DNA of 64,000 bases from Desulfofundulus kuznetsovii DSM 6115 (GTDB lineage Bacteria > Bacillota > Desulfotomaculia > Desulfotomaculales > Desulfovirgulaceae). Below, in pieces: positions 1 to 64,000 of the stretch; positions within the stretch are counted from its first letter, which is position 1, and each line of letters begins with the position of its first letter. Under the pieces are notes generated by a model. That model saw only the letters and a list, made by a program, of their open reading frames with translations, was not told where the DNA came from and searched no databases. The stretch spans positions 1,077,001-1,141,000 of the forward strand of contig NC_015573.1 in NCBI RefSeq assembly GCF_000214705.1, written 5' to 3'. Position numbers and translations under genes: made by a program.

Positions 1-2
1 GA

Positions 3-1076
3 TTGAACGTCAACGGCAAGACCCGGCTGTTTTACGGCAAGACCAGGCAGGAAGTCCTGGAAAAGAAGAAGGCCCTGGAAGCCGAGATAGCGAGAGAGAC
101 GTTTGTAGAACCGTCAAAAGCAACCCTGGGCGATTGGCTTACCCGGTGGCTTAATGTCTACGTCAGGCCTTCTGTTCGCGACACTACATACCAGAACTAT
201 GAAACCTACATCCGCGTTTACATTATGGGCGATAAACCTATTCAGAAGCTGATGCCTGGGGATTTGCAGGCCTTCTATAATGCGAAGCTGGAAGGCGGCC
301 GGGCTGACGGCAAAGAGGGCGGCATGTCCACCAGGGCGGTGCGCTACCTGCATTTTCTCCTGAGTGCGGCCCTGAAGCAGGCCGTCAAGGAGGGGCTGGT
401 TTCCCGGAACGTAGCCGAAGCCACGAACCCGCCGAAGCAGGGGAAGAAAGAGATTCAATACCTCACCACGGGGGAAATCCAGCGATTCCTGCAGGTGGCC
501 CGCGAAAGCCGGTACTATGTTGCCATGCTCACCGAGCTGGGAACCGGCTTGCGGCGGGGAGAACTGCTGGGGCTGAAGTGGGAGGACGTGGACCTGAAGC
601 GGGGGGTAATCACCGTCAGGCGGCAACTGGTGCGGGCGAAGGGCGGCCCGGTTTTTCACGAGCCAAAAACTGATGCCGGAGTAAGGACGGTAACCCTGCC
701 GGCAGAAGTCCTGCGGGAGCTGAAGGCCCACAAGGCCCGCCAGAACGAGGAAAAACTGCTACTCGAAAATGCCTACGAGGATTCCGGCCTGGTGTTCTGT
801 CAGGCCAACGGGCGGCGGCTGGAGCCCCGGAACTTTACCCGGCATTTCGACAACCTGCTGAAAAAGGCCGGAATACGGCACGTGTCCTTTCACTCATTGC
901 GGCATACCCACGCCACGGAGCTTTTGCGGTTGGGCGTGAATCTGAAAACCATCCAGGAGCGATTGGGGCACTCAAACTTTAACGTAACGGCTAATTTCTA
1001 CGCACACATAGCGGACGAACTGCAGCAGGAAGCGGCTGAAAAAATCAACGGCGTCCTGAAGATGTCGGCCCGGTAG
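3..1076 (+). CDS. Tyrosine recombinase/phage integrase, 5' end cut by window edge
   Basis: Site-specific tyrosine recombinase that would integrate and excise the element lying to the left of this window. The readable part begins in an arm-type DNA-binding segment (GKTRLFYGKTRQE), continues with a core-binding domain at roughly residues 40-135, and ends in a catalytic domain. Visible catalytic elements are the first Arg in TGLRRGELLGL, a Lys in the HEPKTDAG hairpin, HSLRHTHA (HxxR), LGHSN and the Tyr in NFYAH near the C-terminus. The reading frame is open to the first bases, so the true start is upstream of the window; the coordinate given is only the first possible codon. It stops about 95 bp from the 3' end of tRNA-Ala, the usual geometry for an integrase next to its attachment site. 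Confidence 0.93.
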   Translation: MNVNGKTRLFYGKTRQEVLEKKKALEAEIARETFVEPSKATLGDWLTRWLNVYVRPSVRDTTYQNYETYIRVYIMGDKPIQKLMPGDLQAFYNAKLEGGRADGKEGGMSTRAVRYLHFLLSAALKQAVKEGLVSRNVAEATNPPKQGKKEIQYLTTGEIQRFLQVARESRYYVAMLTELGTGLRRGELLGLKWEDVDLKRGVITVRRQLVRAKGGPVFHEPKTDAGVRTVTLPAEVLRELKAHKARQNEEKLLLENAYEDSGLVFCQANGRRLEPRNFTRHFDNLLKKAGIRHVSFHSLRHTHATELLRLGVNLKTIQERLGHSNFNVTANFYAHIADELQQEAAEKINGVLKMSAR

Positions 1077-1100
1077 CAGGCCGGATTCTTTTTTGATTCG

Positions 1101-1122
1101 ATAAGGTGTACATAAGGTGTAC
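1101..1122. repeat. Two tandem 11-bp repeats between integrase and tRNA-Ala
   Basis: ATAAGGTGTAC occurs twice head to tail between the integrase stop codon and tRNA-Ala. Short direct repeats next to an integrase are typical arm-type binding sites; that role is inferred from position. Confidence 0.55.
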
Positions 1123-1139
1123 CCAGGAGGATTTTTAAA

Positions 1140-1170
1140 GGCCCCCGATCCCCGGAGGCCTTGATTTTCC
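1140..1170 (+). terminator. Probable integrase terminator
   Basis: Imperfect GC-rich inverted repeat (GGCCCCCGATCCCCGGAGGCC) followed by TTGATTTT, just before the tRNA gene on the other strand. It could serve the integrase transcript; the T-tract is weak. Confidence 0.4.
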
Positions 1171-1246
1171 TGGTGGAGGCAAGGGGACTCGAACCCCCGA
1201 CCTCTAGAGTGCGATTCTAGCGCTCTCCCAGCTGAGCTATGCCCCC
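1171..1246 (-). tRNA. tRNA-Ala (anticodon CGC)
   Basis: A complete cloverleaf reads on the minus strand: acceptor GGGGGCA paired with TGCCTCC (one G-T), D arm GCTC/GAGC, anticodon stem CTAGA/TCTAG with loop ATCGCAC (anticodon CGC), T loop TTCGAGT, and encoded CCA at the 3' end (1171-1173). Its 3' end faces the integrase, so it is the likely attachment site of the element to the left. Confidence 0.95.
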
Positions 1247-1333
1247 ACGGCAATTTGCATTATACCATGAAAACGCCCTTGTTACAAGGGGTTTAAATTC
1301 TGAGCCGGAGAAATTGTCGTCCCGCGCCTGTGG

Positions 1334-1462
1334 CTAATCTCTAGGCTGGATAAAGCTGTAAATGAAGTAGGCCGCCAAGGACAACCAGCCCACACCCATG
1401 AGTAAACCCACAGGTATGGCCCACCAGGTGGAAGGGTTTCTCTTTGTATCTGCTTTGAACAT
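1334..1462 (-). CDS. Small membrane protein, 42 aa
   Basis: Short ORF MFKADTKRNPSTWW... ending in QPRD. The ATG follows a GGAGGTG ribosome binding site at about 6 nt spacing. A single hydrophobic span (IPVGLLMGVGWLSLAAYFIY) takes up the second half, after a basic N-terminus, so a one-pass membrane protein is expected. I do not recognise a family. It lies on the same strand as the next gene to the right but is separated from it by a terminator hairpin, so it is probably transcribed independently. Confidence 0.7.
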   Translation of the reverse strand: MFKADTKRNPSTWWAIPVGLLMGVGWLSLAAYFIYSFIQPRD

Positions 1463-1502
1463 TTCCACACCTCCAGGTTTATTATTTCCTGGGCGGGAAG
1501 TT

Positions 1503-1533
1503 TTGAAACAAAGCCCTACCCGTGAGGGTAGGG
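1503..1533 (-). terminator. Intrinsic terminator after the 78-aa gene
   Basis: On the minus strand, stem CCCTACC/GGTAGGG with a short loop is followed by CTTTGTTTC, just downstream of the stop codon of the gene at 1541-1777. Confidence 0.65.
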
Positions 1534-1540
1534 TGTGTTT

Positions 1541-1777
1541 TCATGAAACCTTTTGCATAGCTTCTTGTTTTTGCTTTTTATTGTATTGCTCTTCCGCATA
1601 GTCCGTGGATATGAGGTAGAGGTTCACCCACAGTTCGTGTTCGTTATTTTTGCCATCAAGTTCTTTAGCCAGTTCTTTAAACTTCTTCTCTACACGGTCT
1701 TTAAAGGCAGAAAATTCCACCAGCAAGTCCACCACTTCCCGGTGACTGTATGAAGCACCGTCCCGCAGTGTTTTCAC
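1541..1777 (-). CDS. Hypothetical coiled-coil protein, 78 aa
   Basis: GTG start preceded by a run of G residues (GGGGGGGAAAT) acting as ribosome binding site. The product is charged and soluble. A predicted helical stretch from about residue 12 to 45 (EVVDLLVEFSAFKDRVEKKF) has heptad-like hydrophobic spacing, and the C-terminus is rich in Lys, Gln and Glu. It is a single-gene unit with its own terminator. No family recognised; coding status rests on the binding site, terminator and amino-acid composition. Confidence 0.65.
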   Translation of the reverse strand: MKTLRDGASYSHREVVDLLVEFSAFKDRVEKKFKELAKELDGKNNEHELWVNLYLISTDYAEEQYNKKQKQEAMQKVS

Positions 1778-1874
1778 TAAGATTTCCCCCCCAAATCAAT
1801 TCTTATACCTATTATACATATCCAGGAAAATTTGTTAAGAGGTAGACGGTGTCTAAAAGATCCTACTTTTGTAG

Positions 1875-1913
1875 TAAAAAAATAACAACGGGGCCTTTTA
1901 TTAGGACCCCGTT
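1875..1913 (-). terminator. Intrinsic terminator after the Gln/Gly-rich gene
   Basis: Minus-strand stem AACGGGGTCC/GGCCCCGTT with a short A/T loop is followed by GTTATTTTTTTAC, 13 bp past the stop of the gene at 1926-2561. Confidence 0.8.
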
Positions 1914-1925
1914 AAACCGTCAATT

Positions 1926-2561
1926 TTAGTTGTTTGATATTACCCCGGTGTAGTTTGGCGAGTAATTGCCCTGCTCATAAATGCTACCTTGGAATCCGCC
2001 GCCCTGTAACCCGGATTGGCCTGGTTGCTGGAAACCACCGTACTGTCCTGCGGCACCGAATTGCTGGCCGGTCTGGTAACCACCGAATTGTCCGGTAGTG
2101 CCCTGGGTGGTATATCCGGAGACATTGCCAAAAGTAGTGGGCTGTGTTGCGTACTGGCTAATGTTATAACCCCCAGTGCCGGTAGTTCCGAAGCGGGCGG
2201 TGCTAAATTGTTCGCCAGCCTGACCGTACTGGCCGGTAAAGGGTTGATAACCCTGGGCATATCCGCCAAATCCTGTCTGTCCCACACCGTATTGCACGGC
2301 GTAACCGCCTGCGGTTTGTCCGAATTGACCCTGGGTCTGAACTGTGGAACTAATTTGTTGGGCCATACTGCTCAGGCTATTCAGATCCTGTTGCATTTGG
2401 CCGGCGAGAAAAGTGAGGCGTTGTAATTGCTGTTGCTGAAGTTGGTTGCAGAGCTGGCTGATAGAGTTTGCTTCATCCCTTAATCTTTGGATTTGCTGCT
2501 GCATTTGGACGATCCGGTGCACTTGACACTCCTCCTCAAAATGATTGTGCTTTTCAGCCAT
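1926..2561 (-). CDS. Gln/Gly/Tyr-rich low-complexity protein, 211 aa
   Basis: Two parts are visible. Residues 1-75 form a glutamine-rich helical segment beginning MAEKHNHFEEECQVHRIVQM, with long Q runs and coiled-coil character. Residues 80-211 are a low-complexity tail of Gly, Gln, Tyr, Thr and Phe with loosely repeated FGGYQTGQQFG-type units. There is no signal peptide and no catalytic motif. The composition resembles structural, self-associating or spore-coat-like proteins of Firmicutes, but I cannot assign a family. It is monocistronic: its own terminator follows, and the next gene on the same strand is separated by about 60 bp of AT-rich DNA. Confidence 0.75.
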   Translation of the reverse strand: MAEKHNHFEEECQVHRIVQMQQQIQRLRDEANSISQLCNQLQQQQLQRLTFLAGQMQQDLNSLSSMAQQISSTVQTQGQFGQTAGGYAVQYGVGQTGFGGYAQGYQPFTGQYGQAGEQFSTARFGTTGTGGYNISQYATQPTTFGNVSGYTTQGTTGQFGGYQTGQQFGAAGQYGGFQQPGQSGLQGGGFQGSIYEQGNYSPNYTGVISNN

Positions 2562-2624
2562 AGTATGGTTGAAAAATTCCAGCTTTATAACTGGTATATT
2601 TTAGGTATTATACAAATTGTAAAG

Positions 2625-4193
2625 TTATTCGCTTATTTGTGCGTTTCCTAGATAAGGTATTCCGTGGGGGCGTATTATTACACCTTGAACATTATCAGCG
2701 ACAACGAGCGTGTGTAAACTATGGTGGAGAAATACCATGGGAACATCCTCCTTGATGTGCAGGAGAACATTCCGGTAAAGCCGTGCCCGAAGACTGCTGT
2801 CCACTGTTTGTTGCGCAGTGATGAGCAGGGTGTCTACCCGGGGGTTGCGATAACGGGTGGTATTAAGACCGCTGGCAGTTTGTGCCGAAGAGAAGAGCGT
2901 ATAAAGAAAATTGTCCGGATCACCGTTATCGCTCGTCCACCCGTAAATAAAGGCGTCTCCTTCCTGGCGGAAGAGTGCTTTTTTAAATTCGTCCCAAGGG
3001 TAAATCTTAATGGAACAGGAAAAACCGGCCCTTTCTAGTTGTTCGCCCAGAGCCCGGGCCAGTCTTTCTCCCCCCGCGGGGTTGTAGGGGCGAGTATTGG
3101 CATAGGCCAGAAGAGTAATTTGCAACCCGGGGGTGTAGCCGGCGGCAATTAAATCCCTGCGGGCCCTTTCGGGTTCTGGTGACAACGGTTCGGGAGTTTG
3201 TTCATAACCCAGTGTCCCGGGAGGCAGGGGGCCTCTGGCCATGATTGTTTGCCCGGAGAATAATCGTTCCGCCAGTTCCTGGGGGTCACAGGCCTGCCGG
3301 GCCGCCCGGCGTAACGCTGCGTCACGAAATGGACCCTTATTGGTATAAAAGCCCAGGTAGCTAATGTCAAGACCGGGTGTATTGATCACCCGGAACCCCT
3401 TATTTTTTAAGGCTGCCAGCCCTTGCGGGGGAATACCTTCACTGATCTGGGCGCTTCTAGATAAAAGGAGTTTTATTCTCATGTTTGGATCAGGAACGGT
3501 ACGGAAGATTACTCCTGGTATGGATGGCTTAACCCCCCAATAGCGGGGGTTGGCTACAAGAATTATTTCATTATTCTCTTTCCACTGTTGAAAGATAAAT
3601 GGACCCGTTCCGGCAGGGTGTTTCCAGAACTCCTCCTTGTACTGTTGCACCGCTCGGGGACTGACCATCGGAGCGGCCACGGGCATGGCCAGGTTATAAA
3701 GAAAAGGAGCATAAGGGTATTTTAAATTAAATCGTACAGTTAAGGAGTCTATCACTTCTACCGATTGGACCATCCCGTAAGTAAAAGCGGCGTAAGTATA
3801 GCGATTTTGTTGATTGAGCAACCTCTCGACATTAAACTTTACCGCCTCAGCATTAAAAGGAGTGCCATCATGAAAGGTTACGTTAGGCCGGAGATAGAAC
3901 GTCCACTGCCGCCCATCCCGGGAAACTTCCCAGCGTGTGGCCAGGCATGGTTCTACTTCCGTACCCGTCCTGAGCCGTACCAATCCCTCGAAGATATTGG
4001 CCAGCACGCGGGCGGAAGCCAGGTCGTCTGCCCGCGCCGGGTCCAGGGTGCGAGCTTCTGTTTCCTGCAAATAAACTAAAAACTCCTGTTTTTCCTTTAA
4101 CCAGGATGTAGGTACCACCGGCACCAGTCCCTTTATGTAAAAAAGCCAGAGACACAAAAAGAGGGTTAACAGAAAAATGATTCGCTTGAGCAT
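2625..4193 (-). CDS. ABC transporter substrate-binding protein, peptide/nickel family 5
   Basis: Extracellular solute-binding protein of the SBP_bac_5 (OppA/DppA) family, 522 aa, which captures oligopeptides or related ligands for an ABC importer. The N-terminus MLKRIIFLLTLFLCLWLFYI is a signal or membrane anchor. Family hallmarks include LDPARADD, LFEGLVRL-like IFEGLVRL, LRPNVTFHDGTPFNAEAVKF, AGTGPFIFQQW and a late YGWTSDNGDPDNF segment. The start was set at the ATG after AGGAGG, seven codons inside the longest frame. No permease or ATPase gene lies nearby, so it is an orphan binding protein. No clear lipobox cysteine is visible, so anchoring may be by an uncleaved helix. Confidence 0.9.
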   Translation of the reverse strand: MLKRIIFLLTLFLCLWLFYIKGLVPVVPTSWLKEKQEFLVYLQETEARTLDPARADDLASARVLANIFEGLVRLRTGTEVEPCLATRWEVSRDGRQWTFYLRPNVTFHDGTPFNAEAVKFNVERLLNQQNRYTYAAFTYGMVQSVEVIDSLTVRFNLKYPYAPFLYNLAMPVAAPMVSPRAVQQYKEEFWKHPAGTGPFIFQQWKENNEIILVANPRYWGVKPSIPGVIFRTVPDPNMRIKLLLSRSAQISEGIPPQGLAALKNKGFRVINTPGLDISYLGFYTNKGPFRDAALRRAARQACDPQELAERLFSGQTIMARGPLPPGTLGYEQTPEPLSPEPERARRDLIAAGYTPGLQITLLAYANTRPYNPAGGERLARALGEQLERAGFSCSIKIYPWDEFKKALFRQEGDAFIYGWTSDNGDPDNFLYTLFSSAQTASGLNTTRYRNPRVDTLLITAQQTVDSSLRARLYRNVLLHIKEDVPMVFLHHSLHTLVVADNVQGVIIRPHGIPYLGNAQISE

Positions 4194-4378
4194 AGCTATT
4201 CCTCCTGATACCATATCTTGCTACATAAGGGAATAAATGAATAATTCTGCTTTTAACGGAAAAAACCTCTAATAAATAATCGTTAAACTTTGTCATTTTC
4301 CTTTTTTCGGGGAGGAAAAGGGCAGCTGTTGTCGAAATTACTGGCCACTGCTTTTTTACAAGAAGAAGTTTTGACCTG

Positions 4379-4476
4379 CCCAGCACTCACTACAACCAAA
4401 GTTTTCTGATGAGATGATTGCCAACTATATGCAGTTTAAATGCCTGCGTAGGTATCCTGACTCGGTGAGTGCTGGG
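4379..4476. repeat. Terminal-inverted-repeat element, copy 1 (98 bp)
   Basis: Bounded by CCCAGCACTCACT and GGTGAGTGCTGGG (12 of 13 complementary). The interior contains GATGATTGCCAACTATATGC and CCTGCGTAGGTATCCTGA. A second copy in the opposite orientation lies at 22462-22560. It sits in the divergent intergenic space between the substrate-binding protein and the TIM-barrel gene. A nearly identical 17-bp direct repeat (4361-4377 and 4521-4537) flanks a slightly larger interval. It may be a small non-autonomous mobile element or a structured RNA. Confidence 0.7.
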
Positions 4477-4561
4477 TCACCGGAGAGCGCGTGCAAACGA
4501 CAGGCAAGTACAATTTCAGGAGAAGAAGTGTTGACCTTTGGCAAGGGGAAGGGGTATTGTG

Positions 4562-5428
4562 ATGGGCATACGTTTCGGGCCGGCAGGAAACCCGCCATCC
4601 TTTCAGGCCCAGGGGTATAAAAGTTCCCTGGACATGCCCGCCTGGTTAAGGGGGCAGGGTCTTAATGCCTATGAATATCAGTGTGTTCGGGGAGTGCATA
4701 TCGGAGAAGCTACGGCCAGGAAACTTGGGAAAGTGGCCCGGGAAAACGGGGTATTCTTAAGCATTCATGCCCCCTATTACATCACCTTAGGGACTACCGA
4801 TCCTGTTTTCAGGGAAAAAACAAAGATGCACTTGCTGAAATCTATGCAGGCCGCCCAGTGGATGGGGGCTTCCCCGGTGGTCTTTCACCCGGGAACGGGA
4901 GGTGGAAAGGACAGAACCGGCGCTATGGCCAGGGCCAGGGAGCTCTTGCTGGAGATTCTAGCGGTAGCGGAGGAAATGGGATTGGGGGATATCCGTGTGG
5001 CGCCGGAAACGGCGGGCAAACCGGCACAACTGGGTAATCTGGACGAGGTGCTGGAGTTTTGTACCCTGGACCCCCGGGTGGTGCCGGCCGTGGACTTTGC
5101 CCATTTACATGCGGCCGGTCAGGGGGCATTGAAAACGGTAGAGGATTTTGCAACCGTTTTAGATCGGGTTGAAAGCCTTTTGGGCAAAGAGGCGGTTCAG
5201 AAACTGCATATTCATTTCAGCCCCATTGAATTCACCAAAGCCGGGGAAAAAAGACACCGCACCACATTGGATGATGGTTTTGGTCCCGATTTCAGCCTTT
5301 TGGCCCGGCTGATCGTGGAAAGAAACCTCACCCCCACCATTATCTGCGAATCCTATGATCGCCAGGTGGAAGACGCCCTCGTCTTTAAAGCACTTTACGA
5401 GCAAATAAAAGAAAAGGCAGGGGGTTGA
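4562..5428 (+). CDS. TIM-barrel protein of the AP endonuclease family 2 / deoxyribonuclease IV fold
   Basis: 288-aa alpha/beta-barrel of the Nfo/xylose-isomerase-like superfamily. Metal-ligand style motifs appear in the expected order: SIHAPYYITLG, VVFHPGTG, APETAGK, PAVDFAHLHA, LHIHFS and ICESY near the C-terminus. This is the pattern of endonuclease IV, which cleaves DNA at abasic sites using a Zn cluster. The N-terminus (MGIRFGPAGNPPSF) and the slightly divergent third motif (PETAGK rather than ENTAG) leave open a sugar isomerase/epimerase role. The ATG is chosen because AAGGGGAAGGGG lies just upstream; an in-frame TTG is eight codons earlier. It is alone on its strand here. Confidence 0.8.
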   Translation: MGIRFGPAGNPPSFQAQGYKSSLDMPAWLRGQGLNAYEYQCVRGVHIGEATARKLGKVARENGVFLSIHAPYYITLGTTDPVFREKTKMHLLKSMQAAQWMGASPVVFHPGTGGGKDRTGAMARARELLLEILAVAEEMGLGDIRVAPETAGKPAQLGNLDEVLEFCTLDPRVVPAVDFAHLHAAGQGALKTVEDFATVLDRVESLLGKEAVQKLHIHFSPIEFTKAGEKRHRTTLDDGFGPDFSLLARLIVERNLTPTIICESYDRQVEDALVFKALYEQIKEKAGG

Positions 5429-5439
5429 TTCCCCCCGCC
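5416..5439. terminator. Bidirectional terminator between convergent genes
   Basis: Stem GGCAGGGGG/CCCCCCGCC overlaps the TIM-barrel stop codon. On the minus strand it is followed by CCTTTTCTTTTATTTG, a good U-tract for the gene at 5448-5933. In the plus direction the tail is weak. Confidence 0.65.
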
Positions 5440-5447
5440 TTGGAATT

Positions 5448-5933
5448 CTAGTGGGTTTCTACGTCCTGGCCGCCAAACTGGCGCAAAACCGCAGCTGCGT
5501 CATTGGCTTTGTTATCATCGCACCGCACGGAAACCAGGATGTTGCCCTGTTTGACCTTTTCTTCGTAGTAGCGTCCCCGTTCTGCCGGGATGCCCCAGTC
5601 GATCAATCCTCCGGCAATGCCCCCGGTAGCAGCGCCGGAGAGCAATCCTGCAATGGGGCCGGCGGCTACTATTGGTCCGATGCCGGGGATAGCCAGGGCT
5701 CCGGCACCGGCCACCAGACCGGCCAGGCCACCCAGCACCCCTCCGGTAGCGGTCCCATCGGCAACCGGGTCACCACCCATCATTGGACCGGCGTCGGCGC
5801 GGCGTTCCCCGCGGGCTACATCCTCTTTGGCCACCACGGAAATTTCGCGGTCAAAACCCCTGGAACGCAGTTCCGCAACTGCCCTGTCCGCCGATTCCCG
5901 CGCACTAAAAGTTGCCAGTACTGTTTTTGCCAT
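5448..5933 (-). CDS. General-stress-type protein with glycine-zipper segment, 161 aa
   Basis: Starts MAKTVLATFSARESADRAVA after GGAGG. The N-terminal ~45 residues match the pattern of the heat-induced stress protein YflT/GSP17M-like domain (a beta-alpha unit with helper sequence LRSRGFDREISVV). The middle (about residues 60-115) is Gly/Ala/Pro-rich with a GGLAGLVAGAGALAIPGIGP glycine zipper, which suggests membrane association. The C-terminus (GNILVSVRCDDNKANDAAAV) repeats the beta-alpha theme. Function in the family is poorly defined. The gene is monocistronic. Confidence 0.75.
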   Translation of the reverse strand: MAKTVLATFSARESADRAVAELRSRGFDREISVVAKEDVARGERRADAGPMMGGDPVADGTATGGVLGGLAGLVAGAGALAIPGIGPIVAAGPIAGLLSGAATGGIAGGLIDWGIPAERGRYYEEKVKQGNILVSVRCDDNKANDAAAVLRQFGGQDVETH

Positions 5934-6042
5934 GTTGTGACCTCCTCGACTACAAGTTTCATCATTCGATGGTTAGAATGTAATCGGGAGGATTTTTTCA
6001 TACCAGGGAAATTGTGGTATAAGTTCCTGGTTAACAAAATAG

Positions 6043-6070
6043 TTTATTTTTTCATGTCTTCTGTTATAAT
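6043..6070 (+). promoter_or_regulatory. Candidate promoter of the polyamine operon
   Basis: A perfect TATAAT (6065-6070) lies 31 bp before the AAAGGGGG binding site of the arginine decarboxylase gene. The best -35 is TTTATT (6043-6048) at 16 bp spacing, which is weak. Confidence 0.5.
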
Positions 6071-6116
6071 ATAACTTGTTGTTTTTGGTTAAGACCATAG
6101 AAAGGGGGAATTTGCC

Positions 6117-6575
6117 GTGTTGCCCACCCCAAAGAAATTTTTTCTCACCGCTGCCAGTGCTGAGGGGCACAGCGAATTGACAGCATTTGACAATGCCCTT
6201 CTGGCCGGCCGTATCGGAAATATTAATCTGATTCGGGTTAGCAGTATTCTGCCTCCCGGAGCGGAGTACGACCCTGAATTGTCAATTCCTCCCGGTTCCC
6301 TGGTGCCCACCGCTTACGGTTACATCATCAGCGAGGTTCCGGGAGAATTGATTGCCGCGGCCGTGGGCATAGGTTTTTCGGAGGATACCTTTGGCGTGAT
6401 CATGGAGTTTGCGGGTAAATGCTCGCAAAAAGAAGCCGAAGCGCGCATTGAGGCTATGTTGCGGGAAGCCTTTGCCTCCCGGGGTATGAAACTGGCGGAC
6501 ATGAAGATTGCAGCCACCGAGCACCGGGTGGAAAAAATCGGTTGCGCCCTGGCGGCCGTACCGCTGTGGTATTAA
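6117..6575 (+). CDS. pdaD: Pyruvoyl-dependent arginine decarboxylase
   Basis: Converts arginine to agmatine, the first step of polyamine synthesis. The 152-aa product has the PvlArgDC layout: [20 protein letters not shown] at the N-terminus, the self-cleavage region [11 protein letters not shown] (the second Ser should become the pyruvoyl group), [13 protein letters not shown], and a C-terminal [17 protein letters not shown]. The start is GTG with AAAGGGGG upstream; an adjacent TTG is possible. It heads a three-gene operon with an aminopropyltransferase and agmatinase, so the arginine-to-agmatine role fits the context. Confidence 0.93.
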
Positions 6576-6594
6576 TTTTTCTGGGGGTATGGAG

Positions 6595-7428
6595 ATGAAC
6601 TGCTGGTTTACTGAATTGCAGACCGACCACATGAAACTGAGCTGCCGGGTGAAAAAGGTATTGTGCGAAGAAAAAACGCCTTTCCAGCACCTGGCCGTTT
6701 ATGACACGGTCCAGTTTGGGCGCATGCTGGCTTTGGATGACGTCATTCAGACTACCGTGAAGGATGAGTTTGTCTATCATGAAATGATCGCCCACGTGGG
6801 TCTGAACACCCATCCCAACCCCCGCCGGGTGCTGGTCATCGGTGGAGGGGACGGGGGTTCCATCAGGGAAATCCTCAAACATTCTTCAGTGGAGCAGGCC
6901 ACCCTGGTGGAGATTGATGAACGGGTGATTGCCGCCGCCAGGGAGTACCTGCCGGAAATCAGCTGTGCTCTGGATGACCCCCGGGTGCGGGTTATTGTGG
7001 ACGACGGCATCAAGCATGTGAAGGAAAACCGTAACACCTATGACATGATTATTGTGGATTCCACCGATCCCGTAGGTCCCGCGGAAGGCCTTTTCGGGAA
7101 GGCCTTTTACCAGGATGTCCATGATGCACTAACTGAAGACGGCCTGTTTGTTGCCCAAACCGAATCTCCCTTTTTCAACCAGGACATCATCTCCCGTGTA
7201 TTCAGGGATATCCGGAGCATTTTTCCCATCACCAGGCTGTTTTTAGCCTGTGTTCCCACTTACCCCGGTGGTTTGTGGAGCTTTACCATGGGCAGCAAGA
7301 AATACGACCCCCGGCAGGTAAATGTGCTGGAGTTACCCGATTTGAAAACCAGGTATTACAGCCCGGCCATCCACCGGGCGGCCTTTGAGTTGCCTCCCTT
7401 TGTGGCGGAGCTGGTTGAACAAGGTTAA
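6595..7428 (+). CDS. speE: Spermidine synthase / aminopropyltransferase
   Basis: Transfers the aminopropyl group of decarboxylated S-adenosylmethionine to a polyamine acceptor. The product is about 277 aa, normal for the family. Motifs: [20 protein letters not shown], the [12 protein letters not shown] cofactor loop, [17 protein letters not shown], and the catalytic [16 protein letters not shown], followed by QTESPF and [11 protein letters not shown] 6595 has better spacing from GGGGG (6583-6587) than the ATG six bases earlier. It is placed between arginine decarboxylase and agmatinase, so agmatine as well as putrescine is a plausible acceptor (the aminopropylagmatine route known from Thermus). 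Confidence 0.93.
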
Positions 7429-7450
7429 CAGCCTTTTGGGGGAAAGCTTC

Positions 7451-8320
7451 ATGCTTGCGGAAGGGTTGGAGAAAAGCGGCGCATTTATGGGGAGTACCGG
7501 TGACTACAGGCGTGCCTCTGTAGTTATTCTGGGTGCTCCCCTGGATTTAACGGTGAGCTTCCGTCCGGGGACCCGTTTTGCCCCGGCCCAAATCCGCCAG
7601 GTGAGTGTAGGGCTGGAGGAGTACAGCCCCGCCCTGGAGCGGGACCTGGTTGATTATGCTTACTATGATGCGGGAGATATTGTCCTGCCCCCGGGGCGGG
7701 TCCAGGAAAGCCTTGGGCGCATTGGTGCCGCGGTGGCCGCTATCCTGGCCGACGGCAAGTTTCCTCTTTTGCTCGGGGGGGAGCACCTGATTACCCTGCC
7801 GGTGGTGGAAGCTCTATTTCGTTGTTATCCTGATCTGGCAGTGGTACACTTAGATGCCCACGCGGATCTCCGCGAAGAATATTTAAATGAAAGACTCTCC
7901 CACGCTACCGTAATGCGCCGGGTGGTGGAGATACTCGGAGCGCAAAATGTTTTTCAATTAGGCATCCGTTCCGGGACCCGGGAGGAGTTTTCCTACGGCC
8001 GGGCAAACACACATTTCTTTCCCGGAGAAATCCTGCGGCCTTTAACTCAAATTCGCACTAAGCTCAAAAGCCGGCCGCTTTATCTTACCTTGGACATAGA
8101 TGTCCTGGACCCGGCCTATGCCCCGGGGACGGGTACGCCGGAACCGGGGGGGTGTACGCCCCAGGAGGTCTTCCAGGCCCTTTACCTGCTGGCTGATTGC
8201 CGGGTGGTGGGTATGGATCTGGTAGAAGTGTGCCCGGTTTATGACCCTACGGAGCGCACATCCCTGCTGGCGGCTAAAATCGTCCGGGAAGCTATTTTAT
8301 GTTTTGGGCAAGGGAAGTGA
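7451..8320 (+). CDS. speB: Agmatinase / ureohydrolase family
   Basis: Mn-dependent ureohydrolase releasing urea from agmatine (or N1-aminopropylagmatine). The 289-aa product shows the metal ligands in order: LLGGEH, AVVHLDAHADLR (DxHxD) and LTLDIDVLDPAYAPGTGTPE (DxDxxDP), plus GMDLVEVCPVYD near the end. The start is the ATG 7 nt after GGGGGAAAG, and the preceding frame extension overlapping speE was rejected. It is the last gene of the pdaD-speE-speB operon; its stop lies 4 bp from the stop of the convergent protease gene. Confidence 0.93.
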   Translation: MLAEGLEKSGAFMGSTGDYRRASVVILGAPLDLTVSFRPGTRFAPAQIRQVSVGLEEYSPALERDLVDYAYYDAGDIVLPPGRVQESLGRIGAAVAAILADGKFPLLLGGEHLITLPVVEALFRCYPDLAVVHLDAHADLREEYLNERLSHATVMRRVVEILGAQNVFQLGIRSGTREEFSYGRANTHFFPGEILRPLTQIRTKLKSRPLYLTLDIDVLDPAYAPGTGTPEPGGCTPQEVFQALYLLADCRVVGMDLVEVCPVYDPTERTSLLAAKIVREAILCFGQGK

Positions 8321-8324
8321 ACTT

Positions 8325-10769
8325 TTACTTTCCGCAACTTTTTGGGCAGCTGTTGCCGTGGCCGAAACTGGTTAAACCCTCGGCGTATTGACGCAGTTTT
8401 TCATCTACCAGGTGGAAGACGGTGTTTTCCGGGTAACTTCCGTCGCGTTGTTTGGTCCCGGCCGGTACACCGGTTAGCAGTTCAATCCCCTCTTCAACTG
8501 TTCTCACCGCGTAAATATGGAACCGGCCCTGCTGAACAGCCTCTACTACTTCGTGTTTGAGCATTAAGTTATCTATGTTTTGGGCGGGAATGATTACCCC
8601 CTGCTCGCCGGTCAGGCCCCGGGCCTTGCAGACGGCAAAGAACCCTTCAATTTTTTCGTTTACCCCGCCAATGGGCTGGATTTCCCCGTGCTGGTTGACG
8701 GAACCGGTTACGGCTAGCCCTTGGTTGATGGGTAGTCCCGACAGGGCGGAAAGCAGGGCGTATAGCTCGGCACTGGAAGCGCTGTCACCATCTACCCCTT
8801 CATATAGCTGCTCGAAGGTAATCCGGGCGGACAACCGCAGGGGTTTGTCCTGGGCGAAACGATCGCCTAAAAATCCCGCCAGGGTGAGTATGCCTTTGGT
8901 GTGCAGGCTCCCGCTCATGCGGGTTTCCCGCTCGATGTTCACTACTCCTTCCTGGCCCATGAAGGTCTTCGCGGTAATCCGGGAAGGCCGTCCAAAGGAA
9001 TAATCCCCCACATCCAGTACCGACAGGCCGTTTACCTGGCCGACAACAGCGCCGTCGGTATCCACCAGGATCTTTCTCTGGAGCATCATTTCCTGGATTT
9101 TTTCTTCCAGGCGGTTGGAACGGTATACCCGTTCTTCGATAGCCCGCCGGACATGGGGTGCACTCACATAAGTGGCCCCTTCCATTTCGGCCCAGGCGGC
9201 GGCTTCGTATACAATTTCAATTACTTCATTAAAGCGGGTGGAGAGCTTGTGCTGATTTGCGGCCAGGCGCGACCCGTGCTCTATTAGTTCCGCCAACCCG
9301 GTGCGGTCAAAGTGTTTTAAATTTTCCCGGTCGCAAACAGAACTGACAAAAGCTGCATAATGCCTGAGATTTTCCGGTGTGCGGGGCATCTCGGTATCAA
9401 AGTCTACCTTAACCTTGAAAAATTTTTGGAAATCCTCGTCGAAGGCATGCAGGAGATGATAAAGGTAGTGGCTGCCGATGAGGACTACTTTTACATTCAG
9501 GGGGATGGGTTCTGGTTTTAAGGTAGCGGTGGGGACCAGGCGGAATTGCTCGCCGATGTTTTCCACTACTACCTGGCGGTTTTTGAGGGCCTTTTTTAAT
9601 GTGTCCCAGACAATCGGGTCGGCCAGCACGTCCCGGGCCTGGAGCACCAGGTAGCCGCCGTTGGCCCGGTGGATGGCCCCGGCCTTGATCATGGTGAAGT
9701 CCGTACTCAGGCTGCCCATAAAACTGCGGTATTCCACTTTGCCGAAGAGATTGTAGTAATGGGGATTGGGTTCTACCACCACGGGGGCGCCCCGGGTTTC
9801 TCCGTTGTTTACAAACAGGTTCACCTGGTAGCGTTTAAAGAGATCCTGGGTTTCAATAGGAAAACCAAGGGGAGTGAGGACCGTGGGGCTTTCCGGGGAT
9901 TTAAAATGATCCAGGTTGCGGGAAATGTCTTCGGCAACTTCTCCCAAATAACGCACCACCCGGGGGAAGTCCCGGTACTTTTCCTGCAACCGTTCCACTA
10001 GGGGGCCGATGGCCGAGCCGGCTATTTCCCTCTCCAGCGCTTGGATGCGTTGTTTGGCCTTTTTTTCCAGGGATCGCCCGCTGGTGACGATCTCTTCCAG
10101 CTTTTGCTGGAGGGCGCGCGCACGGTTTTCCATATCCCGGCGTTCTTCCGGGGTCAGCGCTTCAAATTCTTCCTGGGACATGAGCCGGCCCTCCTTCAAG
10201 GGCAGGAACATGAAACCGGTGGGGCCCTGCTTCATGGCAAAACCGGCCTTGGAGGCTTCCTGGCGGAGCTGCTCCAGGGCCTCCTGCAGTTGGTTTTCCA
10301 CCTCTTGAAGCACACTTTGTTTGTTTTGCTCGTAATCCGTTCCTTCAAAGGCTTTGGGAATGGCTATGCGCAGGTCGCTGATCAGCTCTTCCATGTCTCT
10401 TTTGAAGACCTGACCTCGTCCCGGGGGCAGGGAGACGGCTAGAGGCTGATCGGGGTTAGCGAAATTATACAAAATGCACCAGTCGTTGGGCACCGCTTTC
10501 AGACAGGCGCGACGGGTAAGTACCTCCTGGGTATAGGTGCTTTTACCCGTGCCCGGCGGGCCGGCAACATAAATATTGTAACCGGGGGCGCTCATGGCCA
10601 GGCCGAACTCCATGGCCCGCACGGCGCGTTCCTGGCCGATAAAATCCTTGAGCGGGGTTACCTGGGAGGTGGTTTCCCAGGTTAATTCTTCCGGGTGGCA
10701 GCGGCGTCGCAGTCTGTCTACTGGTACCCGCAGGCGGTTTCTTGTCTCTGTTGTTTCTGTAGCGGCCAT
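8325..10769 (-). CDS. ATP-dependent Lon-family (LonB-like) protease, 814 aa
   Basis: Energy-dependent serine protease. An N-terminal segment (LTWETTSQVTPLKDFIGQERAV) leads into a Walker A loop YVAGPPGTGKST near residue 70. A long helical, Glu/Gln-rich region (about 130-300) follows, then a second ATPase-like part with GAIHRANGGYLVLQA. The C-terminal Lon domain carries GDSASSAELYALLSALSG (catalytic Ser) and PIGGVNEKIEGFF (catalytic Lys). The last residues contain CPKSC, an unusual cysteine pair. This is the family without the classical Lon N-domain, common in Clostridia. Start follows AGGAGGGT. It is convergent with speB. Confidence 0.9.
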   Translation of the reverse strand: MAATETTETRNRLRVPVDRLRRRCHPEELTWETTSQVTPLKDFIGQERAVRAMEFGLAMSAPGYNIYVAGPPGTGKSTYTQEVLTRRACLKAVPNDWCILYNFANPDQPLAVSLPPGRGQVFKRDMEELISDLRIAIPKAFEGTDYEQNKQSVLQEVENQLQEALEQLRQEASKAGFAMKQGPTGFMFLPLKEGRLMSQEEFEALTPEERRDMENRARALQQKLEEIVTSGRSLEKKAKQRIQALEREIAGSAIGPLVERLQEKYRDFPRVVRYLGEVAEDISRNLDHFKSPESPTVLTPLGFPIETQDLFKRYQVNLFVNNGETRGAPVVVEPNPHYYNLFGKVEYRSFMGSLSTDFTMIKAGAIHRANGGYLVLQARDVLADPIVWDTLKKALKNRQVVVENIGEQFRLVPTATLKPEPIPLNVKVVLIGSHYLYHLLHAFDEDFQKFFKVKVDFDTEMPRTPENLRHYAAFVSSVCDRENLKHFDRTGLAELIEHGSRLAANQHKLSTRFNEVIEIVYEAAAWAEMEGATYVSAPHVRRAIEERVYRSNRLEEKIQEMMLQRKILVDTDGAVVGQVNGLSVLDVGDYSFGRPSRITAKTFMGQEGVVNIERETRMSGSLHTKGILTLAGFLGDRFAQDKPLRLSARITFEQLYEGVDGDSASSAELYALLSALSGLPINQGLAVTGSVNQHGEIQPIGGVNEKIEGFFAVCKARGLTGEQGVIIPAQNIDNLMLKHEVVEAVQQGRFHIYAVRTVEEGIELLTGVPAGTKQRDGSYPENTVFHLVDEKLRQYAEGLTSFGHGNSCPKSCGK

Positions 10770-10968
10770 TTTTACCCTCCTGAAAATTATTTCTGCTTCA
10801 GGTTCGCTAAATATTTTAAAATACTACACTGGAGGGCGTTTTTCCTGCAGCGGCGCCGTTTTCTGTACTCCTGATACCACAAAAGAGGTGGGGCGGGTAA
10901 AGCCCGGGCGGTTAAAAAATCGTTGAAGCTTAGAACGAAAAATTTTGTCTTGCAGCTGAAAATACCAA

Positions 10969-10997
10969 TTGACATTTAGGCGTACTTTTTGTATACT
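10969..10997 (+). promoter_or_regulatory. Promoter of the tRNA cluster
   Basis: TTGACA (10969-10974), 17-bp spacer, TATACT (10992-10997): near-consensus sigma-A promoter 53 bp upstream of tRNA-Asp. The rest of the 280 bp back to the protease start shows no gene. Confidence 0.88.
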
Positions 10998-11049
10998 TAA
11001 GATTGTCAGCAGTGAGGGGCGGTAACCCCGGGCTGTAGGCAATAGAAGC

Positions 11050-11126
11050 GGAGCTGTGGTGTAGTGGTCTAACATGCCGGCCTGTCACGCCGGAGATCGC
11101 GGGTTCGACTCCCGTCAGCTCCGCCA
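11050..11126 (+). tRNA. tRNA-Asp (anticodon GTC)
   Basis: Acceptor GGAGCTG/CAGCTCC, discriminator G, encoded CCA; anticodon loop CTGTCAC; T loop TTCGACT. First gene of a four-tRNA cluster. Confidence 0.97.
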
Positions 11127-11135
11127 ATCTAATGT

Positions 11136-11211
<76 letters not shown>

Positions 11212-11213
11212 CC

Positions 11214-11242
11214 TGGACAAACCGGCAAAAATAATATATAAT
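11214..11242 (+). promoter_or_regulatory. Internal promoter within the tRNA cluster
   Basis: TGGACA (11214-11219), 17-bp spacer, TATAAT (11237-11242), 16 bp upstream of tRNA-Gly. It could give separate expression of tRNA-Gly and tRNA-Cys. Confidence 0.7.
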
Positions 11243-11258
11243 GTAGCTCATCAAACAT

Positions 11259-11333
11259 GCGGAAGTGGCTCAGTGGTAGAGCATCGCCTTGCCAAGGCGA
11301 GGGTCGCGGGTTCGAATCCCGTCTTCCGCTCCA
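11259..11333 (+). tRNA. tRNA-Gly (anticodon GCC)
   Basis: Acceptor GCGGAAG/CTTCCGC, discriminator T, encoded CCA; anticodon loop TTGCCAA; T loop TTCGAAT. Confidence 0.97.
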
Positions 11334-11341
11334 TTTTTTAT

Positions 11342-11417
11342 GGCGACATAGCCAAGTGGCTAAGGCGGCGGTCTGCAAAACCGCTATTCCCCGGTTCGAA
11401 TCCGGGTGTCGCCTCCA
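11342..11417 (+). tRNA. tRNA-Cys (anticodon GCA)
   Basis: Acceptor GGCGACA/TGTCGCC, discriminator T, encoded CCA; anticodon loop CTGCAAA. Last tRNA before the terminator. Confidence 0.96.
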
Positions 11418-11430
11418 ATCAAAATACTAG

Positions 11431-11463
11431 CTGGCGAGCAGTTTATCGCCAGTTTTTTCTTTT
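11431..11463 (+). terminator. Intrinsic terminator of the tRNA cluster
   Basis: Perfect stem CTGGCGA/TCGCCAG with an 8-nt loop followed by TTTTTTCTTTTT. Confidence 0.92.
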
Positions 11464-11540
11464 TAGGGAGGTTGCGTTGTATCGGCCCTGTTACATCCTC
11501 CAGCGCAGATCTATCCCCTTGACCATTGACCAAGAAGTGC

Positions 11541-11569
11541 TTGTCAGCTCATTGAATTTATGGTATATA
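11541..11569 (+). promoter_or_regulatory. Candidate sigma-A promoter upstream of sat
   Basis: TTGTCA, 17-bp spacer, TATATA in the 586-bp gene-free stretch before sat. If used, the sat leader would be about 470 nt. Its -10 is imperfect. Confidence 0.4.
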
Positions 11570-11689
11570 AACAAGTGATAGCCTTCACCATCACAAATAG
11601 AAGCATGAAGATTGTAAACCCTGTTCCAGGCCCCGGTCAATTGTTACGTTGTTTCAAAAAGAATTTAAAGTTTTCTGGACTTCATTAGC

Positions 11690-11714
11690 AGGAAGTCTCG
11701 TTTTTGTGTCGAAT
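11690..11714 (+). promoter_or_regulatory. Sigma-H-like promoter motif upstream of sat
   Basis: AGGAAGT (11690-11696) followed 11 bp later by GTCGAAT (11708-11714) matches the published sigma-H pattern (AGGAWWW, short spacer, RNNGAAT). It points toward sat, 335 bp away, with no convincing gene in between, so the target is either the sulfate-reduction operon or a small untranslated RNA. Confidence 0.45.
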
Positions 11715-11871
11715 AGAACTTACTAAGTAAACAGGGGGTGCAATGAATGATTGACCGGACCCCTGGCATAACAGCCCGCAGATATATTAACAAATGGCGG
11801 GTAAATTAATTATCAGGTAGGCGACAATTTTCGCTGGAAACAGCAGGAATAGAAGAGAGATATTATATATA

Positions 11872-11897
11872 TAATTGTAGCGTGTAATTGTAGCGTG
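11872..11897. repeat. Two tandem 13-bp repeats in the sat leader region
   Basis: TAATTGTAGCGTG occurs twice head to tail, immediately after an alternating TATATA tract that contains TATAAT (11870-11875). A related GGCGTG follows. The arrangement is that of an operator beside a start site; no regulator is identified. The remaining 150 bp to sat contain GGAGG-rich sequence but no gene. Confidence 0.5.
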
Positions 11898-12048
11898 CCC
11901 TGTTAGGCGTGCCATATGTATGTCTCATGCAAGGCTCTTGTCAGTTGTATTTCCAAATGGGAAGGGGAGGGGATAGTCAAAAAGGAGGATTATTAAAGAG
12001 GTGAAGTACACATTTACAATCACAATCTTTTAAGGAAGGAGAAGGGAA

Positions 12049-13311
12049 ATGACCTATATTGGCCATGGCGGCAAAGAAATTGTGGAAAGGGTTTTAGAAC
12101 CGGAAAAAGCTGCTGAGGCAATTAAAGGTTTAACTCCGGTACCTATCCGTGGGCAAATAGCGAGGGAAATCATAGATATTGCTTACGGATTTTTCACACC
12201 CCTGGAAGGATTTATGACCAGGGCGGACGTAGAAGGCGTTTGCAATGAAATGAAGCTCGCCAATGGTGTGCTGTGGCCTATCCCCATTGTCTTCGATATT
12301 TCCACCGAAGAAATCAACGAAAAAGGTATTAAAGAGGGCGACAAGCTGCTGTTGACCTACCAGGATAAGCCGATGGCCATCCTTGAAGTAGAAGAGATCT
12401 TCACCTATGACAAGCAGGAGATGGCCCAGAAGGTCTACGGCACAACGGAGGACAAACACCCCGGTGTTGCCAGGACGTATAACTACAAGGATAAGTTTAT
12501 CGGTGGGAAAATTACCCTTGTCAACCCGCCCAAGATTAACCCTCCTTTTGACGAATTCTTCTTTACTCCAAAACAACTGAGGCAGAAATTTGCCGAAAAA
12601 GGCTGGCAGAGAGTCGTAGCCCATCAAACCAGAAACGTACCCCATACCGGACACGAATGGCTCATGAAGGGCGCCTGGTTGTCTACTCACGGTGAACTGC
12701 CCGTGGAGAAGACCCTTACCGGCGTGCTGGTCAATGCCATTATCGGCGAGAAAAGAAAAGGCGATTACATCGACGAGGCCATTGTTTTGTGCCACGATGT
12801 GTTGCGCAAAGCGGGCTACTTCAGGGAAGACGTACATTTGACCTCTATTACCCTCTGGGATATGCGCTATGCCGGTCCCAAAGAGGCTGTTTTCCACGCC
12901 ATTTTGAGATCCAACCTCGGTTTGACCCACCACATGTTTGGCCGGGACCATGCTGGAGTAGGTACTTATTATGATCCATACGATGCCCACAGAATATTTG
13001 ACCAGATCCCCGAAGGTGCATTGAACATTAAACCCATCCGTGTACTTGCCTGGTGGTATTGCCCCATTTGCGGTGAGGTAACCTATTCCGGGCTGTGTGG
13101 CCACAAGGAGCACAGTCAAAACTTCAGCGGCACTTTGATCAGGAGCATCATCCAAGATGGTGTGAAGCCACCTCGCCTGATCTTCAGACCCGAAGTATTT
13201 GACCTCATCATGGAATGCGCAGAAAAGTACGGCTTTGGTTCTGCTTTTGTTACAGACAAGTACTTAAAGGAGCGGAACCCCGTTTTTAGCCTTCCCGATA
13301 TGAAGTACTAG
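12049..13311 (+). CDS. sat: Sulfate adenylyltransferase (ATP sulfurylase)
   Basis: Activates sulfate with ATP to adenosine 5'-phosphosulfate and pyrophosphate, the first cytoplasmic step of sulfate respiration. The 420-aa monofunctional enzyme starts after AAGGAGAAGGGAA. Motifs: an N-terminal PUA-like part ending YGFFTPLEGFMT, active-site QTRNVPHTGHEWLM (HxGH), GRDHAGVGTYYDPYDAH, and a C-terminal Zn-ribbon-like set CPICG...CGH as in the dissimilatory family. No APS-kinase domain is present, consistent with a dissimilatory role. It heads the operon that continues through aprBA to qmoC. Confidence 0.97.
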   Translation: MTYIGHGGKEIVERVLEPEKAAEAIKGLTPVPIRGQIAREIIDIAYGFFTPLEGFMTRADVEGVCNEMKLANGVLWPIPIVFDISTEEINEKGIKEGDKLLLTYQDKPMAILEVEEIFTYDKQEMAQKVYGTTEDKHPGVARTYNYKDKFIGGKITLVNPPKINPPFDEFFFTPKQLRQKFAEKGWQRVVAHQTRNVPHTGHEWLMKGAWLSTHGELPVEKTLTGVLVNAIIGEKRKGDYIDEAIVLCHDVLRKAGYFREDVHLTSITLWDMRYAGPKEAVFHAILRSNLGLTHHMFGRDHAGVGTYYDPYDAHRIFDQIPEGALNIKPIRVLAWWYCPICGEVTYSGLCGHKEHSQNFSGTLIRSIIQDGVKPPRLIFRPEVFDLIMECAEKYGFGSAFVTDKYLKERNPVFSLPDMKY

Positions 13312-13327
13312 TTTAGGAGGTGGCGAG

Positions 13328-13618
13328 ATGTCCATTACCATTAATATCTGGATCAACGAAGAGAGGTATGAGAAGCTGCAAAAAGCCGGTCTGGCCAACA
13401 TGGCGGAAGAGGCACTGGCCGGCCTGAAGGTGATTAAGGTCCCCTGCACCGAGCAACAAAAGGATAAAGTGTTAAAAGTCTTCCCCACGGCTAAATACGA
13501 CTCTGCCACCACCAAGAGCATCGAGTTGCTGCCCAGAGAAGTAAAAGATAAGATCTTTGACCTGGTGGTTGAAAAGCAAAGCATAGACGTAATGGATGAT
13601 TTCCTTAAAAACTACTAA
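13328..13618 (+). CDS. Small conserved-looking protein between sat and aprB, 96 aa
   Basis: Starts MSITINIWINEERYEKLQKA after GGAGGTGGCGAG, 16 bp past the sat stop. The product is a soluble alpha/beta protein with one Cys (KVPCTEQQ), no metal motif and no signal. I do not recognise the family. Its place between sat and aprBA, in the same orientation and with strong translation signals, argues that it takes part in APS handling or in assembling the AprBA enzyme, but that is inference from context. About 106 bp separate it from aprB, with a second strong binding site. Confidence 0.85.
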   Translation: MSITINIWINEERYEKLQKAGLANMAEEALAGLKVIKVPCTEQQKDKVLKVFPTAKYDSATTKSIELLPREVKDKIFDLVVEKQSIDVMDDFLKNY

Positions 13619-13724
13619 AAATAAATGACCAGCCAGAAGGGGAGGTGGGTAGCGGGAAGAGGGAGGGGAGATTTCTTTCCAGCGTGCCTAATGCAATTAA
13701 AAATTTATGAGGAGGTTAGAGTTT

Positions 13725-14165
13725 ATGCCAAGTTATGTAATCGCTGAAAAATGTGACGGCTGCAAAGGGCAGGACAAAACCGCATGCATGTACATTTGTC
13801 CTAACGACCTGATGGTCCTGGACAAAGAAAGAATGAAGGCGTACAACCGGGATCCTCAAATGTGCTGGGAGTGTGCATGCTGCGTTAAGATTTGCCCGCA
13901 GCAGGCCATGGACCTGAGGGGTTACGCCGACTTTGTTCCCATGGGTGCCAGCACCATTCCTTTAAGAGGTTCGGAAGACATTATGTGGACCATCAAGTTC
14001 CGGAACGGCACCATTAAGCGCTTCAAGTTCCCCATCCGGACCACGCCGGAAGGTTCCATCGTACCCGATGCTGGCTTCGAGACCGGCACTGACGATCTGA
14101 AGAGTTATGTACTGTTTACTGAACCCGGTTCCCTGGGCTGCGAAGTTCCGACCCTGAAGAAATAA
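13725..14165 (+). CDS. aprB: Adenylylsulfate reductase, beta subunit
   Basis: Electron-transfer subunit of APS reductase, 146 aa, cytoplasmic. Two [4Fe-4S] binding motifs are visible: CDGCKGQDKTACMYICP and CWECACCVKICP; the first has the extended spacing typical of AprB. The C-terminal tail (from WTIKFRNGTIKRFKFPIRT) wraps the alpha subunit in known structures. The start was placed at the ATG after GAGGAGGT, six codons inside the longest frame. It receives electrons probably from the Qmo complex encoded downstream and passes them to AprA. Confidence 0.97.
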   Translation: MPSYVIAEKCDGCKGQDKTACMYICPNDLMVLDKERMKAYNRDPQMCWECACCVKICPQQAMDLRGYADFVPMGASTIPLRGSEDIMWTIKFRNGTIKRFKFPIRTTPEGSIVPDAGFETGTDDLKSYVLFTEPGSLGCEVPTLKK

Positions 14166-14186
14166 ATAGAAGAGGAGGTTAGGCAA

Positions 14187-16070
14187 ATGGCAAATTTTGA
14201 AACGGTAGAAGTCAGTACTGATCTATTGATAATTGGTGGTGGTATGTCCGCTTGCGGCGCCGCCGTGGAAGCTGCCTACTGGGCTAAAAAGCACGGCCTC
14301 AAAGTCACCCTGGTGGATAAAGCCGCTATGGACCGCAGTGGTGCCGTGGCCATGGGCCTGTCCGCTATTAACCTCTACATCGGCCAGGCTGCCGGCGACA
14401 ACACCGTTGAGGACTACGTCCGTTATGTCAGACAGGACCTCATGGGCATTACCAGGGAGGACCTGGTTTACAGCATCGCCCGCCACGTTGACTCCACCGT
14501 GCACCTGTTTGAAAAGTGGGGTCTGCCCATCTGGAAAGACGAGAACGGCAAGTACGTCCATGAAGGCCGCTGGCAGATCATGATCAACGGTGAGTCCTAC
14601 AAGATCATCGTTGCCGAAGCTGCGAAGAACGCCCTGAATGCCCTCGGTCCCGACAACATCTACGAGCGCGTGTTCATCGTGGAGCCCCTGATGGATGGCG
14701 ACCGCTGTGTTGGCGCCGTCGGCTTCAGCGTCCGCGAGAACAAGTTCTATGTCTTCAAAGCAAAGGCCGTTCTGGTGGGCATGGGTGGTGCCGTGCACGT
14801 ATTCCGGCCCCGTTCCACCGGCGAGGGTCTCGGCCGCTCCTGGTATCCACCTTTCAACACCGGTTCCAGCGCCTACTTCACGCTGAAGGCCGGCGCCGAA
14901 ATGACCTGCCAGGAAGTGCGCTTCATTCCTGTGCGTTTCAAGGATGCCTACGGTCCGGTGGGTGCCTGGTTCCTGCTCTTCAAGTCCGTGGCCACCAACG
15001 CCCTGGGCGAGGACTACATGAAGACCCACCCGGATGTGCTTGAGCAGTATGCTCCTTACGGCCTGACCAAGCCCATCCCCGCCAACCTGCGGAACCACCT
15101 GGGTCTCATTGACGAAAGAGCCGGCAAGGGTCCCATCTACATGAGGACTGAGGAAGCCATTCAGCGCCTGGCCCAGGAAATGCCCGACGAGAAGCAGCGC
15201 AAGAAGAAGCTTAAGGAACTGGAAGCCGAAGCTTGGGAAGACTTCCTCGACATGACCATTTCCCAGGCCCTGCTGTGGGCGGCTACCAATACCTTCCCCG
15301 AGGAGAAGCCCTCTGAAATTGCCGCCTGCGAGCCTTACTTCATCGGTTCGCACTCCGGTGCTTCCGGCGCCTGGGTCAGCGGTCCCGAGGACATTGCCCC
15401 GGCCGAGTATCAGTGGGGCTACACCAACATGTCCACTGTCAAGGGCTTGTTCTGTGCCGGCGACGCTTCCGGTGCTTCCAGCCACAAGTTCTCCTCCGGT
15501 TCCTTCACTGAGGGGCGGATTGCGGCCAAGTCTGCCATCCGGTTCATCGTGGAGAACAACGAGGAACCCAAGGTGGACGCGGCCCAAATTGAAGAACTGA
15601 AGGCCAGGATCCTGAAGCCGCTGGACACCTTCGAGCAGTACAAGGGCATGACCACCGATCCGGATGTGAACCCGAACTACATCCGTCCGAAGCAGTTCAT
15701 GTTCCGGCTGCAGAAGATCATGGATGAGTATGCCGGCGGGGTATCCAAGTCCTTCACCACCAACAAGTACCTGCTCGAAAGAGGCCTGGAGCTGTTGGCA
15801 ATGCTGAAGGAGGACTCGGAGAAACTGGCTGCCGAAAGCCTGCATGAACTCATGCGGTGCTGGGAGAACGTCCACAGGATGTGGCAGGCTGAGGCCCATA
15901 TCAGGAGCGTGCTGTTCCGCGAAGAAACCAGGTGGCCCGGCTACTACATCAGGGCGGACTTCCCGAACCTGGACGAAGAGAACTGGAAGTGCTTCGTCAA
16001 CTGCCGCTGGGATCGCAACACCGGGCAATGGGAAGTCTTCAAGCGGCCCGTCATCTCCATCATTGACTAA
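14187..16070 (+). CDS. aprA: Adenylylsulfate reductase, alpha subunit
   Basis: FAD-containing catalytic subunit that reduces APS to sulfite and AMP. The 627-aa protein of the fumarate-reductase flavoprotein family has the dinucleotide fold LLIIGGGMSACGAAVEAAYW, a long substrate domain, and SHKFSSGSFTEGRIAAKSA at the FAD-binding C-terminal side. Length and order match dissimilatory AprA. The start follows GAGGAGGT 21 bp after aprB. A very long open frame on the opposite strand is only a codon-usage shadow. Confidence 0.98.
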   Translation: MANFETVEVSTDLLIIGGGMSACGAAVEAAYWAKKHGLKVTLVDKAAMDRSGAVAMGLSAINLYIGQAAGDNTVEDYVRYVRQDLMGITREDLVYSIARHVDSTVHLFEKWGLPIWKDENGKYVHEGRWQIMINGESYKIIVAEAAKNALNALGPDNIYERVFIVEPLMDGDRCVGAVGFSVRENKFYVFKAKAVLVGMGGAVHVFRPRSTGEGLGRSWYPPFNTGSSAYFTLKAGAEMTCQEVRFIPVRFKDAYGPVGAWFLLFKSVATNALGEDYMKTHPDVLEQYAPYGLTKPIPANLRNHLGLIDERAGKGPIYMRTEEAIQRLAQEMPDEKQRKKKLKELEAEAWEDFLDMTISQALLWAATNTFPEEKPSEIAACEPYFIGSHSGASGAWVSGPEDIAPAEYQWGYTNMSTVKGLFCAGDASGASSHKFSSGSFTEGRIAAKSAIRFIVENNEEPKVDAAQIEELKARILKPLDTFEQYKGMTTDPDVNPNYIRPKQFMFRLQKIMDEYAGGVSKSFTTNKYLLERGLELLAMLKEDSEKLAAESLHELMRCWENVHRMWQAEAHIRSVLFREETRWPGYYIRADFPNLDEENWKCFVNCRWDRNTGQWEVFKRPVISIID

Positions 16071-16114
16071 CCAATAGCCTTATCAAACGGCTACCTGTCT
16101 GCATATATGATGAG

Positions 16115-16140
16115 AGCCGTGGCTGTTCGCGGCCACGGCT
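16115..16140 (+). terminator. Hairpin between aprA and qmoA (possible attenuator)
   Basis: Stem AGCCGTGGC/GGCCACGGCT with a 7-nt loop, followed by TAACCCTTATTTTT. The U-tract is interrupted, so partial termination separating apr from qmo expression is more likely than a full stop. Confidence 0.5.
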
Positions 16141-16183
16141 TAACCCTTATTTTTCAAAAACTAACTTGCGACGGTGATGAGAT

Positions 16184-17425
16184 ATGGGTAATAAGAGCAT
16201 CCTGGTGGTTGGAGGGGGAATAAGCGGGTTAACTGCTGCTATTGAGGCTTCAGAGGTAGGCTATGAAGTCTTTATTATTGAGAAAAATCCTTACCTTGGC
16301 GGCAGGGTAGCCCAGATGAATCAATATTTTCCCAAGCTTTGCCCCCCGAACTGCGGTTTGGAGATCAACTTCCGCAGGATAAAGAGCAATCCCAGAATCC
16401 GTTTCCTAACGCTGGCCGAGGTTACGGGAGTTTCCGGTCAGGAAGGGGATTTTGAGATTAAAGTAAAAATCCATCCCCGCTATGTCAATGAGAATTGTAC
16501 CGCCTGCGGCAAATGTGTAGAGGTGTGCCCGGAGGAAAGAAAGAATACCTTCAACTACGGTCTGGATAAAACCAGGGCCATTTATTTACCACACCTTTTT
16601 GCCTTCCCCATGAAGTATGTTATTGATGCAGAGGCCTGCTCGAAATGCAATAAATGTGTCGAGGTATGTCCGGTTAATGCCATCGATTTGAATATGGAGC
16701 CCAAGGAGATGACTTTAAGGGTTGGTTCCATTATCTGGGCAACCGGCTGGAACCCGTATGATGCCTCCAAGATTGGATATTACGGCTTTGGCCAGTATGA
16801 AAATGTCATTACCAACGTGATGCTGGAAAGGCTGGCCGCTTCCAATGGTCCCACCCAGGGCAAGATCCTGCGCCCTTCCGACGGCAAACCGGTGGAACGG
16901 GTGGCTTTTGTACAGTGCGCCGGTTCCCGGGATGAAAATCACCTGCCCTATTGTTCGGGTGTTTGCTGCCTCGCATCTTTAAAGCAGGCAACCTATGTCA
17001 TCAATCAAAATCCCAATGCTCAAGTTTACATTTATTTCATTGATGTCCGGGCGCTGGGTAAATTTGAGGACTTTTACGCGAAAGTAAAAGATAATCCGAA
17101 TATTCATTTAGTTAAAGGAAAAGCCGGCGACATCACCGAAGATCCGGCAACCAAGGATTTGACCGTGGTAGTGGAAGACCAGGAGACCCAGAAGTTAATG
17201 AAAGAGAAATTCGACCTGGTTGTTCTGGCGACCGGAATGGCGCCGGCCACAAGAGAGGCCAAAGCACCTGCGGATTTGGTTTACGATGAGAATGGCTTTG
17301 CGGTCGGTGGCGCGCCTGGTATATATAGCGCCGGCTGCGTGAGCAGGCCGATGGATGTGGCTTCCTGTGTCGAGGATGCAACTGCTGCTGCCCTCAAGGC
17401 TATTCAATCGACGGTGGGGAGGTAA
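16184..17425 (+). CDS. qmoA: Quinone-interacting membrane-bound oxidoreductase subunit A
   Basis: HdrA-like flavoprotein of the Qmo complex that links the quinone pool to APS reductase. In its 413 aa are an N-terminal FAD fold VVGGGISGLTAAIEASE, the HdrA-type CPPNCGLEINFRR segment, and two ferredoxin-like motifs CTACGKCVEVCP and CSKCNKCVEVCP. The C-terminal ATGMAPATREAKAP and SAGCVSRPMDVASCVEDA segments close the FAD domain. The start follows GGTGATGAGAT. It abuts qmoB directly (stop codon adjacent to the next ATG), indicating translational coupling. Confidence 0.95.
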   Translation: MGNKSILVVGGGISGLTAAIEASEVGYEVFIIEKNPYLGGRVAQMNQYFPKLCPPNCGLEINFRRIKSNPRIRFLTLAEVTGVSGQEGDFEIKVKIHPRYVNENCTACGKCVEVCPEERKNTFNYGLDKTRAIYLPHLFAFPMKYVIDAEACSKCNKCVEVCPVNAIDLNMEPKEMTLRVGSIIWATGWNPYDASKIGYYGFGQYENVITNVMLERLAASNGPTQGKILRPSDGKPVERVAFVQCAGSRDENHLPYCSGVCCLASLKQATYVINQNPNAQVYIYFIDVRALGKFEDFYAKVKDNPNIHLVKGKAGDITEDPATKDLTVVVEDQETQKLMKEKFDLVVLATGMAPATREAKAPADLVYDENGFAVGGAPGIYSAGCVSRPMDVASCVEDATAAALKAIQSTVGR

Positions 17426-19642
17426 ATGACGGTGGACAAAAAGCTGGCGGTTTATATATGCACCGGTTGTGGTATTGGGGATGCCTTGGATATTGATGCT
17501 CTCTCAAAGGTAGCGACTAAAGAGTATAAAGTACCGGTTTATAAGTCCCACCCCTTCCTTTGCGGTGCGGAAGGCGTTGAGCTGATTAAGCAGGACATGG
17601 AAGGGGAAGGGGTTAACACCATCGTTATTGCGGCCTGCTCGATGCGGGTGAACTATGATGTTTTTAATTTCCCCAACGCCATCGTGGAAAGGGTTAACTT
17701 AAGGGAGCAGGGGGTCTGGTGCCATCCGGCCAACGATGAAGATACCCAGATGCTGGCAGAAGACAGCCTGCGTATGGGTATTGTCAAGGCCCAGCAATCG
17801 TCCCTGCCGGAACCTTTCCAGGCGGAAAACCTGTCCAGAACCGTCCTGGTTGTTGGCGGGGGACTGGCCGGTTTGACGGCCGCGGCAGAAGCTGCCCGGG
17901 CCGGATATAAAACTGTGCTGGTGGAAAAGAATCCGTCCCTGGGCGGCTGGGTTACCAAGCTATACAAGCAGGTTGGCCTGAAGCCGCCTTATAGTGAACT
18001 TGAAGATGTTGGTATCACCCAGCTAATCAAGGAAGTGGAAGAGAACTCCAATATTACTGTTTATAAAGGTGCGCAAATTGAAAAGATTTCTGGTGCCCCG
18101 GGCATGTTTGACGTAGAAATCAAGCAAAACGGCAACCTGGCTACCGAAAGGGTGGGCTCCATCGTCCTGGCTACCGGAGCGGTGGCCTACGATGCCACCA
18201 AGTTGAGCCATCTCGGTTTTGGGCAATACCCCAACGTGATTACCGGCGAGATGTTTGAAGAAATGGCCGCCAGGGGCGAATTTAAACGTCCTTCCGACGG
18301 CAAGGAAGTAAAGAGCGTTGCTTTCATTCTTTGTGCCGGTTCCCGGGATAAAGAGCATTTGCCCTACTGTTCGGCCATCTGCTGTACTGAATCCTTAAAA
18401 CAGGCACTTTATGTGAAGGAAAAGGATCCCGAAGCCACGGTCTACATTTTCTATAAAGATATGCGGGCCGCGGGTAACTACGAGTTTCTGTACCAGCGGG
18501 TGCAAAAAGAAGGAGCCCTCTTCTTTAGAGGGGAAGTTGCGGGCATTGAAGAAGACGGCGGAAACCTGGTTGTTGAATTCGATGATGTTCTGGTAGGGGA
18601 CCGGATTAGAACAGAACCCATTGATCTGGTGGTCCTGGCGACCGGCATGGTGCCCACCACTGCTATTGGGGAAAGGCTCGTCGTGCAGGCAGATGAGCAG
18701 GGCAAAGAATCCGAGCCACCGGCGGATGAAATCATTAAGTCGAATATCTTGAACCTGGAGTACCGGCAGGGTCCCGAAGTGCCAACTTTAAAATACGGCT
18801 TTGCGGATTCGCACTTTATCTGCTTCCCGTATGAAACACGCCGGACAGGCATTTACGCCGCCGGCAGCGTGCGGGCGCCTATGGATATTCCCTCAACCAT
18901 CAAGGATGCTACCGGAGCCGCCCTCAAAGCTATCCAGTGCATTGAACTGACGGCCCAAGGTTCAGCAGTGCACCCGCGGGTGTGGGATCTTTCCTACCCG
19001 GAATTCTTCATGCAAAGATGCACCCAGTGCAAGCGGTGCACCGTTGAGTGTCCTTTTGGTGCAATTAACGAGGATGAAAAGGCCAATCCGCTACCCAATC
19101 CCACCCGGTGCCGGCGTTGTGGTACCTGCATGGGTGCCTGTCCGGAGCGGATCATTTCCTTCAAGAACTACTCGGTACCCATGATCGGCAGCATGGTGAA
19201 GGCCATCGAGGTGCCGGAAGAGGACGAGGAAAAACCGAGAATCCTTGTCTTTGCCTGTGAAAACGACGCCTATCCGGCTCTGGATATGGCCGGCATCAAT
19301 CGCCTGACCATCAGTCCGTGGGTACGGATCATTCCGGTTAGATGCCTTGGCTCCATGAACCTCATCTGGATTGCCGATGCCCTGTCCAAGGGTATTGACG
19401 GCATTCTGCTCCTGGGTTGCAAACACGGCGACGACTACCAGTGCCACTTCATTAAGGGCAGTGAACTGGCCAGCTACCGCCTGTCCAAGATCTCAGAAAC
19501 ATTGAACCGCCTGGCTCTGGAGTCCGACCGGGTGCGGATGGAGCAGGTCAGCATTATGGATTACGACCGCATTCCTCAAATTATCGAGGACTTTGCCAGC
19601 AAACTGGAGGAAGTCGGTCCCAACCCGTATAAAGGCTTTTAA
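17426..19642 (+). CDS. qmoB: Quinone-interacting membrane-bound oxidoreductase subunit B
   Basis: 738-aa HdrA/MvhD-type protein. Order of parts: N-terminal CTGCGIGDAL segment; FAD fold VVGGGLAGLTAAAEAARAG near residue 140; two [4Fe-4S] motifs CTQCKRCTVECP and CRRCGTCMGACP near residues 530-575; and a C-terminal MvhD/FlpD-like domain (LVFACENDAYPALDMAG, GCKHGDDYQCHF). It works with QmoA in electron transfer to or from AprBA, possibly by electron confurcation. It is followed by a 412-bp gap holding a transposon remnant before the next operon gene. Confidence 0.95.
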   Translation: MTVDKKLAVYICTGCGIGDALDIDALSKVATKEYKVPVYKSHPFLCGAEGVELIKQDMEGEGVNTIVIAACSMRVNYDVFNFPNAIVERVNLREQGVWCHPANDEDTQMLAEDSLRMGIVKAQQSSLPEPFQAENLSRTVLVVGGGLAGLTAAAEAARAGYKTVLVEKNPSLGGWVTKLYKQVGLKPPYSELEDVGITQLIKEVEENSNITVYKGAQIEKISGAPGMFDVEIKQNGNLATERVGSIVLATGAVAYDATKLSHLGFGQYPNVITGEMFEEMAARGEFKRPSDGKEVKSVAFILCAGSRDKEHLPYCSAICCTESLKQALYVKEKDPEATVYIFYKDMRAAGNYEFLYQRVQKEGALFFRGEVAGIEEDGGNLVVEFDDVLVGDRIRTEPIDLVVLATGMVPTTAIGERLVVQADEQGKESEPPADEIIKSNILNLEYRQGPEVPTLKYGFADSHFICFPYETRRTGIYAAGSVRAPMDIPSTIKDATGAALKAIQCIELTAQGSAVHPRVWDLSYPEFFMQRCTQCKRCTVECPFGAINEDEKANPLPNPTRCRRCGTCMGACPERIISFKNYSVPMIGSMVKAIEVPEEDEEKPRILVFACENDAYPALDMAGINRLTISPWVRIIPVRCLGSMNLIWIADALSKGIDGILLLGCKHGDDYQCHFIKGSELASYRLSKISETLNRLALESDRVRMEQVSIMDYDRIPQIIEDFASKLEEVGPNPYKGF

Positions 19643-19654
19643 CTTTCCCGCCGG

Positions 19655-19790
19655 GAAGTCCCCTGCCGTAAGGCAGGGGATGAAAGGCGACCGGGGCAGG
19701 GGCTGCCCGAAGTTACGCCTGTGGAGCCGGGCCATGAGGCTCTCGATGAAGCAGGAAGCCCCTTCCGTAAGGGAGGGGTGGCTTACAGAA
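19655..19790 (+). mobile_element. Decayed IS200/IS605 (tnpB 3' end / omega-RNA-like) remnant
   Basis: Two hairpins (TCCCCTGCC/GGCAGGGGA at 19659-19680 and AAGCCCCT/GGGGTGGCTT at 19756-19785) bracket sequence that in one plus-strand frame reads LWSRAMRLSMKQEAPSVREG. That peptide closely resembles the C-terminal end typical of TnpB proteins, whose coding end doubles as the guide-RNA scaffold, and the terminal GGGAGGGGTGGCTTAC hairpin resembles IS605-family right ends. No tnpA or tnpB body is present. It lies inside the operon, between qmoB and the HdrD-like gene. Confidence 0.65.
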
Positions 19791-19873
19791 AAGCTCTTCT
19801 CCAGGAACCTTTTTGGCTCATCAAATTTGGTATTTGATGCAGGAATGGGTCTACTTCTTCAAAGGAGTACAGG

Positions 19874-19934
19874 GAGGGGGCAAAAAACCCCTCTCGTCGG
19901 TTGCCCTCCGGTGAACAGGTACCGGCGGGCAACC
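19874..19934 (+). other. Further hairpins in the qmoB-hdrD gap
   Basis: GAGGGG/CCCCTC around a GCAAAAAA loop (19874-19892), then GGTTGCC/GGGCAACC (19899-19934) around a 21-nt loop. No gene is seen in this part. Either structured leader of the next gene or further insertion debris; the first stem is short of a U-tract. Confidence 0.4.
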
Positions 19935-20054
19935 GCGCTGTATCTGCTGCCGGCAAATGCAAGGCAGCGGGTGACGCTGCAAAGTATCGCCTCCGGTTTT
20001 TAGCATTATTGAGCATGCCTTTTCGAATAAAACCATTGCCAAAGGGGTTTAAAG

Positions 20055-21230
20055 ATGATGGAACCAAAAGAAATATCTTTAGAGATGAAAGAATATCTGG
20101 TAGCAGCCGGAGCGCAAACCCTGGATTATTGCATGAGTTGTGGGCTCTGTTCTGCCCTGTGCCCGTGGCGGCTGGTTTCTGGTCATACCAGTGAAGTTTT
20201 TTACATCCGTAAAATGCAACGCCTGGCGCAACTCGGCCTGGAAGGCTTCGATGACGAGGATGTACTTTTTGCCTGCACCACCTGCGGCACCTGTCAGCGG
20301 AACTGTCCCAGGCAGGTAAAGATAATTGAAAATGTGCGTTCCATGCGGAGTACCACCGTCGAGGCCGGGTTTGTGCCGGCTCCCGTGCGGTCCGTGGTGG
20401 GAAGCCTGCATGCCAACGGCAACCCCTGGTCCGGTCCCCGGGAGAAGCGCATGGACTGGCAGCAAGGAATGGAAGTACCTGCTTTTACGCCGGATACTGA
20501 ATATCTGCTCTTTGTTTGCTGTACTTCCTGCTACGATCCCCGCAGCCAAAAGATCGCCCGGAGCGTGGCGGATCTTTTGAAGAAGGGGGGAGTGAATTTT
20601 GGTGTCATTGGCGTGGAGGAAAGTTGCTGCGGCGAAACGGTCCGCAAGATCGGTGATGAGGAGCTATTCCAAAAACTAGCTGAGTCCAATATTAAGCTTT
20701 TTAAAGAAAAGGGAGTTAAAAAGATCATCACTACTTCCCCCCATTGCCTGTATACCTTTAAGAATGAGTACCCCGAATTAGGCGGGGAGTTTGAAGTGGT
20801 GCACTACACCCAGGTGCTGGCGGATTTGGTGCAGGAGGGCAAGCTTCCCCTTACCACCCCGCTGGATAAAAAAGTGGCCTATCATGATCCCTGTTACCTG
20901 GGACGCCACAACGAAATCTTTGAAGCACCGCGCACTTTGCTCAAGGCTGTTCCCGGTGCAGAACTTATCGAGCTGAGCCGAGCAAAGGAAAGAAGTCTTT
21001 GCTGTGCCGGGGGCGGCGGCCGGTTATGGGCCGAGGTGCCCAGGGGAGAACGTTTTGGAGAATTAAGGGTTTTGGATGCCGAGGAGCGGGGAGCGGATAT
21101 TCTCGCTACGGCCTGCCCCTACTGTATGATCATGCTGGAAGCAGATTGTCTGGCTCTGGATAAACAGGAGAAAATCAAGGTGATGGAAATTTCGGAGCTC
21201 CTGAGCGTGTCGATGGGGAGGGAGAGCTAA
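20055..21230 (+). CDS. HdrD-like iron-sulfur protein (fused HdrC/HdrB modules)
   Basis: 391-aa heterodisulfide-reductase-related protein. The N-terminal part has two [4Fe-4S] motifs, CMSCGLCSALCP and CTTCGTCQRNCP (HdrC-like). The C-terminal part has two cysteine-rich CCG-type modules: VEESCCGETVRKIG and RSLCCAGGGGRLWAEVP (HdrB-like, the type binding non-cubane clusters). Start codon ATG 20055 follows AAAGGGG. It is in the sulfate-respiration operon after qmoAB and immediately before the QmoC-type gene, so it probably forms part of the electron path between membrane and AprBA. In Gram-positive sulfate reducers Hdr-type genes are known to follow qmoAB. Confidence 0.9.
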   Translation: MMEPKEISLEMKEYLVAAGAQTLDYCMSCGLCSALCPWRLVSGHTSEVFYIRKMQRLAQLGLEGFDDEDVLFACTTCGTCQRNCPRQVKIIENVRSMRSTTVEAGFVPAPVRSVVGSLHANGNPWSGPREKRMDWQQGMEVPAFTPDTEYLLFVCCTSCYDPRSQKIARSVADLLKKGGVNFGVIGVEESCCGETVRKIGDEELFQKLAESNIKLFKEKGVKKIITTSPHCLYTFKNEYPELGGEFEVVHYTQVLADLVQEGKLPLTTPLDKKVAYHDPCYLGRHNEIFEAPRTLLKAVPGAELIELSRAKERSLCCAGGGGRLWAEVPRGERFGELRVLDAEERGADILATACPYCMIMLEADCLALDKQEKIKVMEISELLSVSMGRES

Positions 21231-22376
21231 TTGGTAAAGGTGAACCCTCATTTTGCGAATAAACTCCAGAAGTTCGGGGCTAAAACTGTCTCCCAATGCT
21301 TTAGTTGCGGAACTTGTACGGCTGTTTGTTCCCTGGCAACGGATGAGCAGCAGTTTCCGCGCAGGTTTATGCGGTACGTGCAGTTGGGCCTGGAGGATAA
21401 GATCAAGCATTCCGTGGAACCGTGGTTGTGCTATTATTGCGGCGACTGCCAGAAGAATTGCCCGCGGAAAGCCGATCCCGGCGAGCTGATGATGGCCCTG
21501 CGGAGGTATCTGACCACGGTCTATGACTGGACCGGCATTTCACGGAAGCTCTACACCTCCATGGCCTGGAAAGTAATTCTGGTGGGGCTTTTGTTTGCCC
21601 TGACCCTGATAGTGGTGTATACGTTCAGCGGTGAAATGGTTACGGAGAGGGTGGAGCTGGAAACTTTCGCCCCCGCACACATAGTTCACCCGGTGGGTTA
21701 CGTTTTTGGTGCGTTGCTGGCCTTTCTGTTGCTTTCCAATGTTTACCGGATGTACAGGTTAATTATGGGTCCCCAGGCCGGCGGGCTGCCCTTATCCGTA
21801 TATATTCAGGAACTGGGCACCCTGGTGCTTCATTTTGCCACCCAGGCCCGTCTGCGTATGTGTGCCAACAAGTCGCTCTGGTTGAGACACTTCTTGATTA
21901 TGAGCGGTTACTTTGTGGCCTTCGTACTGGTGAACATTGACGTTGTGACCAGATGGTCCCTGACCAACGAGCCGCCCATGTGGTGGCACCCCGGCAAGTT
22001 GCTCTGGAGTTATGCATCTATTGCTATGCTTTATGCTACGACCCTGGCGATCATCGGGCGTTTAAATAAAAAAGAGCCAATTCACCAGTACTCCCATTCC
22101 ACCGACTGGATGTTCCTGATCCTGCTCTGGTTTACAGTTTTCACGGGGTTGCTCATGCGTATTTTCATGGAACTGGGTATGCCTTTGCCGACCTATCATA
22201 CCTTCGCCCTGCACCTGGCTTTCACGGTGCCTCTTCTGGGTCTGGAGGTCCCCTTTACCAAATGGTCTCACCTGGCCTACCGGCCCTTTGCCCTCTACTT
22301 CGTGCGTTTAAAGGAAAGGGCCCTGGAAATGCAGCAAACCAGGGGTGAAGTATCCCAGGCTGAAGTTAGCGGCTAA
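21231..22376 (+). CDS. qmoC: QmoC-type membrane subunit (Fe-S domain fused to heme-b-like membrane domain)
   Basis: Begins at a TTG directly after the previous stop codon, preceded by GGGAGGGAGAG. Residues 1-95 carry CFSCGTCTAVC and CYYCGDCQKNCP (HdrC-like ferredoxin domain). From about residue 105 six hydrophobic helices follow (for example WKVILVGLLFALTLIVVYTF), with His-containing helices such as WLRHFLIM and FALHLAFT as in NarI/HdrE-type b-cytochromes. That architecture and the ~380-aa length fit QmoC, which exchanges electrons with menaquinone. Last gene of the sat-to-qmoC operon. Confidence 0.88.
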   Translation: MVKVNPHFANKLQKFGAKTVSQCFSCGTCTAVCSLATDEQQFPRRFMRYVQLGLEDKIKHSVEPWLCYYCGDCQKNCPRKADPGELMMALRRYLTTVYDWTGISRKLYTSMAWKVILVGLLFALTLIVVYTFSGEMVTERVELETFAPAHIVHPVGYVFGALLAFLLLSNVYRMYRLIMGPQAGGLPLSVYIQELGTLVLHFATQARLRMCANKSLWLRHFLIMSGYFVAFVLVNIDVVTRWSLTNEPPMWWHPGKLLWSYASIAMLYATTLAIIGRLNKKEPIHQYSHSTDWMFLILLWFTVFTGLLMRIFMELGMPLPTYHTFALHLAFTVPLLGLEVPFTKWSHLAYRPFALYFVRLKERALEMQQTRGEVSQAEVSG

Positions 22377-22402
22377 ATTAATAAAACAGCAGTAAGCAAA
22401 AA

Positions 22403-22432
22403 AGGACCCCGGGGAAAAGGGTCCTTTTTTTA
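22403..22432 (+). terminator. Intrinsic terminator of the sulfate-reduction operon
   Basis: AGGACCC/GGGTCCT stem followed by TTTTTTTAC, 27 bp after the qmoC stop. Confidence 0.92.
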
Positions 22433-22461
22433 CTTACTGTCCTGAAAATACTACTTGCCTG

Positions 22462-22560
22462 CCCAGCACTCACTAGATTCAGGTACCTGCGTAGAGATTG
22501 ATTCTGCGCGTATTTGGTAATCATCCACACCAATGAACCTCAGTTGCAGTGAGTGCTGGG
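22462..22560. repeat. Terminal-inverted-repeat element, copy 2 (99 bp)
   Basis: Perfect 13-bp inverted ends CCCAGCACTCACT / AGTGAGTGCTGGG. Read on the minus strand, the interior matches copy 1 (4379-4476) in blocks such as GATGATTACCAAATA versus GATGATTGCCAACTA, and a C(T)ACGCAGGTACCTGA versus C(T)GCGTAGGTATCCTGA block, so the two copies are inverted relative to each other. It lies between the operon terminator and a convergent gene. Confidence 0.75.
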
Positions 22561-22618
22561 CCATTTTCATCCTTACCTCTGTTGGTGGCGCTTGAGACGT
22601 CATGGGTGTCAACTTAAA

Positions 22619-23233
22619 TTAAACGTCTATCGTTTTCCCCGGCCATTCTTGCCGTTTTTCGTAATATTGCACGGCCCGTCTGCCCATGGCTACGGCCATG
22701 AAATAATTCACCCCGCCGGCCAGCAGTAAACCTAAAAGTGGAATGAGGCGCACCAGGCTCGAACGGACGGTTGACCGCACCCCCAATGAGAGAAGCGTGC
22801 GTTCCATCAGGGCAGTGAAGGCTTCCTTGGAGAGCTGGGTAACGGCGGCCCGGGAAAGACTGTTTCCGACGCTCCCTATCCCTGCGGCAAAAACGAAGGC
22901 CCAAAAGGCTTCCCGCCGGTAACGGTAACCGGTAAGGTCATTATTGTAAATGGAGGCTACTTCGAGAACCATGCGGCCCAGCAGGTAGGTAAGCAGGGTT
23001 ACGTCAAGGGCTACTCCTCCCAGGAGGGCCAGCAATGTACCCAGGCCGGGCACTACCGCCGGTAGGGCAGTGAGCATTCCTGCCAGCGCGCATTGCCGGG
23101 CCCTCTCCTGAATGATTTTCATGGCCAATTCCTGGAAAGACAAGCCCGGAAAGGTTTCCTTTAGCTTTTTTATTTTTTGCTCGATTTCCTCGGCCCGGGG
23201 TGATGTAAAAGGGTTAAAGCCCGGCACGGTCAT
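22619..23233 (-). CDS. EcsC-family-like membrane-associated protein, 204 aa
   Basis: Starts MTVPGFNPFTSPRAEEIEQK after GGGAGG. The central region (ALPAVVPGLGTLLALLGGVA, then VTLLTYLLGRMVLEVASIYN) has the hydrophobic-helix and DVTLL...IYN pattern of EcsC-type proteins. A second hydrophobic stretch RLIPLLGLLLAGGVNYFMAV lies near the C-terminus. The biochemical role of this family is not established. The gene stands alone between copy 2 of the inverted-repeat element and a small membrane-protein gene. Confidence 0.7.
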   Translation of the reverse strand: MTVPGFNPFTSPRAEEIEQKIKKLKETFPGLSFQELAMKIIQERARQCALAGMLTALPAVVPGLGTLLALLGGVALDVTLLTYLLGRMVLEVASIYNNDLTGYRYRREAFWAFVFAAGIGSVGNSLSRAAVTQLSKEAFTALMERTLLSLGVRSTVRSSLVRLIPLLGLLLAGGVNYFMAVAMGRRAVQYYEKRQEWPGKTIDV

Positions 23234-23320
23234 TGCCTCCCTTCTTTAGCTTCAGTATGACATACCCGCCAACTCTGGTCAAGAAGCTTAACATTGGGCG
23301 GTGATACGGTGCCAGGCCTA

Positions 23321-23360
23321 AAAAACACACCCGCCCGGAACAACATTCCGGGCGGGTGTG
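23321..23360 (-). terminator. Strong intrinsic terminator after the SPW-type gene
   Basis: 15-bp stem CACACCCGCCCGGAA/TTCCGGGCGGGTGTG; on the minus strand it is followed by TTTTTTAGG. Confidence 0.88.
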
Positions 23361-23373
23361 GGCGTGGAAGGGG

Positions 23374-23568
23374 TTATTTATTTTCTCCTCCACCACCAAC
23401 CCTTGCTCCCCTGAGCTCAGCGTTGGTCAGGTAGGAACCGATAGCAACAAGAATGCCTAAAATGATATCATTCCACATGGCATTGACTACGTTAGAATAG
23501 CCCAGTACAAAGGGAGCAATGATCAACCAGATGCCAAAGACGATTCCCAGCCAGCCGTATCTGTTCAC
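23374..23568 (-). CDS. SPW-repeat membrane protein, 64 aa
   Basis: GTG start after GGGAGGTG. Two hydrophobic helices with the SPW-family pattern: WLGIVFGIWLIIAPFVLGYS and MWNDIILGILVAIGSYL. A short Gly-rich charged tail (RVGGGGENK) follows. Members are small bacterial membrane proteins of unknown function, often with two repeats; this one carries a single repeat. Monocistronic with its own terminator. Confidence 0.85.
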   Translation of the reverse strand: MNRYGWLGIVFGIWLIIAPFVLGYSNVVNAMWNDIILGILVAIGSYLTNAELRGARVGGGGENK

Positions 23569-23751
23569 TGGATTTCACCTCCCACATGCTTGGAAATGTT
23601 GTATTCAATGTTATTTTAACCGTTGCCAATTTTTTTAAACATATATACCGTTTAAGAACAATAAAAATTTTAACTAAAATTAGCTATTTAATGAAGGAAA
23701 AGGTAATGTATGGTAGAATAAAAACTAGCGGAAAATTTTGCCTGGAGGTTG

Positions 23752-24549
23752 ATGAAATTGTTACAACGCTATTACGAACTGGTAGAAGAGTTAAGTGCAC
23801 TGGAGCAAAGCACCATTGCCGATCTATCCATTGAAGAAATTGTGCGGTATCTGGAATTACGCAGGGAGCAGGAGGAATTGGCGGAGGACCTGGGGGAACT
23901 GATTGCAGGGGCCCTGCAGCACCTGCAGGATTTAGCCAACAGGGTAGAGGAAGAACTGGTTGATTTACCCGGTATAATGGAAAGTGCTAAAGGCCAGGGA
24001 GGATTCCAGGAGGGCTTTCTCACTAGATTGGCCGCTGTTGTCGGGGCACTGGAGGCGGACATGGAAAGGATTCTTTCCGATTGCCGCCAGCTGCGCTACG
24101 AGCTCTTATGGGGTGAAGACAGGGAGATCAATAGTGAAGCCGGACTTCCGGGGGAACAAATGCAAGATAACTTTTCCGCCGGTCTTGGGGAGGACAGGCA
24201 GGGTAGCGAAAAGGTGCGGGAAGCAGGGCAGAAACAGGAGAAGGTCCTGGAGGAGGTGGCCTGCGCCCTGGAACTGGCTGAAGCCAGGGAAGAGCCTCCA
24301 TCTGGCAAATCGGGACAGAGCAACCAGGAGCACACGGACGGGAAGGCCGGTAGTAAAAACGACAAATCAACTCCCATTTCTCCGGAAACGCTCAAAAAAC
24401 TGGAGACGGTTATGCGCCCCAAAGAAGCACTGGAAGTGGAACCTGTATTGATGGAGGGCCAGGCCGGTTTTGCCGTATTAAAGGTAGCCCCTTCCGGTGA
24501 AAGCAAATCTCGCCACGGGAAGTCCCATAAAGAGCGACACCGCCGTTAG
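23752..24549 (+). CDS. Coiled-coil protein of unknown function, 265 aa
   Basis: ATG after CTGGAGGTTG, one codon inside the longest frame. Residues 1-125 are strongly helical with heptad spacing (YYELVEELSALEQSTIADLS through RILSDCRQLRYELLW), reminiscent of FlgN-type chaperone helices, but no flagellar genes are adjacent on the chromosome side. Residues 130-265 are low-complexity, charged, with a basic end (SRHGKSHKERHRR). No family assigned. An ACGGCG hairpin overlaps the stop codon and may help termination. Confidence 0.7.
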   Translation: MKLLQRYYELVEELSALEQSTIADLSIEEIVRYLELRREQEELAEDLGELIAGALQHLQDLANRVEEELVDLPGIMESAKGQGGFQEGFLTRLAAVVGALEADMERILSDCRQLRYELLWGEDREINSEAGLPGEQMQDNFSAGLGEDRQGSEKVREAGQKQEKVLEEVACALELAEAREEPPSGKSGQSNQEHTDGKAGSKNDKSTPISPETLKKLETVMRPKEALEVEPVLMEGQAGFAVLKVAPSGESKSRHGKSHKERHRR

Positions 24550-24612
24550 TTTTACGGCGGCGTAGTTAGGCTGTTATGATGGGCACTCCACGGCAGGAGG
24601 CCGTGCGGGTGC

Positions 24613-24903
24613 TCAACTATCTTTTTCCGGGATCTGTTCAATGGGCCGTAAGAAAGTAACATTATTTCTTCGACCGGGTCTTTTTACCGGCAGTTCCTCC
24701 TCAGTTATTTCCAGATAAAAAACCTTTTCCGGGTAGCAAAGCACGGTTACCACGCCCCGCTCCGGTTCGGTTAGCCAGATCCCTTTGAATTCCAGCATTT
24801 CTCCCATTAAATCTACATTTACTTTGCGCGGTCCTTCCAATACTTCCAGTTCCCATCCCTGAATACTCACCACAATGGTCTTTTGTGGGTGAGTTATTTC
24901 CAT
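24613..24903 (-). CDS. Hypothetical protein, 96 aa
   Basis: ATG (MEITHPQKTIVVSIQGWELE) follows AAAGGAGG at ten nucleotides; a longer frame without a binding site was rejected. The product is a mostly beta soluble protein with a basic C-terminal part (KRPGRRNNVTFLRPIEQ). No recognised domain. Convergent with the coiled-coil gene; imperfect hairpin sequence (24580-24613) between them could terminate both. Confidence 0.65.
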   Translation of the reverse strand: MEITHPQKTIVVSIQGWELEVLEGPRKVNVDLMGEMLEFKGIWLTEPERGVVTVLCYPEKVFYLEITEEELPVKRPGRRNNVTFLRPIEQIPEKDS

Positions 24904-24999
24904 ATACGGACAACCTCCTTTGTTCCGGTGGCCACTCAAAACGGCCCATTCACCAGTATATCATATCCCACATGGTTGGTAAAATTTTTTCATAGAAAA

Positions 25000-25033
25000 C
25001 GGGCCTCTGCCCGGCGGACAGAGGCCCGAAAAG
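25000..25033 (-). terminator. Intrinsic terminator of htpX
   Basis: Stem CGGGCCTCTG/CAGAGGCCCG with a 9-nt loop; on the minus strand it is followed by TTTTCTATGAAAAAATTTT. Confidence 0.8.
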
Positions 25034-25041
25034 TGTCAGGG

Positions 25042-25887
25042 CTATTGCATTTGCTGTAAACGCCGCACCCTTTCCGCAATGGGTGGGTGGGTGCTGAAGA
25101 GACGGGCGAAAGATTCGGCTGTCAGCGGGTTAACAATAAAAAGGTGAGAGGTAGCCGGGTTAACCTGCATAGGAATATGCTGGGCGGCCCGTTCCAGCTT
25201 GAGCAATGCGTTGGCCAGGCCGTGGGGAGAACCTGCCAAACGAGCGCCGGTGGCATCGGCTTCAAACTCCCGGGCACGGGAGATGGCCAACTGAATGAGG
25301 GTGGCCGCCAGAGGAGCCAGAATAATCATGAGCAGGGTACCCACCAGGCTCAGGGGATTGCCTCCCTCTTCGTCATCCCGGCCGGCGCCAAAGATCAGCC
25401 CCCACTGCAGGGCATTGGCAATCATAGTAATCGCCCCAGCCAGGGCAGCGGCAATGGTGCCCACCAGCACGTCCCGGTTTTTAATGTGGGCAATTTCGTG
25501 GGCCAGAACGCCCTCTACTTCCGAACGGTTAAGAAGTTGCATCAAACCGTCGGTTACCGCCACCGCCGCATTGGCCGGGTTCCTACCGGTCGCAAAGGCA
25601 TTGGGTTGAGGTGACGGAGTGCGATACACCCGGGGCATGGGAATCCCCGCCCGCTGGGCGAGATTGCGAATCATGGCATACAGTTCCGGCGCTTCATGTT
25701 CGGCCAGGGGCTGGGATCCGGTCATGGCGATGGCAATTCTATCGCTGAAATAGTAACCGAAAAAGTTCATACCCAGGGCGATAAGAAAGAACAGGAAAGC
25801 CCCCGAACTACCGGCCACCGCATTACCAATCAACACCAGCAAAACGGTTAGCAGACCCATTAACAACCAAGCCCTGAAGTTGTTCAT
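25042..25887 (-). CDS. htpX: Zinc metalloprotease HtpX
   Basis: Membrane-embedded M48 protease that degrades misfolded membrane proteins. The 281-aa protein has N-terminal helices (LLMGLLTVLLVLIGNAVAGS, FLFFLIALGMNFFGYYFSD), the QPNAFATGR segment, the zinc site HEIAHIKNRDV (HExxH), two further hydrophobic segments around residues 145-200, and the third ligand region EFEADATGARL. Length and order are normal for HtpX. The start follows AGGAGG. A short upstream frame ends overlapping the htpX ATG, preceded by a duplicated GGAGGTTGTTTT on the minus strand (25977-26001). Confidence 0.95.
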   Translation of the reverse strand: MNNFRAWLLMGLLTVLLVLIGNAVAGSSGAFLFFLIALGMNFFGYYFSDRIAIAMTGSQPLAEHEAPELYAMIRNLAQRAGIPMPRVYRTPSPQPNAFATGRNPANAAVAVTDGLMQLLNRSEVEGVLAHEIAHIKNRDVLVGTIAAALAGAITMIANALQWGLIFGAGRDDEEGGNPLSLVGTLLMIILAPLAATLIQLAISRAREFEADATGARLAGSPHGLANALLKLERAAQHIPMQVNPATSHLFIVNPLTAESFARLFSTHPPIAERVRRLQQMQ

Positions 25888-25976
25888 TACGTAGACCTCC
25901 TTTCAAAAATAAGCCGGCTATCGCAAGGCATATGAACAGTCCCGCGAAGTCGGCAAGTAGAAAGCAAAATCCTTTT

Positions 25977-26001
25977 AAAACAACCTCCTAAAACAACCTC
26001 C
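25977..26001. repeat. Duplicated 12-mer in the htpX upstream region
   Basis: AAAACAACCTCC occurs twice, one base apart; on the minus strand it reads as two Shine-Dalgarno-like GGAGGTTGTTTT blocks upstream of a 26-codon frame (TTG start) whose stop overlaps the htpX start. The 349-bp gap from htpX to tRNA-Leu otherwise shows only AT-rich DNA and the tRNA promoter. Confidence 0.35.
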
Positions 26002-26190
26002 CGCATTTAACGGAAGGAATTTATACACATGGGCATGATCCCTCCTTCACGAGTATACCTACTAGGTCATAATTCGATGCATAAATAATCTCCTCTTCCC
26101 CATTTGATATTTTTATTATCCTAAAACTCATTATATTTTAATTAACAGCCGAAGGCAAGGGGAAAAGTGGTAAAGGAAGAACCGATGCCA

Positions 26191-26220
26191 TTGACAAGAT
26201 TACATCCGCTGTGCTAAGAT
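26191..26220 (+). promoter_or_regulatory. Promoter of tRNA-Leu
   Basis: TTGACA (26191-26196), 18-bp spacer, TAAGAT (26215-26220), 17 bp before the mature tRNA 5' end. Confidence 0.8.
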
Positions 26221-26236
26221 ATGCTTGCCGGTACTT

Positions 26237-26326
26237 GCCGGAGTGGCGGAACAGGCAGACGCACGGGACTTAAAATCCCGGGGGTGTTATGCACCCGTAC
26301 CGGTTCAAGTCCGGTCTCCGGCACCA
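26237..26326 (+). tRNA. tRNA-Leu (anticodon TAA), prophage attachment site
   Basis: 90-nt class II tRNA: acceptor GCCGGAG/CTCCGGC, discriminator A, encoded CCA; anticodon loop CTTAAAA; long variable arm GGGTGTTATGCACCC; T loop TTCAAGT. The prophage integrase starts 132 bp downstream, so the 3' end of this gene is the expected attachment core; the duplicate at the far end lies outside the window. Confidence 0.97.
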
Positions 26327-26413
26327 GTGAGATTTAAGGCCCCGGGGGATCTGCCCCCGGGGGTATAGCGTGAGATAAAGTGCGAATCCTGTAAGGCTGA
26401 CGAGACACACAGG

Positions 26414-26458
26414 ACACCTCCCTTTAGGCCAGTTGCCTGCAAAAGGGAGGTGTTTTTG
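26414..26458 (+). promoter_or_regulatory. Terminator-like hairpin that also buries the integrase ribosome binding site
   Basis: Perfect 12-bp stem ACACCTCCCTTT (26414-26425) / AAAGGGAGGTGT (26442-26453), 16-nt loop, then TTTTTG. The 3' arm contains GGGAGG, the only good ribosome binding site for the integrase GTG at 26458. It can act as the terminator of the tRNA-Leu transcript and as a translational block for any read-through. A second GC-rich hairpin (CCCCGGGGG/CCCCCGGGG, 26341-26364) precedes it. Confidence 0.7.
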
Positions 26459-27420
26459 TGTCCAGACGTAAAAAGTCCTGTGCGTCTGCCAGTTCCGCCA
26501 CTCCGGCGAGAAGCAGGGACAGTGGCGGCTGGCAGTCGGCAATGGAGAAGTTCCTGCGCTGGAAAGGCGCGCAGGCGGTTAGCGAGACTACTCTTGGTGA
26601 TTACCAACGGCATATTACCCGCTTCTTTCGCCGTTTCCCGGACGCCTGGGGTAGCGAGGACCGGTTGGAGCAGGCTGTCTTCCAGTATATGGGTGAGCCC
26701 GTGAAGCCTGCCACCTACAACCTGCGGCTGGTGTATCTGAAAGCGTTCTTCAAATGGTGCTGCGACAGAGGTATTATCGGCCAAAACCCGCTGGACGGGT
26801 TTAAGCGCCGAAAGGACGAAGGGCGTATTGTCCAGCTGGATCTGAGTGTTGTCAGGAAACTGCTTGACATGTGCGACACAAGGGTGTTTAGCGGCCTGCG
26901 GGATTACGCCCTGATCTTGGTCACCATTGATACCGGGATAAGGCCGGGTGAAGCATTTGCCCTGTTACCCCGGGATGTGAATTTGAGGAGCAGGGAAATA
27001 ACAGTGCGGGCTGAAATAGCCAAAACCCGAGTTAGCAGGACGCTGCCAATCATGCCGGTTACCGCCCAGGCTATAGCCGACCTGCTGGCCGCACGCGATC
27101 CCAGTTGGGGCGAACAGGTGCCGGTGTTCTGCACTTGGGAGGGCACGCCGCTGAATAGACATACCTGGGGCGACCGGTTGGAAGAGTATAGCAAAAGGCT
27201 GGGAGTTAAGATCAGGCCATACGATCTGAGGCATACTTTCGCCCTGAACTTCCTAAGAAGTGGTGGCAATGTCTTTGCCCTGCAGCGCACCTTGGGCCAC
27301 GCTGACTTGACAATGACCAAGCGCTACCTGGCTTTGACGCAGGACGACATAAAGGCGCAGCACGCTGCGGCCTCCCCGGTTAACCAGCTGGTGAGGCGCA
27401 GGAGACGTCGGCTAAGGTAG
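26458..27420 (+). CDS. int: Prophage integrase (tyrosine recombinase)
   Basis: 320-aa recombinase expected to act at the 3' end of tRNA-Leu. A 28-residue basic N-terminal extension (MSRRKKSCASASS...) precedes a core-binding domain (about 29-115: EKFLRWKGAQAVSETTLGDY, FFKWCCDRGIIGQNPLDGF) and a catalytic domain with TGIRPGEAFALL (Arg), RPYDLRHTFALNFL (HxxR), TLGHADLTMTKRYLAL (GH and Tyr). GTG 26458 was chosen because GGGAGG lies 7 nt upstream; the ATG at 26542 lacks a good site. Codons 6-17 coincide with an inverted copy of the tRNA-Leu 5' half. Confidence 0.92.
   Translation: MSRRKKSCASASSATPARSRDSGGWQSAMEKFLRWKGAQAVSETTLGDYQRHITRFFRRFPDAWGSEDRLEQAVFQYMGEPVKPATYNLRLVYLKAFFKWCCDRGIIGQNPLDGFKRRKDEGRIVQLDLSVVRKLLDMCDTRVFSGLRDYALILVTIDTGIRPGEAFALLPRDVNLRSREITVRAEIAKTRVSRTLPIMPVTAQAIADLLAARDPSWGEQVPVFCTWEGTPLNRHTWGDRLEEYSKRLGVKIRPYDLRHTFALNFLRSGGNVFALQRTLGHADLTMTKRYLALTQDDIKAQHAAASPVNQLVRRRRRRLR
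26473..26507 (-). repeat. Inverted copy of the 5' half of tRNA-Leu inside int
   Basis: These 35 nt are the reverse complement of tRNA-Leu positions 26237-26271 with two mismatches (26479 and 26491). The copied portion covers the acceptor 5' strand, the D arm and the 5' side of the anticodon stem. It is read as coding sequence for the integrase N-terminal extension. Confidence 0.9.
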
Positions 27421-27439
27421 AATTTGGAGGTGGATTTGC

Positions 27440-27862
27440 ATGTCAGAGCATAAACACCGAGACTGGTGTGAGGCATGGAGCCAATTTCAGTCCAATATCT
27501 TTCACCACATCAGCCGTTTGTTCGTTTGCCATCCAAATGCATGGGGGAACCCGGAATGCCTGCACGAAGCTGTTAAGGAATATCTCGCAGAGAATGTCAA
27601 TGAATATTACGAGCGTCGCAAATGCTTGAAGCTGTTCTTTAACTGGTGCGTAGAGGAGGGGTATCTGGAGAAGAATCCTCTCACCGGCACCAGACGTTCG
27701 ACAGGGAAGAAACCCAAACCCGGAATCTCGCTTGAAGAGATTAAAAGGGCGCATGAGAAGTATTCGCCACTCGTCCGGCTACTGGCTAACAGAAAAACCA
27801 CCGACGACGAATATACCGGCCCGATTAAAGGAATACGACGCAAGCGGCGGACAGAATCTTAG
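27440..27862 (+). CDS. Integrase-like protein with core-binding domain only, 140 aa
   Basis: Starts MSEHKHRDWCEAWSQF after GGAGGTGGATTTGC, 19 bp past the integrase stop. It parallels the integrase core-binding domain: FVCHPNAWGNPECLHEAV versus FRRFPDAWGSEDRLEQAV, and LKLFFNWCVEEGYLEKNPL versus LKAFFKWCCDRGIIGQNPL. The frame ends with a short basic tail (GIRRKRRTES) and has none of the catalytic Arg/His/Tyr motifs. It may be a DNA-binding partner or modulator of the integrase, or a truncated paralog kept intact by chance. Confidence 0.75.
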   Translation: MSEHKHRDWCEAWSQFQSNIFHHISRLFVCHPNAWGNPECLHEAVKEYLAENVNEYYERRKCLKLFFNWCVEEGYLEKNPLTGTRRSTGKKPKPGISLEEIKRAHEKYSPLVRLLANRKTTDDEYTGPIKGIRRKRRTES

Positions 27863-29166
27863 GCCGCGGCGGCCACGGGCGCCGGCGCCCATTCCAACCC
27901 ACCCCGACTCGTGCGGCGCAGGACAATTTTACCACTACGGCCGTCCGAGGCGATAAAGTAGTTGTCGGCAAACGGATCCCAGAGCACCGCATACCCCACG
28001 GGCAGTGGAGGCAGGTATTTGACAAGCCAGCGGGGCAAAGATGGTATTTCGGTAGCTAATTTGCCGACGAGGCGTTTGAGCCAGCGGGAAACAAGACCTC
28101 CCGCCGGTGCTTCCTGCCAGTACAGGGTGCCGCTGTCGTTTTTGATAAGCCGATACACTTCGGCCATTGGGCCGGCACCTTTGTACCAGCCATTGCGCAC
28201 GGGCTGCCACTCGCAGCCCTCCGGAAGCTGAGGCAGGGCTTCAGGATATCGGGTGAAGATCTCGTTGAGCCGTTTACCGAGTATGTGCTTGACCAAAAAG
28301 GAGTCTGAAGCGTTACCGGCGGCGCGGCGTTCTACGTCGTCCCGCTGGCGGCGGAAAATGCCGGCAATTGAGAGCCCGGCGTTTGAAGCAAGGGTTTGGG
28401 TAAGGTCGTGCAGCTTCTTCAAGCCGGCTGATATGAGTTTTTGTATGACGGCGCGCACTTCGGATGTGGTAACGGCCGCCCGTACCCAAAACCTGTCAGG
28501 GCGCTTGTCTTCCCGGCTGGACGGTATTCTGTCCTTCCGAACCAAACCACTGAGGCAGAGGAGATTGACAGCACGGTTTACCATTTCTTTCTTCAGACCG
28601 AGTTGTTCGGCCAGGCGTCGAACAGAGTGCCCGACGGGGATCTGGGCGACGGCGCCGATTGCGAGATCGTTATACAGGAAGGAAAATACCTGTTCCACGA
28701 CGGCAGCGTCGCCGGTGCTGAGACCAAAAGTCGTCCAGTCAAAGTCACGGTATCGGCGCAGGGAGTCGATTCGTGCTTTGGCGTAAGGTGGAATGTCGCC
28801 CAGTTCAAGAAGCATGCGGGCCGCAGTTTTGGTAAACTGCATGGGATCGTCGATATGCAGAATTTCCCTGTTTTCCTTCAGGGCAGAGAAAACGTCTACA
28901 AGGGTATACCGGACGCGCAGATCGGCGCCCTTCTTCCAGTATTTGAGAACGATCCTGCCGTCTTCTTCCCTCTCAATGACGGACCAGAGGACAACATTGC
29001 CTTCTTTTTCCTCCGGAGTGCGTTCCCGGAGAAAGGTGGCGGGAGTAGGGAACTTAAAGTCCACACCCAGGCCGGGCCATTCGAGGTTGAAATGAGTGAA
29101 CACGCGCTGCCAGCCGGCTTCGCTGTTCAGGTAGTTGCTGTTTAGATATTCCATGAAGCTTTCCAT
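27859..29166 (-). CDS. Phage protein with central helix-turn-helix, function unknown, 435 aa
   Basis: ATG (MESFMEYLNSNYLNSEAGWQ) lies downstream of AAGGAGG; a longer frame would run through a GC-rich hairpin (29202-29220) and was rejected. A winged-helix-like motif appears around residues 195-240: VGHSVRRLAEQLGLKKEMVN then LLCLSGLVRKDRI. The C-terminal ~100 residues (YRLIKNDSGTLYWQEAPAGG, PVGYAVLWDPFADNYFIASD) form a separate domain ending in an Ala/Pro tail. It could be a regulator or replication initiator; no catalytic motif is seen. It overlaps the stop of the preceding convergent gene by 4 bp. Confidence 0.75.
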   Translation of the reverse strand: MESFMEYLNSNYLNSEAGWQRVFTHFNLEWPGLGVDFKFPTPATFLRERTPEEKEGNVVLWSVIEREEDGRIVLKYWKKGADLRVRYTLVDVFSALKENREILHIDDPMQFTKTAARMLLELGDIPPYAKARIDSLRRYRDFDWTTFGLSTGDAAVVEQVFSFLYNDLAIGAVAQIPVGHSVRRLAEQLGLKKEMVNRAVNLLCLSGLVRKDRIPSSREDKRPDRFWVRAAVTTSEVRAVIQKLISAGLKKLHDLTQTLASNAGLSIAGIFRRQRDDVERRAAGNASDSFLVKHILGKRLNEIFTRYPEALPQLPEGCEWQPVRNGWYKGAGPMAEVYRLIKNDSGTLYWQEAPAGGLVSRWLKRLVGKLATEIPSLPRWLVKYLPPLPVGYAVLWDPFADNYFIASDGRSGKIVLRRTSRGGLEWAPAPVAAAA

Positions 29167-29201
29167 GCAATCAATGGGCCTCCTTGACTCGTACTCCGCA
29201 C

Positions 29202-29220
29202 GCGCGCCTTGAGGGCGCGC
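29202..29220. repeat. GC-rich hairpin 1 (GCGCGCC-TTGA-GGGCGCGC type)
   Basis: Stem-loop in the leader of the HTH gene. It shares its design (GC arm, TTRA centre, GGGC arm) with hairpins at 29451-29469 and 30111-30130. Confidence 0.6.
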
Positions 29221-29450
29221 TGTGACTGCCTCCATTAAACTATAGTACCGCGTTTGGAGCCGTAACTGCCCCAAAATTGCGCCATTTCAGGGCTTATTTC
29301 GGGCGTTCTCGGGCGATAATGGGCGTACAGCCTCTATGTAGGCAATCTGTCAACCAATATTACACAGATATCTGCTTTTTCCTATGTATCTCTCTGTTTT
29401 TCGAGGGTATGTCAGGAAGAGGCTGTTTCGTGATTCTAGATCGCCCACAC

Positions 29451-29469
29451 GGGCGCCTTAAGGGCGCCC
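29451..29469. repeat. GC-rich hairpin 2 (GGGCGCC-TTAA-GGGCGCCC)
   Basis: Perfect palindrome with a TTAA centre in the gene-free kilobase between the HTH gene and the lysis genes, 60 bp left of palindromic element A. Confidence 0.6.
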
Positions 29470-29528
29470 TGCCGGCCGTTGCCCGGGTGAGGTAGGTGAT
29501 CGTGTGGAGGTAGAGGTATATGGAGGGT

Positions 29529-29634
29529 GGGAACAACCAGACCAGCTTGAAACAGGAGGTATGTGTATGGATCTCTATAAGCTTACCGATATTCTATAGA
29601 TACATAGCTATGCTTCTCAGTTCTGGTTGTTCCC
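29529..29634. repeat. Palindromic element A (106 bp)
   Basis: Begins GGGAACAACCAGACCAGCTTGA-like and ends TCTGGTTGTTCCC, giving 13-bp inverted arms around an AT-rich centre with TAAGCTTA and CTATAG. A second copy lies 423 bp away in the same orientation. Upstream of both is GGTATATGGA. No ORF of credible coding quality uses it. The surrounding 1.16 kb (29167-30331) has no convincing gene. Confidence 0.75.
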
Positions 29635-29951
29635 AGGATCCAGATCAGAGATACACTCCGTACCAACCATTGGTACACACACCTCCATTATACCACAGTT
29701 TGGCATATTATGCAACAGCAGAGTCCTTAACCCGTGTGCCCGGGTGGGCGAGGGCGAAAGGCACCCTGACGAAGCAGGCTTAAAGCCCGTAAATGGCCTT
29801 CTAAGCCGCTTTGATCAGGTGGATAGGTTATAAGGGTACCTGCTAATGGATATCGAGACTTCCAGGGCTATTTACGGCGTCCTGAGAGGCACTGGCGCTT
29901 AGCGGGTGTATGACAGGGCTGGTGGAGTGGTGGGTAGGGGTATATGGACTT

Positions 29952-30058
29952 GGGAACAACCAAACCAGCTTGATACATAGTATGTACATAGAGGATACAG
30001 TAAGCTTATAGATCTACCATAAGCTATACGTATGTATCAGACAGGTCTGGTTGTTCCC
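29952..30058. repeat. Palindromic element B (107 bp)
   Basis: Same ends as element A (GGGAACAACCAAACCAGCTT ... CTGGTTGTTCCC). Here the arms extend further: TGATACATA near the left pairs with TATGTATCA near the right, giving about 28 bp of imperfect pairing around a TAAGCTTA-containing centre. Both copies are followed by GGATCCA. Confidence 0.75.
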
Positions 30059-30110
30059 GGATCCATACCATATAGACATAACCCGCCATACCAGATAGGC
30101 ACCAGACGCA

Positions 30111-30130
30111 GGCGGCCCTTAAAGGCCGCC
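30111..30130. repeat. GC-rich hairpin 3 (GGCGGCC-CTTAA-AGGCCGCC type)
   Basis: Perfect 20-bp palindrome GGCGGCCCTTAAAGGCCGCC, about 50 bp right of element B. The third member of this hairpin set. Confidence 0.6.
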
Positions 30131-30153
30131 GTGCGGGTAGGGTGGTAAAACAA

Positions 30154-30177
30154 ATGGGCACCACTTCGGGTGCCCAT
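30154..30177. terminator. Hairpin cluster downstream of the lysis genes
   Basis: ATGGGCACC/GGGTGCCCAT with a 5-nt loop; on the minus strand the 3' side reads TTTGTTTTACC, consistent with termination of the leftward late transcript. Further inverted repeats lie between it and the holin-like gene: CCAGTGGCC/GGCCACTGG (30184-30259) and GCCCGCC/GGCGGGC (30275-30292). Confidence 0.55.
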
Positions 30178-30331
30178 GATTTACCAGTGGCCGTTGTGTT
30201 ACAGGCGCGCACAGCGGCTTACCCTGCACCTCTGCCCGCTCCCGCAGGCTGGCCACTGGAGGCCTCTATAACAGCCCGCCATAGGCGGGCAGGTATGGTA
30301 TGTCCGCCCAAACAGGCCCTTGTACGGCTTC

Positions 30332-30568
30332 TCAGCGCGTCTGGGAATCATTCCTGTTTGACTGGTTAGCTTCATTGGTGGCCTTCTTCGCAACCCACCG
30401 GATCAATTGGGGGACGGCGTCGGCGGCCGCCTCGACACTGAGGAGGCCCAGGCAGCCCAATACGAATGCCTGCAGGGCCTCGGCGGGGAAGGACGGGTCG
30501 AGGCTTTGCGCAAAAGCCGCAATCCCAGCGACGAGGGCCACGGTAAGGCGAATCCATTGCCTTTTCAC
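30332..30568 (-). CDS. Holin-like small membrane protein, 78 aa
   Basis: MKRQWIRLTVALVAGIAAFA begins a first hydrophobic helix; a second runs through ALQAFVLGCLGLLSVEAAAD; the tail is hydrophilic (NEANQSNRNDSQ). Two helices, a short length and a 4-bp overlap with the upstream amidase gene fit a class II-type holin that forms the membrane lesion for lysis. Sequence alone does not prove it. It is the last late gene on this strand. Confidence 0.65.
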   Translation of the reverse strand: MKRQWIRLTVALVAGIAAFAQSLDPSFPAEALQAFVLGCLGLLSVEAAADAVPQLIRWVAKKATNEANQSNRNDSQTR

Positions 30569-31188
30569 TTTACCATCACCACCCGTCCCGCTTCATTCCA
30601 TGACACCTGCCGGCCCAGCGCCTCGCAGATCGCCCGCACCGGCCCAAACACCTGCCCGTTTACCAAAGTTCCCTCAAACTCCCGGCCGCCCACCTGTATC
30701 CTCACACCGTCCTGTCCGGACGCACCACTGGTACCAGCTGTACCTGCTGGCCCACGGCCAGCCTTGATCTCCTCTAAAGGGAAATACCTTCCCGGGCAGG
30801 CGGTGGGATACAGGTCGCGGTGGCCCGCCACCCGGACGCCCGGGTAAATCCTCTTCAGGTATGCCACCAATTCCAACAGCGCACGCCACTGCGCAGGCGG
30901 CATGTGTTCCTGCTCATAATTGCCTTCGCAGCAGATACCTATGCTGCTTGCATTGTGTCCCGGACAATGGGCGCCTACGGTGTCGATTGGCCTGCCGCGG
31001 TAAACCCGGCCGTCCTTGGAGACGAAAAAGTGGTATCCACAGCCGGCCCAGCCCTTGTTCAAATGCCACTGGTGGACATCGTATACCGTGCACCTGCTGG
31101 CGTCGGCATGGTGCAAGACCAGGAAGTGTGTCTTACTCCGGCGGGCCGGCGTCTTGCGAAAGGCGAGGTTGGTTTCGGCAATTTGCAT
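30565..31188 (-). CDS. Endolysin: N-acetylmuramoyl-L-alanine amidase
   Basis: Amidase_2 (T7-lysozyme/PGRP-like) domain, residues about 20-150, which cuts the muramoyl-L-alanine bond of peptidoglycan. Zinc-ligand motifs: FLVLHHADA (first His), VAGHRDLYPTACPGRYF (second His and Cys), with YHFFVSKDGRVYRGRP between. The C-terminal ~45 residues (GREFEGTLVNGQVFGPVRAI, LGRQVSWNEAG) resemble a copper-amine-oxidase-N/stalk domain, here probably a wall-binding or spacer module. Start follows AGGAGTGGAGC. Holin-like gene overlaps its end. Confidence 0.92.
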   Translation of the reverse strand: MQIAETNLAFRKTPARRSKTHFLVLHHADASRCTVYDVHQWHLNKGWAGCGYHFFVSKDGRVYRGRPIDTVGAHCPGHNASSIGICCEGNYEQEHMPPAQWRALLELVAYLKRIYPGVRVAGHRDLYPTACPGRYFPLEEIKAGRGPAGTAGTSGASGQDGVRIQVGGREFEGTLVNGQVFGPVRAICEALGRQVSWNEAGRVVMVK

Positions 31189-31216
31189 ATAAGCTCCACT
31201 CCTTTGCCGGAGACTC

Positions 31217-31243
31217 TAAAGTCTGCGTGAGACATGTCGATTG
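31217..31243 (+). promoter_or_regulatory. Sigma-28 (SigD)-like promoter before csrA-flagellin
   Basis: TAAA (31217-31220), 15-bp spacer, GTCGATTG (31236-31243), against the flagellar sigma consensus TAAA-N15-GCCGATAT (TAAA exact; five of eight in the -10). It is 63 bp before the csrA start and directed toward it. Confidence 0.5.
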
Positions 31244-31306
31244 TAATTAGTGAACGCAGCGAAAAGCAGGGAAGCGGAAGCAGGTGCCAGGGACGGGGGT
31301 GGGAAG

Positions 31307-31486
31307 GTGCTGGTCCTTACCCGCAAGGAAGAAGAGGCGTTCATCATCGACGGCCGGGTAAAGGTGGTGATTCTGCAGATAGAAGGAAACCAGGTAAGTG
31401 TCGGCATCCAAGCGCCGAAAGACGTCCACATTGTGCGAGCCGAACTGGTTGAAAAGGACAGGGAACAGCAGGAAGAAACCACATAA
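31307..31486 (+). CDS. csrA: CsrA-family RNA-binding translational regulator
   Basis: 59-aa homodimeric RNA-binding protein that represses translation, in Firmicutes classically of flagellin mRNA. GTG start gives MLVLTRKEEEAFIIDGR; the longer frame was rejected because the family begins at this MLVLTRK. The RNA-contact residues are present: Leu4, Arg6 and the late Arg in APKDVHIVRAEL. GGGGGTGGGA precedes the start. It lies on the strand opposite the prophage late genes, directly upstream of a flagellin gene, mirroring the chromosomal csrA-hag order of many Firmicutes, but inside a prophage. Confidence 0.93.
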   Translation: MLVLTRKEEEAFIIDGRVKVVILQIEGNQVSVGIQAPKDVHIVRAELVEKDREQQEETT

Positions 31487-31625
31487 GGCACATGCCTCTC
31501 TCATGGACGGGGAGGTTAAATAAATCACAGGAGGTGAGTATTTCGGCTTCTCCGGCAGGTAATACCTGCCTCCCGCACACTGCGGCAGGGAAAGCTGAAG
31601 CTTTCCAGGGAAGCCGGGAAAAGTC
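31487..31625 (+). promoter_or_regulatory. Structured leader of the flagellin gene (possible CsrA target)
   Basis: 139 nt with several GGA motifs (GGACGGGGAGG, CAGGAGG, CCAGGGAAG) and two hairpins: GGCAGGTAATACCTGCC and GGAAAGCTGAAGCTTTCC, the second ending just before the start-proximal GGGAA. A 31-codon GTG frame starting in AGGAGGTGAG ends in a TGA overlapping the flagellin ATG, but its start abuts the binding site, so translation of it is doubtful. GGA in hairpin context is the known CsrA recognition feature; the target role is inferred. Confidence 0.45.
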
Positions 31626-32888
31626 ATGATCATCAACCATAACATCGCGGCGCTGAATACGTACAGGCAGTTGTCGACTAACAACATCCTGGCCAACAAG
31701 TCGTTGGAGAAACTCTCCTCGGGCCTACGCATCGTGCGCGCCGGGGACGACGCGGCGGGCCTAGCCATCAGCGAGAAAATGCGGGCACAGATCCGGGGCC
31801 TGAACATGGCCGCCAAAAATGCTCAAGACGGTATTTCCCTCATCCAAACTGCCGAAGGTGCATTGAACGAAACCCACTCCATCCTGCAGCGGATGCGCGA
31901 ACTGGCCGTCCAATCCGCCAGCGATACGAATATCGCTACCGACAGGGCAGAGATCCAAAAAGAAGTCGACCAGCTTGCACAAGAACTTGCCCGGATTGGC
32001 AACACTACCGAATTCAACACCCAGAAACTCTTGAATGGCACCTTTAAGGGCACCTTCCAGATCGGCGCCAACGAAAACCAGAACCTCTCACTGCAGATTA
32101 ACGACATGAGAGGATTCGCGCTGGGTGTAGTGGGTGATGTGACCTATACTGCTACTGGCACGGTTACTAATACAAATAGCAGCTTTAGCGATGGTACCTA
32201 CACGGTGAAATACGATTCAGCAAGTAGTAAATATCAGCTTGTTGACAGCAACGGTTTAGTAATCGCCACAAGTTCGGATGGTAAGACGTATACTGCCACA
32301 GCTGACGCCACCAGTACCGATAAGATTGCCTTCAATGATAAAGTCATCAGCGGCACTATTACCATTGACACGACCAAAGCTGAAGCCACTGGTACCGCCA
32401 CGGTAGACAACAAGCGTCTGGAAGCCGGAACATACACTTTGGATGCAACAAACAAGAAACTAATGGATTCTACCGGCCAGGTTATAGGCACATCTACGGA
32501 CGGGACGAAGTATGTGGATGCAGCCGGAAATGAGCTATTCACTTTGGGTGCTACTCTTAGTGGTAATATCACGCTTGAAGTAAAGGGTGTCGACGTATCG
32601 AGTCAGCAAGCGGCCAACACCGCCATTACCACCATCAACAACGCCATCGAGAAAGTATCTGCCGAACGCTCCAAACTGGGCGCCTACCAGAACCGACTTG
32701 AGCACACGATCAACAACCTGGGCACTGCTTCCGAAAACCTTTCTGCCGCCGAGTCCCGCATCCGCGACATTGACATGGCCAAGGAAATGATGGAATACAC
32801 CAAGCTCTCCATCCTGCAGCAGGCCGCCACGGCTATGCTCAGTCAAGCCAACCAGCAGCCTCAGATGGTGCTGCAGCTCCTTCGGTAA
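31626..32888 (+). CDS. hag: Flagellin
   Basis: Complete 420-aa flagellin, the filament subunit exported by the flagellar type III system. Conserved D0/D1 N-terminus (MIINHNIAALNTYRQLSTNN, SSGLRI, AGDDAAGLAISEKMR) and C-terminus (RIRDIDMAKEMMEYTKLSIL, QPQMVLQLLR) are intact. The variable centre (about residues 170-325) consists of two related beta-rich units, each with a GTYT...DSxGxVIxTSxDG pattern. Located in the prophage between tail genes and the endolysin, on the opposite strand. The TTC-rich leader gives only a modest ribosome binding site (GGGAA). Confidence 0.95.
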   Translation: MIINHNIAALNTYRQLSTNNILANKSLEKLSSGLRIVRAGDDAAGLAISEKMRAQIRGLNMAAKNAQDGISLIQTAEGALNETHSILQRMRELAVQSASDTNIATDRAEIQKEVDQLAQELARIGNTTEFNTQKLLNGTFKGTFQIGANENQNLSLQINDMRGFALGVVGDVTYTATGTVTNTNSSFSDGTYTVKYDSASSKYQLVDSNGLVIATSSDGKTYTATADATSTDKIAFNDKVISGTITIDTTKAEATGTATVDNKRLEAGTYTLDATNKKLMDSTGQVIGTSTDGTKYVDAAGNELFTLGATLSGNITLEVKGVDVSSQQAANTAITTINNAIEKVSAERSKLGAYQNRLEHTINNLGTASENLSAAESRIRDIDMAKEMMEYTKLSILQQAATAMLSQANQQPQMVLQLLR

Positions 32889-32906
32889 CCCACGGAACAG
32901 CCGTAC

Positions 32907-32940
32907 CAGGCCTCCCGCCAAACCGGGAGGCCTGTTCTTG
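32907..32940. terminator. Terminator between flagellin and the convergent tail operon
   Basis: 11-bp stem CAGGCCTCCCG/CGGGAGGCCTG with a 6-nt loop, followed by TTCTTG. It probably serves both strands and insulates csrA-hag from the late genes. Confidence 0.8.
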
Positions 32941-32952
32941 TGCAGCAAACCT

Positions 32953-33246
32953 TTACAACCTACCCTCCACCTTATCTTTGATCAATTCACTCACCAGCAC
33001 CCGCCCGTCGGCAAAGCGCACTTCCAACTCCATAAGCAGCACGCCCGGAGAGGCGAAGTCCTCTCCGGTAGCGACGTACTTCACCACTCCGCCGGCCCGG
33101 TCGGCAAAGCTGCATAACCTCTCCACTCTGACGCCGTTTAAAGACATGATCAGCCTGGCCTCCAGGGCGGTAGTCAAATCCACCGGCTGGCCGCTTTCAT
33201 CCTTAATGGTAAACAGCAGTTCGACTCCCACGCTGCCCTGCTTCAT
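32953..33246 (-). CDS. Small tail/baseplate-associated protein, 97 aa
   Basis: MKQGSVGVELLFTIKDESGQ followed by beta-rich sequence (VDLTTALEARLIMSL, GVLLMELEVRFADG) resembles the N-terminal beta-sandwich of BppU-like baseplate or receptor-binding proteins, typically 90-100 aa. Its ATG overlaps the stop of the preceding Kelch protein by 4 bp, so it is translationally coupled to it and probably attaches to or assists the same tail-tip structure. Assignment is by pattern only. Confidence 0.6.
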   Translation of the reverse strand: MKQGSVGVELLFTIKDESGQPVDLTTALEARLIMSLNGVRVERLCSFADRAGGVVKYVATGEDFASPGVLLMELEVRFADGRVLVSELIKDKVEGRL

Positions 33247-35036
33247 GATTCATGCCACCTGCCTTTAACCATTACCTCAAACGCCCGCCGCAGCACCACA
33301 CCTGCTTCATAGACAGCCCTCGTCCGACAGGCCGCGTCATAGAATACCTGCATTCCACTCTCGGCCCAGGCGGTAACTATCCTCATGGCGTCGGCAGCCG
33401 CGGCCTCCAGTATACCCACGGCCCGCTGCAGGTCGCCTCTCACGGAAACGCCCACGCTTACCAGCCTGGTGGCGTCGGCAGACAATAGAGACAATAAGCC
33501 GACTAACCGCAGCCCGTCGGCCTGAAGGGTAGCCAAAGAGGACACATGCCTCAAACTATCGCCCGAAAGTGACTCTATTCGGTAAAGCCCGCGCAGGGCG
33601 TCGAAGCGCCCATTAAATCCCGTTCCTGCCAGCCTGAAGGTGTCGGCGGGTACCTGTACAATCCCACCCGCCAGGCGCCTGGTATCACAGGCCGGTTGGA
33701 CAGCTATTTGCACCCTCCTTAACGTATCGGCGCCCACCGAAGCCGTAATACCTATCGACACTTCCCGGGCGGTATCGGAGAATAGTTCCGCTACCACACC
33801 TGCCCGCCGGAGGACGTCGAACCCGGCGTACCCTTCTACTCCTGTTTGCCTCAAACAGTCGGCAAACAGGAAGTCCACTATTGAAGCATACCTGGCCGTA
33901 TCGTATAAGCCGGATTCTACCGCACCGGCAAGACGCATGGTATCGCCCACCACGGAAGCCGCCGCGCCCGCAAGGCGCATGGTGTCGCCGGTCATAGAAG
34001 CCACTATACCGGCTACCCGCGTGGTATCGCTGGCCATACTCAAGGCCGCTGCGGCGGCCCTTACGGTGTCCGCCGCTACCAGGCCGGCCTGTGCCAAACG
34101 GCGCACCGTATCTGCCACCACAGTGACGGCCTCGCCCAGGGAGGCGTACCAGACGTCGTTGAAATAACCGCTACTGTTAATGGGGTTATTGCAGCCACCT
34201 AGCACCCATATCCTGCCGTTGGCCACCACTGAGGTGTGGCCACTTCTCGCCGTCCACGCAGCAGCCGAGGTGTCCTGGGTCCAGGTGGAACCGTTGGTGG
34301 AGTACCAGACGTCGTTGTGGTAGGCATTACTGCTGCCTCGGCCACCCAGCACCCAGATACGGCCATCAGAGGTTACTACGGAGGTGTGGATATATCTTGC
34401 AGTCCACGAAGCAGCAGAGGTAGCCTGGGTCCAAGCGGAACCACCGGTGGAGTACCAGACATCTTTGTAGTAGGTACTACCATCATATCCGCCCAGCACC
34501 CATATCCTGCTGTCGGGTGTGACTACAGAGGTATGACCACCTCTTCTTATCCATGAAGCACCTGCAGTGGCCTGGGTCCAGGAGGAACCGTCTGTGGAGT
34601 ACCATACATCGTTTGCGTAGTACGGCGATGTACTTATTGCTCCTCCCAATACCCATATTCTGCCGTCAGAAGTGACTACAGAGGTGTGGGCGCTTCTGGC
34701 AGTCCAGGAAGCAGCCGAGGTAGCTTGGGTCCAGGTGACGCCATCTGTGGAATACCAGACGTCGTTGCAGCGGATACTGCCAGTATACCCGCCTAACATC
34801 CACATCCTGCCGTCTGGGGTAACTACAGAGGTGTGGGCGTTTCTGGCGGTCCAACCAGCACCAGACGTAGCTTGGGTCCAGGAAGAACCGTTAGAGGAGT
34901 ACCAGACGTCGTTGTAGCGGACACTACCATTATACCCTCCTAACACCCATATCCTGCCGTCTGAGGTGACTACAGAGGTGTGGCCAAATCTTGCTACCCA
35001 CCCGGCGTTAGGTGCCTGCACCCACTGGAGGGCCAT
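33243..35036 (-). CDS. Kelch-propeller tail protein 1, 597 aa
   Basis: Residues 1-300 hold six repeats of about 50 aa, each with HTSVVTSDGRIWVLGG then NDVWYSTDGSSWTQAT: a six-bladed beta propeller of the Kelch/galactose-oxidase type. From about 300 to 580 the chain switches to short repeats of 14-16 aa with a core DTxRxAG (for example VVGDTMRLAGAVESGLYDTA), probably a fibrous or helical stalk. A plausible receptor-binding or glycan-binding tail protein. Starts after AAGGAGG. Strongly related to the N-terminal 290 residues of the protein at 39749-42862. Confidence 0.8.
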   Translation of the reverse strand: MALQWVQAPNAGWVARFGHTSVVTSDGRIWVLGGYNGSVRYNDVWYSSNGSSWTQATSGAGWTARNAHTSVVTPDGRMWMLGGYTGSIRCNDVWYSTDGVTWTQATSAASWTARSAHTSVVTSDGRIWVLGGAISTSPYYANDVWYSTDGSSWTQATAGASWIRRGGHTSVVTPDSRIWVLGGYDGSTYYKDVWYSTGGSAWTQATSAASWTARYIHTSVVTSDGRIWVLGGRGSSNAYHNDVWYSTNGSTWTQDTSAAAWTARSGHTSVVANGRIWVLGGCNNPINSSGYFNDVWYASLGEAVTVVADTVRRLAQAGLVAADTVRAAAAALSMASDTTRVAGIVASMTGDTMRLAGAAASVVGDTMRLAGAVESGLYDTARYASIVDFLFADCLRQTGVEGYAGFDVLRRAGVVAELFSDTAREVSIGITASVGADTLRRVQIAVQPACDTRRLAGGIVQVPADTFRLAGTGFNGRFDALRGLYRIESLSGDSLRHVSSLATLQADGLRLVGLLSLLSADATRLVSVGVSVRGDLQRAVGILEAAAADAMRIVTAWAESGMQVFYDAACRTRAVYEAGVVLRRAFEVMVKGRWHES

Positions 35037-35049
35037 ACTTTATCCCTCC

Positions 35050-35328
35050 TTACCCGTTGGCCTCCTGTGCCTTAAAAGCCTCCGCCATAGCCTGGATTTC
35101 CTCGTCCGTGCGGGCGTTCTGCATGAGGTCGAGTTCTTCGTCCACCGTCACTACGGGGTGCGTGCCAATGTTCAGTTTGGCGCACACCAGCTTGGCCAGC
35201 CGTTCATTGACTTCCGGCGTATGCGTGAAGTTTAAGCCGAAGTTGGGCGAGTGGGGCTGGTCGATTACCGGCGCCACGCCGCCCACGAGAATACGGTAAC
35301 CTTTTTCGGTAAGCTGGTAAGTATACAT
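35050..35328 (-). CDS. Small phage protein, 92 aa
   Basis: MYTYQLTEKGYRILVGGVAP..., starting directly after the stop codon of the upstream gene with GGGAGG within that gene's end. The C-terminal third is acidic and helical (VDEELDLMQNARTDEEIQAM). No family recognised; its place in the tail-fibre block suggests an assembly factor or tail-tip component. Confidence 0.6.
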   Translation of the reverse strand: MYTYQLTEKGYRILVGGVAPVIDQPHSPNFGLNFTHTPEVNERLAKLVCAKLNIGTHPVVTVDEELDLMQNARTDEEIQAMAEAFKAQEANG

Positions 35329-35583
35329 TTAGGCTAAAACCTCCCTTATCGCTTCTACCTGGCCGTAGGCTGAAAGCTTCTGCAGGGCCTCTGTCTCTTC
35401 ACCGTCGCTGGCCACCAGGACTTCCACTGTCAACTCGTCAGTGATATGATTGCACGACCAGCCAACCAATCCCGACAGGTCTTGACGCAGCACTTCGGTT
35501 AGCAACTCAATACCGCCCGTGGCGTTTAAGTCTATGCCGCGGGCCTGCAGGTTTTCCATGACGTGGGACACTTTAAACAGCAT
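35329..35583 (-). CDS. Small phage protein, 84 aa
   Basis: Starts MLFKVSHVMENLQARGIDLN after GGGAGG. Mixed alpha/beta, with an acidic C-terminal helix. It is immediately coupled to the 92-aa gene that follows. Unknown function; real coding is supported by the binding site and tight packing. Confidence 0.6.
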   Translation of the reverse strand: MLFKVSHVMENLQARGIDLNATGGIELLTEVLRQDLSGLVGWSCNHITDELTVEVLVASDGEETEALQKLSAYGQVEAIREVLA

Positions 35584-35619
35584 TAAATATCCTCCCTGTT
35601 AGAATACCTCTCAGACGCG

Positions 35620-36414
35620 CTATGCGCGTATTGGTGTTACACGGAAGCTGACTGAGGAGGGTGCGTAGCAGCCGGGAACTTGTGTAGCCGAGGAAGAGGT
35701 GACGTAAGTGAGGTTATTATAGTCTCCTAAACCGGCCCGGAAAAGGCCGTACTGCTGGGTGGTAGGGAGAAGAGGTAGAGTTATAGTGGTTGCTAAGGTG
35801 GTTACTATTACAAGCTGGGACGGAGGGATTGTGGTGTACACGCCATATATGGAAGACACTGTGTAGCTACCACTTCCCAAGCTTAACACCGGTCGGAGGA
35901 CGGTGGTAAACGTCACGTCTTTGAAAAGGTAGCCGGGCTTTACCTGCAGCCTGGTGGGCAGGGCGTAAATGCAGGCATAGGACAGTAGCACTGCGTTCGC
36001 GGCGGAGGCCCACAGGTAGACTTCCACCCAGGTACCGACGCTGGCGTCGTAGAAGTTGGGCTGATAGTGGTAAAACTTGACTGACGTGTTAGCACTTATA
36101 CTGCCAGAACCGCTGGCTACCCGGACGCCTCCCTGCCAAATCTCGTAGTACAGGGTCACGGAAGACGAAGCGTAGTTGCCCATGTAGGTATACACGACGG
36201 GCACGCCCTTGCACGCGGCAGCAAAGGAATCGGGCGACACTCTGAACCCATAGTAAGGAGAGGGGCCTAGCTCCACATAAACCTGTGGGCTGGCCGGTTT
36301 AGCTGTGGGCAGGTAAGAGGCAGGTTGGGCTTCGTAGGGCGACGTGTAGGTAAAGGTAACCGTCTGCAGCGGGCCGCTGAAAGAGGGAATAATCTCACCA
36401 AGCAGGACTGCCAT
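35620..36414 (-). CDS. Tail-associated beta-rich protein, 264 aa
   Basis: MAVLLGEIIPSFSGPLQTVT starts after GTAGGTGATT. The sequence is rich in Ser, Thr, Tyr and Val with alternating hydrophobics (VTLYYEIWQGGVRVASGSGS, VEVYLWASAANAVLL), typical of phage beta-sandwich decoration or fibre proteins. No enzyme motif or signal peptide. It lies in a run of small structural genes between the two Kelch proteins. Confidence 0.6.
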   Translation of the reverse strand: MAVLLGEIIPSFSGPLQTVTFTYTSPYEAQPASYLPTAKPASPQVYVELGPSPYYGFRVSPDSFAAACKGVPVVYTYMGNYASSSVTLYYEIWQGGVRVASGSGSISANTSVKFYHYQPNFYDASVGTWVEVYLWASAANAVLLSYACIYALPTRLQVKPGYLFKDVTFTTVLRPVLSLGSGSYTVSSIYGVYTTIPPSQLVIVTTLATTITLPLLPTTQQYGLFRAGLGDYNNLTYVTSSSATQVPGCYAPSSVSFRVTPIRA

Positions 36415-36422
36415 ATAATCAC

Positions 36423-36716
36423 CTACGTTTGTTTCGTAATGACGCCGTCAAAGCCGATTAGTTTGGCCGCGGTGTCGGCGTTCTTCACCTGGAGGTAGAG
36501 GGTATTGGTCACGTGGAAGCAGCGGCCCTGCATGCTGCCGGCCGCGGTGTCGCTGTCCACCAGGACGGAGTTGGTGCCGTCGGTGAAGTAGACTTCTACC
36601 TTGCCGCCGTAGTAAATGTTAGTTATCACTGCCTCCGTACCGGCGGGCGGCTGGATATTGAGAAAACTGCCAGCCGCCACAGACTGGAGGCCGGAGTAAA
36701 CGTCACCTACTGCCAT
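36423..36716 (-). CDS. Small beta-rich tail protein, 97 aa
   Basis: MAVGDVYSGLQSVAAGSFLN after AGGAGGG. The pattern VITNIYYGGKVEVYFTDGTN, then LYLQVKNADTAAKLIGFDGV is a compact beta sandwich of the kind found in phage tail-tip accessory proteins. Function not assigned. Confidence 0.6.
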   Translation of the reverse strand: MAVGDVYSGLQSVAAGSFLNIQPPAGTEAVITNIYYGGKVEVYFTDGTNSVLVDSDTAAGSMQGRCFHVTNTLYLQVKNADTAAKLIGFDGVITKQT

Positions 36717-36728
36717 GCTTCAACCCTC

Positions 36729-37139
36729 CTACGCCGCTACTATCATGGCCTGCACCTGGATATCCACAGAAGTGTCGTTCTGGGGCGGCTCGTCGCTGGT
36801 AGCCCTTGCCTTGGCCCAGAAGACGTAGTTGGTGTCGCTTATGACGTCTTCAATAGTCAGGGCGGCGCCGTATGCCTGCCAGGTGCCGGGCGCGCCGGCT
36901 ACATCCGGTGCCAGCGCCCATTTGTCGGCTTTTGTACCCACCGGCTGCACGGTAACGGTACCGCTGGTCTTGTAGCCCGTCTCGCACCTTAAAGCCAGCT
37001 TGATAGGTGCGGACTCCTCGTTCTCCGTGGCGTTGAGTGGGCCGACGGTAATGGGATTAGCCTCCGTACCCTCGGAAACCAGGACGCCGTCTGTGCCGCC
37101 GGCAGTAGGATTGTTCATGTAGACGTGTATAAATGCCAT
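36729..37139 (-). CDS. Tail protein related to the 132-aa protein at 42883, 136 aa
   Basis: Starts after AAGGAGGGAC. Alignment by eye with the product of 42883-43281 shows WALAPDVAGAPGTWQAYGAA versus WMTFAPDNAGSPGTYASQLS, and YVFWAKARATSDEPPQNDTS versus HAFWMKVIVPDGTPTQNKTD, so the two are paralogs inside one prophage. Beta-rich, no enzymatic motif. Each paralog sits near one of the tail-fibre blocks. Confidence 0.65.
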   Translation of the reverse strand: MAFIHVYMNNPTAGGTDGVLVSEGTEANPITVGPLNATENEESAPIKLALRCETGYKTSGTVTVQPVGTKADKWALAPDVAGAPGTWQAYGAALTIEDVISDTNYVFWAKARATSDEPPQNDTSVDIQVQAMIVAA

Positions 37140-37151
37140 AAGAGTCCCTCC

Positions 37152-37409
37152 TTAGCGGTTTACTAAGCGTTCCACCGACTTTTCGACTTCGGTTAAACGT
37201 TCGGCCAGTACGGGTATCTGGTTGGTCTTATCGCTTATGATAGCCAGTCTCTCACTGACGGCAGCCAGTTTCTCCGTCATTTCCTGTGTAAAGGACATAA
37301 GCCTCTCCTCCCGTTCGGCCGAGGTTTTCAGCACGTGGAAAAGCATGTAAGCAAACAGGACGGCAAAGGCGCCCTGACTGGCAATCGTCTTGAGGATTTC
37401 ATTCTCCAC
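37152..37409 (-). CDS. BhlA/UviB-type holin-like protein, 85 aa
   Basis: GTG start ([20 protein letters not shown]) with GGAGGTG 6 nt upstream. One N-terminal hydrophobic helix ([18 protein letters not shown]) is followed by a charged coiled coil ([20 protein letters not shown]...). This matches the BhlA/UviB family of phage and bacteriocin-associated holins. It is a second lysis candidate, 6.6 kb from the holin-like gene beside the endolysin. Its start overlaps the end of the SpeD-like gene. Confidence 0.8.
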
Positions 37410-37767
37410 AGGCGCCCACCTCCGCGGCCCGCACTACCTGTCTCACCCTTTTAACCTGCGGGCGGAAGGCTGCACACAATGATTCAAAGGCCATTTTCCC
37501 TCTGTTTGGATCACCGCAGGTAAACAGGTCCACCGCGGCGTACTCCAGTTCGGGCCAGGTGTGGACGCTTAAATGGCTTTCAGCCAGGCCAACCACCACC
37601 GTGGCACCGGTGTTTGGGCCGTCGGTTAACGTAGACGCGGTTATACCTATAACCCGCATTCCCGCAAGTCTACATACCTTAAGGGCCAAATCCTGAAGTT
37701 CGCGGTGGTCGGTGAAGTTTGTGCGACACATGGAAAGATCGGCGATATAGTGCACTCCCACCCGCAA
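37399..37767 (-). CDS. speD: Prophage-encoded SpeD-family pyruvoyl decarboxylase (AdoMet decarboxylase proenzyme)
   Basis: 122-aa class 1 SpeD homolog. TTG start after AAGGAG gives [14 protein letters not shown], the family N-terminus; upstream extension would overlap the previous gene. Key elements: cleavage site [13 protein letters not shown], where Ser64 should become the pyruvoyl group, with His69; then [11 protein letters not shown] with catalytic Cys84. These positions match bacterial AdoMet decarboxylases, which make the aminopropyl donor for spermidine synthase. Related enzymes have switched to arginine or ornithine, so substrate is not certain. It lies in the late tail region between a small structural gene and the BhlA-like holin. 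Confidence 0.88.
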
Positions 37768-37784
37768 GGGCCACCACTCCTTCC

Positions 37785-38225
37785 TCAATGAGTCACATAC
37801 CAAACAGTGCCGGTAAACCTTGTATAACCGGCGCCCCAACCTGCCGCTTGTATGGAGAAACGGTCGGAGAAGGCGATATAACCACGGTAGATAAATGTCC
37901 CCTTACCATTAACCGGGGCCAAATCTTCTCTCCTAAGCCACAACTCATTACCAATTACCGGGTAGTGGGCTTCGTATGGAGGTACCTGTATGCTTACATA
38001 AAGACTACTGGTTGAACCATAATCCGGTGACTCAGTCTGGAGAATCATACAGGTAAAGATTCCCCTACCCTCCACGGTGAGTACGGGTTCATACCAGTCA
38101 TAAACAGCCATTGTCTTATCAATACGTGCGACGTGCGGGGTGAATGTATCAGCATGCCATTTATTCCCTACTACCCACTTGTGGATTTCAAGTGGAAGCA
38201 AACTCTCAAGTCCATAGGAGTACAT
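37785..38225 (-). CDS. Phage structural-type protein, 146 aa
   Basis: [20 protein letters not shown]; beta-rich with many aromatic residues ([40 protein letters not shown]). No catalytic motif. One base separates it from the upstream gene, and its stop is 18 bp before the SpeD start. Probably a tail-tip or fibre-attachment component; not recognised. Confidence 0.6.
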
Positions 38226-38226
38226 A

Positions 38227-38649
38227 TTACAGATCCTCCAATGCTATCACCTGCGGTGAGTAAACAGTGACGGTACCAGTCCCGGCAGTCTGTTGGGCTG
38301 TCAAACGGAAGCCGTTTCTATACCTCACCAGTACAGGCATAAACTCGGCTTTAGCGTACTGACCGGCTGAGGGCGGCGAAAGCGTGTCCTCAGCCACCGG
38401 CGTCCCGTTTCCGTCCACGTACAGCCGCCAGGTGACTGTGCAGGGAGTGGAATCAGAAGTCACCTCAATTCTCATGTACGTTATCCACCCGCTGCCGGCG
38501 GTTACATTGAAAATGTCGGTTTCATTTGTCAGCTGATCGCTGAAGCCGTTATTCGGGTGGGTGTAATTCACCGTCTTCACGTTCCACTTGTAGAGGCCCT
38601 TCAGCCTGGTATTTATCAATTGATACATGGCTTCCAGCATGCCGAACAT
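38227..38649 (-). CDS. Phage structural-type protein, 140 aa
   Basis: ATG (MFGMLEAMYQLINTRLKGLY) follows GGAAGGTGG, seven codons inside the longest frame. The first 25 residues are helical, the rest a beta sandwich (WITYMRIEVTSDSTPCTVTW, GFRLTAQQTAGTGTVTVYSP). Its start overlaps the end of the preceding gene by one base. Unassigned tail component. Confidence 0.6.
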   Translation of the reverse strand: MFGMLEAMYQLINTRLKGLYKWNVKTVNYTHPNNGFSDQLTNETDIFNVTAGSGWITYMRIEVTSDSTPCTVTWRLYVDGNGTPVAEDTLSPPSAGQYAKAEFMPVLVRYRNGFRLTAQQTAGTGTVTVYSPQVIALEDL

Positions 38650-39350
38650 TACGGCACCACCTTCCATTCCACAGGCACGCCGTCCACGTAAGACACCTGT
38701 ATACGGTCGTAAACCGCCACCTCGCCGTCCACGTTAAGCATCCAGCGGCACACCTCAGTCAGGTTACCGTCGGCGTCATACTTAAGCCAGGTGAAAGCGG
38801 TGTTGTCCAGCACGGTGTGGGTGAGGTAATCATTTCCCATAGCCACGTACATGGTGTACTTCAGCTGGTAAGTCTGCACCCAGGAACTTCCCTGAAGCAG
38901 GTAGGTATTGGATTCATATGTGGTGTCTGCGGCAATGAGGCGGACGTGGTTGGCTGCGTCACCGGCCTGTTTGAATACCACCCTGCCGCCGTCACCTACG
39001 CCGGAAAGCGGCACCGATACGGTGCTGGCAGGGTAGGTGAAGAGTTTAGCCGGCAGGGTAACGGTGAATACCACAGTTCCTTGACTATCCCACACCTCTA
39101 CAGCCAGGTCGGCGCCCTCGCCGTAGCGCACGGCCTGGAATTCCATGCGGCATACAGGGTAGGTGCCGGAGCTACTGGTATTAATGCCGAAGGTGTTGGT
39201 GGATAGGTTCAACTCACGGGTGCCGTTGCCGGTTCCCTCAAGCCACTTGCTTCCCTCGAATACAAGCTTCAAGTCATTGGCGGCGAATATAGAGTTCATG
39301 CGGGCGGAGTCCACGGTGTCCCGCCCGCCTTTAAAAGCGTACAGCAACAT
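38649..39350 (-). CDS. Phage tail-type protein, 233 aa
   Basis: MLLYAFKGGRDTVDSARMNS begins at the ATG after AGAGGTGG (two codons inside the longest frame). It has a lectin-like or carbohydrate-binding-module feel (MEFQAVRYGEGADLAVEVWD, YTMYVAMGNDYLTH), but I cannot name a family. It belongs to the cluster of small beta-rich structural genes left of Kelch protein 2. Confidence 0.6.
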   Translation of the reverse strand: MLLYAFKGGRDTVDSARMNSIFAANDLKLVFEGSKWLEGTGNGTRELNLSTNTFGINTSSSGTYPVCRMEFQAVRYGEGADLAVEVWDSQGTVVFTVTLPAKLFTYPASTVSVPLSGVGDGGRVVFKQAGDAANHVRLIAADTTYESNTYLLQGSSWVQTYQLKYTMYVAMGNDYLTHTVLDNTAFTWLKYDADGNLTEVCRWMLNVDGEVAVYDRIQVSYVDGVPVEWKVVP

Positions 39351-39358
39351 TACCACCT

Positions 39359-39736
39359 CTACTGGGTGAATATGATTTCACATACGACGGTCATTGTTTC
39401 ACTTGGTTCTTTTGTCCACTGCTTCACCAGTTCGTTGAACTTAATACCGCTGCCCTTGTTGTCCGTAGCCTGGAGGTATATGGAAGCCTTGTTCCAGGTG
39501 CCGTTGTGCTCGTCGGTATTGAGCTGGGTGCGGAAACGGACTTTGTTCTTGTTAGCTGAAACAAGGGAGACGGGCTTGCGCCAGGCGTCGTCGTTCACCA
39601 CCAGGTAAGGCGCGCTGATGCTGGACACCGCCTTGGCTATCAGGGCCAGGCCGTCCGCTGTGATATGGTTCTCAAAGGGGCCTTCCACCCTGTCCGGGTA
39701 TTCAAAGTACCAGAGTCCTTTAACTGTTATATCCAC
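39359..39736 (-). CDS. Phage tail-type protein, 125 aa
   Basis: MDITVKGLWYFEYPDRVEGP; alternation of beta strands through to SETMTVVCEIIFTQ. It starts a few bases after Kelch protein 2 and is co-directional. No recognised domain; a fibre-tip or chaperone-like role is possible from position. Confidence 0.6.
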   Translation of the reverse strand: MDITVKGLWYFEYPDRVEGPFENHITADGLALIAKAVSSISAPYLVVNDDAWRKPVSLVSANKNKVRFRTQLNTDEHNGTWNKASIYLQATDNKGSGIKFNELVKQWTKEPSETMTVVCEIIFTQ

Positions 39737-39748
39737 CGCTTACCCTCC

Positions 39749-42700
39749 TCAGGGCACTACGGGAGTAATATTCATACGGACAAATGACTCGTCTTCGTCC
39801 TTCCAGTTGAGGAATTTGACTGAAGCAGGATTGGTGGAACGGAAGCGGACTGCTTTGCCGGCGGGCAGAGTCAGGGTCTGGCTGCTTACCTCTTTCCATG
39901 CCCCCCATAACGGCCTCCTGTAGCCGAGTATTATGTCTCCCGTATCACTCCAGGCCAGCATTTCAGACGCGATACCCGAGAACTTGTACATGTTGTACCA
40001 CAGGCCTGGAGTACCGGTGCCGGTGGCCTCTGCCTGGAAGCAGAGTAAGTTCAGGCCATATTTGAGGGGGCCGTACCCTACCCAGCACTGGTAGTTGTAC
40101 CTGTAGTCCGGCTGTGTGCCGTCCACCACCAGCACGCCGTTGAGGTAGGCCTTGAAGCGGGCGTACCTGCTTTCGCAGTTTAGACTAATGCGTTCCCAGG
40201 GTGAATCGAGGTAAAACGGCTGCCTGTAGTAAATGGTGCCGTGGGCGGCGCTGCCGTCACCAGCAGGCGCCCAAATGTATACGGAATAAATACCTTCATA
40301 GTAGGTTTGTATCGCTTTATCCCACGAACTGTCGTCGTAGTCCAGCTTAAGCCACCCTGTTTCACCTTCATAGAGGGCGTAGTACAGGCCCTTGTAAGGC
40401 AGGGCAAACCGGGTAACCGTACCTGCAGGGAAGACTGTGGGGGACAGGTGCTGGACCTGGCGATCACTGGGAGTGGGTATGAGACATAGAGTATCCTGAT
40501 CCTGGGGCCATAGCTTGGCCTTTGCAGCCTGTTCAATTTCCCAATCCTCGCGTGCCCTGACGGATACCCTTATATTGCTGTATTGGGCTGCGCCTGTATT
40601 AATGGAAGCTATTTGTTCACCCGTCAGTAGAGGTGCGCCGTCCTCAACCTGCTTCACTCCACCCACAAACAGGGCACAGCCGGCCCGCGACCACCTGAAG
40701 GCTACGGGCAGTTCCTGTCCTGTTTGCCATGCACAGGAGGCTATCAGTTCTACTGGGCCGTCCGGCCCGCGGTAAGTAGCTTTCACCTGCCCGGGCGGGC
40801 GTTCAATTATGAGGCATTCACCCCAGGTAATATCCGTACAGGCATTTGCGTCCGCGGGTATTACTGTAAACTCCAGGGTGCCCTCTCCCTTCCCGGTGGG
40901 CACCGTTTCTACTTGTGTGACAAACAGAGAGACAAGTGGCGTGTTTACTGTCAGTTTGACGGCAAAGGAGGTCGCATACGGGCTGACTGAGAGTATTCTC
41001 TGTTCGGTGGCTGCCGTATAGCTTACCCTTGCGTAGATAAGCTGGGCAGAATTGAAAGTGTAATATGTGTTATTGGAAACCGACTGCCTGGTGGACGCCT
41101 GCAGGACTACAGGATTGTTTACCTCTAACTCTACTGCAAGCTTGTTTATTCTCGTATTGGAGACGGACAGTTGGGTACTGCAGAGGTACTCTACGGGCCT
41201 GACAAGCAGTATATCTATCGAGGTGGCAAATGTGCTTGCGACAGGGCTGCCAATCTCCAGCTTAACGCCGGCAAGCGTTTCACGCGAACTTCCAATTGCC
41301 TGCCTGGCGGCGTATGCGGAAGTTACAGGGTTGCCTATAGCCTGGGCGGTACCGAGGGTTAACCATACTTCCGTTCTTATCTCCTGCCTGGTGGCATAGG
41401 TGGAAACCGCAGGGCTGCCTACAGACTGGGTGGTACCGAAGGAGAACTCTACCTTAGCGCCTACTTCTTGCCTGGTAGCGCCCGTGGAAGCAACGGGGTT
41501 GTGGATAGTGGTGTAGGAAGCAAAGGGCCACTCCACCCTGGTGCCTATCTCCTGCCGGGTGGTATAGGTGGAAGCCACGGGGTTGCATACAGACTGGGTG
41601 GTGCCGAAGGAGAACTCTACTTCAGCACTCACTACCTGCCTGGTGGCGCCGGCGAGGGTTGCCGGTGTGCTTACGGCAATGAAGCAGGGGAACTCGTATT
41701 CAACAGAAGCGGCTGTATAGTCCGATATGATTGCCTCACCGAAGAGGTCCGGTGGGCGGCCATAGGTCGTGATAGTGCCGTTTATGATATGGTGGCCGCG
41801 GTGGTTTACCACCGGGATACCAAACGTACGCTGGACGCCCTTTTCCTCCACTATCAGCTTGACGGCGCCGGTGAGGGTGGCGGGATTGGATACCGTCTGG
41901 CGGGTGGCGCCGGTGAGGGTCGCGGCGTTGGAGACTATCTGCATGGTACTGCCTGTTACATTGTGGGTGGTGCCTTCGGGCAAACCGCACCAGACGTCGT
42001 TTAGATAGGTGCTGCCAGTGGAACCGCCAAGGACGTATATGTTGTTGCCAGAGGCGACTGCTTTATGGCCACTCCTGGCCGCCCAGAGGGCAGCCGAGGT
42101 ATCCTGAATCCAGGAAGAACCATCTGCGGTATACCAGACGTCATTGTAATAGGTGCCGTTGTAACTGCCGCCGAGGACCCAGAGTTTGCCGTCGGCTGTG
42201 ACGGCGGCGGCATGGAGGCCGCGGACTCTCCAGGAAGCCGCCTGCGTCCAGCTGACACCATTGGTTGAGTACCAGACGTCACTGTAGTAGTAGGTGGTGC
42301 CGCCGCTTCCAACGTAGTAGCCGGCTATAACCCATATGCGGCCATCTGGCGTTACTGCGGAAGCATGGTACGCCCTGCCATCCCAGGCTGCGCTGTAAGT
42401 GGCCTGTGTCCAACTGGATCCGTTAGTGGAGTACCAGACGTCATTACGGTAGGCGCTGCCGTCCCAGCCGCCGATTACCCATATCTTACCGTCAGGCGTA
42501 ACTACAGAGGTGTGGCCAGATCTTGCTACCCAGGAAGCACTCGACGTGGCCTGGGTCCAGCTAATGCCGTCGGAGGAGTACCAGACGTCATTGAGGTTGC
42601 TACCACCATATCCTCCGATAACCCAGATACGCCCGTCTGACGTGACTGCTGAAGTATGGTAAACCCTTGCTGCCCACGAAGCAGCGGCGGTAGCCTGCGT

Positions 42701-42862
42701 CCAGGTGGATCCGTCAGTGGAATACCAGACGTCGTTTTTATACCCGGCGCTGGTGTAGCCGCCGAGTATCCATATCCTGCCGTCTGGCGTGATTACAACA
42801 GAATGGCCTGTCCTGCCCGCCCAGGGGGCAGCAGTGGTAGTTTGTACCCATTGGAGGGGCAT
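39749..42862 (-). CDS. Kelch-propeller tail protein 2 (large), 1037 aa
   Basis: Residues 1-290 are six Kelch-type blades (HTSAVTSDGRIWVIGGYGGS, NDVWYSSDGISWTQATSS) closely like those of the 597-aa protein. Residues ~295-640 contain many 20-22 aa repeats built on VSNPATLTGATRQTV and ASTYATRQEIGT. The C-terminal 400 residues form a separate beta-rich region (YCSNIRVSVRAREDWEI-like QYSNIRVSVRARED, then SPWERISLNCESRYARFKAY and GTPGLWYNMYKFSG), resembling jelly-roll carbohydrate-binding modules. Best explained as the main tail spike or adhesin. Starts after AAGGAGG. Confidence 0.8.
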   Translation of the reverse strand: MPLQWVQTTTAAPWAGRTGHSVVITPDGRIWILGGYTSAGYKNDVWYSTDGSTWTQATAAASWAARVYHTSAVTSDGRIWVIGGYGGSNLNDVWYSSDGISWTQATSSASWVARSGHTSVVTPDGKIWVIGGWDGSAYRNDVWYSTNGSSWTQATYSAAWDGRAYHASAVTPDGRIWVIAGYYVGSGGTTYYYSDVWYSTNGVSWTQAASWRVRGLHAAAVTADGKLWVLGGSYNGTYYNDVWYTADGSSWIQDTSAALWAARSGHKAVASGNNIYVLGGSTGSTYLNDVWCGLPEGTTHNVTGSTMQIVSNAATLTGATRQTVSNPATLTGAVKLIVEEKGVQRTFGIPVVNHRGHHIINGTITTYGRPPDLFGEAIISDYTAASVEYEFPCFIAVSTPATLAGATRQVVSAEVEFSFGTTQSVCNPVASTYTTRQEIGTRVEWPFASYTTIHNPVASTGATRQEVGAKVEFSFGTTQSVGSPAVSTYATRQEIRTEVWLTLGTAQAIGNPVTSAYAARQAIGSSRETLAGVKLEIGSPVASTFATSIDILLVRPVEYLCSTQLSVSNTRINKLAVELEVNNPVVLQASTRQSVSNNTYYTFNSAQLIYARVSYTAATEQRILSVSPYATSFAVKLTVNTPLVSLFVTQVETVPTGKGEGTLEFTVIPADANACTDITWGECLIIERPPGQVKATYRGPDGPVELIASCAWQTGQELPVAFRWSRAGCALFVGGVKQVEDGAPLLTGEQIASINTGAAQYSNIRVSVRAREDWEIEQAAKAKLWPQDQDTLCLIPTPSDRQVQHLSPTVFPAGTVTRFALPYKGLYYALYEGETGWLKLDYDDSSWDKAIQTYYEGIYSVYIWAPAGDGSAAHGTIYYRQPFYLDSPWERISLNCESRYARFKAYLNGVLVVDGTQPDYRYNYQCWVGYGPLKYGLNLLCFQAEATGTGTPGLWYNMYKFSGIASEMLAWSDTGDIILGYRRPLWGAWKEVSSQTLTLPAGKAVRFRSTNPASVKFLNWKDEDESFVRMNITPVVP

Positions 42863-42882
42863 GTGACACCCTCCTTAATCAG

Positions 42883-43281
42883 TTAGTTAGCGTACTCTAC
42901 AGCATTAACCTTAATCACTAAGTCAGTCTTGTTCTGCGTAGGCGTGCCGTCCGGAACTATTACCTTCATCCAGAAGGCATGCCCGACGTTGGTGTCGTTA
43001 ATGGTGCCCAGGCTTAGTTGGGAAGCATAGGTACCGGGAGAACCGGCGTTGTCAGGGGCAAAAGTCATCCACCCTGCTTCATCGGTTCCACTGGTGTCCT
43101 GACAGGAAATGGTGACGTTCTCATAGCGGTAGGCGGCGTTGTCGTTAAACAGATAGAGTTTAACTTCCCGGGTGCGCTCGGCCTCGGTGCCGGTGCCCGG
43201 GCACTGGGTTATTACGGGATTGGTCTGGTCGCTGGAGACGATATCAGTCAAACCGGAGTCTTTGGCCAATTTGAGTGCCAT
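42883..43281 (-). CDS. Tail protein paralogous to the 136-aa protein, 132 aa
   Basis: MALKLAKDSGLTDIVSSDQT after AAGGAGGG. It shares the FAPDNAGSPGTY...NDTNVGHAFWMKV core with the product of 36729-37139. Beta-rich; likely a small collar or tail-tip subunit placed between baseplate hub genes and Kelch protein 2. Confidence 0.65.
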   Translation of the reverse strand: MALKLAKDSGLTDIVSSDQTNPVITQCPGTGTEAERTREVKLYLFNDNAAYRYENVTISCQDTSGTDEAGWMTFAPDNAGSPGTYASQLSLGTINDTNVGHAFWMKVIVPDGTPTQNKTDLVIKVNAVEYAN

Positions 43282-43293
43282 TATAGTCCCTCC

Positions 43294-43572
43294 TTAAAGT
43301 GGTAGAAGCATGGGTATGGTTAGCGTGGTCCCGTCCAGGGTGGGCGGCGGGACGGAGAGGTGAAGCCTGCCCCCTATTGCCTGTTCGACATGATACATGG
43401 CTGGGCGTTCAATTGCTTCAATAAAGTCCTCTACCAGCACTTTCTCATACAAGTCCGTAATGCTGTGCAATACAGGCTTGCCTTTGGGCTGCGCCTTCTT
43501 TTCGCCCTGCAAGAGTTCGGCTAAGGCGTCGGCCAGCCCGTAGGGCCTGGCACCGCTGTCGTATTCAGGCAT
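43294..43572 (-). CDS. Small phage protein, 92 aa
   Basis: ATG (MPEYDSGARPYGLADALAEL) after AGAGGTGG. An N-terminal helix and a Lys-rich linker are followed by a C-terminal beta region ending GTTLTIPMLLPL. Located between the baseplate hub gene and the paralogous tail protein; probably structural. No family assigned. Confidence 0.6.
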   Translation of the reverse strand: MPEYDSGARPYGLADALAELLQGEKKAQPKGKPVLHSITDLYEKVLVEDFIEAIERPAMYHVEQAIGGRLHLSVPPPTLDGTTLTIPMLLPL

Positions 43573-43583
43573 GGGCACCACCT

Positions 43584-44810
43584 CTAATACCCTAACATGA
43601 CGCCCGCGAATTCAATGCGGTACGTCCATATGGACTCGGTAAACGGCGTAATGGTAACCCTGCGCACAGTAAACTTCCCTTCCAGGCCGCGGTCGGGCAG
43701 GTTTATCTCTACCTCCTGGCCCGGCGCCCAGCCTGGGAAGGAGGTCTGAAACTCGCCCTGTACTCTCGGCCAGGAGTAGCTGGCTAACTCGCTGTCCGCT
43801 AGGGCCTCTGCTGCTTCAAAGCTGGTTATGGAGGTATTGGTAACTGCGTGCTCCACGATACCGTCATTGCTCTGGATACGGCCCAGCTCCAGCTGGGAGT
43901 CAGAGTTATTGGCTACCGTAATAATGTCCATGTCGTAGCGGTACGTAATGGCCAGCACGGAACCCGCCGGGGGCGTGGGCGTCTGCTTCGAACAGCGGAG
44001 GTACTTCTTCTCCTGGTTCACGAGAAAGGCGTACTCCTCTTCCGGGTGCACGCCCTCGATACCCAGGGTTTGCGGTATGCCGTCCACGGTGAAGAAGAAG
44101 TACCACGGCGTATGGGGTAATACCCAGGTGCGGGCCACGCCGTCGGCCTTCCACGTGTGGGTGTACCAGTCGGAGAGGGCAGTGCCGCCGAGGATATAAA
44201 CACGGTTGCGCAGGTCCTGGATAGAGACATTGTACCTGAAGCTGGTAAACGGGCCTCCCGGTGTAAGACTCATGGGCGCGGGACTGGTGGCCGAAGGGAA
44301 GAACAACACCCGCTTCTGGTAGTCCACATACCAGTCCCACCCCGGGCACCGGTCGAGGAGTTGCTTTATGCACTCAGAGGGCCGCTGGTACTGGAAGGCT
44401 ATGGTGTCTATCCTGGGCGGCGCCGGGTGCGAAGAGGGACACGTGAAGCCGGGGCAGTATTTATCTACAATGTCCCTGACTATGCTGATGGCGTCGGTTT
44501 CCTCGTACTCTTCGTTTACCAGGTAGCGGTCGAGGAGGAAGGTGTAGTCGAAGCAGGAAACCTTCCATACGCACTCGTAGCGGTCGGGTTCCTGGAGGAA
44601 GTCGTACAACTCCACCCGCACCACGGTGCCGGCAAACAGGAGGGTGGAGCCGTCGTATACCTTGACTTCGGCGCCCAGTGGCGGCCTCTCACCGCGAAGC
44701 TGAAACTCGCAGGAGTCCATGTCCGCGGTGAGGGCCTGTTCTACAGCCAGGCTGTCCGCCAGTAAGTCCTTGTACCTGTCTCTGTTAGCTATAAGGAGTT
44801 GGCGTGCCAT
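43584..44810 (-). CDS. Baseplate hub / tail-associated protein, 408 aa
   Basis: MARQLLIANRDRYKDLLADS... with the layout of gp27-like hub proteins: an N-terminal beta domain (LRGERPPLGAEVKVYDGSTL, TVVRVELYDF), a middle part beginning AISIVRDIVDKYCPGFTC and QRPSECIKQLLDRCPGWDWY, and a C-terminal beta domain (FPGWAPGQEVEINLPDRGLE, FTVRRVTITPF). Such proteins cap the tube under the tape measure. Its ATG overlaps the tape-measure stop by one base, as expected for the gene following tmp in siphoviruses. Confidence 0.75.
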   Translation of the reverse strand: MARQLLIANRDRYKDLLADSLAVEQALTADMDSCEFQLRGERPPLGAEVKVYDGSTLLFAGTVVRVELYDFLQEPDRYECVWKVSCFDYTFLLDRYLVNEEYEETDAISIVRDIVDKYCPGFTCPSSHPAPPRIDTIAFQYQRPSECIKQLLDRCPGWDWYVDYQKRVLFFPSATSPAPMSLTPGGPFTSFRYNVSIQDLRNRVYILGGTALSDWYTHTWKADGVARTWVLPHTPWYFFFTVDGIPQTLGIEGVHPEEEYAFLVNQEKKYLRCSKQTPTPPAGSVLAITYRYDMDIITVANNSDSQLELGRIQSNDGIVEHAVTNTSITSFEAAEALADSELASYSWPRVQGEFQTSFPGWAPGQEVEINLPDRGLEGKFTVRRVTITPFTESIWTYRIEFAGVMLGY

Positions 44811-47800
44811 TAAAACCGCACTCCCTTACGGCGCAGCCGGGTCTCAAACTCTTCCCATACTACCCGCGGGTCCTGGGCGCCGTTGATAGTGACGTGGATG
44901 GTGTTGTTGTTTACTACTGTACTGGTGGCCAGCGCAGGCTGGAGGGCGGCGGGCGTTAGGGCCTCCATGGAAACCTGTACTTTCATGACCGCGGAGGCCA
45001 GCATTTCCCTCATGGCGTCCATAACGTACGCCTTCAGCCTGTCCAGCGGTATAACGGCCTCCGCACCGGCCTCGCCGACGCCGATTACGCTCGGGCCGGT
45101 GAAAATGCCGCCTTTGGCATACCACTCAATATCAATGTCCGGGACAGGCACCCTGATTCCCGCTATGGTACGGTAGTCGACGTCCCAGCTGACGTGCGGC
45201 GTGGGTATGTGGAGTGACTTCAGCCCGCGGATGAAGCCGTTTATTACGTCCCTGCCCCAATCCCAGGCCCTGCTGGCCAGGTTTCTGAAGGTGCTACCTA
45301 TCGAATCGGCAATATCCGACAGTGTGCTGCGTATGTTGCTCCAGCCGCTGGAGAGGCCGCTCTTGATGGAGTCGGTAATGTCCAGCAGCCTGGTTTTGAG
45401 GTTGTTCCACGTGCTTACCAGGTCATCCTGGAGCCACCTGGCAGTATTGGATACGGTGGAGCGGATATTACTCCAGGTATTGGAGAGGTTATCGCGAAGG
45501 TTATCGGTGGTGTTGGTGAGTGAGGATTTGAGGTTATCCCAGGTGCTTGAAACAGAGGACTTGATAGAGGAAGCTGTGTCGGTAATGCGCGACCTGATCC
45601 AGCCCCACGTGTTGGAGAGATTGTCATAAAGAGTGCTGGTGGTGTCAGACAGCCGTTCCTTTAAGTTAGTCCATGTCGTTGATACATTATCCCTGATGCT
45701 GGCGGCGGTGGCAGTGAGCCTTTCCTTAATGGAACTCCAGGTATTCTCCAGGGACAAACGGAGTGAGCTGGTGGTTTCCGTGAGCCGGGACTTCATCTCG
45801 TCCCAGCGGGTAGCCAGCGTATCCTTGAGAGTAGAGGTAGTATCGGACAGACGGCTCTTCAGGTTGTCCCAGGTGTTGGAGATTGAAGTCCTGACGCTCT
45901 CAGCGGTCGTGGTGAGGCGGTTCCTGATGTCGTTCCAGGTATCGCTGAGGGCGTCCCTGGTGGCATTTGTCTTCTCGGACAAGGAGGCTTTCAGGGCTTC
46001 CCATGTGGAGGAACCCCGTTCTTTGAGGTTATCCCAGGTGTTGGAGAGTGTGGTGCGGATATTGTCCCAGGTATTGGATAAAGCGGTGCGGGTGGCTTCG
46101 GTGGCGTTAGCCAGTGCAGTTTTGAGGTTGTTCCAGGTAGTTTCGCCGGTGGACTTAATGCTGTCCCAGGTAGAAGTGAGGAACCCCTTGATGTTGTTCC
46201 AGAGGTTAGTTGTGGTGTCCTTAATCCAGTTCCAGCCAGACTGGACGGCGCTCTTCACAGCCTCCAGGGCGGTGGAGAAGGTATTCTTGATGGCGTCCCA
46301 TGTGCTGCTGAGGAAGGTTTTGACGGTCTCCCAGGTGGTGGAGGTGGCCGATTTGACACCCTCCCAAGCCTGGGAAATGGCGTCCTTGATGGCGCTGAAC
46401 ACTGTCTGGGCCGTACTCTTAATACCTTCCCAGGCTGTGGAGAGGGTACTCTTGATACCTTCCCAGGCCGAGGTGGTTAGCGACTTTACGGCATCCCAGG
46501 CGGTGGCGATAACCTGCTTCACTGCCTCAAAAGCCGTCTGGGCGGTGTTCTTGATGGCACCCCAGACAGACGCAAGGGAGTTCTTGATGGCTTCCCAGGC
46601 AGCTTGCGTGGTGCTTTTAACTGTGTCCCACGCAGAAGTTATGAGGCTTTTAACGTTATCCAGGGCTGAAGTTACAAGGCCTTTGATAGCGTCCCAGGTT
46701 GCCCCTATGGCGTTTTTCACAGCTTCCCAGGCAGCGGTCGTGACACTCTTAACTGTCTCCCAAGCGGCGGTAATACCGTTTTTAACAGCTTCCCACCCGG
46801 CAGCCGCCACACCCTTGATGTTTTCCCAGGCGGTGGCTACCGCGTTCTTAATAGTTTCCCAGGCAGCGCTTGTGGTGTTCTTAACTGCTTCCCAGGCTGC
46901 GGTGACGCCGTTTTTGATGGCCTCCCAGCCTGCGGAGGCCACATTCTTAATACCCTCCCAGGCAGCGGATACTACATCCTTAATGGCATCCCAGGCCGCA
47001 GTTGTGGCGCTTTTGATGCTATCCCATCCAGAGGAAATTGCGTCCTTAAGGTTGGCCCAGGCTTCTCCGGCGCGGCTCTTGATGGATTCCCAGGCGGAGG
47101 ACAGGTAGCTCTTGATACCCTCCCATACTTCCTCTGTCTTCGCTTTTACCTTGTCCCAGGTCTCGTGCCACCATTTGGTAACTTCGTCCCAGTGCTTATA
47201 GAGTTCGTAAGCGGCAAAGGCTAAACCAATGACGAGGGCGGTGATGGCAGCTACAACCGGATTGGCGGCGACAAAGGAGATTATAGCCGAGACTACTCCG
47301 GCGATCACCGGGACAATCCTGGCCCAGATGCCGCTTAAAAGAGTGCCGAGAGAAGCTATGATTTTGGATTGTTTAGCCCACTCTATCAGTTTGGGCAGAA
47401 GCATGGTTATACCGGCGGCTATGGCGGCTATACCGCCGATGTCCCATTTCTTAGCGGGTTCTTCCGGCATTTCCGTTCCCGGCAGCCCTTCACCTGGAGG
47501 CATAGTGGGCAGCGGCGGTACTGCGCCCACACCTCCGCCTCCGAGGGCGGCGAGGGCGTCAGCCGTGTCCTGGATGGATTTCCGCAGGGATGCCAGGTGA
47601 CTGTCCAGAGAGGACACCGTGGAGGCAAGGGTGACGTCGAGGTTATTGAAGGTGTCGGTGAAGGTGTCCTTGAAGCCGGAGAAGGTGGTGGATATGTCGT
47701 CCAGGATTTGCCCCGTCTGAGTGTTGAGCTCGCCGAAGAGCTCGGGCATGGAGGCCCTGATGCCTGCCGCCAGCTGATCTACAAAGCCCTGCCCGTATGC

Positions 47801-50800
47801 GCCTGCGTCGTCCAGCAGGCGCTGGAGTTCCTCTACCGTGCGTGCCCTGATTTCGGCCTGCTTATCCAGCCACTCCTGCTTGTACTTCTCCAGCTGTTCC
47901 GCCGTTTCACGTCGGAGTTCCTCTATCTGGGCGTTTATATCCTGGCGGGTGCTTTCTGTCTCCTTCGTGGCCTGTTCGCCGGCGAGTGCATTCTTCTCAC
48001 GCCAGAGCTGGACGTATAAGGCCAGCTCCTCGTCGGTCATAAGAGTAAGGGCGCGGACTTCGTCGGCCACGCCAGGCCCGAGTTCACGGAGGTACTCGAT
48101 GAGGCTTTCGTCCACGCCCCGCTTCTGCAGGGTGGCCAGATCAGCGTAGAAGTTCTTGAGGACCGCTACCTGGTCCTGGAGGTTGCCCAGGAGGGTTTGA
48201 GGCTTTACTTTGGTGTGCTGTATGGCGTCAAACAGACGGGTGAAGTCCCGGATGGCAATAAGGCGGCGGCGCAGTTCTTCCTGGTAGCGTTCGGTGAGGT
48301 TCTTCTCTTCTCGCTTAAGCCTGTCGTTGGCCTCCCGGACGCGGTCCTCGTACTCCCGCTGGGCTTTAGCCAGGTCCTCGTGGTAGCGTTTGGTAATGTC
48401 GGCTACCTGGTTGGTAAGGGCCTGCATTTCCCGCTGTTGCTGTTGAATTGAGGCATTTGTACGGGCAATTGCCCTCTCCAGGTTAACCTGGGCGGCCTGG
48501 GCGGAAACCCACTCGGCATAAACGGATCTCGTGGCCTCGGCGGCTTCACCGAGGGAGGCCTTGAGGGCCTCGTAGCGGGCCTGCAGGGCAGAGACAAGGT
48601 CGCGCTGTACTTCCAGGGCACGCTGATAGTAGTTTAAGTCGGCCTGGAGTTTTTGTAAGGAGGTGGCAAAAGCGCCAAGAGAGGCAAGGGAACGGACGTG
48701 TTCTACTTCGAGAAGCGAGAGCTGGGCTTTGAGGGCTTCGACAGACTGGCCGTAGGTGTTGAGGGAAGCCGATGCGGACTTAATGGCTTCCTCCAGTTCG
48801 CGGAGCCTGCGGTATTCCTTGGCATATGCTTCAGCTACGGCGGCGGTGCGGGTGTCGGCCTCGCCGTAGGCAGAGAGGTAGCGCCGGTAGGCGCTGGCCA
48901 GGATGGACACCGCCTGGCTCTGGAGGGCGTACATTTGGTTGAGGTAGTTGAGTTGGGCAGCCAGCTTTTCGGCTTCGCTGGCCTGGGCGGGCAAAGAAGC
49001 TGTGGCGACGTCCATCTGGGCTTTAAGGGTAGTCAGCCTGTTGGCTATGGCGTCGAGAGACTTCTGCCAGGCCTCTTTGGCAGCTTCGGCTTCCGCGACG
49101 CCGGACTTCTCAGTGCCGGGAACCGACACCACCGGGCCGGGCTGCACGCCTTTGTACAGGTTGGCCAGGTACTGGTTAACCTTAGCAGTATCGGCGGCCA
49201 GCTGCGAGGTGTCGATACTGGGCTTAAAGCCTCCAAAGAGGCGCGAGAGGCCGTAGATAATCAAGGCAATGGCCCCGTACGCGAGCAAGGTCCTCCAGCG
49301 GAGCTCTATGAAGGCTACAGCGAGGGCGCGGACGACATTGATACCGGCGGCGCACACAGCCCAGAGCCGCGGTAAGATAGCGGTGAGCACCATAGACACG
49401 CCGCCTACGGTAAGCAGTGTCGTGCCCAGGAATGCCAAAGCACCCAGGACTCTTTGTATGGGTTCTGGCATATGACTCAATGCCGTGGCGAGGGTAGCCA
49501 GCGCGTTGGCCACTACGTGGACGTAAGGGGCCACCGAACGGCCTATGGTGTCCACCAGGAGGTCGAAGGCGATTCTGACGCGGTTTAGGGCGCCCCAGAG
49601 GTCGGACTGCATATCCTTGGCCATTTTGGCGGCCACGCCGTCGCTGGCCATAAGTTCAACTGTAAACCGCTTGAGGGTGTCAGACCCCTGGTTGATTATG
49701 GCCAGCATGCCGGAGGCAGCCTCGGTGGAGAAGATGGTGGACAGCACAGCCAGCCGCTGGGCCTGAGACATGCCCTGAGTGGCCTTCTCCAGCTGTTCGA
49801 TAATCAGGGCCAGCGGCAGCATCCTACCCTGGGTGTCGGTTACCGCTATGCCCAGTTGGTGAAGCATTTGGGCGGCTTCCCGCGGTGGGTCGATTAAGCG
49901 CAGGAGGGCTGCCCGCAGGGTGGTACCAGCTTGTTCACCCTTGATACCCTGATTGCCCATGACGGCGATGGCCGCGGCCAGCTCGTCGAAGGAAATGCCT
50001 GCCGCGGCGGCTACGGGTCCGGCATACTTCAGGGAGTACGCCAGGTCCTGCATGCCGATGGCCGAGAGGTTAGTAGCCTGGGCCAGGACGTCGGCGGCGT
50101 GCGAGGCTTTAAGTCCTTGAGAGGAGAAGGCGGCCAGCTGGCCTACGAGGAGTTCGGAAACCAGACTCAGGTCCTCGCCGGAAGCGGCGGCAGCCGCCAT
50201 AGCGGCAGGCAGGGTTTCGCGTATCTGGCCGAAGCTGTAGCCCGCGGCAGCCATCTGGGCGCCGGCCTCGGCAGCCTCACGAGTGGTGTACCCAAAGGCA
50301 GGTGCCAGGCGTACTATCTCATGACGCAAGGGTTCCACCTGGGATTTGGCTACACCAGAGAGGACGGCGATGCGGGTGAGCTGGTGGTCGAAGTCGGCAA
50401 AGTGCCTGGCGGAGAGGAACAGGGCGCCGCCAGCAGCCGCGCCTCCCAGGAAGAGGTTCTTGCCGGAGGAAGATAGACGGTCGAGGATACTCTCGGCGCT
50501 GTAGGCAAACTGGTGGAGGCTATTCCGGGTTTGATCCATGGCTATCCTGGCGTCAGAAACGAAAGACTGCCAGGCACCCTGGAAAGTGGCCCTCAAAGCC
50601 CGGGCAGCCTGTTGCGCCCTGTTGGGTATATCCCGGGAGAATACGTCCTCTAACTGGGCGATACCCAGACTGAACAGTTCCCTTGCATTGTACCGTTCGT
50701 GGAGGAGTCTGGCCTGTCTCTCGGTAATGTCGAGGGCTTTGGCGACTTCCCTCAGGTATTCCTCCAGGCTTAGTGTCCAGACCTGTTTCTTAGTCTTCTC

Positions 50801-51562
50801 CTGCCACTCTGCCAGCTTCTCTACGAACTCACCGTACTGCTCAATCGTCTCGCGGGTTATAGAGCCAAAAGCACGGAAGCTGGATGCCGCTGTGCCAATG
50901 GCCGCACCCATAGCGGCGGCAGCAGCAGTGGACTGGGCCTGGGCGGCAGCTGCAGCCGTGCCTATAGAGGCAAGTTCGCTGGCTGCCATACCAGCCTGGA
51001 GGCGAAGGGAGGACATGGAAGCGGCTGCGGCACCGAGGGTGGTGAGCCGCAGGGAGGCTACGGTGAGCTCGGCGTTGAAGGCGGTGACGGCGGAGGCGGC
51101 TGCCCGGGCCGAAGCCGCTATGCGGTCGAAAGAGGAAGCCGCTGCACCCGTTTGCTTCAGAGAAGAGGCAAGGGTGGTGTTTTCGGCAGTAGCAGAGCGG
51201 AAGGCGTCAGAAAGCCTGTTTACGGGAGTGGGCTGAAGGCCTTTCAAGGCGGTGTCCAGGTTTCTAACGGAGCTGGAGGCGGTGCGGGCGGAGTACTCAG
51301 CGCTGCCCAGGGAGCGGGAGATGGCTGTGCCGATGCGGGAAGCCGTGGAGGCCAGCGTATCGGCGGCTCCTCGGGCCGAAGATAAAGAAGAGGCCAGGGA
51401 CTGTGCACCGGGTGCGGCCTGGGTGAAGGCCGTCCTCAGGCGAGCAGATGCGGCGTCCGTAGCCGCGTTGAGCTGTGCCAGAGCCTGGCGGACCTGAGCC
51501 AGCCCGCGGTTGAAGTCGTCCATTTGGAGTTGTACGCGGGCAACTACAGCCGCTATTTCCAT
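44810..51562 (-). CDS. Tail tape measure protein, 2250 aa
   Basis: Sets tail length and threads through the tube. ATG (MEIAAVVARVQLQMDDFNRG) after AAGGCGGTG, three codons inside the longest frame. N-terminal helical region (1-380) leads to a TP901-type core with FDHQLTRIAVLSGVAKSQVE, GYTTREAAEAGAQMAAAGYS and GNQGIKGEQAGTTLRAALLR; hydrophobic segments near 700-780 and 1440-1500; coiled coil 850-1250. Residues about 1530-2120 are over fifty 11-residue units with W-x-x-I/L-K spacing (AWEAIKNGVTAAWEAVKNTT). The C-terminus has GIFTGPSVIGVGEAGAEAVI. The adjoining chaperone and hub genes agree. Confidence 0.95.
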   Translation of the reverse strand: MEIAAVVARVQLQMDDFNRGLAQVRQALAQLNAATDAASARLRTAFTQAAPGAQSLASSLSSARGAADTLASTASRIGTAISRSLGSAEYSARTASSSVRNLDTALKGLQPTPVNRLSDAFRSATAENTTLASSLKQTGAAASSFDRIAASARAAASAVTAFNAELTVASLRLTTLGAAAASMSSLRLQAGMAASELASIGTAAAAAQAQSTAAAAAMGAAIGTAASSFRAFGSITRETIEQYGEFVEKLAEWQEKTKKQVWTLSLEEYLREVAKALDITERQARLLHERYNARELFSLGIAQLEDVFSRDIPNRAQQAARALRATFQGAWQSFVSDARIAMDQTRNSLHQFAYSAESILDRLSSSGKNLFLGGAAAGGALFLSARHFADFDHQLTRIAVLSGVAKSQVEPLRHEIVRLAPAFGYTTREAAEAGAQMAAAGYSFGQIRETLPAAMAAAAASGEDLSLVSELLVGQLAAFSSQGLKASHAADVLAQATNLSAIGMQDLAYSLKYAGPVAAAAGISFDELAAAIAVMGNQGIKGEQAGTTLRAALLRLIDPPREAAQMLHQLGIAVTDTQGRMLPLALIIEQLEKATQGMSQAQRLAVLSTIFSTEAASGMLAIINQGSDTLKRFTVELMASDGVAAKMAKDMQSDLWGALNRVRIAFDLLVDTIGRSVAPYVHVVANALATLATALSHMPEPIQRVLGALAFLGTTLLTVGGVSMVLTAILPRLWAVCAAGINVVRALAVAFIELRWRTLLAYGAIALIIYGLSRLFGGFKPSIDTSQLAADTAKVNQYLANLYKGVQPGPVVSVPGTEKSGVAEAEAAKEAWQKSLDAIANRLTTLKAQMDVATASLPAQASEAEKLAAQLNYLNQMYALQSQAVSILASAYRRYLSAYGEADTRTAAVAEAYAKEYRRLRELEEAIKSASASLNTYGQSVEALKAQLSLLEVEHVRSLASLGAFATSLQKLQADLNYYQRALEVQRDLVSALQARYEALKASLGEAAEATRSVYAEWVSAQAAQVNLERAIARTNASIQQQQREMQALTNQVADITKRYHEDLAKAQREYEDRVREANDRLKREEKNLTERYQEELRRRLIAIRDFTRLFDAIQHTKVKPQTLLGNLQDQVAVLKNFYADLATLQKRGVDESLIEYLRELGPGVADEVRALTLMTDEELALYVQLWREKNALAGEQATKETESTRQDINAQIEELRRETAEQLEKYKQEWLDKQAEIRARTVEELQRLLDDAGAYGQGFVDQLAAGIRASMPELFGELNTQTGQILDDISTTFSGFKDTFTDTFNNLDVTLASTVSSLDSHLASLRKSIQDTADALAALGGGGVGAVPPLPTMPPGEGLPGTEMPEEPAKKWDIGGIAAIAAGITMLLPKLIEWAKQSKIIASLGTLLSGIWARIVPVIAGVVSAIISFVAANPVVAAITALVIGLAFAAYELYKHWDEVTKWWHETWDKVKAKTEEVWEGIKSYLSSAWESIKSRAGEAWANLKDAISSGWDSIKSATTAAWDAIKDVVSAAWEGIKNVASAGWEAIKNGVTAAWEAVKNTTSAAWETIKNAVATAWENIKGVAAAGWEAVKNGITAAWETVKSVTTAAWEAVKNAIGATWDAIKGLVTSALDNVKSLITSAWDTVKSTTQAAWEAIKNSLASVWGAIKNTAQTAFEAVKQVIATAWDAVKSLTTSAWEGIKSTLSTAWEGIKSTAQTVFSAIKDAISQAWEGVKSATSTTWETVKTFLSSTWDAIKNTFSTALEAVKSAVQSGWNWIKDTTTNLWNNIKGFLTSTWDSIKSTGETTWNNLKTALANATEATRTALSNTWDNIRTTLSNTWDNLKERGSSTWEALKASLSEKTNATRDALSDTWNDIRNRLTTTAESVRTSISNTWDNLKSRLSDTTSTLKDTLATRWDEMKSRLTETTSSLRLSLENTWSSIKERLTATAASIRDNVSTTWTNLKERLSDTTSTLYDNLSNTWGWIRSRITDTASSIKSSVSSTWDNLKSSLTNTTDNLRDNLSNTWSNIRSTVSNTARWLQDDLVSTWNNLKTRLLDITDSIKSGLSSGWSNIRSTLSDIADSIGSTFRNLASRAWDWGRDVINGFIRGLKSLHIPTPHVSWDVDYRTIAGIRVPVPDIDIEWYAKGGIFTGPSVIGVGEAGAEAVIPLDRLKAYVMDAMREMLASAVMKVQVSMEALTPAALQPALATSTVVNNNTIHVTINGAQDPRVVWEEFETRLRRKGVRF

Positions 51563-51590
51563 CCAGGTCACCGCCTTCTGGTTTATCTGG

Positions 51591-51639
51591 TAGTGATTTA
51601 ACCTATATTTGAATTACTCGATACTAAGTTAAATCACTA
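51591..51639. repeat. AT-rich inverted repeat before the tape measure gene
   Basis: TAGTGATTTAAC (51591-51602) and GTTAAATCACTA (51628-51639) are perfect complements around 25 nt of AT-rich DNA, unlike the GC-rich surroundings. TATATATAG follows. It lies in the 122-bp gap between the tail chaperone and tape measure genes and could be a late promoter/operator, a processing hairpin or an insertion scar. Confidence 0.6.
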
Positions 51640-51693
51640 TATATAGTTAGTTAGTAATACAGGAGCAAAAAGCATGCCTGACAGAAGCTGTTA

Positions 51694-52250
51694 TTACCTG
51701 GTGGTCATGCGTTTTAAGGCAAGCAGGTCGTCTAATGTGGCAGGTTGGCCCGCAAGAGGTTTGTCTTTACTGTCAGGCGAGTTGATTCTAGCATGCACCT
51801 CAAGCAGGGCGTGGAGCTTGCGCGGAGTGCACCGCCAAAACTCCTCCTCGGACATGCCGAGGATTACCGTGCCTGCGTAATACAAAAAGGCCCAGTCCCA
51901 CGGGGAGGAACTGGATAGCTTGGAGGTTACTGCAGAGGAACGTTTTTTGGGACTTCAGGCATGGCGCTGATAAGGGCTTGTGTCAACTGTTCGCCCAGAG
52001 AAGGAAGATCAGCTAAAGTGAGTAATTCACCTACTTTCTCGGGTGTGAGCTCTGGATCTTCGTGCGCCAGGCCTGCATAAAGCACGGCACGCAGGGCTTT
52101 GATGGAGCCCTTGGCGAGGGCGTTGAGGCATTCCTCGACTGTTTGGTAGTAGTCTTCTAACAGGGCGAAGCTGTTTAAGGAAAAGAACAAGTGATACTGC
52201 CTCTCGCCAATTACGACTGGTATCTTCTTAGGCCGCACAGGGTTCGACAT
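51694..52250 (-). CDS. Tail assembly chaperone, long form made by -1 frameshift (185 aa)
   Basis: Product of the 51927-52250 gene extended by a -1 shift at the heptamer at 51942-51948. After the shift the frame stays open and reads WDWAFLYYAGTVILGMSEEE, FWRCTPRKLHALLEVH, a typical second-half sequence of siphovirus tail chaperones. The offset between the two frames is exactly -1, and no stop intervenes. The long form (gpGT equivalent) would bind the tape measure during tube assembly; it ends about 130 bp before the tape measure gene. Confidence 0.8.
51927..52250 (-). CDS. Tail assembly chaperone, short form (107 aa)
   Basis: MSNPVRPKKIPVVIGERQYH with helical core (FSLNSFALLEDYYQTVEECL, PEKVGELLTLADLP) resembles phage tail assembly chaperones (gpG-like). 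Located between the major tail protein and tape measure. Its AGGAGG lies inside the end of the upstream homing endonuclease gene, which overlaps it by 23 bp. The last codons contain the slippery heptamer that generates the long form. Confidence 0.82.
   Translation of the reverse strand: MSNPVRPKKIPVVIGERQYHLFFSLNSFALLEDYYQTVEECLNALAKGSIKALRAVLYAGLAHEDPELTPEKVGELLTLADLPSLGEQLTQALISAMPEVPKNVPLQ
51942..51948 (-). promoter_or_regulatory. Slippery heptamer A AAA AAC for -1 frameshifting
   Basis: On the minus strand CCA AAA AAC is in frame with the short chaperone, giving the classical X XXY YYZ heptamer; the zero-frame stop follows 5 codons later. Confidence 0.82.
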
Positions 52251-53073
52251 GCTTACGTGCCTCCTTGAACTTGAGATAGAGTTGGTATTTACGTGTCAGA
52301 TGGATGGTGGAGTCGCGGTAGAGGTAATCCAGGATGCGTTCCACCTGACGGTTACCGCCGTACTGCAGGTAATATATGTCTTTACATCGGGTAATCTTGA
52401 TTTGTCTCAAGTCACACTCCCTCATCAGAATCTGCTGGGCGGTATGTACAAACTCAAATGTGCCGCACAAACCACAGTGCCATGTGTTATCCCGCCCACA
52501 GCACAAATACCCATCGCCATCAAAGTAGCCGCGGATAAAGTGGTTTAACAAATCGTCCGGTACGGTAGTCGGAAACCGGAGTGTCTTAGATTTACGCGGC
52601 GTGCACCCGTGTTTTATAAGGCCTTGTGCCAGCTTATAACTGCAAACGTTTATTGCAACCAGCGGCTGGATATTATAACTTCCCTTACTCCTTTTTGAAG
52701 CGGGTATTATACGAATGGGCGCGTTTGAACCAATTGCTATCGCGAATTTGAATATATGCGCTGCATCTTTAAGTTGGAGACTAAGATGAACCAAGGCATT
52801 CCCGGCTTTCCCTAGATAGATGCAACCATCAGCCATTAGAAAACCCAACCAATATGCCTTAGCCTCCGAATCAATGCAATCAAAGAAGCTGTCGTCCACG
52901 GTGTAATGGCGATAACTATCATAACCGCGACGGCAAATACCGCGCCGTTCTAAAATCCTGTACACTGTCGCAAAGTGAATGTCCAACATACGGCTAATCT
53001 CAGTACCCGTGGAACCCTCGAGATAAAGTCTGCATACCTCGTCGCATACAGCTTCTGGCAATGGTGCTGGCAT
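52228..53073 (-). CDS. LAGLIDADG homing endonuclease 1 with N-terminal HTH, 281 aa
   Basis: Free-standing homing endonuclease. N-terminal resolvase/HTH-like segment (CRLYLEGSTGTEISRMLDIH, FATVYRILERRGI), then two LAGLIDADG-type helices, YWLGFLMADGCIY and HFIRGYFDGDGYL, each with the acidic catalytic residue. CGLCGTFEFVHTAQQIL and YYLQYGGNRQVERILDYLY are shared with the second endonuclease at 57083-58075. It is inserted between the major tail protein and tail chaperone, and its 3' end overlaps and carries the chaperone's ribosome binding site. Confidence 0.92.
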   Translation of the reverse strand: MPAPLPEAVCDEVCRLYLEGSTGTEISRMLDIHFATVYRILERRGICRRGYDSYRHYTVDDSFFDCIDSEAKAYWLGFLMADGCIYLGKAGNALVHLSLQLKDAAHIFKFAIAIGSNAPIRIIPASKRSKGSYNIQPLVAINVCSYKLAQGLIKHGCTPRKSKTLRFPTTVPDDLLNHFIRGYFDGDGYLCCGRDNTWHCGLCGTFEFVHTAQQILMRECDLRQIKITRCKDIYYLQYGGNRQVERILDYLYRDSTIHLTRKYQLYLKFKEARKHVEPCAA

Positions 53074-53131
53074 ATTTACCTCCGTAAAACAGGGTTACGG
53101 CGGCGCCTAAAATGGCGCCGCCTATGCTACC

Positions 53132-53692
53132 TTAAGCCAATGGCTGAGCACTTTCCCGCACGTCGATGTCAAACCAGGCATTGTTGCTCTCACAGGGAAT
53201 TGCGAAGGCTTTGGCTCTTACAGTGCCGAAGTTCCCGGACGCGTCATTTATCTCAAAGCTGATATCCGATACCTTGCATTTGTAGAACCGTACTACTGCG
53301 TCCCCAATGCCGTCTCCGGCGTACAGCCAGCGGCCTTCCAGCTTGAAGTAAGGTGCGGTGGCAGTGTCGGGCTTCAGGGAGTAGGTGGTTACCTGGTTGG
53401 GTGTGGTGCCGCTGGTGGTGACTTCGCCGCCTACCAGGACTTTCATGGCGTCCAGGGAGAGCTCAGCAAATTCGATGTCCAGTTCGACTTCAGTCACCTT
53501 GCTGTAAATATCCAGCAGCTTGCTGTCGCCCTGGAGCTTCTTGTTTTCGACCTTGGGAGCAATGCCTATCTTGGTGATACCAGGGATGTCCACGGCTGTA
53601 TCATAAGTTGGAGCCGTGTCGGTATCGGCAGTCATCTTGAATACCTTTACGTCCTCCAGTTCCAGGAGTTTCAGGACGGTCGGCAGAGCCAT
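53132..53692 (-). CDS. Major tail (tube) protein, 186 aa
   Basis: MALPTVLKLLELEDVKVFKM after AAGGAGG. Pattern of siphovirus tube proteins: a strand-rich core with NKKLQGDSKLLDIYSKVTEV, VELDIEFAELSLDAMKVLVG, then YFKLEGRWLYAGDGIGDAVV and VSDISFEINDASGNFGTVRA. Forms stacked rings of the tail tube. It stands between the tail-completion genes and the tail chaperone (with the homing endonuclease inserted after it), the canonical position. Confidence 0.85.
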   Translation of the reverse strand: MALPTVLKLLELEDVKVFKMTADTDTAPTYDTAVDIPGITKIGIAPKVENKKLQGDSKLLDIYSKVTEVELDIEFAELSLDAMKVLVGGEVTTSGTTPNQVTTYSLKPDTATAPYFKLEGRWLYAGDGIGDAVVRFYKCKVSDISFEINDASGNFGTVRAKAFAIPCESNNAWFDIDVRESAQPLA

Positions 53693-53717
53693 GTGTCATT
53701 CCTCCTTGAGGGTGGGA

Positions 53718-54107
53718 TTAAGGCTCGGGAGAGGTCCAGAGGGAGAGGTTAAAGGTGTAGAGGAAGCGGCCGGACTGGTCACGGGTAAGAGGTGCCGGAG
53801 CATGCCGGGCCTTACATACCACCCGGCGGCCGTCCGGCAGGATGAGGAGGTTTTTCGGTGAGCGGTCGAGAAGCCTGAATACGTGCCACGCCAGGTCGCG
53901 GACAGCGGCGTAGTCTTTCCCGCGGACTACCACCTGTACGGCGCGCCTAATGTCCTCCAGGCCCGGCGGGCTGGCCTCGCCGCCATCGTCGTACAAAGCG
54001 ACGATGGTGTCCGGCTGGTCCGGGTAATGCCCGATGTACAGTGTCTGGCCGGGTTTAAGGGCGGTGTGCTGTTGGCTGAGGTAGGAGGCCAGTTCTTCGA
54101 GTAGCAC
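53718..54107 (-). CDS. Tail terminator / minor capsid-type completion protein, 129 aa
   Basis: GTG start (MLLEELASYLSQQHTALKPG) after AGAGGTG. Features such as PGQTLYIGHYPDQPDTIVAL, VRDLAWHVFRLLDR and FLYTFNLSLWTSPEP are typical of the minor-capsid/tail-terminator proteins of Firmicute phages. It follows the HK97 gp10-like gene and precedes the tube protein, which is the normal place. Confidence 0.75.
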   Translation of the reverse strand: MLLEELASYLSQQHTALKPGQTLYIGHYPDQPDTIVALYDDGGEASPPGLEDIRRAVQVVVRGKDYAAVRDLAWHVFRLLDRSPKNLLILPDGRRVVCKARHAPAPLTRDQSGRFLYTFNLSLWTSPEP

Positions 54108-54113
54108 TGAGGT

Positions 54114-54467
54114 TCACCTCTTAAGGGCCGAGCCGACGCGGGATTGAAGCAGGGAGGTAAGTTCAGGAAGGTGGAGCTGGAAGGGTTCTTCGAGGTATTT
54201 GGTGCGGGTGTCCAGCTTGATGAGCTTGCCGGTGCGAGGATCGTGGCGGAAACCCTCGTGGATGACGGCGGCGTAGGGTGTGTCGTATATGATGCATGTT
54301 TCATTGCCGCGGGTTTCAATGCGGCCGCTGGCCTTTAAGCGGCCCGTGTCGACGGGTACAAGCTGCTGGCTGTCCTCGAATACCCGCCGTATGAATTCGT
54401 TTACGGCTTCTCTGGCCGCCTGCTTGACCGTGAGGGATACCCGCCCGCCGTGCCACGTTAAACTCAT
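54114..54467 (-). CDS. HK97 gp10-like head-tail protein, 117 aa
   Basis: MSLTWHGGRVSLTVKQAARE after GGGAGG. The VPVDTGRLKASGRIETRGNE segment followed by YDTPYAAVIHEGF is the signature of the gp10-like family (tail-component/connector). Overlaps the start region of neighbouring connector genes by a few bases. Confidence 0.85.
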   Translation of the reverse strand: MSLTWHGGRVSLTVKQAAREAVNEFIRRVFEDSQQLVPVDTGRLKASGRIETRGNETCIIYDTPYAAVIHEGFRHDPRTGKLIKLDTRTKYLEEPFQLHLPELTSLLQSRVGSALKR

Positions 54468-54757
54468 ACAGATACCTCCCGGTATAGCACCGCGCCGTCC
54501 AGGGTCGGGACTTCAGAGACGGCTATTACCGGCCAGTCCCGGCCGCCGAAAGAGAGGATGTCACCTGGTTGGATAGGGTGCGTGGTAAAGACGCGGGCCT
54601 CCGAGACCACCTGCTCACCCTGGGCATTGCGGACGAGCCTGCGCTTGCCTTCCCAGCGAACAGGAATGGAAGTGGAGGCAGTGAGCGGCTGGCCGTAAAG
54701 GTCGTACCCTATAGTCTGCTTCCAGATGGCTGTCTGCTTGAGGTAGGGTGTAATCAT
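54464..54757 (-). CDS. Head-tail stopper-type protein, 97 aa
   Basis: MITPYLKQTAIWKQTIGYDL, then RWEGKRRLVRNAQGEQVVSE, IQPGDILSFGGRDWPVIAVS. This is the pattern of small head-closure proteins (gp16-like) in Firmicute siphophages. Its ATG overlaps the stop of the connector gene (ATGA), and its own end overlaps the gp10-like start. Confidence 0.72.
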   Translation of the reverse strand: MITPYLKQTAIWKQTIGYDLYGQPLTASTSIPVRWEGKRRLVRNAQGEQVVSEARVFTTHPIQPGDILSFGGRDWPVIAVSEVPTLDGAVLYREVSV

Positions 54758-55242
54758 ACGCAGGCCACGCTCCCGGCAAGGTAGGGTTGAAGCAGGCGGT
54801 AGGCGGCGGAACCGAGAAGCTGTTTGAGGCCAACAGGGCCGTACTCCTCGCTAAGTTCGCCCAGGCTAAAACGGGTGACGCCGGCCTCCTGTAGTTTGCG
54901 CCGGCTGTCGTTCTGGGAGGCCAGCAGGTGGAGGGCCACCTCGCACACGGCGTCGAGTACCCGTTGTGGGACGGCGGGCTGGACGTAGTACGGGCGCAGG
55001 CCGTAGAGGAGGTGATCAAAACTCTGTTCGGAGGGAGGCAGGAGGAAGCTCGCCGGGAAGGCCCTGGGGAAGGCGTGCGGCTGCCCGGGAACGGCCACCC
55101 GTCCGGCATAGGGCAAACTGTCGATAATGCGGGTGGCCTCTGCCAGGGCACGGGAGCGTTCCTCGGGCAGGTAGCTGAACCAGGTATCCCGCTGGAGGTG
55201 GGTATTGAAGTACGCGTCGGCTTCAGCTAGAGTCAGGTACAT
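54754..55242 (-). CDS. Head-tail connector/adaptor protein, 162 aa
   Basis: MYLTLAEADAYFNTHLQRDT, with EERSRALAEATRIIDSLPYA and AVCEVALHLLAS, matches the DnaT-like/gp15-type adaptor proteins located right after the capsid gene. It should bind the portal ring and extend it toward the tail. Start after GGTGATGCCTG. Confidence 0.78.
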   Translation of the reverse strand: MYLTLAEADAYFNTHLQRDTWFSYLPEERSRALAEATRIIDSLPYAGRVAVPGQPHAFPRAFPASFLLPPSEQSFDHLLYGLRPYYVQPAVPQRVLDAVCEVALHLLASQNDSRRKLQEAGVTRFSLGELSEEYGPVGLKQLLGSAAYRLLQPYLAGSVACV

Positions 55243-55262
55243 CAGGCATCACCAGACATGGG

Positions 55263-56099
55263 TTATACAGTTAGGGTGAGGCACACGAGGGCTTCGGGGA
55301 CGATTACCTTGGCGCCGTATACGGCCAGGCCCTTCACGGCGTCGGCAAAGCGCTTCTCGGGCCGGTAGGCTTCGGTTTTCTCGATTTGGCTGGCAAAGGT
55401 GATAGCCATCGGGTGACCGGCCAGGACCTTGAAAGCGCCGTTTACTGTTGGCACGTTGTTCGAGGTTAGCACCTTGAAGCCGGAGATGGTGCCGACTTCG
55501 CCGTTGCGGAGGGTGTCGGTCGAGCCGGACTTGGCGGCTTCGACGAACAGCGAACTCTTGAGCAGGACGCCGTAGATGGCGGGCGGCACAACGATGAAGC
55601 GGTTAGAGCGCGGGACGTTGGCCTGGTCGAGTTTAATGCCGGCGTCCACGATGATGTCGTAGGCCGTGTCCTTGGTAATTTGGACAGGAGTGGTGTCGTC
55701 GCCGATGGTGTTGCCCGCTTCCACGTACTTGCCGGCCAGGAACTGATCCATGACGTCGGCCAGCGCGTAGGCGGCCTCTCTCATGGCGTCGTCCATTAAG
55801 CGAACGTTCATTTGGGCCGCGTCCACATCGTCTACGTAGAAGTGGAAGTAATTGGCCTGGTCGATTACCAGTGTCCGCTGGTCGCCGCTGAGCTGCTGCG
55901 GTTCACCGATGGGAGTATTGGGTGTATAGTCACCTACGGCGATGGCGCCGATGCGGTTGATACGGACGGTGTTGCCGTAGCGGACGTCGCCTTCGTAGTC
56001 ACGGTTGATGATACCTTCCTGCCCGTAGACGAGGGCCTTGTGCAGGTTAGCTAAGAGACGTGCGCTCCAGATTTCCGGGATGAACGCGGTCAAAGACAT
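55263..56099 (-). CDS. Major capsid protein, 278 aa
   Basis: MSLTAFIPEIWSARLLANLH after GGAGGAGAG. HK97-fold-type coat of the P22-coat-like Firmicute group: a long N-terminal part (ALVYGQEGIINRDYEGDVRY), then QANYFHFYVDDVDAAQMNVR, FIVVPPAIYGVLLKSSLFVE, and a C-terminal strand set ending VIVPEALVCLTLTV. No fused protease. It follows the scaffold gene by 23 bp. Confidence 0.88.
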   Translation of the reverse strand: MSLTAFIPEIWSARLLANLHKALVYGQEGIINRDYEGDVRYGNTVRINRIGAIAVGDYTPNTPIGEPQQLSGDQRTLVIDQANYFHFYVDDVDAAQMNVRLMDDAMREAAYALADVMDQFLAGKYVEAGNTIGDDTTPVQITKDTAYDIIVDAGIKLDQANVPRSNRFIVVPPAIYGVLLKSSLFVEAAKSGSTDTLRNGEVGTISGFKVLTSNNVPTVNGAFKVLAGHPMAITFASQIEKTEAYRPEKRFADAVKGLAVYGAKVIVPEALVCLTLTV

Positions 56100-56122
56100 G
56101 ACTTACTCTCCTCCTTAAACGG

Positions 56123-56719
56123 TTACTTCACCCGCCCCTCGGTTAGGGCCCGGCTTATGGCCTCCCAGTTGGCGTTGATTTCCTCGGGAGACATCTGGGC
56201 CAGCTGGGCGCGGGTGAAGGTGGGTTGGTTATTGTTAGGGGGATTGCTGGGGTTACCAATGGGTCTGTTGGCATTTAAGAGCTTGGCGAGCTCCTGGGCG
56301 TCCTGGCGTATTTCTTCCTCCGTAGTACCGAAGATGCGGGAGGCAAAGGTTTTCGGAAGTCCTATCTCCTCCAGGACGCGCAGTTTGGTAGCCTCCAGGC
56401 GGGCCTCCTGTAGGGCAATTTCCAGCTCGGCAGTCTTCCGCTCATATTCGGCGAGGCGAGCCTGGAGTTTCTCCTGTTCAGACATCTGTGCCTCCTTGAG
56501 CTTCTTCAGCTCCTCGGCGGCCTTCTTCAGCTCGTCGTAGTCGGCATACTTCTGTCTTTCCCGCTTGAGGCGCTCGGTGATGATACGATCGAGCTCCTCC
56601 TGCGTCATGGTTAGGGTTTTGGGTTCCGCCTGTTGTGATTGCTGATTTTGATTACCACCCTGCCCGGCGTCAGCAGGGTTTTGAGTGGTCTGGTTTTGGT
56701 TTTTGTTATCGTCTGCCAT
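56123..56719 (-). CDS. Scaffold protein (DUF4355-type), 198 aa
   Basis: Begins with a Gln/Asn-rich disordered tail (MADDNKNQNQTTQNPADAGQ), followed by a long charged coiled coil from about residue 40 to 120 (LTMTQEELDRIITERLKRER, EQEKLQARLAEYERKTAELE), then LPKTFASRIFGTTEEEIRQD, a typical C-terminal part of phage scaffolds. It is the gene before the capsid and should guide procapsid assembly. Start after AAGGAGG. Confidence 0.88.
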   Translation of the reverse strand: MADDNKNQNQTTQNPADAGQGGNQNQQSQQAEPKTLTMTQEELDRIITERLKRERQKYADYDELKKAAEELKKLKEAQMSEQEKLQARLAEYERKTAELEIALQEARLEATKLRVLEEIGLPKTFASRIFGTTEEEIRQDAQELAKLLNANRPIGNPSNPPNNNQPTFTRAQLAQMSPEEINANWEAISRALTEGRVK

Positions 56720-56775
56720 TTATAATCCTCCTTAACCACACTTACCGGCGTGTGTGACCGTAGTTTAGATGGCGT

Positions 56776-57111
56776 TTATTTAACTCCAGCCAACTGCTTC
56801 AAGGAAGCTGGTGGATCCATTTCTGCTTCCTTATAAAGCCGGACGAGCTTGCGGGCTGCCTTGCGGCGGACCCCCAATGGTGCGTCCACACCTCCGCGGC
56901 CTCCAGCTAGGGCGGCGGCAGCCGCCGCGAGAGCGTTCCTATTCAAGGCGCCGCTGGGCTCCATTACTGGTAATTTACAGTTACTGGCCACCCACTCACG
57001 AACCGGGCCCTCGTTCAAGTTGATTAGGCAGGCCGAACACCAATTTTTCACTGAGCCGTAAGCCTCAACCGTCTTCGGTATCTCACTCCACGGACGATTC
57101 GAGACCTTCAC
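56776..57111 (-). CDS. Conserved phage protein of the head module, 111 aa
   Basis: GTG start (MKVSNRPWSEIPKTVEAYGS) with GGAGGAGGT located inside the tail end of the upstream homing endonuclease; the longer frame reaching 57456 is only a shadow of that gene. NWCSACLINLNEGPVREWVA, CKLPVMEPSGALNRNALAAA and RKAARKLVRLYKEAEMDPPA form a pattern I associate with a small domain seen in head-assembly proteins of Firmicute phages. Function unknown. Confidence 0.7.
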   Translation of the reverse strand: MKVSNRPWSEIPKTVEAYGSVKNWCSACLINLNEGPVREWVASNCKLPVMEPSGALNRNALAAAAAALAGGRGGVDAPLGVRRKAARKLVRLYKEAEMDPPASLKQLAGVK

Positions 57112-58075
57112 GGATACCGACCTCCTCCCGAAATCGGAGGTAAAGATTGTACTTCCTATCAAGCCGTGTCTCGGGTGTACTATCTTTGTAGAGCCAGTCC
57201 AAGATGCGGGCGACCTGACAACGGCCGCCGTACTGAAGGCGCCAGCAATTACTCGCATTACGGCGGACAATCTTTGTCTTGCCGACGCCACAATACCGCA
57301 TAAGGACTTTCTGGACAGCTTCCAAGAACTCGTAACTGCCAGAAACCATACTCCAATTCCATGAACGCCAGCTTTTATCGCGCCTTGAACGAGAGAGAGT
57401 GCCGTCTCCATCGAAATAGCCGCGAATAAAATGACTGTACAGATGTTCGGGCACAATATCCCAGGGAAACTTTATCATCAGCGACTTACACTGGACGCAG
57501 CCACACTTCTCTAAAGCCTCAGTCAATCTAACGCTACAGACAACCAAGCGCGCTTCGTCGTCGTGGTACACAATGGGCGCTTCTGAACTAATAACGGCCC
57601 GAAACTTCTCTACATGTCCTGCATCGTCAATCTTTAGAGCCAGCTGGACCAAATGACGACGGTTTTTGTGGACGACACAGCCGTCCGCGTAAAGGAGTCC
57701 TAACCAGTACGCCTTATCAGGACTGTCTATCGCGTCGAAGTAGTTTTCATTTACCGCGTATTGCCGTAATGCTTCACTCTTGGAACGCAACCCGATACCA
57801 TGCCGTTTGAGAACACTGTAAATGGTTGCATGATGTATATTTAGCCGTTTAGCTATCTGCCGAATCGATAACCCTTCGTCGCGATATAACCTGATAATCT
57901 CTTCGTGGATTTTCTCGGGCCACACCCAAGGGCGCGCCACGCCACATTTGTGAACCACACTCCAAACAGCAAACTGACTTACGCCAAGTCGCTTTGCGGT
58001 CTCATGTGTCGATAACCCAGCTTGATACAACCGGATTATCTCGTCTCGCACAGTCTCGGGTAGCGGCGCTGCCAC
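57083..58075 (-). CDS. LAGLIDADG homing endonuclease 2 with two N-terminal HTH units, 330 aa
   Basis: Homing endonuclease with tandem HTH segments (LYQAGLSTHETAKRLGVSQF and LYRDEGLSIRQIAKRLNIHH) and two LAGLIDADG helices: YWLGLLYADGCVV and HFIRGYFDGDGTLS. It shares WRLQYGGRCQVARILDWLYK with endonuclease 1. The GTG at 58075 aligns its start (MAAPLPETVRDE) with that of endonuclease 1 (MPAPLPEAVCDE). Inserted between a small basic protein gene and the conserved head gene, whose start it overlaps. Confidence 0.92.
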   Translation of the reverse strand: MAAPLPETVRDEIIRLYQAGLSTHETAKRLGVSQFAVWSVVHKCGVARPWVWPEKIHEEIIRLYRDEGLSIRQIAKRLNIHHATIYSVLKRHGIGLRSKSEALRQYAVNENYFDAIDSPDKAYWLGLLYADGCVVHKNRRHLVQLALKIDDAGHVEKFRAVISSEAPIVYHDDEARLVVCSVRLTEALEKCGCVQCKSLMIKFPWDIVPEHLYSHFIRGYFDGDGTLSRSRRDKSWRSWNWSMVSGSYEFLEAVQKVLMRYCGVGKTKIVRRNASNCWRLQYGGRCQVARILDWLYKDSTPETRLDRKYNLYLRFREEVGIREGLESSVE

Positions 58076-58080
58076 CAAGG

Positions 58081-58212
58081 TCACCTCGTCTTCTTCTTGC
58101 GCTTCCTCTCAGGCAAAGCCTTAAACGACTTCGTCTTCTCTGCCCACTCCCGGGCCCAGGGCTGTTTCGTGGCAAACGCCCAGCGCCACTGGCGCTTACT
58201 CTTGAACGGCAT
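58081..58212 (-). CDS. Small basic phage protein, 43 aa
   Basis: MPFKSKRQWRWAFATKQPWA..., ending KRKKKTR. The ATG follows GGAGGCGGTAGCA inside the end of the portal gene, which it overlaps by 17 bp in another frame. The KSKRQWRWAFATKQPWA and TKSFKALPERK segments recur in small proteins next to portal genes of many phages, as I recall; function unknown. Very rich in Lys and Arg, so nucleic-acid binding is possible. Confidence 0.75.
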   Translation of the reverse strand: MPFKSKRQWRWAFATKQPWAREWAEKTKSFKALPERKRKKKTR

Positions 58213-59554
58213 TGCTACCGCCTCCATTCGGGTTGCCGCCGCCTCCCGCGGCGCCCAGGCGGGCTAGTTCTGCCTCCAGCGCCTCGGCGTCGAGGTTGTA
58301 CAGCCTGCGCAGGGCGGCCTCGGTGCTGATGAGGCCGGACTGGTAAAGCCTGGTCACTACCTCGGCTTCCTCGCGTTCGTCAGCAGGCAGGCCGTCTTGC
58401 CAGGTAATGTGGACATCGGTGATGACAGGCATCCCGCGTACCGCGGCGTCCAGTTGGGAGGCCAGGAGTAGTGCTTTGCGGAGGGCGGGCTCGAGGTGGG
58501 AGGCGATGCGCTGGGTTTTGCGGAGTGGTGCCATCATAAGCCGCTTGAGGGCCGAACCCGACTCGGCCAGGCCGGCTTTAAGCTGGCCGAAGGCCGCCGG
58601 GCTGGTTTCGGAGACCAGATAGAGGAGTTCCATAAGGCGGTCGAGTTCCTCAAAGGCCGCGGAGAGCTGGCCGTCCCAGGTAATGTATTTGGGTTCCGGA
58701 TCGCCCTGCTGGAGCGGGAAGTAGCGGCTACCCGAGGTGCGGAAAATGTACTGGCCAGTGGCTTCGTCGTATTCCAGGGCGCTGGTAGGGCCGGCCAGGT
58801 GCGGGTCGGCGTGCTTGTCCAGGATGCGGCTTATTTGCGAGAGGCGGACGTTGATCTCTTGAAGCAGAGGATCGATGTCCTGGTAGTCGTCGTTGCCCAG
58901 CGGGTTGTCGGAGGTGGGTAGGTTGGGTACGAAGACGACGAGTGGTTCGTCCACGGGTGTCGTTTCAATGCGCTGGGTAACTGGAGGCCGGATGGTACCG
59001 TCTTTGAGAGGCGCCTGGATATAGGTGATGCGGCCCGGCTCGTGTACCTCGGCGTGGAGGACGGTTTTATCGGGACTGGTGAAGGCCAGGACGTGGGCCG
59101 TAAACTCGGCCTGGTTCTGCGGGCTGGCCACCGGGAACCAGAGGCCGGGCGGGATGACTTCGATAATAGGCCTGGTTCCGTCATGACGCAGTTTGAAGAC
59201 TGCATGGCCGTACCTTGAGAGGTCAATCACCGCCTTGTAGGCTTCGTGAAGGAGGTTTGTTGATACAAGGAGGGCGTCGAGGATTTGCTGTTCCTCGGGT
59301 ATGGGTGCGGTGAACCGCGGCGGTTCGCCAAGTACCAGGTCGGCCCACAGGGTTGAGAGGCGCTTCGGAAAGCCTACGGCCACGAGAGTGTAGCTGTAGT
59401 CCTCCCGTTTAACCAGGCGTTGCAACTCTGGGTACGTCGGCACCGGATCGGTGTTAAATAGCCGGAGGTTTTGTTCATAAGTTTGAAGTCGGGAGATCTC
59501 GTCCGGCGGCGGCCAGCGATTGCCCGGGTTGAGGAATGTCAAGTCAGTTAGCAT
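58196..59554 (-). CDS. Portal protein, 452 aa
   Basis: SPP1 gp6-like portal, the dodecameric gate for DNA. MLTDLTFLNPGNRWPPPDEI after CAGGTGG. Recognisable parts: YTLVAVGFPKRLSTLWADLV, the wing (EVIPPGLWFPVASPQNQAEF), LGNDDYQDIDPLLQEINVRL, and the late helical part LYLVSETSPAAFGQLKAGLA. The Gly/Asn-rich C-terminus (GGGGNPNGGGSNAV) is flexible. It follows the terminase large subunit by 12 bp. Confidence 0.9.
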   Translation of the reverse strand: MLTDLTFLNPGNRWPPPDEISRLQTYEQNLRLFNTDPVPTYPELQRLVKREDYSYTLVAVGFPKRLSTLWADLVLGEPPRFTAPIPEEQQILDALLVSTNLLHEAYKAVIDLSRYGHAVFKLRHDGTRPIIEVIPPGLWFPVASPQNQAEFTAHVLAFTSPDKTVLHAEVHEPGRITYIQAPLKDGTIRPPVTQRIETTPVDEPLVVFVPNLPTSDNPLGNDDYQDIDPLLQEINVRLSQISRILDKHADPHLAGPTSALEYDEATGQYIFRTSGSRYFPLQQGDPEPKYITWDGQLSAAFEELDRLMELLYLVSETSPAAFGQLKAGLAESGSALKRLMMAPLRKTQRIASHLEPALRKALLLASQLDAAVRGMPVITDVHITWQDGLPADEREEAEVVTRLYQSGLISTEAALRRLYNLDAEALEAELARLGAAGGGGNPNGGGSNAVQE

Positions 59555-59566
59555 GTGACCACCTGC

Positions 59567-60796
59567 TTAGAGGGCTTTAGGTTTGGGCAGGGTACCCAGC
59601 GGGCGAGAGAAGTGTGAGACCAGGCAATACCTAAGGCTGTCGACGCTGTGATCGTCCTGCTTCAGCGGCTTATCCTCACCTTTTTCCTGGGCTTTTGGGT
59701 CCCAAGAGTAGCAGACGAGCTGGTCGATTAGGGTTTGGCAGGACGGGTGGATAAAGAGTTTGTCCTGAGTAAACAGAGAATGAAGGAAGCGGATGCCTTC
59801 CAGGACGCGGTTGTCGGCTTTGCGGAGAGGGAGAGAGCGCCGGAGGGCTGCCGCACTGAGGGAGGCAGCGGAGGGATCGAAGTAGATGGCCTCCGGCGGA
59901 GGGTGCAGGGTTTGGATAAAGGCTTGTAGGGCGTCGAGGTGTTCCTCGTCGGTGCGCTGACGCAGGGTTTTGGCGGGATCGTAGTAATGTTCGGCTATGG
60001 CGTAGTAAGGACCCTGCGGGTGAGTGTAGGCTACGGCGATGAAGCATGTGGGGTTGGACGTGCCATAGTCGATGCCGGCGACGTGCCGCGGGTTACCGGT
60101 AAAGGGTGGAATGGGGGTGACGTGACGGGAGGGGTCGAAGCTGTCAAAGATAACACCTTCGGCTGCCACCCACTGGCCCAGTATATAGCGACGGTACCAG
60201 AGGCCGGTATACTCCCGCTTGAGGGCTTCGATGTAGGCGGGGCTGAGGTAGGGGTTGTCAAACAGGGAGAAATGGAAGGCGGCCAGGTCGAGGGTGTTGG
60301 CCCTGTCCAGGAAGTCGCGCTTTAACCAGTGTCGCGGGCTGTCAGGGTTAGTCGTGCCGAAGAAGGCGGCGCCAGGTATGGATAAGCGGGCCAGCAGCTG
60401 GCGGAAGAAACTCTCAGGCCAGGTGGTGATCTCGTCACCGTACGCGCCCGCTAACGTGACACCACGGAGTTTGGTTTCAGATCGTTCGTCATTGGCTGAA
60501 GCAAGGTAGACGGTGCGGCCCAGGATCTGGGCCTCGCCCTTGCCGTAGTTCACCCTGATGGCCGAGGGTGGCAGCCATGATGCAAGGACGTCAAGGATGT
60601 TTCTCTTAAGAGAGCGTTCCGTTTTGGCGGCTATTAAGACCGGGCCGGGCGGCGCTGTGGCGAGGTACTCGGCGAAACGGATGAGGCTGGCGACGGTTTT
60701 ACCCGACCGGACAGCGCCGTGCCAGAGGTTAAGACGCTTCGTCGCCCGGAGTATCGAGTGCAACTGTTTCGGACTCAGCTTCGTCGGTAAACTCAT
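59567..60796 (-). CDS. Terminase large subunit, 409 aa
   Basis: Motor ATPase and nuclease for DNA packaging, PBSX/XtmB type. ATPase motifs: NLWHGAVRSGKTVASLIRF (Walker A) and LAGAYGDEITTWPESFFRQL (Walker B), followed by GTTNPDSPRHWL (coupling). The nuclease part has AGIDYGTSNPTCFIAVAY and EAIYFDPSAASLSAAALRRS plus a C-terminal KQDDHSVDSLRYCLVSH acidic site. Its start overlaps the small subunit gene by 68 bp. Sequence type suggests headful or cos packaging cannot be decided here. Confidence 0.95.
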   Translation of the reverse strand: MSLPTKLSPKQLHSILRATKRLNLWHGAVRSGKTVASLIRFAEYLATAPPGPVLIAAKTERSLKRNILDVLASWLPPSAIRVNYGKGEAQILGRTVYLASANDERSETKLRGVTLAGAYGDEITTWPESFFRQLLARLSIPGAAFFGTTNPDSPRHWLKRDFLDRANTLDLAAFHFSLFDNPYLSPAYIEALKREYTGLWYRRYILGQWVAAEGVIFDSFDPSRHVTPIPPFTGNPRHVAGIDYGTSNPTCFIAVAYTHPQGPYYAIAEHYYDPAKTLRQRTDEEHLDALQAFIQTLHPPPEAIYFDPSAASLSAAALRRSLPLRKADNRVLEGIRFLHSLFTQDKLFIHPSCQTLIDQLVCYSWDPKAQEKGEDKPLKQDDHSVDSLRYCLVSHFSRPLGTLPKPKAL

Positions 60797-61169
60797 TGCG
60801 CAGTTCCCTCAGGGTAGCGACGAGTTCCTGGATGGCGGCGGCCTGTTCGTCGGTGGATTCAAGGAGCCTGAGTCTGTCGATAAGGGCAATAGCTGCGTCC
60901 AGGCGTACCCTGTCCCGTTTGCAGTCCAGGAGTTCGACCAGGGTGCGGGCCGCTTTGGTGGCGGCGCCCGCCAGGATGCGGCGGGCCTCCTCGGCGATCT
61001 CGTTGCGCTGGCGATCTATTTCCTGGCGCACCGCCGGATCGCTGAGCCAGCGCCATACGGTGCGCTCGTGGACACCAAGTTCTTTAGCTATCTCGGGCGG
61101 TTTGTAGCCCTGAAGCAATAGGGCAACGGTGCGCGTCACTTTCGCTGTATTCGTTGATCTGGCTGGCAT
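60729..61169 (-). CDS. Terminase small subunit, 146 aa
   Basis: MPARSTNTAKVTRTVALLLQ then GYKPPEIAKELGVHERTVWRWL, a helix-turn-helix recognising the packaging site, followed by a long helical oligomerisation region (RRILAGAATKAARTLVELLD, RLRLLESTDEQAAAIQELVA). Start codon lacks a strong ribosome binding site. Immediately upstream of the large subunit, with which it overlaps. Confidence 0.88.
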   Translation of the reverse strand: MPARSTNTAKVTRTVALLLQGYKPPEIAKELGVHERTVWRWLSDPAVRQEIDRQRNEIAEEARRILAGAATKAARTLVELLDCKRDRVRLDAAIALIDRLRLLESTDEQAAAIQELVATLRELRNEFTDEAESETVALDTPGDEAS

Positions 61170-61208
61170 AACTTGTTAACACCCGCTTTCTGACACTCCG
61201 AAAGGGGA

Positions 61209-61240
61209 GCCCACCCGCAGGTGACGGCCCACGGGTGGGC
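61209..61240. repeat. GC-rich hairpin upstream of the terminase genes
   Basis: GCCCACCCG (61209-61217) / CGGGTGGGC (61232-61240), 9-bp perfect stem, in the 176-bp gap between the nuclease-like gene and terminase small subunit. No U-tract on either side. It might be a terminator for the right-hand genes or part of a packaging site. Confidence 0.45.
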
Positions 61241-61345
61241 GGGCAGGGAAGGAAGGGAGGAACAAAAGGAGGCGCGCTGGGTAAAGATCCCTTCACTTAT
61301 ATAGTGCAGTGCGCCCCACAAACCAGTGCACGCTGGTTGACAATA

Positions 61346-61867
61346 TTAGCTAACCATTTTGTTCCGCATTTCCCTATAAATCGCATTCAACAGGATATCT
61401 GCGGGTATGGCTATATTCCTTGTAACGTACCCCTTGTTACGGGCCGGTTTTAACTCAGGGTATTTCTTTAACCATTCACCTTTATGGGTTGCCCAGGCGG
61501 CCCGCAAAAGTAATGTCGGCAGTACATACGCTATGTTTCTGGGCATAATCGCGTAAACAATGTAGTCACACTGCGCGGTATATAGCCACCCCAGCTTTGC
61601 GACCCCTTTTTCAGGCGCCCATACACTCCAAAGTTCAAGGAGAATGTCGCCATAGTCGGTGCGGCGTTTCTTTTCGTCCACCGTCACTCGTTGTCCATTG
61701 GAAAACGTAAGGATTTTGTCTATGCCCTTGCGCTGCGTAGCTATATCAGTGACCAACTCTATCCTCTGTAAACCAGGGAATGCCCGGTAATAGAAGGCGT
61801 CGAACATTTCGTTTTCCCGTTCTTCCAGCGAATAAGCCAGGTCGGTTTGGAAATCATGCCACTTCAT
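61346..61867 (-). CDS. Nuclease-like protein following the methyltransferase, 173 aa
   Basis: ATG (MKWHDFQTDLAYSLEERENE) overlaps the methyltransferase stop by 14 bp, with GGGGAA just upstream. The segment DIATQRKGIDKILTFSNGQR then VTVDEKKRRTDYGDILLELW has the D...ExK spacing of PD-(D/E)XK nucleases (Asp in GIDK, Glu and Lys in DEKK). The remainder (CDYIVYAIMPRNIAYVLPTL) fits the later core strands. Could be a restriction-like or recombination nuclease. Family not identified with certainty. Confidence 0.7.
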   Translation of the reverse strand: MKWHDFQTDLAYSLEERENEMFDAFYYRAFPGLQRIELVTDIATQRKGIDKILTFSNGQRVTVDEKKRRTDYGDILLELWSVWAPEKGVAKLGWLYTAQCDYIVYAIMPRNIAYVLPTLLLRAAWATHKGEWLKKYPELKPARNKGYVTRNIAIPADILLNAIYREMRNKMVS

Positions 61868-63047
61868 TTCCCCACACTCCCCAGCCCGGGCGGGTGTTTC
61901 TGGCAAATAACTCAAGGTATCGCCTGTTGGGAAACATGTGTTCAATCATTTCGTAGACGACAGCAGGTTTTGCACTGTGCGCCCCCCGTCGTTCGCGTAT
62001 AACTGAAGAGAATCTGTTATTCGGTAATGGCGCAGGGAAATTACCTTTTGTGCCCAGTAAAAGCAATTCATGTTGGCCCCTAAACCAGTAGCCCATGCCG
62101 ATTATTTCCTTATCCCAGACGGCGCAGGTGCGGTAAGTAAACCCCCAGGCACGCATGACCTCTAAAGCTTCCTCAAGTTTCGGTGCAGTTGCCCATAGAA
62201 GGAGTACTGCGTCGTCAGCGGCCGGTATTTCCAGAGCCTTGATTTCCTCTAAAGTCATGGTCGGGTAGTGGTTTTCAATCGCCCTGTTTTCTGTTTCCAC
62301 AAACTCATACTGCCAGGGAGGATCTGCGAGAATAACGTCGTATTTTCCCTCAGGCAATGGTGGGTTGTCTTTAAGCTGATCGGCTTTCAGTTTCCGTTTA
62401 GCCCCACGTGGGTTCTTTGCTTCCCCAGAAATAAGTAAACGGACGACGTTTATTTGTTCGTCCGGTTCCATACGGGCTATATCAAGCAGTTCCTTTTTGC
62501 TGTCCTCCCACGGTGTGCCACAAATGGCCTCCTTAACCTCTCCCGTTAGCTTCTCGGCTATCTGGATATCTTCTTGAATTGTCCTGGGTGACAAGCCAGT
62601 TTTCTTTGCGGTATCGGTGGTGAAAGCAGAGGGTGTGTTTTCTCGAAGCGCGCCGGGCGCGTTTCGGTACTGTTTCAGGTTAGCCCTCTTCCGTTCCTCA
62701 GCCTTCGCCTCCGGGTACTTCGCCTCGTATATCTCTTTCCGCCGCTTAAGGTGTTCGGCACGCTGGAGGACTGTCAGTTCAGCGCGTATTAAGTTCTCGT
62801 CTATTTCGGCCAGTTCGGCGTCGATGGTGTCGTAATCTTTGATGATACAGTCTATTTCATGCCAGCCAAGGAGTTTGCACGCCTCCAGGCGGTGCAGGCC
62901 GGAGATAAGGACGTTGTCAGGAGTGACGGTAATTGGGTTGAGCAGACCGATTTCCTTTATGCTGGAGGCCAATTCTTCTACTGCGTTCTGATTCAAGGTA
63001 CGCTTGCGTGTGGCCGGTATAATGATGTCGGCAATTGATTTGCGCAT
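61854..63047 (-). CDS. ParB-domain / MT-A70 adenine methyltransferase fusion, 397 aa
   Basis: ATG (MRKSIADIIIPATRKRTLNQ) after GGAGG, 18 codons inside the longest frame. N-terminal ParB/Srx-like domain (NPITVTPDNVLISGLHRLEA, ENLIRAELTVLQRAEHLKRR) with an HTH-like TAKKTGLSPRTIQEDIQIAE segment. The C-terminal half is an N6-adenine methyltransferase of the MT-A70 group: DPPWQYEF catalytic motif, VLLLWATAPKLEEALEVMRA, YWFRGQHELLLLGTKGNFPA and a late ELFARNTRPGW cofactor motif. Phage-borne, coupled to the nuclease-like gene. Confidence 0.92.
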   Translation of the reverse strand: MRKSIADIIIPATRKRTLNQNAVEELASSIKEIGLLNPITVTPDNVLISGLHRLEACKLLGWHEIDCIIKDYDTIDAELAEIDENLIRAELTVLQRAEHLKRRKEIYEAKYPEAKAEERKRANLKQYRNAPGALRENTPSAFTTDTAKKTGLSPRTIQEDIQIAEKLTGEVKEAICGTPWEDSKKELLDIARMEPDEQINVVRLLISGEAKNPRGAKRKLKADQLKDNPPLPEGKYDVILADPPWQYEFVETENRAIENHYPTMTLEEIKALEIPAADDAVLLLWATAPKLEEALEVMRAWGFTYRTCAVWDKEIIGMGYWFRGQHELLLLGTKGNFPAPLPNNRFSSVIRERRGAHSAKPAVVYEMIEHMFPNRRYLELFARNTRPGWGVWGNEVA

Positions 63048-63100
63048 AATGTGTTCCTCCCTTTGCATTTTGACTGGTAAAATGGTAGGTGTGGATTGCA

Positions 63101-63940
63101 TTATTCCGCCTCCAGAGTGATAAACTCGGGCATGAATCTCTCCACTTTGCCCCCTCGGGTGGTGATAGTCAGGATACAGGCAGAAATGGCTGGGCGCAGG
63201 CCTTTGCGCCGTAGGTAGGGTGTTTGATGTTGAGTAGTCCCACAGAGGATAATGTGGACTCCCTGGTAGACGAAATAACCCGTGGTATGGTAGTGGCCTG
63301 TGAGGAGGATGTCCGGGCGTTCCTGTGGAGGCATGGCGTCAACGAACTTCTGCGCCCGGTAGGATATAGCTTGAGTAAGACCGGCTTCCGGGTGCGCCAG
63401 GCCGATGCGGACGCCAGCCAGTTTGATAGTGGCGTACAAGTCGCCGAGGTGTTCGATATCGTCTCGTTGTTGGGCTATGATGGGCAGCGGGTTCAGGCCT
63501 CCGGTTTTGATGTAGGAGGTGTCGTGGTTACCGGCGAGGACCAGGGTTTTGATCCCCTCACGACGCGGGTAGTTCTCGACGGCGTAGGTGATATGGGCGT
63601 CCAAAGAAGCCGGGAGGGCGAGTTCTGCCAGGTGGCCCCGGTAGACGTTGAGGCCGTCTAGGAAGTCGCCGCAGTGGAGGACGGTGGTTATGTTGCGCTG
63701 TTGGCAGAGGTCGTAGAATCGGTTTAGGGCTTCGATAGAAGCATAGCGCGAGGCCAGGTGGGTGTCGCTGATAACGCCGATGGTAAGTTCCTGGGCGGGT
63801 TCCCGGGCGTAGGCTTCGGGCAGGTGACGTTTAAGCCAGCGCCGCAGAGAGCGTTCGTTTCTATTGAGGCGGCGGGCGAGTTCAGCAATGCTTCCGTATT
63901 CGTCGAGCAGCTGTTGGGCCTGTTCTGGTGTTAGTCGCAC
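63101..63940 (-). CDS. Metallophosphoesterase with N-terminal HTH, 279 aa
   Basis: GTG start (MRLTPEQAQQLLDEYGSIAE), with GGAGGAAATGG upstream in the previous gene's end. Residues 1-45 contain an HTH (GSIAELARRLNRNERSLRRW). The rest is a calcineurin-like phosphoesterase: VISDTHL, VLHCGDFLDG, LVLAGNHDTS, GLAHPEAG and LLTGHYHTTG, the full set of metal ligands. The fusion suggests a DNA-targeted phosphatase or nuclease, but substrate is unknown. It overlaps the preceding partial gene by 10 bp. Confidence 0.9.
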   Translation of the reverse strand: MRLTPEQAQQLLDEYGSIAELARRLNRNERSLRRWLKRHLPEAYAREPAQELTIGVISDTHLASRYASIEALNRFYDLCQQRNITTVLHCGDFLDGLNVYRGHLAELALPASLDAHITYAVENYPRREGIKTLVLAGNHDTSYIKTGGLNPLPIIAQQRDDIEHLGDLYATIKLAGVRIGLAHPEAGLTQAISYRAQKFVDAMPPQERPDILLTGHYHTTGYFVYQGVHIILCGTTQHQTPYLRRKGLRPAISACILTITTRGGKVERFMPEFITLEAE

Positions 63941-64000
63941 TGTTCCATTTCCTCCCTGAAACTTTTGACCTTGCCACGGGCACGCTGAAGCAGGGTGTGG
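63931..64000 (-). CDS. C-terminal end of a phage gene cut by the window edge
   Basis: Frame open from the right edge, ending ...RARGKVKSFREEMEQCD and a TAA that overlaps the phosphoesterase start. The 22 visible residues are basic then acidic; identity cannot be given. The overlap with the next gene supports real coding. Confidence 0.5.
   Translation of the reverse strand, partial: HTLLQRARGKVKSFREEMEQCD

Follow-up and report, generated by a model that had tools for sequence, protein, structure and literature searches.

A csrA-flagellin cassette carried by a prophage of Desulfofundulus kuznetsovii, a candidate module for flagellin exchange

The window analyzed here is a stretch of 64,000 nucleotides (C1:1077001-1141000) from the 3.60-Mb, single-contig genome of Desulfofundulus kuznetsovii DSM 6115 (G000). 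A prophage of about 39.1 kb begins in it, the ends of which were recognized through an exact-repeat search as a perfect 62-bp repeat (26266-26327 and 65394-65455); the left copy forms the end of a tRNA-Leu gene, and the right copy, which is identical, lies 1.4 kb past the end of the window. In addition to the genes listed in Table 1, the prophage encodes tape measure, major tail, major head and portal proteins and a terminase. A csrA gene and a flagellin gene lie side by side on the + strand, and their neighbors on either side are encoded on the − strand. Because an att-type repeat and phage genes surround the pair, it lies within an integrated phage. The csrA-flagellin cassette therefore belongs to the prophage, as the initial annotation had claimed on the grounds of its gene neighborhood, and the 62-bp repeat, the integrase and the structural genes bear this out. 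The pair had also been described as complete, and Pfam agrees (CsrA, 1.2e-19, residues 1-50 of 59; Flagellin_N, 2.1e-46; Flagellin_C, 1.5e-31). As for the terminator said to insulate the cassette, a terminator-like hairpin with an 11-bp stem follows the flagellin gene; its T tail is weak, and a scan counted five such sites across the region where 3.3 (sd 1.8) would be expected. As to whether the same pair occupies this locus in strains free of the prophage, five congeners gave one csrA match each with the window CsrA as query, and the one near-identical cassette found elsewhere, in genome G200, adjoins remnants of a related prophage.

Table 1. Features at and around the cassette (window coordinates)
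Feature	Position	Strand	Basis or remark
attL-like repeat, 3′ end of tRNA-Leu (taa, 26237-26326)	26266-26327	+	exact 62-bp repeat and tRNA call
tyrosine integrase of the prophage	26458-27420	+	
phage amidase (endolysin), upstream neighbor of csrA	30565-31188	−	homologous fragment at the same place in G200
sigma-D/sigma-28-type promoter, TAAA-N15-GTCGATTG	31217-31243	+	motif match
short CsrA, 59 aa, GTG start, lacking FliW-contact residues	31307-31486	+	Pfam CsrA
hairpin with ATGGAC in the loop (GGA at about −121 from the flagellin start), candidate CsrA site off the ribosome site	31494-31516	+	
small hairpin TCAC-AGGAG-GTGA (GGA at about −96), candidate CsrA site	31525-31537	+	
structured flagellin leader, pairing the GGAs at −37, −17 and −9	31541-31624	+	predicted fold
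flagellin, 420 aa, conserved ends complete, own central domain	31626-32888	+	Pfam Flagellin_N and Flagellin_C
terminator-like hairpin, 11-bp stem, weak T tail (TTCTTGTG)	32907-32934	+	
phage gene, function not assigned, adjoining the flagellin gene	32953-33246	−	81% DNA similarity to G200 extends into the gene
kelch-repeat protein, past the small gene 32953-33246	33243-35036	−	

The resident flagellar genes of the host are arranged in the order fliW, csrA (82 aa), IS200/IS605-like genes including a TnpB, and hag (418 aa). The comparison with this chromosomal hag, which the initial annotation had suggested, shows that the phage and resident flagellins are 88-90% identical in protein sequence at their ends and 43% in the middle, and that their DNA is 77-78% identical across the ends; the Pfam matches and this alignment agree with the annotation in finding both conserved ends intact. 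The middle domain of the window flagellin is 90% identical to that of G200 and 43% identical to the resident one. For the N-terminal 165 aa, dN is 0.086 and dS, near saturation, is 1.94, and dN/dS of the ends ranges from 0.04 (NG86) to 0.07 (YN00), with dS above 1.2 and therefore near saturation. Judged from these rates, the ends have been kept by purifying selection. The identity pattern and dN/dS taken together therefore suggest that the phage flagellin is an old, selected gene with an exposed middle of its own. Of its first 72 residues, 68 are identical to those of the resident flagellin, and in B. subtilis the first 72 residues are reported to suffice for FliW binding (PMC6070490). A tree of flagellin N-termini, from which L116 was left out since no start was found, pairs the window flagellin with that of its own host (100/97); resolution of this tree is weak, half of its inner branches (18 of 36) being open.

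The other gene of the pair encodes a short CsrA, in which L4, R6 and R44, the RNA-contact residues of this protein family, are all present (LVLTR and R44), so that the RNA-binding residues are intact as previously annotated. In an alignment of 12 CsrA rows R44 is invariant and R6 nearly so, the protein of Bacillus phage EZ-2018a having no R6. An RNA-contact role of R44 is also described in PMC7829508, and FliW binding is there said to require V51 and N55 in Campylobacter CsrA and N55 in B. subtilis CsrA. The window CsrA has D51 and Q55 and no C-terminal extension, and thus differs from a FliW-regulated CsrA. V or I at position 51 together with N55 was found in none of 20 cassette CsrAs (53-76 aa), in none of nine CsrAs from the chromosomal second pairs described below and in 17 of 18 fliW-linked ones, a count that covered 18 of at least 30 fliW-linked and 9 of 21 second-pair CsrAs. 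A survey of the phylum (299 genomes) gave a similar division: among 28 readable loci of 29 further csrA loci (L124 gave no parse), the four without fliW within ~1.5 kb all encode a CsrA of 59-65 aa with a flagellin less than 1 kb downstream, and the 24 with fliW encode CsrAs of 69-87 aa. By its sequence, the cassette CsrA is FliW-blind, and with it the phage brings a translational regulator of its own, as had been proposed.

A flagellar sigma-like promoter had likewise been noted ahead of csrA. In the window its two parts occupy 31217-31220 (TAAA) and 31236-31243 (GTCGATTG), and they conform to TAAA-N14..16-NNCGAT, the sigma-D (sigma-28) promoter consensus. This strict pattern recurs within the 120 bases before csrA in 18 of 21 cassettes, the exceptions being L033, L034 and L187, and in none of three fliW-linked controls over the same distance; 300 shuffles of the 24 scanned regions averaged 0.34 and never exceeded 3. 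Five of the 21 cassettes had previously been inspected for a promoter (the pattern was seen in four), and without these five the count is 14 of 16. As a sequence motif, the cassette promoter exceeds chance.

Cassettes of the same kind, which the initial annotation had suggested seeking in prophages of Desulfotomaculum relatives, were found in viral contigs, in a named Bacillus phage and in a prophage of Halobacillus sp. Nhm2S1. A flagellin search of viral contigs returned three loci, each with csrA just upstream, and an alignment search returned 19 flagellin loci, the first three included. When Bacillus phage EZ-2018a (L036) is added, csrA lies directly upstream in 9 of 20 flagellin-bearing viral loci (L033, L034, L035, L036, L043, L044, L045, L046 and L053) and is absent there from 11; L033-L036 were rows of the CsrA profile used and match by construction, and five of the other 16 viral loci matched it. 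L053, which encodes a longer and different CsrA (210-aa frame), is counted among the nine and stands outside the short-cassette set. Ten neighboring genes were scanned against PHROGs, with matches to terminase and portal by L044, endolysin and holin by L045, endolysin by L046 and L061, terminase by L033, exonuclease in L035 and ribonucleotide reductase in L036; no match was obtained for one neighbor, L033 15355-16548. A second viral scan with phage-type CsrAs yielded two loci already known and no new ones, and the L035 CsrA as query found nothing in plasmids or phages. Twelve phage records match flagellin, and among four of them that were fetched one (EZ-2018a) carries csrA. The unannotated 'Bacteriophage sp.' scaffolds L037-L039 were rejected as cassettes: their neighbors are, by eye, flagellar or housekeeping genes, they gave no csrA match, and they look bacterial.

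In named genomes, a scan with an alignment of three phage-type CsrAs found six loci, five of which are cassettes (in Cytobacillus firmus, Scopulibacillus darangshiensis, Virgibacillus sp., Halobacillus litoralis and Halobacillus sp. Nhm2S1); the sixth is an ordinary fliW-csrA locus of Clostridium algidicarnis. The Nhm2S1 cassette is at the end of what is clearly a prophage, with genes for tape measure, major and minor head proteins and portal. The Cytobacillus contig carries a helicase loader and a DNA invertase, both from phage families, which are not decisive, and the Scopulibacillus locus was judged by eye only. Around the Virgibacillus and H. litoralis cassettes the DNA looks chromosomal by eye for ~20 kb on either side, and three proteins scanned from these surroundings had no structural phage match. 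The csrA-flagellin pair is thus a recurrent module.

Similar pairs are also found on chromosomes of Bacilli. In the order of Halobacillus, the best 30 csrA loci from 299 genomes consist of three fliW-linked loci and 27 without an adjoining fliW; of the latter, 26 have a flagellin downstream and 25 have a readable CsrA of 54-83 aa (L173 was unparsed, and csrA of L178 has an in-frame stop). fliW is present in all 24 genomes checked from this set. A chromosomal class makes up 21 of the 27 loci (within L165-L190). These second pairs share with the cassette a flagellin, a leader hairpin and a short CsrA, which has no FliW contact in any of the nine tested, but differ from it in three respects: the csrA-flagellin gap is mostly 160-200 bases; no strict promoter was found in the 130 bases upstream (in the whole set it precedes 5 of the 27 short-csrA loci without fliW); and the pairs lie on the fliW contig within ~56 kb of that gene, mostly 2-18 kb, in 19 of 19 genomes checked, as opposed to none of five cassette-like loci. 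As short csrA-hag pairs occur on chromosomes too, the module is not exclusive to phages and is best described as a mobile accessory element that phages often carry.

G200 belongs to another family (f18) and holds, together with a tRNA-Leu gene, fragments of an integrase and of an amidase (the latter homologous to that of the window), the promoter and a 62-aa CsrA. Its flagellin is ~90% identical to that of the window, ends and middle alike, and the DNA similarity (81%) runs beyond the flagellin into the next phage gene. This flagellin is the sole one found in the genome: the other Flagellin_N match (101 bits) is FlgL to judge by its score and length, and the gene behind the chromosomal fliW-csrA is fliD. 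To judge from these similarities, G200 contains a decayed prophage that is related to the one in the window and has kept the cassette flagellin. In G175 the cassette is present with no other flagellin (a second match adjoins FlgK, by eye), and neither fliW nor any long csrA was found in that genome. In G010 and G011, fliD comes after fliW-csrA, either directly or behind a small gene, and no flagellin is found there; in G374, G484 and G428 the sole flagellin found is again the one linked to a short csrA. Altogether the short-csrA-linked flagellin is the sole one found in 7 of 34 genomes (G010, G011, G175, G200, G374, G484 and G428) and another flagellin remains in 27; the seven comprise 6 of 13 cassette genomes (G000, G009-G013, G175, G200, G484, G505, G358, G491 and G428), 1 of 19 chromosomal second-pair genomes and none of two others, counts in which many or most genomes are drafts, FlgL was set apart by score, length and place, and control genomes free of a short pair are lacking. 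Truncated-looking chromosomal flagellins of Halobacillus were rejected as losses since they contain group I introns, and the interrupted primary flagellin of G408 was not scored as lost for that reason.

The leaders ahead of the flagellin genes carry candidate sites for CsrA. A GGA lies 33-52 bases upstream of the flagellin start, a range chosen after inspecting the leaders, in 35 of 36 leaders linked to a short csrA (16 cassettes and 19 chromosomal second pairs), with A two bases ahead of it (ANGGAN) in 34 of 35. The flanks of ANGGAN form 194 of 245 possible pairs, compared with 124.7 (sd 7.0) when right arms were reassigned among the sequences (a value as high was reached in 0 of 5000 shuffles), which is not a strict probability because the sequences are related; with the arm registers slid by 1 or 2 there were 89-100 pairs. 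L185, a duplicate, and L169, in which GGA is missing from that range, are outside the set, as are the leaders of the window, G200 and G175; L179, L180 and L190 gave no flagellin start and hence no leader row. This covarying hairpin fits the known CsrA-site hairpin. An initial hairpin scan was noisy, with 8 of 14 cassette leaders at 25 or fewer of 500 shuffles, the window among them through its −121 hairpin. At the ribosome site of csrA itself, an ANGGAG hairpin of at least four pairs is seen in 12 of 21 cassettes and none of three controls, a count made without a shuffle test, and in the hairpin scan only 4 of 14 csrA leaders did better than 475 of 500 shuffles; in the window this hairpin is weak (two pairs).

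The flagellin leader of the window (31487-31640) is predicted to fold strongly (z −3.8) and to bury its own ribosome site; the unpaired probabilities of its GGAs at −37, −17 and −9 are 0.00, 0.00 and 0.11 in the predicted fold. The loop of its hairpin at 31573-31585 reads CAC, the two closest relatives, G200 and G175, showing GGA at that place, and in the predicted fold of the resident hag leader a GGA lies in an open hairpin loop at −41. In 125-base folds, an open near-start GGA is predicted for 12 of 14 cassette leaders, the exceptions being the window and L034, and for all four resident leaders. Taken alone, the stretch 31494-31516 folds no better than shuffles (z −0.99), and covariation for the window type of leader is thin: in three rows, two pairs have double changes and six have a broken row. 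A leader ORF, considered for translational coupling, runs from ATG at 31492 to TGA at 31629 and overlaps the flagellin start. The asymmetry between phage and host leaders that a swap of flagellins needs is thus a prediction only, present in a single case and at the near-start site.

The nearest precedent is FRphi (Flagellin Remodeling prophage) of Enterobacter, which carries TldR and FliCP (PMC13418256). Like the phage in the window, it is a temperate phage with a flagellin isoform and a regulator of flagellin, and in both the flagellin lies inside the integrated phage; TldR, however, is guided by RNA and has been shown to act on DNA as a transcription factor, whereas the regulator in the window is, by its sequence, an RNA-binding protein. 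With the host TnpB as query (tblastn, E 0.01), no match was found in the window or in 18 other cassette or related-pair loci, a single query that a remote TldR could escape. Chromosomal csrA-tldR-fliC loci are described in Oscillibacter and Flavonifractor, where binding of CsrA to the 5′ UTR of the TldR-targeted fliC has been demonstrated (PMC13418256); they resemble the cassette in that csrA lies beside an alternative flagellin, but they are chromosomal, contain tldR and hin and are not in a phage. The FliW-CsrA-Hag homeostasis of B. subtilis (PMC6529632, PMC6070490) shares CsrA, flagellin and a GGA leader hairpin with the cassette, which differs in having no fliW, a CsrA without FliW contact and a sigma-D-type promoter before csrA. 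No report of csrA-flagellin phage cassettes was found in the literature searched, the coverage of which did not extend to subscription papers and preprints. The window cassette is a different solution in another phylum from that of the TldR-FliCP prophage. Remodeling of flagellin by prophages is already known; the csrA-based cassette is real and recurrent, and the mechanism suggested by its sequence is plausible.

As for that mechanism, the reading we prefer, to which we give slightly less than an even chance (about 0.46), is that the prophage carries a flagellin-exchange cassette whose FliW-blind CsrA restrains the host flagellin while phage flagellin is made. The flagellar sigma factor of the host would transcribe the phage copies, csrA′ and hag′, together during flagellum building, a use suggested by the promoter sequence. 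CsrA′ would hold down translation of the host flagellin mRNA by binding to the GGA hairpin of its leader, and since CsrA′ has no FliW contact, FliW should not switch it off. The N-terminal region of the phage flagellin, if it binds FliW as its likeness to the resident protein suggests, may take up FliW and thereby free the host's own CsrA. As the near-start GGAs in the window are paired and the hairpin loop has no GGA, the hag′ leader is predicted to be less accessible to CsrA than that of the host and so to escape in part, with two GGA loops persisting further upstream. The filament would then consist partly or wholly of phage flagellin, its core unchanged and its exposed domain different, and over time the resident flagellin might be lost and the cassette kept, as gene content in relatives, mostly drafts, suggests. 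The initial annotation had likewise proposed that the phage may alter the host filament, with possible effects on phage resistance or immunity. Against exchange stand the GGA loops that the window leader keeps at −121 and −96, its buried ribosome site, the leaders of G200 and G175, which are equally structured and carry GGA in the hairpin in question, and the 27 of 34 genomes in which another flagellin remains. Most other cassette leaders show a near-start CsrA hairpin, so that escape is no general feature and self-repression is equally likely in them.

Self-repression is the core of a serious rival, above all for the cassettes of Bacilli, which has perhaps one chance in three: CsrA′ may limit only its own csrA′-hag′ messenger, as a feedback that replaces FliW control of a self-contained alternative flagellin, leaving the host flagellin untouched and the filaments mixed. 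The covarying ANGGAN hairpin, with GGA in place in 35 of 36 leaders, the hairpin at the csrA′ ribosome site in a little over half of the cassettes and the two upstream GGA loops of the window are what would be expected of such feedback. Against it, the near-start GGAs of the window are paired and its csrA′ hairpin is weak, and a primary flagellin is missing from 6 of the 13 cassette genomes. Moreover, host leaders bear a like hairpin, and a FliW-blind CsrA is therefore expected to act on these as well. It is improbable that CsrA′ is instead a general regulator for takeover of the host (metabolism, switching off of motility, lysis-lysogeny) and the flagellin a co-captured fellow traveller. csrA without flagellin is indeed common in phages, 36 phage records (30 of them Vibrio) matching the window CsrA and flagellin being absent from the flanks of all 17 viral CsrA loci examined; yet csrA and flagellin have remained paired under a flagellar-type promoter across unlike phages, and the flagellin is under purifying selection. 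That the cassette is an inert, silent fragment of host csrA-hag acquired by chance would agree with the predicted burial of the ribosome site, but it is very unlikely in view of the intact genes, the dN/dS of ~0.04-0.07, the conserved promoter, the recurrence in many phages and the cassette flagellin being the sole one found in G200 and G175.

The exchange reading can be put more broadly, and with somewhat greater reserve: phages of Bacillota may bear a module for swapping flagellins through control of translation, in which a FliW-blind CsrA would silence the host's flagellin message as a phage flagellin takes its place. It would be a counterpart of the RNA-guided TldR-FliCP system with an RNA-binding protein, and its flagellin may repeatedly have become the sole one of the host, in at least one lineage after decay of the prophage. 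If this is true, viruses would reshape an essential surface machine of bacteria through translation control, independently of the TldR-FliCP route of Enterobacter, and could leave the host permanently with a viral flagellin. It would also bear on the question of why some CsrAs have no FliW contact, on the origin of second flagellins, and on changes of lysogens in motility and in exposure to flagellum-binding phages.

On the host chromosome, the resident csrA is separated from hag by IS200/IS605-like genes (L006, the resident fliW-csrA-hag locus, reverse strand 2033-4003), and the TnpB among these appears by eye to carry the D, E and D motifs. Approximately 275 bases 3′ of the resident hag lies a 42-base stretch resembling a flagellin C-terminal end, which suggests a remnant of another flagellin gene.

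In Halobacillus, the chromosomal hag genes of two loci (L089 and L090) are split by group I introns (Rfam RF00028), which sit close to the 3′ ends of the genes. No group I intron was reported in the scanned Halobacillus prophage cassette locus (L061), where two flagellin genes are arranged in tandem (8249-10182). In genome G408, the fliW-adjacent flagellin (contig C14, 561006-561696) appears to be interrupted into two pieces, one with a stop codon, an arrangement that an intron could also produce; at a distance of 55 kb, this genome also carries an intact short csrA-hag pair. Two other genomes with two large flagellins each have two short-type csrA genes near each other (G070, contig C64; G271, contig C23).

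In the window, a leader ORF precedes the phage flagellin, and its stop codon overlaps the flagellin start (ATGA). The prophage also encodes two proteins assigned to one common endonuclease PHROG, and its two kelch-repeat proteins are perhaps variable receptor-binding parts.

Features of the window prophage
Feature	Window position	Remark
Leader ORF	31492-31629	45 codons
Kelch-repeat phage protein	33243-35036	ends in numerous copies of an ADTLR-like unit
Kelch-repeat phage protein	39749-42862	
Endonuclease	52228-53073	phrog_4645; inside structural gene block
Endonuclease	57083-58084	phrog_4645; inside structural gene block
ParB-like domain and DNA methyltransferase domain	61854-63101	combined in a single protein
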